Virus record (IMG/VR): IMGVR_UViG_3300035456_000038
Span: 1-31,480 of that record
Strand: one strand, 5' to 3'
Origin: a virus
DNA: 31,480 bases
Shown here one piece after another: positions 1 to 31,480 of this stretch (position 1 is the stretch's first letter; every line of letters starts with the position of its first letter). A program made the position numbers and the translations under genes. The notes under the pieces were generated by a model. That model saw only the letters and a list, made by a program, of their open reading frames with translations. It was not told the origin of the DNA and ran no database searches.

Positions 1-182
1 ATTGCTTTTTGAGGTCAACCCTGCTAGTTTGCGCATTCTCAGGTGCGATGGTAGCGGGTTAACCCGTCGGGCGTTTGTCTCGCTCGGTCTGGGGAGTTGG
101 CGCTCCCTGGACTACTGTCCATTGTGGTATATTAAATTGCATACCCTAAATTTTGTCGCCGTTTCCTTTTTTTTATCTTTTT
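1..182. other. left edge, no supported gene
   Basis: This stretch lies beyond the end of the last tail gene. On the minus strand I see only two overlapping frames of 27 codons, and a frame opening at an ATG at 34-36 that runs off the window after 12 codons without a good ribosome binding site. There is a 12-bp palindrome at 55-66 (CGGGTTAACCCG) and an inverted repeat around 88-115 (GGGGAG/CTCCCT). A further gene probably begins left of the window, but nothing here can be called. Confidence 0.3.
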
Positions 183-250
183 ATCCCGCGTCGTCTTCGA
201 CTCCTGGGATAATTCGCTTTGGGCTTACGTTCGGAAGCCACAGTCTCATT
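183..250 (-). repeat. two-hairpin dispersed repeat, copy E
   Basis: Read on the minus strand, this copy starts in the stop codon of the 1616-residue tail gene with AATGAG, continues through a hairpin with GGCTT/AAGCC arms, then the conserved core AAAGCGAATTATCCC, then a second GC-rich inverted segment. The same flanks and core occur at 10249, 21972, 26165, 27211 and 29581. Its orientation relative to the genes is opposite to the four copies that sit in front of start codons. Confidence 0.7.
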
Positions 251-3200
251 AAACCCCATTCTCCACGGTAAAGATTTCCAGCCAGTCGTTCTGTTTTGTA
301 CTACCAATGTGGTGAGTGATTTTTTGCACTTCCACTATGAAGTTTGTCATGGCGTCCAGCGGATGTGTGACATCGATGATATCTGCGGGTGCAATTTCCA
401 TGTTGTCCAGGAATACGCCAAAGTGCGGCATCTTACGGGCGCGGCAATGATATGCCAGTAAATAATTGCCGACATCAGTGACCATCGCAGCCAGGCGAAC
501 GGCATCAAAACAAAACAGATCGGCCTGCCCTGTCCAGTTTTTAGTTCCATAACGGCTGACGGAGGTGGTATCGGTAAATGTCAATGCGCTGTTATATGAT
601 TTGGGATCGGTCATGCTCTTGGTCAAATCCAAACCATAATTGATATTAAGCAAATTAATAATTTCGGTTGTGGGACTGCGGTCAATCGACATCGAATCTT
701 TTTTTATTTCATTTTTTATTATAGCATGTGTGCTCGCCTGACCGAGTTGCCGAACAAATAGTTTTGCCTTGCCCGCAGCGGTGACCGTAAAACGCGAACG
801 GCATTGCAGTGCCAGGCGCATAAACAGATCGGATGCCTGTATCGGTTCATTAATTAATTTGGCGAATTTGTAGGTATTGGCCGCATAGAATACGCCTGCC
901 GCAAGGAAACTAACATCATCGATGTCGCCCGCTGGAGCGCCGAGTAAAACTGCCCAGATATGACGAAAAACGTGATCAGGTTGTTCAATCAAGGCGTTGG
1001 GTGTACCGGTATAGGTACCGATTGCATCATCTTGATACCCCTGCGCATCGCAAGTAATAAGTTTACCGAAGACGGTTTCGGCGGTGGTATTTCCGCTAAC
1101 AGTAACACCGGTCGCGGGACTGGCAAAAGGCACATATTGCAGTTCAATACTCACATCGGCAAACAGCAATTGATCTCCAGTATAAGTACCTCCGGACGAC
1201 TTGACCACATTTAAACTTCCACCTAATATTTGTGACCAATTGTAATTAGAAACATTATACCAACTGCTGGCGACATAACGATTTTGCGCAACCGGATTCC
1301 CGCTTAAAAAGAGTTGATATGAATAACCACCCGCACCAGCAAACCAATAATTGAGATATGCGTTTATATAGGAGCCACCTGCTGCCACACTAGACGCAAA
1401 CCTTGCTACCAGTCTCATATATAATGGAGCACCTGCCGGGTAATTGCTTGAACCTATTGGACAGACAATAGATGTCTTTGTTAGATCAATGTAATTGTTT
1501 GTGAGAGAAAGAACACCCTGCGCCGCCGCCATTGTGGTTGTGCCATGTTGATGCGACCCCTGATCTGTAACCAATTGCACCGCCTTTTTAATAGAAGCCG
1601 GAGCGGTAAATTTAATAACAGCTTTGCCCTCATATCCTGCCAATATGCTTCCCGTCTGGCCGGTATATACGGTAAATCCGGTTGGCGGAACAACGCCATC
1701 GACACGAACCGCAGATATTGTTTTTATGGGATGCCCGAAAGCCTCATAGATATATTCGTTCAGTATTTCCATGACCTGGGCACCTTTATCGTGTGCCACA
1801 ATGGTTGTGCTGTTATAACCGCGGGTACAAGAGGTAAATTGATGCGTGGTCTGGCTGTAAGTTCCGGATATTTTTTCATCATCAATCTGAATAATAACAG
1901 TGCCGGAAGGATAATCCGCCACTGCATCACCGCTGACATAAAAACTGGTGGCTGCTGCTGTAAGGTCAGCCGTCAGAGTATCGATTGTTCCAGCTTTCAA
2001 TGCATGGCAAGGCACATCTATAAGCGTGCCGTAACCGATGTTTTCCATTTTGCCGATGTCGTCGGGATCCGCATCCGGATAAAGCGCGGCGGTGATGATT
2101 TTATCCTCACCTATTTTGCGGTTGTATTTTTCAAAGATACCCCGAATAGTCAGAGTGCAAGTATATTCGTCATAGTGAGGCTGTCCAAAAATTGTTCCCT
2201 TAAATATCACTTCGGCTTCGGAATATTGCAGCGGCGCAAACCATTGAGAAAGTGATACGGTGACGTTTTCCGGTGGATCAACAGTGGTAAAATTATCGGA
2301 AAAGCGCGGACTCTGTGAATTGATGATTGTTAGTTGAAGATCGGCTGTTTGAATTACACCCAAAATACCGCTACCAGGTGTCTGGGCGATACTTGTATCA
2401 ATGAAGCCCCACGTTTTGACTAAACCCAAATAAGCAGACCCGCCTGCAGGAGTGATATCGCGATCAGACAAATATACCGGCGTGGCAAATCCAAAGGTTA
2501 AAAGATTGATCGGTTTAGACCCATCAGCGCGTTTATTTTTCTCGGCAATAAAATTGGCATTGGTTAAGGTGGTTACCTGAACCGTGGTACCATAACTGGT
2601 ACCGGCTGAATTAGTTACAAAAGACCGAACACGGTAATTGGTGCTGTAATTCAGACCGGTAATCGATTTGGTAAAAGCGCCTGTGCCGAACGAACCATCA
2701 TCATAGACTATCGAATCGGCAATAGTCGGATTGCCGACGGTTCCCTGTTTATAGCAGAATCCGCGGCGCGTGGCGTTGGCTCCGCCCGTGGAAGTAATAT
2801 TTCCATTGCCGATGCAAGAGGTTGAAGCCACGGAAGACGCCGCTTGCGTGGTGACTGTCGGCAAGACAACACTAAGTGTGGTTACCTGAACGACGGTGCC
2901 ATAACCGACACCCGCAGAATTAACAGCAAAAGCCCGGACACGATATCCGGTATTGGAAGAGAGCGCGGAAATTAATAAAGCAAACGCACCGGTGCCGAAA
3001 GAACCATCCTCATAGATAATAGAATCAGTAATTGTCGGCGTTCCGGATGTTCCCTGTAGATAGCAAAAGCCGCGGCGTGTGCAATTAATATTGCCGATAT
3101 TAGTGATATTGCCATTTCCTAGAAAGTTATCATATGAAACACTACTGCCTGCCTGAGTGGTAACAGTGGGAATTACAGGGGCAGCAAGGGTGTTAATCTG

Positions 3201-5099
3201 TACGGTCGTGCCGTAACTGGTTCCGGCAGATGTAACAACATAAGCCCGGACACGATATCCGGTGGCGGGTGTAAGGCCGATAATGGTTTTAGTATAGACT
3301 CCTGCAGCGAAAGAACCATCTTCATAAACAACATTGTTCGAGGTTGTCGGATCTCCGGCTGTCCCGGCAATAAAGCAAAATCCGCGACGCATGGCGGATG
3401 CACCGCCTGTGTCGACGATAGTACCGTTACCCAGGCAAGAATTATGCAGAATGTTGGTGGCTGCCTGTGTGGTTACTGTGGATAATATAGCCAGAGTTGT
3501 CACCTGCACAGTGATGCCATAACTGGTACCGGCAGAATTGATAGCATAAGCACGGATGCGGTATCCGGTGCCGGGTAAAAGTCCAGTGATTATTTTGGTG
3601 TATGCAATAGCGCCGAAATCGCCATTATCATAGGCGGTACTATCCGCCGTGGTTGGATCTCCGGTTGTTCCGATCATATAACAGAAACCGCGGCGTGTAG
3701 CATTGGCTCCGCCCGTGGATACGATTGTACCGTTTCCGGTGCATGATGTTCCGGCAATAGCCGAAGCCGCCTGTGTGGTAATTACGGGCAAACCAACAGG
3801 GGTCGTAATCTGCACGGTTGAACCATAATTCGTACCCGCATTATTTGTTGCATAAGCCCGAACACGATAAGCGGTTCCAGGATAAAGTCCGGTGATTATT
3901 TTGGTGTATGCACCAGTGTCGAAATCACCATCATCATAAACAATATTATTATCAGTAATATTGGGATCACCCGCCACTCCCGTCATCCAGCAAAATCCAC
4001 GACGAGTCGCATTAGCTCCGCCCGTGTCGGAAATTGTGCCGTTACCTGTGGCTGATATTTGTTCTACTTCGGTGGCTGCCTGAGTAGTGACTGTAGGGAC
4101 AACAACTGTGACGCCTGTCGTAATCTGCACGGTAGTGCCATAACTGGTACCGGCGGAATTGATGGCATAAGCACGGACACGATATCCAACTTCGGAAGTC
4201 AGTCCGGTAATTGTCAAAGAATAAGTACCGGCGCCGAAATCGTCATCTTCATAAACGGTATTGTCATCATCAATATTCGGATCACCGGAAGTGCCCGCCA
4301 TCCAGCAGAAACCACGACGGGAGCAATTTGCGCCACCGGTGCTGGTTATAGTACCATTACCGGTCGCAATTATGTCCAGAACATTGGTAGCCGCCTGCGT
4401 TGTGATCGTGGGCGCTACCGCGGGAGTGACTGCTGTAACTGTATTTCCGTAACTGGTACCGATGCTATTGATTGCATAGGAACGGATGCGATAAGCTGTA
4501 CCAGGCGTAAGTCCGGTGATCCCCAGAGTATATGCTCCGGTACTAAAATCACCATCTTCGAAAACGACGCTGTCATCAACCGAAGGATCGCCATAACTTG
4601 CCGCCATATAACAAAATCCGCGGCGGGTAGCGCTAGAAACTCCCACGCTGGTAATGTTGCCATTGCCCGTACAGGATGTTCCGGCCATATCAGTGGCTTC
4701 CTGCGTGGTTATTGAAGGTGCTCCGGGGAATTCTGTGGTTACATCAACGGTACTGCCATAACTAATTCCGGCAGGATTGATTACAAAGGCGCGGACGCGA
4801 TAAGCTGTAACCGGAGATAATCCGGTAATTGATTTGGTATAGACACCCGTGCCGAAATCGCCATCCTCAGAGACGATGGAATCGAGTATAGTGGGATTCC
4901 CGGCGGCTCCTTCGAGATAACAAAAACCACGGGTAGTACAATTAGCCCCGCCCAAAGCAGTAATATTGCCGTTACCGGTACAATAACTTGCGCCGATTGC
5001 GGTAACCGCCTGAGTGGTAACCGTGGGCAAATTAAGTAATAAAAGCGGCGGTAATTTTATCGCTTGTATAGGCTGTGGCGGATTTCGGAAAATGCCCAT
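249..5099 (-). CDS. giant tail tip/adhesin protein with eight Fn3-like repeats
   Basis: 1616 residues, probably a virion protein at the tail tip that contacts the host surface. Residues about 25-845 are eight tandem units of ~101 residues, each with a TTQA start, a GNG(T/N)I turn, RRGFC(Y/W), a (G/S)DP segment, an E/DDG(D/S)F loop, ITGL and YR(V/I)RA(Y/F)..NSAGTSYG. This is the Fn3-like pattern common in bacterial surface proteins. The remaining ~770 residues are non-repetitive, with a QWFAPLQYSEAEV stretch and a C-terminal domain ending LEIFTVENGV; by position they fit the tail hub or tip protein of Mu-like siphophages. The start has AAGGA seven bases upstream. It is the last gene before the left edge and its stop runs into a dispersed repeat. 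The repeats are similar enough in DNA to recombine, so their number may vary. Tail location is inferred from order; the repeat architecture is seen directly. Confidence 0.85.
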   Translation of the reverse strand: MGIFRNPPQPIQAIKLPPLLLLNLPTVTTQAVTAIGASYCTGNGNITALGGANCTTRGFCYLEGAAGNPTILDSIVSEDGDFGTGVYTKSITGLSPVTAYRVRAFVINPAGISYGSTVDVTTEFPGAPSITTQEATDMAGTSCTGNGNITSVGVSSATRRGFCYMAASYGDPSVDDSVVFEDGDFSTGAYTLGITGLTPGTAYRIRSYAINSIGTSYGNTVTAVTPAVAPTITTQAATNVLDIIATGNGTITSTGGANCSRRGFCWMAGTSGDPNIDDDNTVYEDDDFGAGTYSLTITGLTSEVGYRVRAYAINSAGTSYGTTVQITTGVTVVVPTVTTQAATEVEQISATGNGTISDTGGANATRRGFCWMTGVAGDPNITDNNIVYDDGDFDTGAYTKIITGLYPGTAYRVRAYATNNAGTNYGSTVQITTPVGLPVITTQAASAIAGTSCTGNGTIVSTGGANATRRGFCYMIGTTGDPTTADSTAYDNGDFGAIAYTKIITGLLPGTGYRIRAYAINSAGTSYGITVQVTTLAILSTVTTQAATNILHNSCLGNGTIVDTGGASAMRRGFCFIAGTAGDPTTSNNVVYEDGSFAAGVYTKTIIGLTPATGYRVRAYVVTSAGTSYGTTVQINTLAAPVIPTVTTQAGSSVSYDNFLGNGNITNIGNINCTRRGFCYLQGTSGTPTITDSIIYEDGSFGTGAFALLISALSSNTGYRVRAFAVNSAGVGYGTVVQVTTLSVVLPTVTTQAASSVASTSCIGNGNITSTGGANATRRGFCYKQGTVGNPTIADSIVYDDGSFGTGAFTKSITGLNYSTNYRVRSFVTNSAGTSYGTTVQVTTLTNANFIAEKNKRADGSKPINLLTFGFATPVYLSDRDITPAGGSAYLGLVKTWGFIDTSIAQTPGSGILGVIQTADLQLTIINSQSPRFSDNFTTVDPPENVTVSLSQWFAPLQYSEAEVIFKGTIFGQPHYDEYTCTLTIRGIFEKYNRKIGEDKIITAALYPDADPDDIGKMENIGYGTLIDVPCHALKAGTIDTLTADLTAAATSFYVSGDAVADYPSGTVIIQIDDEKISGTYSQTTHQFTSCTRGYNSTTIVAHDKGAQVMEILNEYIYEAFGHPIKTISAVRVDGVVPPTGFTVYTGQTGSILAGYEGKAVIKFTAPASIKKAVQLVTDQGSHQHGTTTMAAAQGVLSLTNNYIDLTKTSIVCPIGSSNYPAGAPLYMRLVARFASSVAAGGSYINAYLNYWFAGAGGYSYQLFLSGNPVAQNRYVASSWYNVSNYNWSQILGGSLNVVKSSGGTYTGDQLLFADVSIELQYVPFASPATGVTVSGNTTAETVFGKLITCDAQGYQDDAIGTYTGTPNALIEQPDHVFRHIWAVLLGAPAGDIDDVSFLAAGVFYAANTYKFAKLINEPIQASDLFMRLALQCRSRFTVTAAGKAKLFVRQLGQASTHAIIKNEIKKDSMSIDRSPTTEIINLLNINYGLDLTKSMTDPKSYNSALTFTDTTSVSRYGTKNWTGQADLFCFDAVRLAAMVTDVGNYLLAYHCRARKMPHFGVFLDNMEIAPADIIDVTHPLDAMTNFIVEVQKITHHIGSTKQNDWLEIFTVENGV

Positions 5100-5113
5100 T
5101 TATGATCCTTCAA

Positions 5114-5148
5114 AACGTGAAGCGTCGCTCGTGAAGCGTTTCACGTTA
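5114..5148. repeat. GTGAAGCG-type repeat array
   Basis: Two copies of CGTGAAGCG and one inverted copy (GTTTCACG) lie between the giant tail gene and the 162-residue gene. Similar arrays occur at 11001-11064, 15061-15104, 16323-16379, 23481-23510 and 29818-29842, always in gaps between genes or at gene ends. Confidence 0.7.
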
Positions 5149-5151
5149 TTT

Positions 5152-5640
5152 TTACCCTAATTCAGCAAACGTGACGCCAAAATTCCAACCGGCCAGATCT
5201 ACTGTAGCAGCAGGAAACTGCATAACAAATGCTTCTGCGGCACCGCCGGAAATAATTATAGTCTCTTTCGGAGTAGGGATCCAAAGATATCCATTCAGCA
5301 CGTTAAAGGCATCATTGATGATTGGTGTAACTGCGCCCGCGCCTTCCGCGCTGGCATTGATGCCGCATTTTCCCGCGGCAATTGTTGTCGCGCCGACAAT
5401 CAACGAAATCGGATCGCTTCTTTTCGTTTTTTGCGGCTCAACGTTAGTTACTGTCTGAAATGCAGTCACTTTCGTGCCGAGAAGAATCCGCTGCATTAGG
5501 GAAGTAACATTTCCGTGCCAACTTGCCCAGCATCTTAGAATCTCAATCGATTGACCGGCTGCCGGCATAATTGCTACCAGAGTAACCGGACTGGCATTAG
5601 CCACTGTAATATTTGCGCCTCCTACTGTATATTCTCTCAT
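5152..5640 (-). CDS. phage structural protein, tail region, unknown function
   Basis: 162 residues from an ATG preceded by AGGAGG at a six-base distance; the longer frame to 5676 lacks such a site and would start inside a hairpin. The protein begins MREYTVGGANITVANASP and looks like a beta-rich structural domain: alternating hydrophobic residues, many Gly/Ala/Thr, one GKCGINASAEG loop and no hydrophobic membrane span. It sits among tail-tip genes between an Fn3-domain protein and the giant repeat protein, so a decoration, fibre or fibre-associated role is likely. I do not recognise the family. Confidence 0.75.
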   Translation of the reverse strand: MREYTVGGANITVANASPVTLVAIMPAAGQSIEILRCWASWHGNVTSLMQRILLGTKVTAFQTVTNVEPQKTKRSDPISLIVGATTIAAGKCGINASAEGAGAVTPIINDAFNVLNGYLWIPTPKETIIISGGAAEAFVMQFPAATVDLAGWNFGVTFAELG

Positions 5641-5658
5641 ATTATCCTCCTGATGAAC

Positions 5659-5681
5659 CCCTGTCGTTAACGGCAACAGGG
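5659..5681 (-). repeat. intergenic hairpin
   Basis: CCCTGT and ACAGGG arms enclose a smaller CGTTAACG palindrome, in the 47-bp gap between two tail genes. On the coding strand it is followed by the AGGAGG site of the next gene rather than by a T-run, so it is more likely an RNA-stability or translation hairpin than a terminator. Confidence 0.45.
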
Positions 5682-5687
5682 TTTATT

Positions 5688-6446
5688 TTATTGTGCCAAA
5701 ATTGGACTTATAAAATTAAAAATATTAAAAGGGATTATTGCTTTTATACCGGTATCACTTGAACTGGCTGTGCTTAACCCGGCAGCGTTGATAGCTTTAA
5801 CAGTATATGTATAAGTGGTTCCCACCACTGCTGTCGTATCATTATAGGTTGCCGTGCCATGTGTGACGACTCCTGATATATCCGAACCATCACGATAAAC
5901 TCGGTGACCATCGGTTTCTCCAACTCCTGCTGTCCAGGTTACTGTTAGTCTATCACTCAAATTATCAGTTGCTGCAACGGATGTGGGTGCATCTGGAACG
6001 GTAAGGCCTGTGGCATAAACACTATGTGCTTGCCCTGCTGTACTTGTATAAGTTTTTTCTCCGACGCCGAATGCATTTCCACCATAATAATAAGATCCTG
6101 CACATCCGGATGCACTATAACTAATATTTCCGGTAGCAAGATAAATTCCGAGGTAATCATTGGTTTGAGCATCACAGTTTCCCCCTGTGAGCACTTGCTT
6201 ACTGCCGGAAGCAACATTGGTATAATATTCAGAATCTCTACTTGTATATTTTGAAGGTTGTCCAGCAGTAACTGTAAATGTACCAACGGTCAGGTTATCG
6301 GATGATGTCAACAATACCTCAAAAGAGGTTAGTACACCTGTAGCATTAGCAGGATTATCCAAGCCAATTCTTGTTCGGCCATCAGCATCAGCAGAGCCTC
6401 CCCTGTTTGTTGCTCCAGCGCCTATGTCGATTTCCGAATAAGCCAT
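5688..6446 (-). CDS. tail protein with C-terminal Fn3 domain
   Basis: 252 residues. The first ~145 are a Gly/Ser/Thr-rich beta domain with Tyr clusters (SGCAGSYYYGGNAFG). Residues ~150-235 are a clear fibronectin type III domain: VPDAPTSVAATDN, LTVTWTAG, then GHRVYRDGS and TYTYTVKAINAAGLSTAS. The C-terminus is hydrophobic (IIPFNIFNFISPILAQ). Phage Fn3 domains usually sit on tail-tip or fibre proteins and bind carbohydrate weakly. The start overlaps the stop of the upstream gene (TAATG), so the two are translationally coupled. This Fn3 is a classical one, different in sequence from the eight repeats of the giant protein two genes downstream. Confidence 0.8.
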   Translation of the reverse strand: MAYSEIDIGAGATNRGGSADADGRTRIGLDNPANATGVLTSFEVLLTSSDNLTVGTFTVTAGQPSKYTSRDSEYYTNVASGSKQVLTGGNCDAQTNDYLGIYLATGNISYSASGCAGSYYYGGNAFGVGEKTYTSTAGQAHSVYATGLTVPDAPTSVAATDNLSDRLTVTWTAGVGETDGHRVYRDGSDISGVVTHGTATYNDTTAVVGTTYTYTVKAINAAGLSTASSSDTGIKAIIPFNIFNFISPILAQ

Positions 6447-7030
6447 TACTTCACCCTATATTTTGCAATGGTTTTGATTTGCGCAAAATCAACCTCTGAT
6501 AACGCCATCACTTTAGTTTCTGCATTTGTTATTTTTGTTGACCATTTTATTGCATCTTCATCCGTTTGTTTTAATTCACAAGGCATAAGGCTCAATACTT
6601 TATATATATTTCGTCTTGCAAGATAACCAATGCCTTGATTGACGACTTGACCGCCGTTTTTACAATGCAGATCATCAATGAGATAATTCCTTGCCGTGAT
6701 CGCCAGCGCATATTCAAAACACCAAAGTATTTCTTCTTCGGTTGCCTCCGCCTCAAATTGGATTGAATGATTGCAGAACGGATTTAATTGCCAGACTCTT
6801 TCGAGGTTTGCATACCACGCCTGATAATCCTTAAGATCAGCAGGTTCGCCAATCTCATTGATCTTGCCTTGATAGCCGCCTTCGGGAATAACCGGAACTT
6901 GAACATAATGCTCTGCCATGTACTTATCATATCCCTCGTCACCTTTTTCAAGGTAGAAAGAGGCAGAGATATTTACCATTCCCATGTCAGTATATTTGTC
7001 TTTCTGTGGTGTATTTATTTTAAAATACAT
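6446..7030 (-). CDS. phage tail-region protein, unknown
   Basis: 194 residues from the ATG preceded by GAGG with five-base spacing, eight bases after the stop of the upstream gene; the longer frame to 7108 overlaps that gene and is less likely. The protein starts MYFKINTPQKDKYTD, is mixed alpha/beta and soluble, with a helical middle (EEEILWCFEYALAITARNYL) and a lysine-rich end. The C-terminus overlaps the next gene by one base. Position after the tape measure suggests a tail-tip assembly or structural role. The family is not recognised. Confidence 0.7.
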   Translation of the reverse strand: MYFKINTPQKDKYTDMGMVNISASFYLEKGDEGYDKYMAEHYVQVPVIPEGGYQGKINEIGEPADLKDYQAWYANLERVWQLNPFCNHSIQFEAEATEEEILWCFEYALAITARNYLIDDLHCKNGGQVVNQGIGYLARRNIYKVLSLMPCELKQTDEDAIKWSTKITNAETKVMALSEVDFAQIKTIAKYRVK

Positions 7031-7037
7031 AAAATCC

Positions 7038-7421
7038 TCATGTGATTTCTTCTCGTAGATGAATCGTTCCAGAATATAGAAATCCGGTACTATTCTCACC
7101 ATCAGCAACCAGCGGGTTTCTGGTATCTAGCAGCCGCACGGTATGGTTAGCTCCCAATTCATCGGTCATAGTAAAAGTGCTGGCCGGGCCGACTACTGTT
7201 GTCAGCAGCCATGTATTGAAATTACTGTAATCAGTAGCGGAAAGTTTTTGATAAACGAGATCAATTAAATTTTCGAGGATACCTTTATTGTATGCGTAAA
7301 GTTGCCCGCCATCGCTATAATCCACGGGAACATTAACCTGCGCCGCATCAGCAATGGGAAATTCACGCCCTTTGCTGAAAGTGAAAGTGCTCGCGCCTTT
7401 AGTGAAAATTATATTGCTCAT
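7038..7421 (-). CDS. phage tail protein, possibly distal tail type
   Basis: 127 residues, beginning MSNIIFTKGASTFTFSKGR, predicted all-beta with a central helix (GILENLIDLVYQKLSATDY) and a C-terminal strand pair (FLYSGTIHLREE). The FTFxKG opening and the 'N-G-E-x-TGFLYSG' ending look like small proteins located after the tape measure in transposable siphophages. It may be a distal-tail or tail-completion protein; that is inference from size and position. AAGGA lies about 12 bases upstream, a long spacing. Confidence 0.7.
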   Translation of the reverse strand: MSNIIFTKGASTFTFSKGREFPIADAAQVNVPVDYSDGGQLYAYNKGILENLIDLVYQKLSATDYSNFNTWLLTTVVGPASTFTMTDELGANHTVRLLDTRNPLVADGENSTGFLYSGTIHLREEIT

Positions 7422-7423
7422 CT

Positions 7424-7999
7424 TTATATCGTTCCTTCATAATATCCCTGCACATCACAATAATTTAATATTGCTTCATCGCTTGTTTTCTCATTAACGA
7501 ATCTGAGTTTTGCCGATAGAATAGCGTTATTATTTGTATCGGCACCCCAGCCCAAACCAAACTGGAAATACCACGGCGCTATTTTAATACACATTGATAC
7601 ATAAGGAATGGGTATATAGTGCCAAAGGGATACGGCAACTTGCAAAAAGACTATTGCATTGCAGAATTTGGTAAACCACGGATTGCAGAAACGTAAATCG
7701 GCAATAACCCATTTCCCGATTTTCCAAACAAGTTTATGGTTACCCATCGGGACTATCCGGCAATTAGGTATCCGCTGTGCCGTATTGCAGGGAATATATC
7801 CCAGTCTTAAATTAAAAACTGAATATGCTTTGACGCCCTTGATGATAAACGGGAAATATGTCTCACACATCACTTCAAATGGATTGCGGACAAAATCTTC
7901 CATATCTTTTGACCGGCCATAAATATAGGTATCAAACCATTGCCATTTCCGGCACCATGTAATCAATGTTACAAACCAGTTATATTCCCAAAGTTTCAT
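7424..7999 (-). CDS. aromatic- and cysteine-rich phage protein, unknown
   Basis: 191 residues, starting MKLWEYNWFVTLITWCRKW, with an unusual density of Trp, Phe, Tyr and Cys. There are several hydrophobic stretches (for example NAIVFLQVAVSLWHYIPIPY) but no signal peptide or typical membrane topology. The start overlaps the tape-measure stop by four bases (ATGA), so it is translated right after it. It lies where siphophages keep tail-tip genes. No family is recognised and a function should not be assigned. Confidence 0.65.
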   Translation of the reverse strand: MKLWEYNWFVTLITWCRKWQWFDTYIYGRSKDMEDFVRNPFEVMCETYFPFIIKGVKAYSVFNLRLGYIPCNTAQRIPNCRIVPMGNHKLVWKIGKWVIADLRFCNPWFTKFCNAIVFLQVAVSLWHYIPIPYVSMCIKIAPWYFQFGLGWGADTNNNAILSAKLRFVNEKTSDEAILNYCDVQGYYEGTI

Positions 8000-10248
8000 T
8001 GCATTCTCCTCAGTTCCGGGACGATATAATTGCGCGTAATCGAGCGCCAGTCTGACGCACTTTGCGGAGCGGCGTTGGCCGGGATATGAATATGTACATC
8101 GCCAATAGTCGTGCTCTGGCTGCCGCCGTTGTTTTGTGCGGCGGGAATTACGGCCTCACCCTGGTGCAATTTGTAAATTCCAGTACGCGGAACGTAATCA
8201 GTGCCGATAGCAAAAGAATCCAAATAGGAAAAATCGGGGTTCGATTCGCTGGGCATCGTAGGTAGACTTGTCGCTCCCTGACCACCGGAATATTGCGCCG
8301 TGATGTTGATTGTTTTGTCGTGCAGGCGCTCAAGCTGTGCGGCGATGTTATCGATCACGGAAGTAGCCTGGTCGATACCGCGAATCTCAATCGTCTTTTT
8401 CATCGCTTCCATTTTTGCAGAGAGATCAGTTATAGCCTGTTGAATATCAACAATGGCCTGCTGCGCTTTGATCGCTTCGCCCTGTATCACCTGTCCCCAT
8501 TGTTTATCGGCATCGGCCTGTTTTTGTTCTTCGGCTCTTAATTGAGATACTGCAGATTGCTGCATGGACAATGCTCTATTAATATCTGAACTGGCATCTT
8601 CCGCAACCTTAGCCGCAGATATAATATCTTGCGGATTACCGAACATATCTTTGGCACCCTGGACGCCATTGGCAAACTGCTGCTGCAACGCAGTTACTGC
8701 CGCCCTGTAATCTTCCAGCGCCTTGATACGATCCTGTCCGGATAAATCCAGTGCGCTGTTGAATTGGTCATTTAGCGTTGATCGTCCGGATTCATATTTC
8801 TGCTGGCTGGTCTGGTTTTTATCAGTACCGTTAATTAGCGCCAGTTGAGCAGCGGCGGACTTATCCATATCAATGCTTTGCTGGCGCAGCGCCTTGATAG
8901 CGGCCAGATGCTTTTGCTCATCGGCCGTATTTTTATCCATCGCTGCCTTGAGCGAATCATAATATTTTTGATAATCGCCGAGACGTGAAGTCAGATTTTT
9001 AATATCATCCTGCGCGGTTTTGATGGACAGAGCCGTCTTTTGTTGCGCGATGGTATTGACGCGGGTTAATTCTTCCGCGTCCAGCACCTTCATTTTTTCG
9101 GCGGTAAATTGAGCATTGGATACTTTATCTTTTTCCGCCTTAGTCCGGGCATCAGCTTCCAGCGCGATTTCCTGCTGAGTGCGGGTGTAATATTCAGCAT
9201 TGAGCGCTTCCTTTTTTTGTAATGCATCCAGCGCCACTTTATATTCATCGCCACCGACAGAGATCATCAACTCCTGTGTGGCTTTAATCTGATCTTCCTG
9301 GGATTTGAAATAATCTTTGTCCAGTGCTTTCATCGTTTCCAGCGATGCTTTCTTTTGGGCAACGGCACCCACCTGTGCTTTGAGCTGTTCGTCGGCTGCT
9401 GCTTTTAGCTGGGCGGCATTTATAAGCGATTGTTTTTGTGTCTGGGCTGCCGCATCTGTCTGTGTTTGAGTAATTAGAGAATATATTTTCCCGAACACGC
9501 TATTGCTGATTGACAGGCTGATCAGATTACCGGCCGTTTCTTCCATTGCTGCTATCTGCGCCCGTGCTTTTTGTATTTTTTCTGCCGTATTCTCTGTGAG
9601 CGATCCGCTTTTGGCTATCTGAACATTATAATTACTCCAGGCAACGCTCATTAAATTAACACCTTCAGCGCCATCGGTCATTGCCTGGTTAATCAGATTC
9701 ATCTGTTCTTTTGTGACAAGGCCATATTGTTTAAGTCCGCGAGGCATATTGGTACTGATGGCATTGATGATATTATCAAATGCCTGGCTTACGGAATCTC
9801 CGGAAATGCGTGCTGCCATTCGCGCCATTTCGGCAATCTGCTCAACTTGGCTTGACGTCAGATCAAGCATCTGGGCCTTGACAGCTTTTTGCATTAACTG
9901 ACTATCATCAACAGTTCCGTCAGTTGCCCGTTTCATATTAGCTAAAATTTGATCAGCGCTCTCTCCGGATGCTGCTGCTAATCCATAAAAGGCTGCTTTT
10001 GCCTGTTCGGCCTTTGCACCCATTTCAATATATTCGCTTACTTTTTGAAAAGCTAAATAGGAACCTGTAGCGGCCGCCGTTATTTCCAACCAGGAGCTTT
10101 TCAGTTTGTCGAGCGCTGAAACAGCTTGCGGTGTCGAAGTGTTTATTTTGTTCATCGCAGCTTCAGCATTCTTACCGAATTGCTGCATGACGACGGATCC
10201 ATCATCCTTGACGGTGAGCGTGACTTGTATCGTGTTTTGATTTCCCAT
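7996..10248 (-). CDS. tail tape measure protein
   Basis: 750 residues. It sets tail length and is threaded through the tail tube during assembly and DNA ejection. The N-terminal ~250 residues show the hydrophobic, Ala-rich tape-measure start (LKSSWLEITAAATGSYLAF). Residues ~260-640 are long Lys/Ala/Gln/Glu-rich helices predicted to form coiled coils. Near the C-terminus is the GTDYVPRTGIYKLHQGEAV motif seen in many tape measures. At ~1.5 angstrom per residue this would give a tail of very roughly 110 nm (rule of thumb). It follows the chaperone frameshift pair, the normal siphophage order. The start codon directly follows a dispersed repeat whose end provides the AAAGG ribosome binding site six bases upstream. 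Confidence 0.92.
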   Translation of the reverse strand: MGNQNTIQVTLTVKDDGSVVMQQFGKNAEAAMNKINTSTPQAVSALDKLKSSWLEITAAATGSYLAFQKVSEYIEMGAKAEQAKAAFYGLAAASGESADQILANMKRATDGTVDDSQLMQKAVKAQMLDLTSSQVEQIAEMARMAARISGDSVSQAFDNIINAISTNMPRGLKQYGLVTKEQMNLINQAMTDGAEGVNLMSVAWSNYNVQIAKSGSLTENTAEKIQKARAQIAAMEETAGNLISLSISNSVFGKIYSLITQTQTDAAAQTQKQSLINAAQLKAAADEQLKAQVGAVAQKKASLETMKALDKDYFKSQEDQIKATQELMISVGGDEYKVALDALQKKEALNAEYYTRTQQEIALEADARTKAEKDKVSNAQFTAEKMKVLDAEELTRVNTIAQQKTALSIKTAQDDIKNLTSRLGDYQKYYDSLKAAMDKNTADEQKHLAAIKALRQQSIDMDKSAAAQLALINGTDKNQTSQQKYESGRSTLNDQFNSALDLSGQDRIKALEDYRAAVTALQQQFANGVQGAKDMFGNPQDIISAAKVAEDASSDINRALSMQQSAVSQLRAEEQKQADADKQWGQVIQGEAIKAQQAIVDIQQAITDLSAKMEAMKKTIEIRGIDQATSVIDNIAAQLERLHDKTINITAQYSGGQGATSLPTMPSESNPDFSYLDSFAIGTDYVPRTGIYKLHQGEAVIPAAQNNGGSQSTTIGDVHIHIPANAAPQSASDWRSITRNYIVPELRRMQ

Positions 10249-10313
10249 AATGAGCCTTTCCCGATTTATCGGGATTAGAGCGAATTATCCCTGAGCCGCA
10301 GGCGAATGGGGCT
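10249..10313 (+). repeat. two-hairpin dispersed repeat, copy A
   Basis: Plus-strand reading: AATGAGCCT, then a hairpin with TCCCGA/TCGGGA arms, TTAG, the core AGCGAATTATCCC and a second inverted segment (GCC-GCA-GGC). It fills the whole gap between the frameshift extension stop (10315) and the tape-measure start. On the coding strand its last bases read AAAGGCTCATT and abut the ATG, so the element provides the Shine-Dalgarno sequence. Confidence 0.75.
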
Positions 10314-10314
10314 T

Positions 10315-10587
10315 TTATTTTCCGATCGCATTATTCAATGCGCCCAAATCTTCCCATTCCTCAAAACTTAAATCATCCTTGCCAAAGGGATATCCGGCCA
10401 TTTGCAAATTCCGGATCCGAAACATTTTATGCGTGTACTGACAAAACTCGCCCGCGCGGACTTTTCCACATTTGCCGCGCGAGCATGTCCATTCCAGATT
10501 GTCGCCAAATTCATTACTGCATTTTTCATGTTGCTTCTCATCACAGATGTTTTTACCCTGGCGGATCGTCTCCAGATCCGCTAAGTA
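10315..10587 (-). CDS. tail assembly chaperone, frameshift (T-like) extension
   Basis: A 90-codon open frame in the -1 frame relative to the 131-residue protein, with no usable start codon near its beginning; the first in-frame ATG is in its middle. It reads YLADLETIRQGKN, then a Cys-rich segment with cysteines in the pattern C-x8-C-x11-C-x4-C-x8-C (zinc-ribbon-like), then an acidic end (DDLSFEEWEDLGALNN). Fused to residues 1-130 of the upstream protein it would give a ~220-residue protein equivalent to lambda gpG-T, which recruits the tape measure to the tube protein. It was found by reading the minus strand between the chaperone and the tape measure. The overlapping plus-strand frames here are shadows. 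Confidence 0.8.
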   Translation of the reverse strand, partial: YLADLETIRQGKNICDEKQHEKCSNEFGDNLEWTCSRGKCGKVRAGEFCQYTHKMFRIRNLQMAGYPFGKDDLSFEEWEDLGALNNAIGK

Positions 10588-10593
10588 GGGTTT
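10561..10593 (-). promoter_or_regulatory. programmed -1 ribosomal frameshift signal
   Basis: The end of the upstream frame reads GAA AAC CCT ACT TAG. The heptamer A AAC CCT (10593-10587) fits the X XXY YYZ slippery rule, so both tRNAs can re-pair with AAA CCC after a -1 shift. Five bases later a perfect 7-bp stem begins, GCGGATC/GATCCGC with a seven-base loop (10581-10561), a typical stimulatory structure. The shifted frame stays open for 90 codons. Confidence 0.85.
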
Positions 10594-10976
10594 TCCTCAT
10601 CATCTTCCGTTTCAACTTTTGATAATGCATTTTCAAAGACATGCATCGCCAGCATCGCGATTACGTCCGGTGCATATTTAGCGACGAGCTCTTTCCAATC
10701 GGCGGTGAAGTCCGCTGATTGCGGATTGGAAGAAATAGGTATATTTCCGGGTTTGGCAAATTCGCCATCGGTAATACCGGTAAGTATCTTAAACCCATAT
10801 TTCGAGCGGGTTTCACCCTGTGTATATTCGACCTTTCGGCCATGACGAGTAACCAGTGAGTTGGCAAATTTTATGCGCTCTTCCATCGTCGGCGGGCGAA
10901 ATTCCAGGGTGATGCTACCGCCTGCGATGTTGTCCGAAAAAGTTATTTTGCATGGTTCGTCTGATAATATTCTCAT
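10581..10976 (-). CDS. tail assembly chaperone (G-like)
   Basis: 131 residues, between the tube protein and the tape measure, the conserved place of the lambda gpG-type chaperone that binds the tape measure during tail assembly. It begins MRILSDEPCKITFSDNI with a beta-rich N-terminal half (TLEFRPPTMEERIKFANSLV), followed by a helix (WKELVAKYAPDVIAMLAMHV) and an acidic end (VETEDDEENPT). The acidic end, the stop right after a slippery heptamer and the downstream open frame all support production of a longer -1 frameshift product. Start: ATG with GAGGAGA eight bases upstream. Confidence 0.8.
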   Translation of the reverse strand: MRILSDEPCKITFSDNIAGGSITLEFRPPTMEERIKFANSLVTRHGRKVEYTQGETRSKYGFKILTGITDGEFAKPGNIPISSNPQSADFTADWKELVAKYAPDVIAMLAMHVFENALSKVETEDDEENPT

Positions 10977-11000
10977 GTGATATCTCCTCGTTTCAAAAAA

Positions 11001-11064
11001 TCGTATCTAGTATCTCGTGAAGCGCATCTAGCATTTTTCACGAAATACGCTTCACGCTTCACAA
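11001..11064. repeat. GTGAAGCG-type repeat array
   Basis: Contains ATCTCGTGAAGCG and the inverted GCTTCACGCTTCAC with a central TTTTTCACGAAATACG, between the tube-like gene and the chaperone gene. The two halves can pair into a hairpin. It belongs to the same family as the arrays at 5114, 15061, 16323, 23481 and 29818. Confidence 0.7.
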
Positions 11065-11084
11065 TTAACTAAAGGCCGTCGACC

Positions 11085-12371
11085 TTACGCTGCATATGTT
11101 GCTTGCAGATTTTGCACGGTGACGATGCTGGAACCGTAGGTATCGTCTTCGAGTACCTGCAGATCTCCGGCTTCGGCCAATCGCTTACCGTCCACGGTTA
11201 TCGGGGCTTTCAGAACGGCGACTTTCGGAAAAATATATTCCGTCTGGTAATAATTGGTAGCATCGTAGAGTGCGCCCATAGCCTTCACGTAGATACCAAA
11301 AGTATCATTGTCGATGAGATGCTTCTTCATAATGAAATCGCGGAATTCCCGATCAAGTTTGATTGTCTGCATTCTGCCGCCGCGCGCATATCTGCCGCCA
11401 TACATGCCGCCCGCACCGGGCACGAATTGCACTTCGCCGTTGTTGTTGAAGGTGTGCTCGATTGATTTTATTTCCGACGAAAGGGTGCGTCCGCCGGAAA
11501 ATGCCGAACCTGTCCAGGTGCCCCCGATGTTGAAAATTGTCTGTGCAATTTCCAGCGGCGATTCATTGACGCGGGGAGGGAAGGTCATCCAGCCTGCTTC
11601 CGTAGGGATGTAGAGGACTTTATAATTTTTCAGCGCATGCGCCCCATTGGGAGCTACAATGGTGATTATTGCCGGTGTAGCGCCGGAGACGGCGCTATAA
11701 GCCACCTGAGTCCATACACCTGTAGTTAATTCCACCTTGATGTTCTGGACATTAGCCAGCCGTAATGCGGCGGTGGATCCCTCTACCCCAAGACTTGCCA
11801 GCGTCAGACTTGTTGCGTCGGTATAGGCGTTGATTGTTTCCTCCACAACGTTGTCGGTATATTTGCCGGTGCCTTTGACACTGGCTGCAATTTTCACAAA
11901 AGAATCACGCGCAAAAGTTGTCGTCACGGAATCAACAAACATGGACGCGAAAAGCCTTTTATCTACCTGGTTGCCATAACGTTGGGCGGCGGTGAATGAT
12001 GGGTTTTCGCGGTTGGCATCAAGTCCTCCGGCAATCGGCGTGATGGTGTGTTTATAGCCAATGCCCGCTGCAGAAGTACTTACAGCGCCCATCGCATAAG
12101 CCATGAGAAAGGCGATGTTCTGCGGCTGCGCCATATCATGCGCGGCAGGCCAGACAGCCAGATTGCCACGGTCATAAATCACATCGACTTCTTCCTTGCC
12201 GTGGGCTTCGTTGTCGTTATTTTGTCGGCGCGGATCGAGATCTATCAGCGAGGCCAGATTCCACAGCATGGTGGTATCGAGCGTTTTCTCGACATTGATC
12301 GCCGGTTCGCGCAGGTTTGCGGAAACCGCGATTACGTTATTTGTTGCCATTGAATTTCGTTCTGATGACAT
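11085..12371 (-). CDS. probable major tail tube protein
   Basis: 428 residues. By order (after DUF1834 and before the chaperone/tape measure) this should be the tube protein that polymerises into the non-contractile tail. The start used has GGGAGG ten bases upstream; a second ATG at codon 8 (MATNNVIAVSANL) is an alternative. The sequence is beta-rich with Gly- and Thr-rich turns, and a NNNGEVQFVPGAGGMYGGR loop followed by a basic-acidic helix (KLDREFRDFIMKKHLID). At 428 residues it is long for a tube protein, so it may carry an extra surface domain. No sheath-like sequence was seen in the window, which supports a siphovirus tail. Function rests on position more than on motif. Confidence 0.65.
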   Translation of the reverse strand: MSSERNSMATNNVIAVSANLREPAINVEKTLDTTMLWNLASLIDLDPRRQNNDNEAHGKEEVDVIYDRGNLAVWPAAHDMAQPQNIAFLMAYAMGAVSTSAAGIGYKHTITPIAGGLDANRENPSFTAAQRYGNQVDKRLFASMFVDSVTTTFARDSFVKIAASVKGTGKYTDNVVEETINAYTDATSLTLASLGVEGSTAALRLANVQNIKVELTTGVWTQVAYSAVSGATPAIITIVAPNGAHALKNYKVLYIPTEAGWMTFPPRVNESPLEIAQTIFNIGGTWTGSAFSGGRTLSSEIKSIEHTFNNNGEVQFVPGAGGMYGGRYARGGRMQTIKLDREFRDFIMKKHLIDNDTFGIYVKAMGALYDATNYYQTEYIFPKVAVLKAPITVDGKRLAEAGDLQVLEDDTYGSSIVTVQNLQATYAA

Positions 12372-12386
12372 GATTATTTAACCTCC

Positions 12387-12420
12387 CTCGGATTATCCGG
12401 ATCCGACTTGCGGATCAGAG
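12387..12420 (+). repeat. possible fragment of the two-hairpin repeat
   Basis: GGATTATCC followed by GGATCCG-ACTTG-CGGATC resembles the core GAATTATCCC plus second hairpin of the six clear copies, and like four of them it sits just upstream of a gene start on the minus strand. The first hairpin and AATGAG flank are missing, so this may be a decayed copy or coincidence. Confidence 0.35.
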
Positions 12421-12423
12421 TTT

Positions 12424-12618
12424 CTATTTAGTTGCCTTTTTCTGTTTTCCGCCTGTTTCCGCCGCATCCGCAGGCGCATCTTCCTCTGCCACTTTTTCAA
12501 ATTTCGCTTTTTCCTGCGGCGGGATTTCCGGATAGATGATGCCTTGTTTAAAGCTTTTTCCTGCCATCGGGCCGTCGATAACAGTAAACCCCTGAATTGC
12601 TTCTTTTAATTTGAACAT
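12424..12618 (-). CDS. small head-tail region protein
   Basis: 64 residues, starting MFKLKEAIQGFTVIDGPMAG, with AGGAGGG five bases upstream. The first ~40 residues look like a small folded domain, and the rest is charged and low-complexity (EEDAPADAAETGGKQKKATK). It lies between the DUF1834 protein and the tube protein, where Mu-like phages encode short proteins such as gp38/DUF2635; the sequence fits that family only loosely. Probably a connector or assembly component, by position alone. Confidence 0.65.
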   Translation of the reverse strand: MFKLKEAIQGFTVIDGPMAGKSFKQGIIYPEIPPQEKAKFEKVAEEDAPADAAETGGKQKKATK

Positions 12619-12646
12619 ATGCCCTCCTATTTTTTATTCGCTATTG

Positions 12647-12823
12647 TTAGATATTTTCCGTAACCATCAAAAACAGGGTTTGGATAAGCATGGAAGCCTT
12701 AGCCAAATCGACAAAACCTAACCTATTTTGAGAGATCGGCCTAAAATGCGCCCCATTGGTCGCCCCGACCACAAAAAACGCCTTTAAAGGCCATTTAAAC
12801 CGTTTTTTCGTTTTTTTAACCAT
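12647..12823 (-). CDS. doubtful 58-codon ORF in an AT-rich gap
   Basis: The 224-bp gap between the DUF1834 gene and the small 64-residue gene has an uninterrupted 58-codon frame, starting MVKKTKKRFKWPLKAFFVVG and ending LFLMVTENI. No good ribosome binding site precedes the ATG, the composition (T-rich, many Phe/Lys) differs from its neighbours, and the DNA contains short self-complementary parts (GCCTTTAAAGGC). It could be a real small gene, but an inserted repeat-like sequence is at least as likely. Confidence 0.25.
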   Translation of the reverse strand: MVKKTKKRFKWPLKAFFVVGATNGAHFRPISQNRLGFVDLAKASMLIQTLFLMVTENI

Positions 12824-12842
12824 TTCAAACCCATCTTTCGGT

Positions 12843-13292
12843 TTATTCCGTCGCTATAAGTACGTTTTTCAGGCCATATATAAGCCCGTAAGCGAGAATT
12901 CCACCTTGCGCCATCAACAGGTCTTCCCGGATGGGCCGGAGGAAATCATAATCTGCTATCTGAAAACCGATTAACTTATCCCGGACACTCTCGATAATTA
13001 AATTGGCGGCGACCGAACCCGCCTGTCTGCTCTTCTGATTCTGCGCAATCAGGATTATCAAGAAATCCATCGCGCAGGTCGTCCATTGTCCGACCTGCTC
13101 AAAAGGCTGAAATACACCGCCCTGATATACAACATGCAGAGACGGCATCTTCAGCGGCGTCTTGAGCAATTCGTCAACGGTGCCCTGCCATGTGTCGACT
13201 GTTTTCACGCCATTGATATCTTCGAGTTCTCCGATGATGGCGTTTTGCATTGTCTCCAGCATTCCGGCGGGCGGGGTTTCGGGTTCGGGCAT
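12843..13292 (-). CDS. Mu gp37-like protein (DUF1834 type)
   Basis: 149 residues. In Mu-like phages this family follows the DUF1320 protein and is thought to act at the head-tail interface. Recognisable features: an N-terminal helix with AIIGELEDINGVKTV, a strand pair around MPSLHVVYQGG, and FLIILIAQNQKSRQAG followed by ESVRDKLIGFQ, the 'R..L.G' helix typical of tail-terminator-like folds. The start follows the upstream stop directly (TAAATG). Order gp36-gp37 is kept exactly as in Mu. Confidence 0.8.
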   Translation of the reverse strand: MPEPETPPAGMLETMQNAIIGELEDINGVKTVDTWQGTVDELLKTPLKMPSLHVVYQGGVFQPFEQVGQWTTCAMDFLIILIAQNQKSRQAGSVAANLIIESVRDKLIGFQIADYDFLRPIREDLLMAQGGILAYGLIYGLKNVLIATE

Positions 13293-13718
13293 TTAAAAAT
13301 TCCTCAATTTATCACGGTTAAAAATTCGTCGGTTGCTGTCGAAATCAACCGAGTTATTCGTATCGGCCGGAGCGGGTGTCGCTGCGCCCAGAGCAATTGT
13401 TCCCGCCGCTACTTTTTCCAGGAAGCGGATTGCTGCGTTATAACGATCTTTGCGCACTTCCGGCATGACCAGATCACTGCGGGAATAGAGTTCATACACG
13501 GCGATATCTTGGCACAGTTCGGCTACTTTGGCCGGTACCGTCGCCAGCGGCACAGTGTAACGTCCCTGACAATAGGCATCGATGGTGGCGGCAGCGGCGG
13601 CAATGGCTGCGGTGACCAAAGCATCGACGACGTCGCCGGTGCCCTCATCGTCGGTGAGGGTTATCAGCGCCGCTTCGCCGATTCTGTCTGTAATATTTGC
13701 AATGGTGCAGTAAGACAT
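13293..13718 (-). CDS. Mu gp36-like protein (DUF1320)
   Basis: 141 residues with the DUF1320 pattern: MSYCTIANITDRIGE at the start, LTDDEGTGDVVDALVTAAI, then IDAYCQGRYTVPLATVP and VAELCQDIAVYELYSR, then a basic helix (VRKDRYNAAIRFLEKVAAG). Members lie next to gp35 and gp37 in Mu-like genomes and resemble head-tail connector (adaptor) proteins. AAGGA lies nine bases upstream. Confidence is high because of the characteristic DAY..GRY and LC.DIA.Y.LY motifs. Confidence 0.9.
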   Translation of the reverse strand: MSYCTIANITDRIGEAALITLTDDEGTGDVVDALVTAAIAAAAATIDAYCQGRYTVPLATVPAKVAELCQDIAVYELYSRSDLVMPEVRKDRYNAAIRFLEKVAAGTIALGAATPAPADTNNSVDFDSNRRIFNRDKLRNF

Positions 13719-13739
13719 AAATTTGTTTCCTTAAAGCTT

Positions 13740-13761
13740 CCCTCTCCCTTGCGGGAGAGGG
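13740..13761. repeat. hairpin between gp35 and gp36 genes
   Basis: A perfect 9-bp stem, CCCTCTCCC/GGGAGAGGG with a TTGC loop, lies in the 51-bp gap. No T-run follows on the coding strand, so it is not a normal terminator. CCCTCTCCC-type inverted repeats are common dispersed elements in bacterial genomes, which would fit the repeat-rich character of this phage. Confidence 0.55.
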
Positions 13762-13769
13762 TTTGTTTG

Positions 13770-14045
13770 TTAAACATTTTTTTTGATCAGTTTAAGCAAA
13801 TCCGCTTTCGTCGATTTAGGCGGTATTACTACGCCCTTTTCCGTCAAGATGGCTTCGAGTTCTTTGTTGGGCATTTCGTCGTAATCAACTTTTTTGATTT
13901 CTTCGACTACCAGCATCGGCTCGGCTTTTAGTGCTGCCAATTCGGCAGGCGTGAATTTTCCGTCCGGATATTCCTTTGCCTCGACAGTGTGGGCGATGCC
14001 GCAACGCCGGAAGCCGGGTTTTTTACTTTTAATTTTTATGGGCAT
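13770..14045 (-). CDS. Mu gp35-like protein (HI1506 type)
   Basis: 91 residues. It begins MPIKIKSKKPGFRRCGIAHT, continues with YPDGKFTPAELAALKAEPMLVVEE (the 'F...L..L...P.L.V' core of the Mu-like gp35 family) and ends with a small helix-extended-helix segment (NKELEAILTEKGVVIP, then STKADLLKLIKK), a fold used for nucleic-acid or protein binding. It follows the capsid gene as in Mu. AAAGGAGG lies seven bases upstream. Confidence 0.85.
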   Translation of the reverse strand: MPIKIKSKKPGFRRCGIAHTVEAKEYPDGKFTPAELAALKAEPMLVVEEIKKVDYDEMPNKELEAILTEKGVVIPPKSTKADLLKLIKKNV

Positions 14046-14067
14046 GGTTGCCCTCCTTTCAATGGAA

Positions 14068-14092
14068 CCTTCCGCCGCAATGCGGCGGAAGG
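14068..14092 (-). repeat. strong hairpin after the capsid gene
   Basis: An 11-bp perfect stem, CCTTCCGCCGC/GCGGCGGAAGG with a three-base loop, starts 17 bases after the capsid gene stop. There is no T-run, so complete termination is unlikely. A stable 3' hairpin here could protect the capsid message from exonucleases or reduce readthrough into gp35, giving more capsid than downstream proteins. Confidence 0.6.
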
Positions 14093-14108
14093 AACTTTAA
14101 TTATTTGT

Positions 14109-15014
14109 TTACGCCAATCCGCGGTTGCCGTAACTCATCTGCCAAAAAGCATAACCACCGGCCGCGCGGGCTTCTGCGCCAAAGCGGAACTTCTTGCGCA
14201 TGAAGACGTTGTCGTTTTGTGCATCTGTCTGCTCGACGAAGTTCGGTGCTTTGCGTTCCTGATAAACAAACGGCTTTATCGGCATGGAAGTGCAATGCAG
14301 GAACCATGCGGTTGTCGAAGTCAAACGCGGGTTGACAAGCAGCTTGGCTGTGCCTTTGTAGGGGTTCGGTGATTCGTCGGTCAGAAAATCCATTTCCAAT
14401 AAACGCCTGCCGGTTATTTCAAGAGCTGGCGGGACTTCCAGAACATCGGGAACCAATGCCAACGGACGGCCTTCATCATCCTTAAAGGACATAATCGCTA
14501 TTCTTCCCGCACCATAGGATGCAGCGGCGAGTGCAGCGGTGGCAGCAGAGAGCGCTGCAGTTCCGAGGTTGGAAACGCTGGCTCCTGCGACTGAATGGTC
14601 AGTGTCGTAAAAATACTGGCCATCGTAGCAGAGGTTCGCAAATGCATTGTTTTTCAGGTCTGCTACTATCTCGTCCGGAAGTTGTTTAGCGCTATAACCG
14701 GCCATCTGCGCCTGAGGTGCATAGATGCCGAGATTATCATCTTCGATATCGTTACGGTCAACTTCCACCGTGGCTTCCCAGTCATCATTGACAACGGTGT
14801 ACTTGAACGCTTCCAGCGCCTTGACAACTTTGTCCCCGATCCATTTGCGCATCTTGGGAAACATCGAGAGCCAGGTATAATCATTCTGGCCGGATCCGCT
14901 GGGCACCAGCATGGCTGTTTGCTGCCATTGGCTGGGTGCACCGGCAAAGGCATTATTGAACGTGGTCTTCAATGACAGAAAGACCGCTGAAATTGTCGCT
15001 TTATTAACTAACAT
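14109..15014 (-). CDS. major capsid protein (Mu gpT family)
   Basis: 301 residues, the length of Mu-like gpT, the main shell protein with an HK97-type fold. Recognisable features: the N-terminal LVNKATISAVFLSLKTTFNN, then YTWLSMFPKMRKWIGDK, then EATVEVDRNDIEDDNLG, LPDEIVADLKNNAFANLCYDG with FYDTDHSV, and the C-terminal KFRFGAEARAAGGYAFWQM. The 'G...W.GDR' and 'VRADARGNAGFGLWQ'-like positions are kept. AGGAGG lies six bases upstream. Order protease/scaffold, decoration, capsid matches Mu-like heads. Confidence 0.95.
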   Translation of the reverse strand: MLVNKATISAVFLSLKTTFNNAFAGAPSQWQQTAMLVPSGSGQNDYTWLSMFPKMRKWIGDKVVKALEAFKYTVVNDDWEATVEVDRNDIEDDNLGIYAPQAQMAGYSAKQLPDEIVADLKNNAFANLCYDGQYFYDTDHSVAGASVSNLGTAALSAATAALAAASYGAGRIAIMSFKDDEGRPLALVPDVLEVPPALEITGRRLLEMDFLTDESPNPYKGTAKLLVNPRLTSTTAWFLHCTSMPIKPFVYQERKAPNFVEQTDAQNDNVFMRKKFRFGAEARAAGGYAFWQMSYGNRGLA

Positions 15015-15033
15015 GGTTTTCCTCCTGTTTTAA

Positions 15034-15104
15034 ATTCGTTATTCGTTATTCGTTATTCGTATCTCGTGAAGCGTGAGATACTCTTCACGCTTCACGCTTC
15101 ACGA
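15034..15104. repeat. ATTCGTT tandem plus GTGAAGCG array
   Basis: About four tandem copies of the 7-mer ATTCGTT (15034-15060) run directly into ATCTCGTGAAGCGTGAGATA and then three overlapping CGCTTCACG units. The second part can fold back (CGTGAAGCGTGA with TCACGCTTCACG). It lies between the decoration-like gene and the capsid gene and is the most complex member of the array family. Confidence 0.7.
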
Positions 15105-15109
15105 TATTG

Positions 15110-16303
15110 CTAGGATGTTAACAACTTCTTCTTATACGCGATCCAGGCGGCGAACATAATCACATCGTCTGTTGTGAGTGTTCCGTTCGTCGGTTTAATT
15201 GTCAGTTCCACTGCAGCAGGATAAGCCGCGAGATCAGCCAGCGCCAATGTACGGGTTACGTGCTGGATGGTTTTGGTTGCGGAATTAGCCATTGCATCGG
15301 TAGCGCCGCCGAAGTCTGCATCGGCATCATAGAGAGCGCCGACCACGTTGTTATAGGCACCAACGGCGAAGGTGGGAAGATCTCCCGCCGATGCGCCGAC
15401 CTTTGCCGCGATGATATGCAGCGTCATATTTGCCGTGATATCCGCATCAGGCGGAATCAATACTTTACTTCCGACAGCAGGGCCCGGAGTAGCGTGGTTA
15501 TTCCAGCGGATGCCTAACCCTTTGGCGGTTACACAATAGCCGCAAGAGACCGCATCCTCACTGACAAATGCCGCCAGAGCAACACCTGCCGAAGAGATCG
15601 ACGGCATGGGAATGGGGATAATTCCCTGTACTGATTTTCCATCCTGATATATTTCCGCAAGTGCGCCTTCTACGTCGGTTTGTGCCGTGAAGGTTCCAGC
15701 GTCGGCAATCGATATAGCCGAGGCAGCATGTGCAGCACTGGCATCGGCTATATGTGTAGCCACATCAGCCTGACGGATTGCCGGTTCGATATCGATCATC
15801 GCATGGGTTGTATCGATGAATTCGGTGATAATTCCGCAGAAAATGTCATTAGTGGTCTGAGCTGTGACATCGACGGATTCATCATCGACCAGGAAAACAT
15901 TGTCTCCCACGTTGGCAATGGTAATGGCTGTGCCCAGCGTGGCTTTAATAAGGCCTCGTCTGCGCACGGGCACTTTAATTGCGCCTAACGCGCCGCTTGT
16001 ATTATCTGCGCGTTCAGTGGCGATGCCCATGAAAATGAGGCCTGCCGTATCTGCACCAGGGAGCGCATAACCGGCGGCGTTAACGCAGACAAATGATCCA
16101 CCGTAAATGCAATCGCCATTGATCACCGGTAATTCAGCTTCGACGCCGTCTTTGTATTCGAGCGCTTTATCAGCTGACAATGTACCTCTTTGTGAAGCGA
16201 ACACCCTGTAGGTAAACTTCCGGATGCCGAAACTCCAGTGGATCAATGCAAACATTACCACCAGAAATAATATCGCTATTGTTAAACCGATTACTGGACT
16301 CAT
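15110..16303 (-). CDS. capsid decoration-like protein with N-terminal membrane segment
   Basis: 397 residues in the slot between the scaffold/protease and the capsid. Residues 1-26 are a strongly hydrophobic span (MSPVIGLTIAILFLVVMFAL), unexpected for a head protein. Residues ~35-175 are a beta-rich domain with short beta turns (GTLSADKALEYKDG, then KVPVRRRGLIKATLG) that resembles phage decoration/cement or DUF2190-type proteins. Residues ~178-220 have the DASAAHAASAISIADAG / DVEGALAEI motif common in phage structural proteins. The C-terminal ~180 residues are another beta domain of unknown type. GGAGG lies nine bases upstream. It could be a capsid-associated protein or a membrane-tethered assembly factor. 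Confidence 0.65.
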   Translation of the reverse strand: MSPVIGLTIAILFLVVMFALIHWSFGIRKFTYRVFASQRGTLSADKALEYKDGVEAELPVINGDCIYGGSFVCVNAAGYALPGADTAGLIFMGIATERADNTSGALGAIKVPVRRRGLIKATLGTAITIANVGDNVFLVDDESVDVTAQTTNDIFCGIITEFIDTTHAMIDIEPAIRQADVATHIADASAAHAASAISIADAGTFTAQTDVEGALAEIYQDGKSVQGIIPIPMPSISSAGVALAAFVSEDAVSCGYCVTAKGLGIRWNNHATPGPAVGSKVLIPPDADITANMTLHIIAAKVGASAGDLPTFAVGAYNNVVGALYDADADFGGATDAMANSATKTIQHVTRTLALADLAAYPAAVELTIKPTNGTLTTDDVIMFAAWIAYKKKLLTS

Positions 16304-16322
16304 CTTTTCTTTCCTCCTTTAA

Positions 16323-16379
16323 TTGTGAAGCGTCACACGTGAAGCGCAAGACACGAACCCCGCTTCACGAGATACGCTA
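16323..16379. repeat. GTGAAGCG-type repeat array
   Basis: Two GTGAAGCG units followed by the inverted CGCTTCACGAGATACGC, between the protease/scaffold gene and the decoration-like gene. The inverted units can pair across a 14-base centre. Confidence 0.7.
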
Positions 16380-16380
16380 T

Positions 16381-16917
16381 TTACTTGTTGTATTTTTTGA
16401 AAGTTTCGTCATCGATCCCCATCATCTTGTTGACTGATTTTTGCAGATCATCTGACACTGCTGTGTTCTGATCTTTAGCCACAACAATTTCAGTTACCGG
16501 AATAACGCTGCCAACAGGCCGTGACAGGACAATCGATTTGAACGACTCCGGATTTTTTTTAGCCAGATCATTGCCCCATTTGGCCAGTTCGTCGGGGCTG
16601 GTCTTGCCTTCTTTGAGCGCCAGAGTTACAAGATCAGTCTGCTCCATATCGGCAATTTTAGTTTTGAGCGCTGCGACTTCCAGCGACAATGTTTTGGCCA
16701 CATCCGCCGGTGCTTTGAGCGATGCGACTATTGCGATAACTTCATCTTTGCCCGCTTCCGTTTTCGCGCCTAAAGCATCCAATACTTCCTTGCAGGCGAT
16801 AACCGGTGTTGCTGTTTCCAGCGTCTTGACTTTATTAATCAGTATTTCCACCGCTTCGTTGACTTTGTCCTCGGCAGCGTCTGCTGCGAGGCCTAATAAT
16901 TTTTTCACTTTATCCAT
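16381..16917 (-). CDS. nested scaffold protein from internal start (gpZ-like)
   Basis: Codon 161 of the protease gene is an ATG preceded by AAAAAGGAGG at an optimal distance (GGAGG at 16930-16926). Initiation here would make a 178-residue, highly helical protein identical to the C-terminal half (MDKVKKLLGLAADAAEDK ... KKYNK), the usual form of a scaffold. In Mu the scaffold gpZ is made in the same way from inside gene I. The perfect internal Shine-Dalgarno is seen; use of the start is inferred. Confidence 0.8.
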   Translation of the reverse strand: MDKVKKLLGLAADAAEDKVNEAVEILINKVKTLETATPVIACKEVLDALGAKTEAGKDEVIAIVASLKAPADVAKTLSLEVAALKTKIADMEQTDLVTLALKEGKTSPDELAKWGNDLAKKNPESFKSIVLSRPVGSVIPVTEIVVAKDQNTAVSDDLQKSVNKMMGIDDETFKKYNK

Positions 16918-17397
16918 GCTGCTTTCCTCCTTTTTCAATTTGTTATTTGATTCATGATTTAACTTTGCTACAATCGGATTCAAATTATTGATCTTCGGTG
17001 TGTTGGTTAGAGCCACGTTGATGAGCTGGATAATTTTACGGTCTCCAGCCCGAAGCGCCATTACCGGTGAAAAATATTTGTATTCCCGATTATCCAAATA
17101 ATCTTTTGCCTTCTTAGTCCAGTCCACCACCGCCCACAGACCATTTTTACCTTTCCACGTCAGATTTTTTATCCATCCTGCTGCCGGGGCCTGAACGTCC
17201 GCCAATGTTTGATGTTCATAATCGACAACCATGTCATTGCCGCGTGCGCTGAATGCGGCAATAATGGCGTTGGCTCCCTGTTCATCAAGATAGGCCGGTT
17301 TATCTCCGTTGATTTCGATCTTACCCTCCGGCAGAACCTGAAACTCTGCAGGCGCTCCGGTCATTTCTTTTAGAACTGCAAAAATAAAATTATCCAT
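16381..17397 (-). CDS. prohead protease with scaffold domain (Mu gpI family)
   Basis: 338 residues. Mu gpI cleaves the scaffold during head maturation. The N-terminal ~150 residues show the I-protein pattern: LPEGKIEINGDKPAYLDEQG, then DMVVDYEHQTL (likely active-site His in a YEHQ motif), then GWIKNLTW, GLWAVVDWT and YKYFSPVMAL followed by LTNTP. A Lys-rich linker leads to the C-terminal half, which is helical and Ala/Lys/Glu-rich like a scaffold (KVNEAVEILINKVKTLE). The start has GAGAGG nine bases upstream. A second in-frame start for the scaffold part is listed separately. Order matches Mu genes F-G-I-T. Confidence 0.92.
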   Translation of the reverse strand: MDNFIFAVLKEMTGAPAEFQVLPEGKIEINGDKPAYLDEQGANAIIAAFSARGNDMVVDYEHQTLADVQAPAAGWIKNLTWKGKNGLWAVVDWTKKAKDYLDNREYKYFSPVMALRAGDRKIIQLINVALTNTPKINNLNPIVAKLNHESNNKLKKEESSMDKVKKLLGLAADAAEDKVNEAVEILINKVKTLETATPVIACKEVLDALGAKTEAGKDEVIAIVASLKAPADVAKTLSLEVAALKTKIADMEQTDLVTLALKEGKTSPDELAKWGNDLAKKNPESFKSIVLSRPVGSVIPVTEIVVAKDQNTAVSDDLQKSVNKMMGIDDETFKKYNK

Positions 17398-17402
17398 TTT
17401 AA

Positions 17403-17846
17403 TTATCCTCTCTGTGACAGGTAGTTTCTCATGCCTTCCTGGAAGACTGCATTAACATCGATTTCATTTACTGCATCAGTTACCCAGGGACGGCCTTTCA
17501 TACCAGCCGTTGATTTGACCGGATGTTTCGCACCCGGCCAGAACATTGCCTTTTTATTTGTCGGGACAATACGCTTGTGATAGATTCCAAAAAGGCCGGT
17601 GCCTTCATGAACAAAGAACGCATAGGGTGCCGTAAAAGACAAAATGCCCTTGAGTCCATCATCCAAAACGCTCGTAGTACGGGAGCGGGCAAGATTGCCT
17701 GAACGCACGGGCGCATCCTTGACTGCCAGGGATTCCAATGTGGCCAACAGGTTAATCATGCCAGCACGATGCGCTCCGCTGAAATCATCTATAAGTTTTT
17801 TCGACAATTGCCCGATGTCAGGTTTTATGGTCGTGATAATATTCAT
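17403..17846 (-). CDS. HK97 gp10-like / virion morphogenesis protein
   Basis: 147 residues with the gp10-like pattern: APVRSGNLARSR, then TAPYAFFVHEGTG, KKAMFWPGAKHPVKSTAGMKGRPWV and a final helix ending GMRNYLSQRG. Such proteins close the tail or connect head and tail. In Mu the equivalent position is gene G (gp31). The start overlaps the portal-MuF stop by four bases (ATGA), giving translational coupling. Confidence 0.88.
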   Translation of the reverse strand: MNIITTIKPDIGQLSKKLIDDFSGAHRAGMINLLATLESLAVKDAPVRSGNLARSRTTSVLDDGLKGILSFTAPYAFFVHEGTGLFGIYHKRIVPTNKKAMFWPGAKHPVKSTAGMKGRPWVTDAVNEIDVNAVFQEGMRNYLSQRG

Positions 17847-20026
17847 GCAGCGCTCCTGATCACATGTTTAATGACAATGCCGCGGCAATGCGGATGATAA
17901 GGCGGCAACAGGCCTTTAGCCGCGATAGTGTCGGCGTTATCAATTGTTGGCGTATTCTCCTGGGCGCTTATCTCGGCGGCATATTCTTCCGGAGTCAATC
18001 CCGTCTGACGGATCATGTTTCCATAAGCTGTGGCGACGCTGATTACTCTGCCGTTCATCTCCGCGCAAAATTCGCATTCCTCTGTCGGTTCGTAAACTTC
18101 CAGTTCGGTTATTCCGGCTTCCTGATATTGCGCAACCGCAGCCCAGTTCTGAATTCTCATCACGCTGGTATCGATAATCCGGCCTACCTGCCAATCTTCC
18201 AGATCCGTAAGTTTCTGTTCGAAAAGGTCGCGGAAGGCTTGAATGTTTTCCGGATCCTGCCTCCCGAATAATCCAGCTCCGTTTTGCAGATAACGTTCAT
18301 TTAAAAAGTTTTTTACTGCGCCCACCGCATCCGGATTCTGTATCCACTTAGAGATATAAAAATTATCGATGTTGGCCAAGAAGTTCATGGCGCGGGTATC
18401 CGGGCCACCGAAGCCTATCAATGCAGTAGGGTTGCTAAAGGCATTATATATTTCAGCGATGGTTGCACCGCTTATTGCTACTGCGCCGAAAGACGTTCCG
18501 AGAATATTTTGCACTGCGGCGGTGAATTCAACCTCCGATGGCATTACTCGCTGCTGTTTTAAATATGTTTCTATTTCATCTAATGCACCGGCGCGGGCAT
18601 CTTGCAGGGAGGGTCTGATGCTTTCCATATAGGCCGCAATCCAATCATCAATCGATTGTCCGGGTCGTAAAGGCTTATCGGCGGCAGCAATCGTTATTGT
18701 CCTTTTGCTCCGATGTTTATTTTTTGCAGGAAGAAAATTGCCAAAAGGTTGAGACTTTGACGGCGACAGAACGGTTTCGCCTTTTTTAGGCAGCGGGATT
18801 TTAAAACGTTCAGATACATGCTCTGCGGAGATCGGTTGCCCTATATCGGATGCTCCCTTGTAAACCTCAATCAGCGTTTTTAAATCTTCTTCGCGCTGAT
18901 ACAAAATATTAAACCAGGGCAGCGGCTTATCCCAGCCGAAGTTGTAGCCAACCAGTGGGCGGATGATTTGATACCGGACGGTTTTGGAAAGTGATTCCGA
19001 GTCCGCCTTAATCAGATCATGCCGCACTTTATCTTGTGCAGCTTCATTACCCAGTTTGCCCGGCGTGCCTTCTGTTGTTGCCGTCTGGCCGAGAATGGCC
19101 TTGGACATCTGCTTGTCACAGAAAGTAGCCAGGGTTTCATAAACATTGTTCGTGCCGGTATTTTTGACTGCTTCGACAAATTCGATTTCCGTATTTTTGG
19201 AGATGATCCCGGCGGCGTCTGATCCCAGGGATTGAATGGCGGCGATGAGCGCATCTTTATCGGACGTGCTCGCGCCGGAGTCGTAACGGCCCAGCCGCAG
19301 CGGCATGCCGAAGATTTCAGCAAAGGCAACCCAATCCTTGATGCCGTAATTTTTAAAGAGGTACATCCACGCGCAAACGCGCAGCAGACCGGCGCGGGTA
19401 TCATAACCGGAACGGGCTTTATAGCGATGGTAAACCAGTTTGAAGGGAGGCATTATCTCGCCATTGAACGGTTCGGCTTCCGTCAGTATCCTCGGAGCCT
19501 CTACGCTCTTTGCCCATACATTGATCGAGCCGCGCTCATAAAAGACAGCCTTCTTGGCGTGTATCCAGCTAATACCGCCGATGACAGCCTTGCCTCCGGT
19601 TGTATCCCAGAGAATTTCGCAAAGAGAATAACCCTTGCCGATGGCATCGAGCATGTCGAGCATTGCGTCGTCAAAGTTCTCCAGATTAAAAAGACAATCG
19701 GCGACAAAATCTCTAATCTTTTTACTTTCGGCGCTTTCATCCCAGGGAGCAATTTCATAATCCAGACCCTGAACGGCATTTTTGCGGGTCTGCAATTCTG
19801 AAAAGAGATGTGTATCTTTTTCTTCCATCTCTTCAAACAATTCTGCCTGGCGCAATACATCTCCGGTATCCGCTTCTTTAAAAATAGTGGACAGGCGTTG
19901 CGGTGTAAGCCCGCCTGAAGGATAATTGGACATTCGGTCCCGGACTGTGGTTACAGCTATCTCGCGGGTTTCCGGTTTAGATTTTACCTGAACTTCCCGG
20001 CCAAATTGATCAAAAAGAATACTCAT
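17843..20026 (-). CDS. portal protein fused to MuF-like head protein
   Basis: 727 residues in one open frame. Residues 1-~430 are a DUF935 (Mu gp29) portal, the 12-mer at the DNA entry vertex: TPQRLSTIFKEADTGDVLRQ, SELQTRKNAVQGLDYEI, IGKGYSLCEILW, KNYGIKDWVAFAEIFGMPLR, then KAILGQTATTEG. Residues ~500-727 match the MuF (gp30) minor head protein, which enters the head with the DNA: IIDTSVMRIQNWAAVAQY, then CEFCAEMNGRV and the ending PPYHPHCRG with paired Cys/His that may bind metal. In Mu these are two genes. No internal ribosome binding site is obvious at the junction, so this looks like a true fusion. The start overlaps the terminase stop (TAATG). Confidence 0.92.
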   Translation of the reverse strand: MSILFDQFGREVQVKSKPETREIAVTTVRDRMSNYPSGGLTPQRLSTIFKEADTGDVLRQAELFEEMEEKDTHLFSELQTRKNAVQGLDYEIAPWDESAESKKIRDFVADCLFNLENFDDAMLDMLDAIGKGYSLCEILWDTTGGKAVIGGISWIHAKKAVFYERGSINVWAKSVEAPRILTEAEPFNGEIMPPFKLVYHRYKARSGYDTRAGLLRVCAWMYLFKNYGIKDWVAFAEIFGMPLRLGRYDSGASTSDKDALIAAIQSLGSDAAGIISKNTEIEFVEAVKNTGTNNVYETLATFCDKQMSKAILGQTATTEGTPGKLGNEAAQDKVRHDLIKADSESLSKTVRYQIIRPLVGYNFGWDKPLPWFNILYQREEDLKTLIEVYKGASDIGQPISAEHVSERFKIPLPKKGETVLSPSKSQPFGNFLPAKNKHRSKRTITIAAADKPLRPGQSIDDWIAAYMESIRPSLQDARAGALDEIETYLKQQRVMPSEVEFTAAVQNILGTSFGAVAISGATIAEIYNAFSNPTALIGFGGPDTRAMNFLANIDNFYISKWIQNPDAVGAVKNFLNERYLQNGAGLFGRQDPENIQAFRDLFEQKLTDLEDWQVGRIIDTSVMRIQNWAAVAQYQEAGITELEVYEPTEECEFCAEMNGRVISVATAYGNMIRQTGLTPEEYAAEISAQENTPTIDNADTIAAKGLLPPYHPHCRGIVIKHVIRSAA

Positions 20027-21432
20027 TAGTAGGCACCTCTTTGCGAACTATCAACGCGACGCTTTTTAACGCTCGTATATTCAGCCGGACCGCCCGGTGT
20101 CGATGCGGCATGAATGGCCAGCGCCAATGCCCAAAACCGGTCGGCGTGGCCTTCCGCTGAACGCTCGGCAGTAAAACGAATATTGCCTGCCGCGGTTGTT
20201 TCTTTGGTTACTGCGCGCAGATCGGCGCGGACATGCGGGTCATAAGGGATTCGCAGTTTTTTATCTTCCATCTTGCCGCGCACCGGATAAGCCAACGCCT
20301 CTTTGACGTGTGGCGTAAAAGTCACCAGTTCAACTTTATGCTCACCGAATTTCTCCTGAGCATCATCGCCCCAGCCTATTCCCAGACCGGTATAATCGAA
20401 ACATGTGCGGTTAATAATGGGATACCAGGGGAAGAGAACCTTTTCCTGATCCGGTTTTTTCATATTGCGCAAAGTGATTACTTTGCGGGTATAAAGTACG
20501 TCACCCAGGAGTTCCAATATCCACAACACAGTCAGATTCTTCTTGCGGCCGATATCCAGCCCGGCATACAGGCGGCGCGATGTCTGGCTCTCGTATTCCA
20601 TTTCCCATTTGTCATTTCCGGCATATTCGCAACCGGCAATAAGATCGTATTCCAGGAAGGCCAAGGCATCGTCTGCCGGTTGACACATATATTCCTGCTG
20701 GAATGATTCCTCGTCGGCGCAACCGGATTTGACAAAATCAAAATATCGAGTTTCATCCATCCCCTGAATTTCATCATCTTCCGGAAGGGTCTGCTGCAGT
20801 TTATAAAGAAAACCCTGATTGAGAGCATCCTGCAGCGTGACGCGATGCATGCTTATTTTTTTAGGGTTGCCATGTTCGCGTGCCTCGCGGATCAACTGAT
20901 TGAAAAAATTATAACTGCCGCGATGAGTCGAAATGACTTCGAGCGATCCACCCCATGTAATACCGGGGTAGGCTATAGACCATAATTTGCGCGGATCAGG
21001 ATGCAAGGCAAATTCATCGAGCACGCGAGCTCCGCGTTTGCCTGCCTGCGCATCCGGATTAGAACTCATGGAATGAATGCGTTTGCCTGATGCGAAATTA
21101 AGTACATAAGCGGAGATTTTGTTTTTCTCGTCGATGACCTTTTCACCGAGATCTTCCGCCGCTATTTGCAGCATCTGCGCCCACATCTTACAATCTTCGA
21201 TGAAGAGCCGTGCCTGTAGATCATCGCGGCTGGAAACCCATTGATCATTTCTCGCTCCTGCTTCCGCCGTGCGTTCGGTGCAGGCATAAGAAGTACTCCA
21301 GGAGATCCCGATCTGCCGCGCTTTTTCCATCAGTTTCAGGCGTGAGCGATCATCAATCCATAGTTCCTGAAATTTTAGGAAGAGACCTTCTGGATTATCT
21401 GGAATTATTTTGGCGTTTCCTTTGTGTTCCAT
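20026..21432 (-). CDS. large terminase subunit (Mu gp28 family)
   Basis: 468 residues. ATPase and nuclease that packages phage DNA through the portal. ATPase: LMEKARQIGISWS is the Walker A-like region, GARVLDEFALH the Walker B with catalytic Glu, and LEVISTHRG the coupling motif. RNase-H-like nuclease: Asp in YAGLDIGRKKNLTVL, Asp in CFDYTGLGIGWG and the C-terminal Asp in GHADRFWALALAIHA. All three acidic positions are present, so the protein should be active. It overlaps the upstream DUF3486 gene by one base and is followed by the portal fusion, as in Mu. Confidence 0.95.
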   Translation of the reverse strand: MEHKGNAKIIPDNPEGLFLKFQELWIDDRSRLKLMEKARQIGISWSTSYACTERTAEAGARNDQWVSSRDDLQARLFIEDCKMWAQMLQIAAEDLGEKVIDEKNKISAYVLNFASGKRIHSMSSNPDAQAGKRGARVLDEFALHPDPRKLWSIAYPGITWGGSLEVISTHRGSYNFFNQLIREAREHGNPKKISMHRVTLQDALNQGFLYKLQQTLPEDDEIQGMDETRYFDFVKSGCADEESFQQEYMCQPADDALAFLEYDLIAGCEYAGNDKWEMEYESQTSRRLYAGLDIGRKKNLTVLWILELLGDVLYTRKVITLRNMKKPDQEKVLFPWYPIINRTCFDYTGLGIGWGDDAQEKFGEHKVELVTFTPHVKEALAYPVRGKMEDKKLRIPYDPHVRADLRAVTKETTAAGNIRFTAERSAEGHADRFWALALAIHAASTPGGPAEYTSVKKRRVDSSQRGAY

Positions 21433-21959
21433 TATTGAGCCATCTTCAAAACATCTCGGCGAATTTTTTTAAGCGCTTCCGGAGAAACGCCTTCTTTCTT
21501 TGCAGTTTCCGCGGCGCAATCCGCTGCGGCTTCGATTGCTTTTTTCCGTGCCTCTGCCAGCCACTTCTTTTGTGAGACGGAATAGCGGGTGATATCGGCG
21601 ATTGCACGGCCCAGTTTGACAAAATTAATATTTTCCGCGTCGATGTCCTTCATGTCGACGAACACCTTAAATAATTTTTCCTGATACATCCGGACTATGG
21701 CATCGTTCATTTTTCCGGCATCATCGCCGACGCTGTCTGTAAGCGTTACAGCCATATCCGTTGCTGCTTTTACCGCTGCAATCTTGTCTTCAAATTGCTG
21801 GCCATAGCGATGCGCTGTAGATCTTTTAATTTCAAAACCGCGCTCGGCGAACCAGGCTTCATATTGATCGTAATTGCGAAAGCCTTCAGCCAGGAGTTTC
21901 TTTTCAAACTCGGCTTTAATTTCGGGCGGCAATATTGCTATTTGTGAACGCTGGGGCAT
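21432..21959 (-). CDS. DUF3486 protein (Mu gp27), probable small terminase
   Basis: 175 residues, directly upstream of the large terminase and overlapping it by one base. The pattern LPPEIKAEFEKKLLAEGF then AERGFEIKRSTAHRYGQQFE is the helix-turn-helix start of DUF3486 proteins, followed by a long helical domain (MYQEKLFKVFVDMKDID, then KLGRAIADITR). These proteins are thought to be the DNA-recognition (small) terminase subunit of Mu-like phages. AGGTGAG lies upstream at a good distance. Confidence 0.9.
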   Translation of the reverse strand: MPQRSQIAILPPEIKAEFEKKLLAEGFRNYDQYEAWFAERGFEIKRSTAHRYGQQFEDKIAAVKAATDMAVTLTDSVGDDAGKMNDAIVRMYQEKLFKVFVDMKDIDAENINFVKLGRAIADITRYSVSQKKWLAEARKKAIEAAADCAAETAKKEGVSPEALKKIRRDVLKMAQ

Positions 21960-21971
21960 TTTCTCACCTAT

Positions 21972-22036
21972 TGTCCCTCTTCGCTACGTTTCGGGGATAG
22001 TTTGCTTTGGGCTTCTCTATGGAAGCCACAGACTCA
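21972..22036 (-). repeat. two-hairpin dispersed repeat, copy F
   Basis: Minus-strand reading starts in the TGA stop of the 102-residue gene (TGAGTCTGTGG), has a hairpin with GGCTTC/GAAGCC arms, then AAAGCAAACTATCCC and a weak second hairpin. It is the most diverged full copy (core CAAAC instead of CGAAT) and has the same orientation as copy E, after a gene rather than before one. Confidence 0.65.
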
Positions 22037-22342
22037 CTGCCATTTAGCCGGGCGGGCGATGCCCGGATCACAATCTACGGTATATTCGGCCACATCAATG
22101 CCGTAACGGCCAATCTTCGCAAACCATTGCGGCCGGTTTTTTTCTATGGTGATTAACTTGCGCTCGGCCAGATAATCCAGCACCCGGCGAATTTCCAGCT
22201 CCGTTGCATCGGGCATTACATCCAGCATTACGGTCCTGATTAATAATTCCGATAATCCAACTTCCTGCGCCTCACGCAGAGCAAACAGAACCAGCCAGCG
22301 CATTTCTTCCCGTCGTGCTTTTTCCATATTTAGACTATTCAT
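22034..22342 (-). CDS. Mu gp26-like winged-helix protein
   Basis: 102 residues, helical N-terminus (RREEMRWLVLFALREAQEVG) followed by a winged-helix-like part (ELEIRRVLDYLAERKLITIEK) and a beta end (GRYGIDVAEYTVDCDPGI). Proteins of this kind lie between DUF2730 and DUF3486 genes in Mu-like prophages; the fold suggests DNA binding, perhaps with the terminase. It overlaps the upstream gene by eight bases and has AGAGGG upstream. The stop codon falls in a dispersed repeat. Confidence 0.8.
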   Translation of the reverse strand: MNSLNMEKARREEMRWLVLFALREAQEVGLSELLIRTVMLDVMPDATELEIRRVLDYLAERKLITIEKNRPQWFAKIGRYGIDVAEYTVDCDPGIARPAKWQ

Positions 22343-22664
22343 GTTTTTTCCCTCTGCCCTGTAAGGCTTCCACGACCAGGTCGCGGAGTTTGTCGAGTTT
22401 CGTATTTATGTTTAAATCGAACCTTATGAAATCCTCCCTGCGCACATAAAGCAGCGGCAGGTCGGTTTTAAGCTGATTCAATTCTTTTGATAATTCCTGA
22501 CATTCCGTGGAGACGGCCTTAATGCCTTTGATCTTTTCATCGATCTTATCCTCCAGCGAATGCATCGAACTGCTGAACATTACTTTAAAGAGAAGCGCCA
22601 TCAGGCCGCCCCAAGCAGCCACCACACCCAAAAGTGCTAAGAATAATTGCCAGTGCTCGTTCAA
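22335..22664 (-). CDS. DUF2730-type membrane-anchored coiled-coil protein
   Basis: 109 residues from a TTG start one base after the upstream stop, with AAGGAG ten bases before it; the longer ATG frame to 22718 would overlap the zinc-finger gene by 53 bases and lacks this site. One membrane span (LFLALLGVVAAWGGLMALLF) is followed by a coiled coil (SLEDKIDEKIKGI, then LSKELNQLKTDL). The family is conserved in Mu-like phages next to gp26/27; its role is unknown. Confidence 0.75.
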   Translation of the reverse strand: MNEHWQLFLALLGVVAAWGGLMALLFKVMFSSSMHSLEDKIDEKIKGIKAVSTECQELSKELNQLKTDLPLLYVRREDFIRFDLNINTKLDKLRDLVVEALQGRGKKHE

Positions 22665-22665
22665 T

Positions 22666-22890
22666 CTATTCCGTCTCCTTTTCCGCTTTAGTCTGACAAC
22701 CGATGCAGCGCACGGCATTTGGATTTGCCTCTATCCGCGCCCTCGGTATGATTTCATTGCAATTCGTACATCTGCGAACTTCGGTATTTGAATCGGGCAG
22801 AGGCATTTGTTTGCGCTTATTGAATAGCGTCCGCATTGCCGCTGCCTCATAGATTTCCGATACCGCCTGAGCACGATCAAGTTCATCCAT
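22666..22890 (-). CDS. TraR/DksA-type zinc-finger protein
   Basis: 74 residues starting at the ATG that overlaps the upstream stop (TAATG); the longer frame to 22992 runs through the neighbour. The N-terminus is a helix (DELDRAQAVSEIYEAAAM) and the C-terminus has the four-cysteine finger CTNCNEIIPRARIEA...RCIGCQ. Short TraR-like proteins bind the RNA polymerase secondary channel like DksA. Phage copies are common next to late genes and may tune host or phage transcription. Confidence 0.9.
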   Translation of the reverse strand: MDELDRAQAVSEIYEAAAMRTLFNKRKQMPLPDSNTEVRRCTNCNEIIPRARIEANPNAVRCIGCQTKAEKETE

Positions 22891-23459
22891 TACCAGCGAT
22901 ACTCCAGATTCAGCATTGCCCGGCCATCGCCCGTAGTTGTTACCTCGCCATAAAGGCCAACATGAATTGCGCCCACACGCAGCACATCCCAACGGGCGTA
23001 AACATCCGCTTCGGTTTTGTCCGATCCGGCAGAGCTAAATCCCCAGCGCAATCCCACCGCGCGTTTGTTTTCCAATGCAAAGAAAGGCAGCGGTTGTTGC
23101 TTGTCGATGATTTCCGTTTTGCCTTCGCCATCAACAATAGTCATCATGGCCGCTACGTCGGTTATCCCTTCATAAGGCGGAATTTCCGCGGCATAGGTGA
23201 TTTGCTTTGTCTTGTCGTTGGCCGTTGCCTCTGGAAGTTTCAATTTTTTTGAGACAGTTTTTTTATCGATAGTTACTATTTTTTTGACCGTTGCTTCGGA
23301 TTTCGGTATTTCCGCCACGGCTTTTATTTCCGGTGCTGTTGTCCATTGTGTTGTCAATAGTTTCGGCAAGTCTACGTAGCAGCCGCGGATGGCGGCTATA
23401 ACTGCCAGCAGCACCAGAACAATTATAATGCCTACGATAATTTTTATTTTTGTTGTCAT
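22890..23459 (-). CDS. membrane-anchored periplasmic protein in the lysis region
   Basis: 189 residues from an ATG with GAGGGG four bases upstream. An N-terminal membrane span (IKIIVGIIIVLVLLAVIAAI) is followed by a Lys/Thr/Val-rich periplasmic part and a C-terminal beta domain (AVGLRWGFSSAG, then DVYARWDVLRVGAIHVGLYG). It sits directly after the transglycosylase where Mu-like phages often carry spanin (Rz-like) genes, but the beta-rich C-terminus is not the coiled coil of a typical Rz. It may be an unusual lysis accessory protein or a phage-encoded envelope protein; neither is shown. Confidence 0.7.
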   Translation of the reverse strand: MTTKIKIIVGIIIVLVLLAVIAAIRGCYVDLPKLLTTQWTTAPEIKAVAEIPKSEATVKKIVTIDKKTVSKKLKLPEATANDKTKQITYAAEIPPYEGITDVAAMMTIVDGEGKTEIIDKQQPLPFFALENKRAVGLRWGFSSAGSDKTEADVYARWDVLRVGAIHVGLYGEVTTTGDGRAMLNLEYRW

Positions 23460-23480
23460 ATTTCCCCTCTTCACTTTTTA

Positions 23481-23510
23481 CGTTTCACGAGATGCGTTTC
23501 ACGAACGACG
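23481..23510. repeat. GTTTCACG repeat
   Basis: CGTTTCACGAGATGCGTTTCACGAACG lies between the transglycosylase and the next gene, two direct units of the GTGAAGCG family with A in place of G in the core. It is the most diverged array. Confidence 0.55.
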
Positions 23511-23511
23511 C

Positions 23512-24144
23512 CTATTTCACAGATACCGCCTGATATTTTTCTCCGGCAGCGCGAATCTTGTAAGGGTAATTGATGTTAACCTTGCATAGACTCAGTTTGC
23601 CGGTACTGGTTTGGATGACCCGCCTTTTACAGCAGGCTTCAACTGCTTTGTATTCGCAACTGGCAGCATTCTCGATTTCCCTTTTAATAGTTTCGACCCC
23701 GCCGTTATAAGCGCGAAAGGCATAATGCCAATCCTTGCAGGAGACTTCGCTGTACAGATACCGGTCGTAAAGGATCATCGCGCGTATTGCCCAGCGCGGA
23801 TTCTGCGGTTGTGCTTTACTGGAAATACTATGCAGGGATTTCTCCTTGCTATGCAGCCACTGTGCAGTAGCCGGTGTAAATTGCCCTAAACCAATATCCC
23901 CGGTGACGCCGGTAACACTAGAAATACAATTGGATTCGACTTCAATCTGTCCCATAAAGTCGTGCGCCGGGGCATCCATCCCAGCATAGAGTCTTGTTTC
24001 TCTCACAACGTGCGGCCAATATTTCAGACAATGGTTGATATTGCCCGAAATACGCTGTCCTCCCTCACATACCGAGGGTAAAAGCGAGAACGACAGCAGC
24101 GTAAAGAATGCCGCGAAAAACCATAATGCTGCGCATTTCTTCAT
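23512..24144 (-). CDS. lytic transglycosylase endolysin
   Basis: 210 residues. It cuts peptidoglycan to release phage. A signal peptide (CAALWFFAAFFTLLSFSLLP) ends near residue 27, so export through Sec is likely. The SLT domain follows: catalytic Glu in GQIEVESNCISS, then GDIGLGQFTPATAQW and the AFRAYNGG motif near residue 155. Several cysteines in the C-terminal third (ASCEYKAVEACC) may form disulfides. GAGGAG lies eight bases upstream. The first 80 bases overlap the end of the holin-like gene in another frame. Confidence 0.9.
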   Translation of the reverse strand: MKKCAALWFFAAFFTLLSFSLLPSVCEGGQRISGNINHCLKYWPHVVRETRLYAGMDAPAHDFMGQIEVESNCISSVTGVTGDIGLGQFTPATAQWLHSKEKSLHSISSKAQPQNPRWAIRAMILYDRYLYSEVSCKDWHYAFRAYNGGVETIKREIENAASCEYKAVEACCKRRVIQTSTGKLSLCKVNINYPYKIRAAGEKYQAVSVK

Positions 24145-24391
24145 GCGATAACTCCTCAGATCGACCGTAATAAGGTTTAAAAAAACAACTCCACATTAAT
24201 TCAGCGCAACCTACCCCGAAGAAAGCCAGGGCTGCCTTATAAACTATAATTCGCAAGGCGTTTTCTCCCTGTGATAGATAGACGGCGGGAACGGCAATCA
24301 AAATAACCAGGCCGAAACGCAGCAAATATTTTTTTGTTTCCTGTTCAAAAGCCTTGATAAATTTTGATTTTACAGTTTTAAGTTTTTCCAT
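24065..24391 (-). CDS. holin-like membrane protein
   Basis: 108 residues from an ATG with GAGG six bases upstream; the longer frame to 24451 runs through a GC-rich hairpin. Three hydrophobic spans are visible: LLRFGLVILIAVPAVYL (~25-42), IIVYKAALAFFGVGCAELMW (~50-70) and IMVFRGILYAAVVLAFTLGM (~88-108). The N-terminus is basic. Size, three spans and position just before the transglycosylase fit a class I type phage holin that controls endolysin release. With an endolysin that has its own signal peptide it would act more like a pinholin or timing factor. Confidence 0.75.
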   Translation of the reverse strand: MEKLKTVKSKFIKAFEQETKKYLLRFGLVILIAVPAVYLSQGENALRIIVYKAALAFFGVGCAELMWSCFFKPYYGRSEELSHEEMRSIMVFRGILYAAVVLAFTLGM

Positions 24392-24410
24392 AAATAACCT
24401 CGTGTGTTTT

Positions 24411-24447
24411 CCCCGGCCGGGTTTAGCCCGTAATCCCGGCCGGGATA
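24411..24447 (-). repeat. GC-rich hairpin in the lysis leader
   Basis: Two CCCGGCCGGG palindromes, 13 bases apart, can pair with each other in a stem of at least ten pairs. It lies between the strong terminator at 24507 and the holin start at 24391, in the 5' leader of the late lysis genes if transcription starts just upstream. No T-run follows. A role in leader structure or late-start control is possible. Confidence 0.5.
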
Positions 24448-24506
24448 GCAAAGAAGAAACCTGGCTAGATTCTTATTCTTTTCATGATGCCCTCTAAGAG
24501 AGATAG

Positions 24507-24553
24507 AAAATAAAAAAGCCCGGCTATCGGGATTTAATCCGACAACCGGGCTT
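24507..24553 (-). terminator. strong intrinsic terminator
   Basis: Minus-strand stem AAGCCCGGTTGTCGG pairs with CCCGATAGCCGGGCTT (about 15 pairs, two G-U) around an A/T loop, followed by TTTTTTATTTT. This ends transcripts coming from the accessory region and from the candidate promoter at 24695-24723, before the lysis and late genes begin. Late genes must start downstream of it or rely on antitermination. Confidence 0.9.
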
Positions 24554-24690
24554 CATGAGCCTCTCTTTGCAAAATGGGCGGTCTAGCCGCCTCTATAATT
24601 TTAAAAGATCATTTCTAATTTTGGCTTCCCTCTGCTTGGCCAAAGGGAAGCCGGGAGATTCCTTATGAGCATCCAGCTCGCTTCGATTAA
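24507..24690 (-). ncRNA. candidate small RNA or attenuated leader
   Basis: From the promoter-like sequence at 24695-24723 to the terminator at 24507-24553 is a ~180-base transcript with no supported reading frame. It contains two further hairpins: GGCTTCCCT/AGGGAAGCC (24622-24653) and GGCGG/CCGCC (24577-24592). The gene-free stretch 24392-24870 as a whole holds, from right to left, a dispersed hairpin repeat, a terminator, an AT-rich segment, this candidate RNA, its terminator and the GC-rich leader hairpin. No riboswitch class was recognised. It could be a regulatory RNA, or a leader whose terminator is overcome for late expression. Confidence 0.4.
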
Positions 24691-24694
24691 CTAC

Positions 24695-24723
24695 ACCATA
24701 AACCAGCAATTGTGAAAAATCAA
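24695..24723 (-). promoter_or_regulatory. sigma70-like promoter candidate
   Basis: TTGATT (24723-24718), 17 bases, then TATGGT (24700-24695) on the minus strand, within AT-rich DNA just after a terminator. Four of six bases match in each hexamer. It is the best promoter candidate seen and would drive the candidate RNA and, with readthrough, the lysis genes. Confidence 0.4.
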
Positions 24724-24801
24724 GCTTTTTTTACAAAAATTTGCAATTATTTTTAATTTCTGCTATTTTTATATATTTACCAAAATTCAAACAAGAAAAA
24801 G

Positions 24802-24830
24802 ATAAAAAAAAAGGGCGACTTATTCGCCCT
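24802..24830 (-). terminator. intrinsic terminator after the accessory genes
   Basis: Minus-strand AGGGCGA/TCGCCCT stem (seven pairs, ATAAG loop) followed by nine T. It lies 41 bases after the stop of the 69-residue gene and should end the early/accessory transcript. Confidence 0.88.
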
Positions 24831-24840
24831 GAAATTTCTT

Positions 24841-24869
24841 TGTCATTCCCGACCTGATCGGGAATCCAG
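24841..24869. repeat. TGTCATTCC-type inverted repeat
   Basis: TGTCATTCCCGACC-TGA-TCGGGAATCCAG, directly after a stop codon. Other copies lie at 25341, 28151 and 30804. The ends TGTCAT and ATCCAG are constant while the stem bases vary. ATTCCC-N-GGGAAT repeats are like the neisserial dRS3 family. Confidence 0.8.
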
Positions 24870-24870
24870 T

Positions 24871-25080
24871 TTATTTCGGTTTTTCTAATCCTTTTAATAA
24901 TCGTTTTATCCATTTTGGGATCGCATCACGAAAAGCCGCACTAAGTTCTTCCCTTTCTTTATTAACCCTATAAGATGTTGCGCCTAGCGTGTTTGATAGT
25001 TCTTTTTCTATCTCAGCATCAGTTGCTCTCTCCGGTAAAGAATAATAATCCCGGAGGTAAACAATAAGTTCTTTATTCAT
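24871..25080 (-). CDS. small helical protein, last accessory gene
   Basis: 69 residues, starting MNKELIVYLRDYYSLPERAT, with GGAGGG a few bases upstream. It is predicted to be all-helical with an acidic first half (ATDAEIEKELSNTLG) and a basic amphipathic end (WIKRLLKGLEKPK). It is followed by a hairpin repeat and then a terminator, so it closes the accessory transcript. No family is recognised; it has no obvious Mor/C-type activator features although it lies where Mu has its middle/late switch. Confidence 0.7.
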   Translation of the reverse strand: MNKELIVYLRDYYSLPERATDAEIEKELSNTLGATSYRVNKEREELSAAFRDAIPKWIKRLLKGLEKPK

Positions 25081-25103
25081 ACTTTTTCCCTCCTAGATTT
25101 ACC

Positions 25104-25286
25104 CTAAAGGGCACTTCGCCGGTCGCCGCGAGATAACAACCATATTCCTAAAAAAACACACGCGCATATTGCAATGACACAACCCCAACAAAGCAAAGCA
25201 CCTTTAATACCAAGTTCATTAATTGCAATAATGGTAACTCCAACCAATGGTAATGCTATTAAACCATACCCTAAAATTTTTTTCAT
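25104..25286 (-). CDS. small two-span membrane protein
   Basis: 60 residues from an ATG with AGAGGTG six bases upstream. Spans: ILGYGLIALPLVGVTIIAI and ALLCWGCVIAICACVFLGIWLL, followed by a basic tail (SRGDRRSAL). The second span has four cysteines. It could be a second holin/antiholin or a superinfection-exclusion protein, but nothing beyond a membrane location can be supported. Confidence 0.65.
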   Translation of the reverse strand: MKKILGYGLIALPLVGVTIIAINELGIKGALLCWGCVIAICACVFLGIWLLSRGDRRSAL

Positions 25287-25340
25287 AATACACCTCTCAA
25301 AACTACTGGACAACAACCATAACAACTTTTCCCTCTCCTA

Positions 25341-25365
25341 GATTCCCGACTGCGCGGGAATGACA
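25341..25365. repeat. TGTCATTCC-type inverted repeat
   Basis: GATTCCCGACTGCGCGGGAATGACA, an incomplete copy in inverted orientation to the one at 24841, between two very small genes. Confidence 0.75.
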
Positions 25366-25383
25366 ACGCTTATGGCTCAGCTT

Positions 25384-25557
25384 TCACTGTTTACTAAGTA
25401 ATGAAAAATGTTTTTCGTTGTTAGCAAATAGCCATTCTTTAAATTTTTCAATCTCTTCGGCAGGAAGATCTTTTGTGGGAACCATATCGTTCATAATTGA
25501 CATGATAATCCGCATCCTCGTAAGGTTTGCGTAAGTGATATACTTTTTTTCGTCCAT
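25384..25557 (-). CDS. small protein of 57 residues, unknown
   Basis: A 57-codon frame with an excellent AAGGAGGG site eight bases before the ATG. The protein starts MDEKKYITYANLTRMRIIMS and contains an acidic amphipathic helix (LPAEEIEKFKEWLFANNEKH), suggesting a small helical bundle. It follows the SGNH-like lipoprotein gene after 12 bases. The overlapping 73-codon frame to 25669 is a shadow of the lipoprotein gene. The strong ribosome binding site makes this a real gene; its function is unknown. Confidence 0.75.
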   Translation of the reverse strand: MDEKKYITYANLTRMRIIMSIMNDMVPTKDLPAEEIEKFKEWLFANNEKHFSLLSKQ

Positions 25558-25569
25558 AATAATCCCTCC

Positions 25570-26151
25570 TTATAGTGCCGCCTTCAATTCCAGCACCTTT
25601 GCTTTGATCAGTGCATTCATAGTTGCGTCCGGATTTATTCCATCCGTGGATGTGAAAGCCATTGCCCATGTATCCACGTAATATTTTGTGCCGCAGATTC
25701 CTTTGATGCTGGTGTTCAGTTCAATAATTTTTGCATGATCGTAGCCGGTAGGAATCTCCGGGATCCCCACGCAGAAGGTATCGCCTTTAATCGACCAGAA
25801 GGTCTTGGCATAACTAACAATCACGTGAGTTAAATCCTGATCAGCAGCTCCGGTGAGATCGTTAATTCCTATGAAGAGGACGGCATTATTCGGCCAAAGC
25901 AATCGGGAATCCGGATTGTCAATGAATAACTGCATCTTCGCCCCTTTAACACCATCGTTTTCCGAACCCGTCCAAAAATTTGCCAGATTCCATGCCATTG
26001 TATCGCCCTTGATTGTCCAGGCCTGAACAGTGGCGGGATATACGGGCGGTGTGGTAGTAGTATCTTCATCATCGCTTTTTTCACAAGATGAAAGCAAAAG
26101 CAATATTGCCACAACGGCTATAATCGACAAATAAAAATGCATCTTTTTCAT
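25570..26151 (-). CDS. lipoprotein with degenerate SGNH-hydrolase-like fold
   Basis: 193 residues from an ATG with GAGGAGG seven bases upstream. A signal peptide ends in the lipobox LLSSC (Cys23), so the protein should be lipid-anchored in the envelope; the mature start is acidic (EKSDDED). Three places resemble SGNH/GDSL hydrolase blocks: GDT at 49-51 (block I, Ser replaced by Thr), IGINDL at 94-99 (block III, Asn kept) and DGIN at 170-173 (block V DxxH with His replaced by Asn). If the assignment is right the enzyme has lost two catalytic residues and may be a binding or exclusion protein. It is not part of the Mu core, so it looks like a cargo (moron) gene that could change the lysogen surface. 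A dispersed repeat ends 13 bases before its start. Confidence 0.7.
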   Translation of the reverse strand: MKKMHFYLSIIAVVAILLLLSSCEKSDDEDTTTTPPVYPATVQAWTIKGDTMAWNLANFWTGSENDGVKGAKMQLFIDNPDSRLLWPNNAVLFIGINDLTGAADQDLTHVIVSYAKTFWSIKGDTFCVGIPEIPTGYDHAKIIELNTSIKGICGTKYYVDTWAMAFTSTDGINPDATMNALIKAKVLELKAAL

Positions 26152-26164
26152 ATTGACCCTCCTC

Positions 26165-26221
26165 AATGAGCCTGTGGATCCCAAAGCGAATTGATCCCGT
26201 CACCGCAGGTGATCGGGACTA
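26165..26221 (+). repeat. two-hairpin dispersed repeat, copy B
   Basis: AATGAGCCTGTGGATCCC, then AAAGCGAATTGATCCC and the hairpin TCACC-GCA-GGTGA. The 3' arm of the first hairpin is deleted, as if by slippage between the two GATCCC-like segments. It lies upstream of the lipoprotein gene in the same orientation as copies A, C and D. Confidence 0.75.
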
Positions 26222-26243
26222 GTACATTAATCTCATATCAATT

Positions 26244-26426
26244 TCAGCCTGCCACTGCAAGCTTTTCCATGTATATCCAGTGTCCGCAATGTTTACATTT
26301 TACGCGGAATTTTTCAGCGTCCGCTTCCAGTATAATGTGACGGCAAATAGGACAGAGAAACTCCGGCCCCGGATTACAATCCATCTTCTGCTTTTTGGCG
26401 ATGACTCTATAGCCGGGATTCAGCAT
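26244..26426 (-). CDS. Com-like zinc-finger protein
   Basis: 60 residues from the ATG that overlaps the upstream stop (ATGCTGA); a GTG 15 bases earlier is possible. It has a CPIC ... CKHC pair of CxxC motifs around EADAEKFRVK and ends IYMEKLAVAG, much like Mu Com, the small zinc protein that binds mom mRNA and activates its translation. No mom gene is seen next to it, so here it may act on another message or only share the zinc ribbon. Confidence 0.7.
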   Translation of the reverse strand: MLNPGYRVIAKKQKMDCNPGPEFLCPICRHIILEADAEKFRVKCKHCGHWIYMEKLAVAG

Positions 26427-26632
26427 GGTCGATGTCCCCACAATCCGCGAGCGTGGTTATAGGTGAACCAGAGACTGATCAGAAAGCCGCCCCATTGCCC
26501 GGCATCCAATGTCGCGTATATCCAGAACGGCTGACCGCATAAGCCAGCGATGAAACCGAACCGGTAATGTTTACCCGCAAAAGCCCAGATAGAAAGGCCG
26601 GAAAAGATAACTATTGCGATTTGAGATATCAT
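26420..26632 (-). CDS. small two-span membrane protein
   Basis: 70 residues. Two hydrophobic spans (ISQIAIVIFSGLSIWAFA and FGFIAGLCGQPFWIYATL) and a Trp-rich third segment (GGFLISLWFTYNHARGLWG). Short proteins with this GLxGQPFWIYATxxAGQWG pattern occur in phage accessory regions; their role is unknown. The start overlaps the upstream stop by one base, the end overlaps the Com-like gene by seven bases. Confidence 0.75.
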   Translation of the reverse strand: MISQIAIVIFSGLSIWAFAGKHYRFGFIAGLCGQPFWIYATLDAGQWGGFLISLWFTYNHARGLWGHRPC

Positions 26633-27210
26633 TACTTGCCTCCGATGCTTTTGATGATAACGCCAACACGGGTAAGGTTCGCTTTTACTTGCTCGTCGGA
26701 CAAAGCAGAGGGCTTTTCATCGCAACGGCAGCGAAAACCGACAGGGGTTTCCTCCGTAGAAAAGCCGAACCCGCCCAACGACTTACTCTCGCGGGCACGC
26801 AGATCTTTCTCTGTCGTCTTCGATTTGTCTTTGCCTTCACGCTCGGAGATACCGATCATTATTTTTTTAAGATAGTTATGGTTCTCCAAATGTTGTCCAA
26901 AGTCTTTCTTGACGCAGATGTCCAACGCTTCGCCAATACCAGCGTGGCTTATCGCGTATGTCTTTTTCTGATAGCTGAATGCCTGAGCATCAAAAAGCTT
27001 TTTCATTTCTTCCAGGATGATCCGCAGTTTTTTGGCTTTGATGTGAAACGGCGTTACTCCAAACAACTGGCAATAACCCATAACCAGGTGCGAATAGCGT
27101 GTTCCGAAAGAAGGCAGTGCCTCAAAGACATATTTCAAATCTTTATCCATCTGAATCGTCATAATATCAATTTCCTTTGTGCAGTAAGGGCAGTTGAGGG
27201 TTGTGGTCAT
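26632..27210 (-). CDS. phage protein with N-terminal CPYC motif, unknown
   Basis: 192 residues. It begins MTTTLNCPYCTKEID, then a long helical middle (YSHLVMGYCQLFGVTP, then IILEEMKKLFDAQAFSYQKK, then NHNYLKKIMIGISERE) and a basic/polar linker before a C-terminal helix (DEQVKANLTRVGVIIKSI). Two further Cys (FRCRC) might complete a metal site with the first pair. The arrangement suggests a nucleic-acid or replication-associated protein, but no family can be named. The ATG is preceded by AAAGG-CTCATT provided by a dispersed repeat, exactly as for the tape measure. Confidence 0.7.
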   Translation of the reverse strand: MTTTLNCPYCTKEIDIMTIQMDKDLKYVFEALPSFGTRYSHLVMGYCQLFGVTPFHIKAKKLRIILEEMKKLFDAQAFSYQKKTYAISHAGIGEALDICVKKDFGQHLENHNYLKKIMIGISEREGKDKSKTTEKDLRARESKSLGGFGFSTEETPVGFRCRCDEKPSALSDEQVKANLTRVGVIIKSIGGK

Positions 27211-27282
27211 AATGAGCCTTTGTTTTCCGCAACGCGGAAAACATTAGAGCGAATTATCCCTGAGCGCAGCGAACGGGATGCG
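27211..27282 (+). repeat. two-hairpin dispersed repeat, copy C
   Basis: AATGAGCCTTT, a 9-bp stem GTTTTCCGC/GCGGAAAAC with a three-base loop, ATTAG, the core AGCGAATTATCCC and a CCCTGAGCGC...CGGG segment. It has the longest first stem of all copies, with a sequence unrelated to the other copies' stems. It supplies the AAAGG site of the 192-residue gene. Confidence 0.8.
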
Positions 27283-27352
27283 TGCAAAATCCCGCTTATA
27301 ATATTAGTGGAAAAGTACAAATAATTTATCATCATTTTTTAACATCTCAATT

Positions 27353-27371
27353 TTGCTTATATTATAAGCAA
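27353..27371. promoter_or_regulatory. 19-bp perfect palindrome, possible operator
   Basis: TTGCTTATA-T-TATAAGCAA, nine bases on each arm, containing TATAAT on the minus strand. It lies ~145 bases upstream of the 192-residue gene. It could be a repressor operator on an internal promoter, but no good -35 box is seen 17 bases upstream. Confidence 0.35.
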
Positions 27372-27403
27372 TAAAGGACACACCTTTAATAATGCTTGAG
27401 CGG

Positions 27404-27661
27404 TTAGTAACCAAATCTGTGTCTGCGCTTGCATTTTGAATGTTGAAGAAAAGTCTTTCCTTCGATTGTCCATTCCCATTCATAAGCATACCAAGCTGAA
27501 GCATCCATGTGTTTCATCATTCTTCGTGTCCCACTTTTCTTCGTTATGTTGTGAACTGACGAAAGATGTTTCTGAAATTCATCAACATTCAAGCATGTCG
27601 TTGCCTGTGGATCACACTCTGGGCAAGTAAAATAATTATATTCTTCTATGTTTATTCCCAT
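27404..27661 (-). CDS. C2H2-like zinc-finger protein, possibly frameshifted
   Basis: 85 residues. It starts MGINIEEYNYFTCPECDPQA and has a CPEC...C...FQKHLSSVH arrangement typical of a C2H2 zinc finger, then TRRMMKHMDASAWYAYEWEW. Near residue 65 (WTIEGKT) the sequence becomes basic and ends soon (CKRRHRFGY), while a second frame that overlaps it continues plausibly (LFFNIQNASADTDLV ... KLFVLFH) to a stop at 27304. This looks like a single-base frameshift in a ~120-residue gene. The start overlaps the end of the upstream gene. Confidence 0.65.
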   Translation of the reverse strand: MGINIEEYNYFTCPECDPQATTCLNVDEFQKHLSSVHNITKKSGTRRMMKHMDASAWYAYEWEWTIEGKTFLQHSKCKRRHRFGY

Positions 27662-27819
27662 TCTTCACATCCCTTTCGTTCACCGGGTTTTTCTTCACTG
27701 TCCGGGAACCAGAATTTTCTTTTAAAGCAGTATACCCAGCGCCAGCCTTTGCCTGATTTGAAGCCGTAATGATGGCAGGTGGCGCATATTCTTTCGCGTG
27801 GGGCATCAAGGCTTGGCAT
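27652..27819 (-). CDS. small zinc-ribbon protein of 55 residues
   Basis: A 55-codon frame with CCGGAG upstream of the ATG and an overlap with the next gene (the stop lies inside its first codons). The protein has ICATCHHYGFKSGKGW, then WVYCFKRK and KGCEEWE: four to five Cys and two His in a CxxC-x(n)-C-x(n)-C arrangement, likely one zinc site. Phage genomes of this group often have such short 'CxxC...W.YC' proteins; the role is unknown. Confidence 0.75.
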   Translation of the reverse strand: MPSLDAPRERICATCHHYGFKSGKGWRWVYCFKRKFWFPDSEEKPGERKGCEEWE

Positions 27820-27843
27820 GCTTTTCTCCGGCAGTCTCTTTTT

Positions 27844-28125
27844 TTACTCTTTAGCTAAAATTATTCTTAACTTATTACCCACTCCCCATTTTCCACAATC
27901 ACAAGCATCGTAAAACGATATTGAAGCATACAGGGTATTAGGAATATAGGCGTTGTACTTACACATACCCTTCCTCTCCGCCTTACTGATTGTGGATATA
28001 ATGTAAGTCTCTCCTGGATGTACTCCTGCCTCTGTATAGTCTCTGCACAGGTCTCTTTTGTTTTCATCTGAACAGCCTAAAAATATGAACCCTAATATCA
28101 ATACTACTAAAATAATCCTTTTCAT
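27844..28125 (-). CDS. small lipoprotein
   Basis: 93 residues with a signal peptide (KRIILVVLILGFIFLGC) and lipobox FLGC at position 18. The mature part is short and has four more Cys (DLCRDYTE, GMCKYN, ACDCG), probably disulfide-bonded in the periplasm. AGAGGG lies upstream. Envelope lipoproteins of prophages often block superinfection; here that is only a possibility. Confidence 0.75.
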   Translation of the reverse strand: MKRIILVVLILGFIFLGCSDENKRDLCRDYTEAGVHPGETYIISTISKAERKGMCKYNAYIPNTLYASISFYDACDCGKWGVGNKLRIILAKE

Positions 28126-28150
28126 TTTTTACCCTCTCTTTCTTTATTTT

Positions 28151-28178
28151 CTGGATACCGGCCTTCGCCGGTATGACA
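28151..28178. repeat. TGTCATTCC-type inverted repeat, variant stem
   Basis: CTGGATACCGGC-CTTC-GCCGGTATGACA. Compared with the copies at 24841 and 30804 both arms carry matching changes (ATACC/GGTAT for ATTCC/GGAAT), so pairing is kept. It lies between two accessory genes. Confidence 0.75.
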
Positions 28179-28181
28179 CGC

Positions 28182-28496
28182 TTAATTGAACGAACATCTT
28201 TGCTTTTTCTCGTTATAGTAATAGGGCGTAGGATTGCCCTCTTCATAGATGACGGCAGCGGGGAAGCCGTGTTTCTTCCACAGGCGTTTCCATTCCTGTT
28301 GGTCGTTTTTTTTGTCGATATATTCTTGCTGCTGCCGTGCGGTTTCGATTGCGGGTTCCGAAGTCATGTAAAGATAGTTAGTCGCGCCGAGAACGAGAAT
28401 CAGAAAGAAAATACAAAAGATCAACGCGAGATTCAGGCTGTATTCCCGTATCCAGGCGACGGTGGCTTGTCCTGTGCTTTTAATTTTGCTTAACAT
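28182..28496 (-). CDS. single-span membrane protein
   Basis: 104 residues from the ATG that has AAGGA at eight bases; an ATG nine bases earlier has no space for a site, and the longer frame to 28703 overlaps the Cys-rich gene. One membrane span (LALIFCIFFLILVLGATNYL) near residues 25-45 is followed by a charged helix (IDKKNDQQEWKRLWKKHG) and a short tail (YYYNEKKQRCSFN). The topology suggests a short N-terminus in the cytoplasm. Function unknown. Confidence 0.65.
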   Translation of the reverse strand: MLSKIKSTGQATVAWIREYSLNLALIFCIFFLILVLGATNYLYMTSEPAIETARQQQEYIDKKNDQQEWKRLWKKHGFPAAVIYEEGNPTPYYYNEKKQRCSFN

Positions 28497-28521
28497 TACC
28501 TTCATCCTTTCGCGCAGACTC

Positions 28522-28716
28522 TCAGGCAAATGGAGACATGCAGTCGCCAGTCCAAAGACACATGATACAGCCTCCGCGCATTTCTGCTTGAGCATAATAT
28601 TCGCAATTGCATTCGTCCGGATAGCGCTGCACGGTGCATTCTCCGTCTTTATTGCAGTAGTTCTTCTTTTTGGGTTCTTTCGTTTTTTCATCGGGCACCT
28701 CATTTTTTAAGGTCAT
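28522..28716 (-). CDS. small cysteine-rich protein
   Basis: 64 residues starting 17 bases before the end of the Gam gene, with GAGG nine bases upstream. The Lys-rich start (DEKTKEPKKKNYC) is followed by eight Cys between residues 21 and 59 (NYCNKDGEC, DECNCEYY, GGCIMCLW, GDC), probably one or two metal sites. The strong ribosome binding site and the Cys spacing favour this frame over the overlapping 173-codon frame, whose first part is a shadow. No family recognised. Confidence 0.65.
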   Translation of the reverse strand: MTLKNEVPDEKTKEPKKKNYCNKDGECTVQRYPDECNCEYYAQAEMRGGCIMCLWTGDCMSPFA

Positions 28717-29182
28717 ATTTGAATTCCTCTTTTTTCTTCCGCTCTGCGCCGATCAAGACCAGTTTGGAATCCGGCCATTTTTTGATTTTATCGCGATCAA
28801 GACTTTCCACTATTTTGATGACATCATTGAAACCCTGTTCTTTGCAATCGGCCAGCGCGGTCTTAGGTATCGTAACTTTGTCGCCGATGCTGTGGATCAG
28901 ACTGCCATACGTGAGGTTGACTACGTCCGTGTCGTTGAAGAGGATGGATTTGTTCTTCTTCATTAAAGACAGGAGTTCTTTCCCTGCGGCAGTAATCCTG
29001 TCTTGCAAAGGCGAAAGCTTCGCCTGATGCGTTGCGGCAAGCGTTTTCATTTCGACATCCGCTTCCTGCAGCATATTCTTTATCCAGAGGGCGTTTTCAA
29101 ACATTTCCGCCAGCAAATTATCTGCTTGGTTTTTGACCTCTGACCCCTGACCACTGACCATTGTTTTCTTATGCTGCTTCAT
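28700..29182 (-). CDS. gam: Mu Gam-like host-nuclease inhibitor
   Basis: 160 residues. Mu Gam binds ends of double-stranded DNA, protects them from RecBCD-type exonucleases and is the phage relative of bacterial Ku. The protein has the family layout: a long N-terminal helix pair (DNLLAEMFENALWIKNML, then KLSPLQDRITAAGKELLSLM), then the strand region FNDTDVVNLTYGSLIHSIGDKVTIP and a final IKKWPDSKLVLIGAERKKKEEF. The start overlaps the upstream gene. Residues ~8-17 (MVSGQGSEVK) are encoded by a TGACCTCTGACC-type dispersed repeat (29134-29161), so the true ancestral start may have been different. Confidence 0.85.
   Translation of the reverse strand: MKQHKKTMVSGQGSEVKNQADNLLAEMFENALWIKNMLQEADVEMKTLAATHQAKLSPLQDRITAAGKELLSLMKKNKSILFNDTDVVNLTYGSLIHSIGDKVTIPKTALADCKEQGFNDVIKIVESLDRDKIKKWPDSKLVLIGAERKKKEEFKYDLKK
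29134..29161. repeat. TGACCTCTGACC-type repeat inside gam
   Basis: TGACCTC-TGACCCC-TGACCAC-TGACCA, four imperfect 7-base units, inside the first codons of gam and read in frame as VSGQGSEVK. A related sequence is at 30012-30036 in the GemA gene. These units are known as common intergenic repeats in proteobacterial genomes (established only as a general impression). Confidence 0.65.
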
Positions 29183-29567
29183 CGCCTGCTGCCTCCATTC
29201 CCAGTTTCAGTTGTCCCAGATAGTTCGGCAGGCTGACCTTTTTAATTTTCGCATTGCGCTTGAGAATAAGCAGGGCGCGATGCTCCGACCGGCGCAGATA
29301 AACGGTCAGTTCGCTTCCGGCTGCCGCATAGTAATATCCGCCGCCGGTGCTTGTGGCGACAGAACAAATCGGAATACCCTCTTCGCGCAGCGACGTAATA
29401 AGCGCCCGGATCGCCCTGGTATCGTTAATCCTGTTTGACCACGGGCGGCCATAGACGGCCTCATAGAGCGCCGCCATACCGATGGCATTGGATTCTCCGA
29501 TGTGGCTGCCCATCTCCGCCAGTAAGCGGTTCCGCGTTTCATTGGTATCAATTTCTGATTTTCTCAT
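29169..29567 (-). CDS. winged-helix DNA-binding protein
   Basis: 132 residues from the ATG with AGGGGG eight bases upstream; the longer frame to 29612 would be translated through a dispersed repeat and gives the low-complexity MGSHSGSTGSLGG, so it is rejected. Residues ~20-85 look like a winged helix: NAIGMAALYEAVYG, INDTRAIRALITSLREEG (recognition helix), ICSVATSTGGGYYYAA (wing). The C-terminus is basic (LLILKRNAKIKKVSLPNYLG). It lies between GemA and Gam, where Mu-like siphophages encode small regulators. Confidence 0.75.
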   Translation of the reverse strand: MRKSEIDTNETRNRLLAEMGSHIGESNAIGMAALYEAVYGRPWSNRINDTRAIRALITSLREEGIPICSVATSTGGGYYYAAAGSELTVYLRRSEHRALLILKRNAKIKKVSLPNYLGQLKLGMEAAGDEAA

Positions 29568-29580
29568 TTTGTCACCCCCT

Positions 29581-29650
29581 AATGAGCCTGTGGATCCCGA
29601 ATGGGATCCCAAAGCGAATTATCCCGTCAGCTTTGCTGATCGGGGACTTT
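29581..29650 (+). repeat. two-hairpin dispersed repeat, copy D (most complete)
   Basis: AATGAGCCTGT, first hairpin GGATCCC-GAAT-GGGATCC, AAAGCGAATTATCCC core, second hairpin TCAGC-TTT-GCTGA, then TCGGGGAC. Both hairpins are perfect. It fills the gap between the 57-residue gene and the winged-helix gene. Its second hairpin supplies the stop codon (TGA) and last four codons of the upstream 57-residue gene. Confidence 0.85.
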
Positions 29651-29800
29651 AATATTGCGATGCAGCGCCCATCTGAACGGCGGGAAGGTTCCGATCCTAT
29701 TTCCGAAGGCATGATTAAACCATTTATAGAAGCCTTCGGAAACGCGCAGCCCTACTACTTTCTGATAAGTTTTCTCCATCGGATCAATGCATCGATACAT
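29627..29800 (-). CDS. small protein of 57 residues, unknown
   Basis: A 57-codon frame with AAAGGA upstream of the ATG, in the early operon after GemA. The protein starts MYRCIDPMEKTYQKVVGLRV and has a Trp/Phe/His-rich middle (GFYKWFNHAFGNRIGTFPPF), consistent with a compact folded domain. Its last four residues (DQQS) and its stop are inside the dispersed repeat copy D, which suggests the repeat inserted at the original gene end. Likely real because of site, gene spacing and sequence composition; function unknown. Confidence 0.65.
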   Translation of the reverse strand: MYRCIDPMEKTYQKVVGLRVSEGFYKWFNHAFGNRIGTFPPFRWALHRNIKVPDQQS

Positions 29801-29817
29801 ATTATTTATCCTTTATC

Positions 29818-29842
29818 GCTTCACGCTTCACGTTTCACTATC
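29818..29842. repeat. GTGAAGCG-type repeat at the end of the GemA gene
   Basis: GCTTCACGCTTCACGTTTCAC on the plus strand. It encodes the last residues of the GemA-like protein (VKREA) and its TGA, so the repeat has replaced or extended the original gene end. Confidence 0.7.
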
Positions 29843-30300
29843 TCCGCGATCACCGCGAGAAGGCGCTCCAGTTTCCTCGCATCCTGACACCAGATCAGCT
29901 GCGCGGTACCGCATATTTTCTCGGCCAGACCGGCAAGGCGCTTTTCGCCGTTTTCCAGTCCTGCTGCGGCTTCCACGCAACGGGCACGCAAGGCGATTAA
30001 TTGCAGATCTCTGGCTTCTGACCTCTGCCCTCTATCTGTTTTAATTTCCTTCCAGCCATAATGCTTGAGCAGCTTAACCATCTGTTCTAATTGTAGGATG
30101 GTCATATCGGCGGCAGTGCTGACTTTGAAGCTTTTCAGGATCATTTCATATTCGCCGTCATTGAGGCCCATCTGCTTTTTAGCGACATGTATCTTCGCCA
30201 GCAGACCGTTACGCTGCTTTGTTTCTCTGTCCGTCAACAATCGCGGTGGGTCTTTGCGTTCGTAAACAGGAAAAGGAAATTCGGTGCCGGGTACATTCAT
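29821..30300 (-). CDS. GemA/gp16-like regulator (DUF1018)
   Basis: 159 residues. Mu GemA (gp16) is an early protein that affects host gene expression and DNA supercoiling. The family core is clear: LLAKIHVAKKQMGLNDGEYEMILK, then FKVSTAADMTILQLEQMVKLL with the conserved aromatic ending (HYGW), and a C-terminal helical domain (RLAGLAEKICGTAQLIW, then LERLLAVIAEIV). Between the two parts is TDRGQRSEARDL, encoded by a dispersed repeat at 30012-30036. The C-terminus lies in another repeat. The start overlaps the upstream stop (ATGA) with GGAG eight bases away. Confidence 0.9.
   Translation of the reverse strand: MNVPGTEFPFPVYERKDPPRLLTDRETKQRNGLLAKIHVAKKQMGLNDGEYEMILKSFKVSTAADMTILQLEQMVKLLKHYGWKEIKTDRGQRSEARDLQLIALRARCVEAAAGLENGEKRLAGLAEKICGTAQLIWCQDARKLERLLAVIAEIVKREA
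30012..30036. repeat. TGACCTCTGCC-type repeat inside the GemA gene
   Basis: TTCTGACCTCTGCCCTCTATC, read on the minus strand as DRGQRSEAR, lies exactly at the linker between the two parts of the GemA-like protein. It is related to the repeat at the start of gam. Insertion at a domain boundary is what selection would allow. Confidence 0.6.
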
Positions 30301-30866
30301 TTCATATTCTCCAGTTTAAACTTATCCCGGTTGACGATGTGATAAACTGCTTCCGAACCCGCACCGTGCGCGCACAGGCGCTTGCTGATCTTTTGCAAAA
30401 GGCCGTCTTTCTTCAGGTGGCGCACAATCTTGTCAATCCAACAGCGATCTTCTTCGCCTGCCAGACGTTGAATATCCGTCACAGCAAAGGATTGCGAAAC
30501 ATACATCGCCTTAAATATTTTCTGGTTCTGTGTTCCCTTTTTAGCCTTGCGCCAGTTGTGGTTATAGTAATATTGTCGCCGATTGTGTTTGCGGTTATAC
30601 CGGCTGGTGATCTCGCCTCGTTTCTCAAAATCTCCCAGTGCATTGCGTACCTTTTGATGTTCACTTCCTGCCTTGACATCCAATTCGGTGCAGAGCTGTT
30701 CAACTGTAAAACGCTGTTTTGTTTTCGGCCCGCTATGCGCGCGGGCGCTCATCCACGCCCGCATGATTTTGGTAAGGCCTGATTTGGGAATGCCTTTTTT
30801 TTCTGTCATTCCGGCGCAGGCCGGAATCCAGGAACTATTTTCAGTCTCATCCATTTTTAAGGACAT
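30297..30866 (-). CDS. double winged-helix DNA-binding protein
   Basis: 189 residues from an ATG with GGAG ten bases upstream (an alternative ATG at codon 5 overlaps the MuB stop). Two winged-helix-like parts are visible: QRFTVEQLCTELDVKAG with HQKVRNALGDFEKRGEI (~50-90) and QSFAVTDIQRLAGEED with WIDKIVRHLKKDGLLQKI (~125-165), joined by a very basic stretch (RYNRKHNRRQYYYNHNW). Residues ~12-22 (SWIPACAGMTE) are the translation of a TGTCATTCC-type repeat that has inserted in frame. Its place right after the transposition ATPase suggests a transposition or early regulatory role. Confidence 0.75.
   Translation of the reverse strand: MSLKMDETENSSWIPACAGMTEKKGIPKSGLTKIMRAWMSARAHSGPKTKQRFTVEQLCTELDVKAGSEHQKVRNALGDFEKRGEITSRYNRKHNRRQYYYNHNWRKAKKGTQNQKIFKAMYVSQSFAVTDIQRLAGEEDRCWIDKIVRHLKKDGLLQKISKRLCAHGAGSEAVYHIVNRDKFKLENMK
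30804..30831. repeat. TGTCATTCC-type inverted repeat inside a gene
   Basis: TGTCATTCCGGC-GCAG-GCCGGAATCCAG within the first 22 codons of the winged-helix gene, read as WIPACAGMT. Insertion in the dispensable N-terminus kept the frame open. Confidence 0.8.
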
Positions 30867-31479
30867 CGCGCACCATCTCCAAAGTTACTTCCTTGAGGTT
30901 ACTTGTTTTCATCGCGCGTTCGATGCCGATGGCCGTGGTTAGTACCGGCCGCCAGTCTCCGTTTGCGTGTTTATGGATTTCCGCCGTAACTTCCGGCCCT
31001 GTTTTTACGGATAGCGCGGTGCGGAAGAAATAAGCGATATCCTGTTGATTGATCGGGCCGAACTCAATCCGTCTGCGGATGCGGCTGGATAGTCTGCGGC
31101 GTGATCCGACTTTGCCTTTTAGCTCCTCTTCGCCGATCAGCAAAATCGGGCAGGCAAAGCGCTCATTGACGTTGCGCAGCATTTCCAGCACCTTCATGTC
31201 CAGCAAATCTGCTTCGTCGATCATGATTAAACGCCGATTCTTGGCCATCTCGTCGCCGATAATAGTCAAGCAGGCGTCAGTGCGTGAGGGTCGTAATCCG
31301 GCCAACTCAAAACTGATTTCCCGCAAGACCATTGCCGGGCTGCGGACATTCATGGGCGGAATATAAATCGCCGCAGAGTTGACGGCATAATGTTTTGCCG
31401 CCTCACTCTTCCCGCGCCCAGCCGGGGCTGTGAGCATAGCCAACGATGGGCCGATGAGCGACGTGGTGGATGTCAACTC
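30847..31479 (-). CDS. MuB-like transposition ATPase, 5' end outside the window
   Basis: At least 209 residues; the frame is open to the right window edge, and the TTG at 31476 is unlikely to be the real start because full MuB-type proteins have ~80-100 further N-terminal residues. MuB is an AAA+ ATPase that binds target DNA, stimulates the MuA transposase and gives target immunity. Walker A is TAPAGRGKS, Walker B is LIMIDEADLLD, the sensor region is CPILLIGEEEL, and the arginine-rich SRRRLSSRIRRRIEF is the DNA/arginine-finger region. The C-terminus (HANGDWRPVLTTAIGIERAM) matches the family's lid. MuA should lie just to the right. Confidence 0.92.
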   Translation of the reverse strand, partial: ELTSTTSLIGPSLAMLTAPAGRGKSEAAKHYAVNSAAIYIPPMNVRSPAMVLREISFELAGLRPSRTDACLTIIGDEMAKNRRLIMIDEADLLDMKVLEMLRNVNERFACPILLIGEEELKGKVGSRRRLSSRIRRRIEFGPINQQDIAYFFRTALSVKTGPEVTAEIHKHANGDWRPVLTTAIGIERAMKTSNLKEVTLEMVRDVLKNG

Positions 31480-31480
31480 A

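Follow-up and report, generated by a model that had tools for sequence, protein, structure and literature searches.

Each of the six copies of a two-hairpin repeat in this viral record probably arose when a small mobile DNA element of REP/BIME-like type was inserted there. On this reading, the element is non-autonomous, belongs to the chromosomes of Syntrophales bacteria and travels in temperate phages as a hitchhiker. We directly observed a family of such repeats with a covarying structure and its host range, intergenic placement in any orientation, clustering in tandem and inverted arrays, and presence or absence at orthologous sites. The family likely works like a REP; we do not claim that it is one.

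The window, by which we mean the whole stretch of 31,480 nucleotides analysed, is a 31.5-kb viral record encoding a portal protein, large and small terminase subunits, a head protease and a transglycosylase. Because these head and terminase genes occur together with Mu-type Gam and GemA proteins, we regard the record as a Mu-like transposable phage, whose hosts we infer to be Syntrophales bacteria (Smithella and relatives). Window positions 7000-27000 had no match among annotated phages in a near-DNA search. Nearly all genes of the window lie on the minus strand, so that two copies of the element are in sense and four in antisense orientation.

All six copies that the sequence-only reading had listed are present at the places it gave, although its starts fall 2 nt early on the plus strand, at AATGAG, or mark the low end of minus-strand copies. 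Of the AATGAG start that it took to be shared, the TGAG part is conserved while the preceding triplet varies (TAA, TAG, CAA or CAG). Its placement of the copies in gaps or gene ends holds for all six, each of which sits at a gene junction. Copy 1 (184..248, minus strand; CTGTGG subtype; hairpin 1 GGCTT/AAGCC; E 2.5e-4 with the covariance model R1 described below) begins immediately 3' of the TAA stop codon of the 1616-aa gene 249-5099(-), which thus ends exactly at the copy and encodes a phage protein with fibronectin type III domains. Copy 2 (10251..10311, plus strand; CTTT..TTAGAG subtype; TCCCGA/TCGGGA; E 2.8e-8), read on the minus strand, directly precedes the ATG of gene 7996-10248(-). 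Copy 3 (21974..22036, minus strand; CTGTGG subtype with the core GCAAACTATCCC; GGCTTC/GAAGCC; E 0.011) lies between ORF 22034-22342(-) and the terminase small subunit gene 21432-21959(-), and the TGA of the copy itself is the stop codon of that ORF. Copy 4 (26167..26222, plus strand; CTGTGG subtype; E 0.01), which lies upstream of a minus-strand gene's ribosome-binding site, has an intact hairpin 2 and a truncated hairpin 1 that is missing its loop and 3' arm. Copy 5 (27213..27278, plus strand; CTTT..TTAGAG subtype; GTTTTCCGC/GCGGAAAAC; E 5.5e-12) stands directly before the ATG of gene 26632-27210(-), and copy 6 (29583..29647, plus strand; CTGTGG subtype; GGATCCC/GGGATCC; E 2.8e-6), in which both hairpins are perfect, lies upstream of the Shine-Dalgarno sequence of the gene in ORF 29169-29612(-). 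At the antisense copies at 10251 and 27213, the element itself provides AAAGGCTCATT directly 5' of the gene's ATG, and a fragment of the element may therefore act as a ribosome-binding site for a phage gene.

As had been proposed, hairpin 1 pairs in five of the six copies, the exception being 26167; the second hairpin is weak in some. Since the six fall into just two subtypes, CTGTGG..CCCAAAG and CTTT..TTAGAG, they are on their own weak evidence of covariation; the wider family, in contrast, proves it. We built R1 from 41 copies, all from outside the window, and applied it to the window, where it retrieved exactly the six copies (E 5e-12 to 0.011) and no other match at E<=1. The sequence-only reading had proposed a covariance search of related genomes; with R1, such a search found further copies in Syntrophales genomes.

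Across the family, the unit is about 77 nt long: [TAR]TGAG is followed by a covarying hairpin, whose loop is a GNA mini-loop, then by the linker CGAAYTATCC and a second hairpin. Hairpin 1 is imperfect, with a 4-bp foot, a 2-nt bulge on the 3' side, an upper stem and the mini-loop; the CGAAYTATCC linker is single-stranded, its last C's closing the second hairpin. TGAG and CGAA..TA..CC are the invariant parts in alignments A1 and A2, and a tandem G.A step occurs at columns 12-13/34-35 in many copies of A2. In an ungapped 55-column alignment of the 41 copies outside the window, 87.5% of paired cells were complementary, versus 65% in shuffles, and the stem covariation score was 0.608 versus 0.206 when shuffled, a value reached by 0/500 shuffles; control structures slid along the alignment scored 0.05-0.14. 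This bears out the earlier proposal that the structure, and not the stem sequence, is kept. The base of hairpin 2 covaries as well: among 47 cores not ending in TCCC, 17 have their complement at the right place, versus a mean of 5.8 over 500 swaps, none of which exceeded 15. RNAalifold placed apical pairs around the GNA triloop (apical C-GNA-G), and GU pairs occur in the stems. GCGNAGC forms an unusually stable mini-hairpin in DNA, which favours, short of proof, folding of the unit as single-stranded DNA.

The family is a high-copy intergenic repeat of the Syntrophales (Smithella and relatives) and is not phage-specific, in line with the mobile hairpin family of the host that the sequence-only reading had offered as one alternative; tens to hundreds of copies reside in Syntrophales chromosomes. 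When 84,980 genomes were scanned with a 21-base gapped pattern, 65 stretches matched, 64 of them in Smithella, Syntrophaceae or Deltaproteobacteria MAGs and the remaining one, chance-like, in an Ignavibacteriae MAG. Within the order, 58 of 155 genomes were positive for R1, about 27 of them at high copy, and in a sample of the phylum all five positives among 395 genomes were members of Syntrophales. All eight genomes that we sampled were positive, with 25 to about 150 scored matches each, several of these counts being "at least" values. We recorded 63 copies in 367 kb of chromosome (G001, G004, G006) and 35 copies in 800 kb (G040), giving 98 host copies in 1.17 Mb at densities of about 4-17 per 100 kb.

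With gapped patterns, some 20 additional viral contigs were also seen to carry the element, often in several copies each; a bare 15-mer gave 42 matches in viral contigs, many by chance. The suggestion that many copies in one phage are unusual must be softened accordingly, as related phages of the same hosts carry five (L038), five (L050) and four (L204). In the MAG contig JAJFTS010000224 (L072), the flanks of the unit match the phage loci L201, L203 and L212; relatives of the window phage thus reside in host DNA, and the L072 copy lies in prophage-like DNA. Rfam yielded no gathering-level match in the window, with lax searches giving chance-level matches only; a literature search with the core sequence brought up nothing relevant, and no description of the family was found in the literature on Smithella or Syntrophus repeats or on REPs in phages. 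With neither an Rfam family nor a paper found, the family appears to be previously undescribed.

Only 5 of the 98 host copies lie inside ORFs of >=120 aa, although 82% of the sequence is coding, and host copies spread over the four arrangements of neighbouring genes as 24/24/17/14. TAA or TAG stands directly 5' of 70 of the 98, a triplet that is not part of model R1. For 60 of the 98, another copy lies within 400 nt, as tandem units or inverted pairs, with same-strand spacings between clustered units that include 69-84 nt; phage copies are mostly single. Among the 20 co-oriented copies in phages, 13 follow immediately on a stop codon (gap 0), and five antisense phage copies abut an ATG whose A belongs to the TAA.

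Comparing gaps in sister phages, as had also been suggested, revealed empty orthologous sites. The site of copy 3 is empty in L173, where TGGTAG is followed directly by TTATG, and filled in L199; copy 5 is also present in sister phage L053/L200 and missing from L199 and others; and the site of copy 6 holds no insert in L201, L203 and L210. At the site of copy 2, L028 and L047 have no unit; the gap (L028:3260-3700, L047:3440-3930) instead holds a different repetitive hairpin (ACGCTTCACGCTTCACG..). Elsewhere, phage L208 has an overlapping TAATG junction that a unit splits in L204, and one intergenic region holds a single unit in L076 and growing mosaics of several different units in L059, L085 and L104. 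Where L104 reads AAAAAATAG followed by TGACAC, L059 carries a 77-nt unit between the two, so that TAG-TGAC becomes TAG-unit-TGAC. In L261, the unit sits within an unrelated repeat that is intact in L246, L239 and L063; in this independent insertion, the triplet before the unit is CAG, not TAR. The L261 unit and the filled and empty orthologous sites show that units have been gained. The unrelated repeat (GGGCTGTTCAAAAATGTTCAGATGCAAGGCGCGCA...ATACGTTGAGCG..TTTGCAGCGCAACG) occurs in several Syntrophales genomes (L246:5643, L239:17337, L063:6964, L110:2303, L243:19266, L270:1645).

Some units have another unit nested within their loop or core (L161:2563-2665, L074:1469-1550, L077-L117), and the same form recurs in several genomes; such composites look like a separate family, as if multiplied whole, and the nested core insertions carry the TAR within the insert. 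Where a unit was added ahead of one already present, the cause could in some cases be recombination between tandem units and not transposition. Across filled and empty sites, neither a clean target duplication nor a fixed right boundary could be defined. Several host sites are common to different species, and part of the family has therefore been inherited vertically.

REP, BIME and REPIN sequences are GTAG- and CGTC-tagged palindromes (PMC3733652, PMC8266576, PMC3116915), in whose hairpins a 5' tetranucleotide is conserved and a bulge, in E. coli, is required (PMC8266576); the REP families surveyed are tagged GTAG or CGTC (PMC3733652). The Syntrophales family resembles them in being a short, extragenic, imperfect hairpin at high copy, with a conserved 5' tag, an internal bulge, subfamilies with alternative complementary stems, and an arrangement as singlets, inverted pairs and BIME-like tandem clusters. 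Unlike REPs, its tag is TGAG after TAA or TAG, its unit has two hairpins over 77 nt with a conserved linker and a GNA mini-loop, and phages carry it in abundance, often with nothing between it and a stop codon. It also lacks the association with a REP-associated Y1 tyrosine transposase (RAYT, TnpA-REP).

These likenesses make it conceivable, though we would wager against it, that this is a classical REP family moved by a host RAYT. Y1 genes are indeed present in 45 of 58 element-bearing genomes, but they are about as common in element-free ones (66 of 97, p=0.27), and across the 155 Syntrophales genomes none of Y1 transposases, reverse transcriptases and TnpB was associated with the element. 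Six of the 27 high-copy genomes, among them the large-contig G040, had no Y1 match in the order-wide search, although an absent gene is weak evidence here because Syntrophales genomes are mostly incomplete MAGs. When eight Y1 loci were scanned without filters, one (L161) carried units, on both sides of its Y1 gene, and the other seven had none; the TGAG tag likewise speaks against a RAYT. Recurrent proteins adjoining host copies formed clusters of which the largest were long and generic-looking, with no candidate mover evident among them.

The unit also resembles IS200/IS605 elements and their MITE derivatives, whose subterminal hairpins are bulged, which lack terminal inverted repeats, and which insert beside a short fixed target with no clear target duplication. 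A target of this type is suggested by the TAA or TAG preceding most host copies and by the pre-existing TAG at filled/empty pairs, but CAG stands at L261 and TAR lies inside the nested inserts. Unlike IS200/IS605 elements, the unit has no transposase or TnpB partner that we could find, is too small to hold both of the usual IS ends, and has an undefined right end. The resemblance to the single-strand chemistry of REPs and IS200/IS605 lies in a conserved structure with free stem sequence, in asymmetry, in the lack of terminal inverted repeats and in apparent insertion next to a short triplet.

On our preferred reading, that of a REP/BIME-like element of Syntrophales carried along by phages, the unit would fold in single-stranded DNA, be recognised by a trans-acting enzyme through its structure and not its stem sequence, and be joined 3' of a TAR-like triplet. 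A phage would gain copies while replicating in, or integrated into, its host and would retain an insertion only if it fell at a gene junction; where the genome is as compact as a phage's, TAR triplets in tolerable places would mostly be stop codons, or TTA/TTAG immediately 5' of a start codon or Shine-Dalgarno sequence. More tentatively, the family may form a class of its own among mobile DNA hairpins recognised by structure, its mover a non-Y1 enzyme, landing at TAR (in practice stop codons) and spreading between Syntrophales chromosomes and Mu-like phages; we hold this to be a minority prospect.

The other alternative raised by the sequence-only reading, an RNA signal used by the phage, found no support. 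Such a signal, kept for the phage's own use as a processing site, mRNA stabiliser, antitermination or packaging signal, would fit the conserved, covarying structure, GU pairs of the kind found in RNA, and the position of copies at gene ends and starts. A strand-specific RNA signal is, however, hard to square with copies that face every way with respect to genes: both orientations are found within the window's transcription unit, and host copies show no preference among the four gene arrangements. As the same sites are empty in sister phages and the bulk of the family is chromosomal, we consider this explanation improbable.

Even less probable is that the units are attC-like sites used by integron integrases. 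Integrases above the curated cut-off are encoded in 59 of 155 Syntrophales genomes, and integrons therefore seem common in these syntrophs. The gene is commoner in element-bearing genomes (33 of 58 versus 31 of 97, p=0.003, uncorrected for phylogeny), and attC sites are similar in style, being bulged, imperfect hairpins recognised in folded form with little sequence conservation; phage units, too, lie between genes. The unit nevertheless has no RYYYAAC/GTTRRRY boxes (the AAC/GTT core), with invariant TGAG and CGAA..TA..CC in their place, and host clusters point both ways and contain no cassettes. Units were not enriched at integrases, with 6 in the 98 kb around ten integrase genes, which is within the background density, and several high-copy genomes (for example G004, G006 and G040) have no integrase. 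Finally, chance similarity among unrelated terminator-like hairpins, to which the two window copies at only E ~0.01 might seem to point, has a negligible probability, being refuted by the search of the window, in which the outside-trained R1 ranked exactly the six copies on top and nothing else, and opposed by the occurrence of families of copies in hosts as well as in sister phages.

Studies of REP-like repeats have usually treated them as fixed parts of gammaproteobacterial chromosomes. The large REP-like family described here differs in its tag, has a two-hairpin unit and shows no visible partner transposase, and it marks the genomes of uncultured syntrophs with a central role in methanogenic communities. 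Its carriage by phages provides natural pairs of filled and empty sites, which turns the spread of REP-like elements into a directly testable question, and supplies a marker by which orphan phage contigs can be tied to their hosts. It is an order-wide variant of the REP-like kind, with phages as an unusual carrier.
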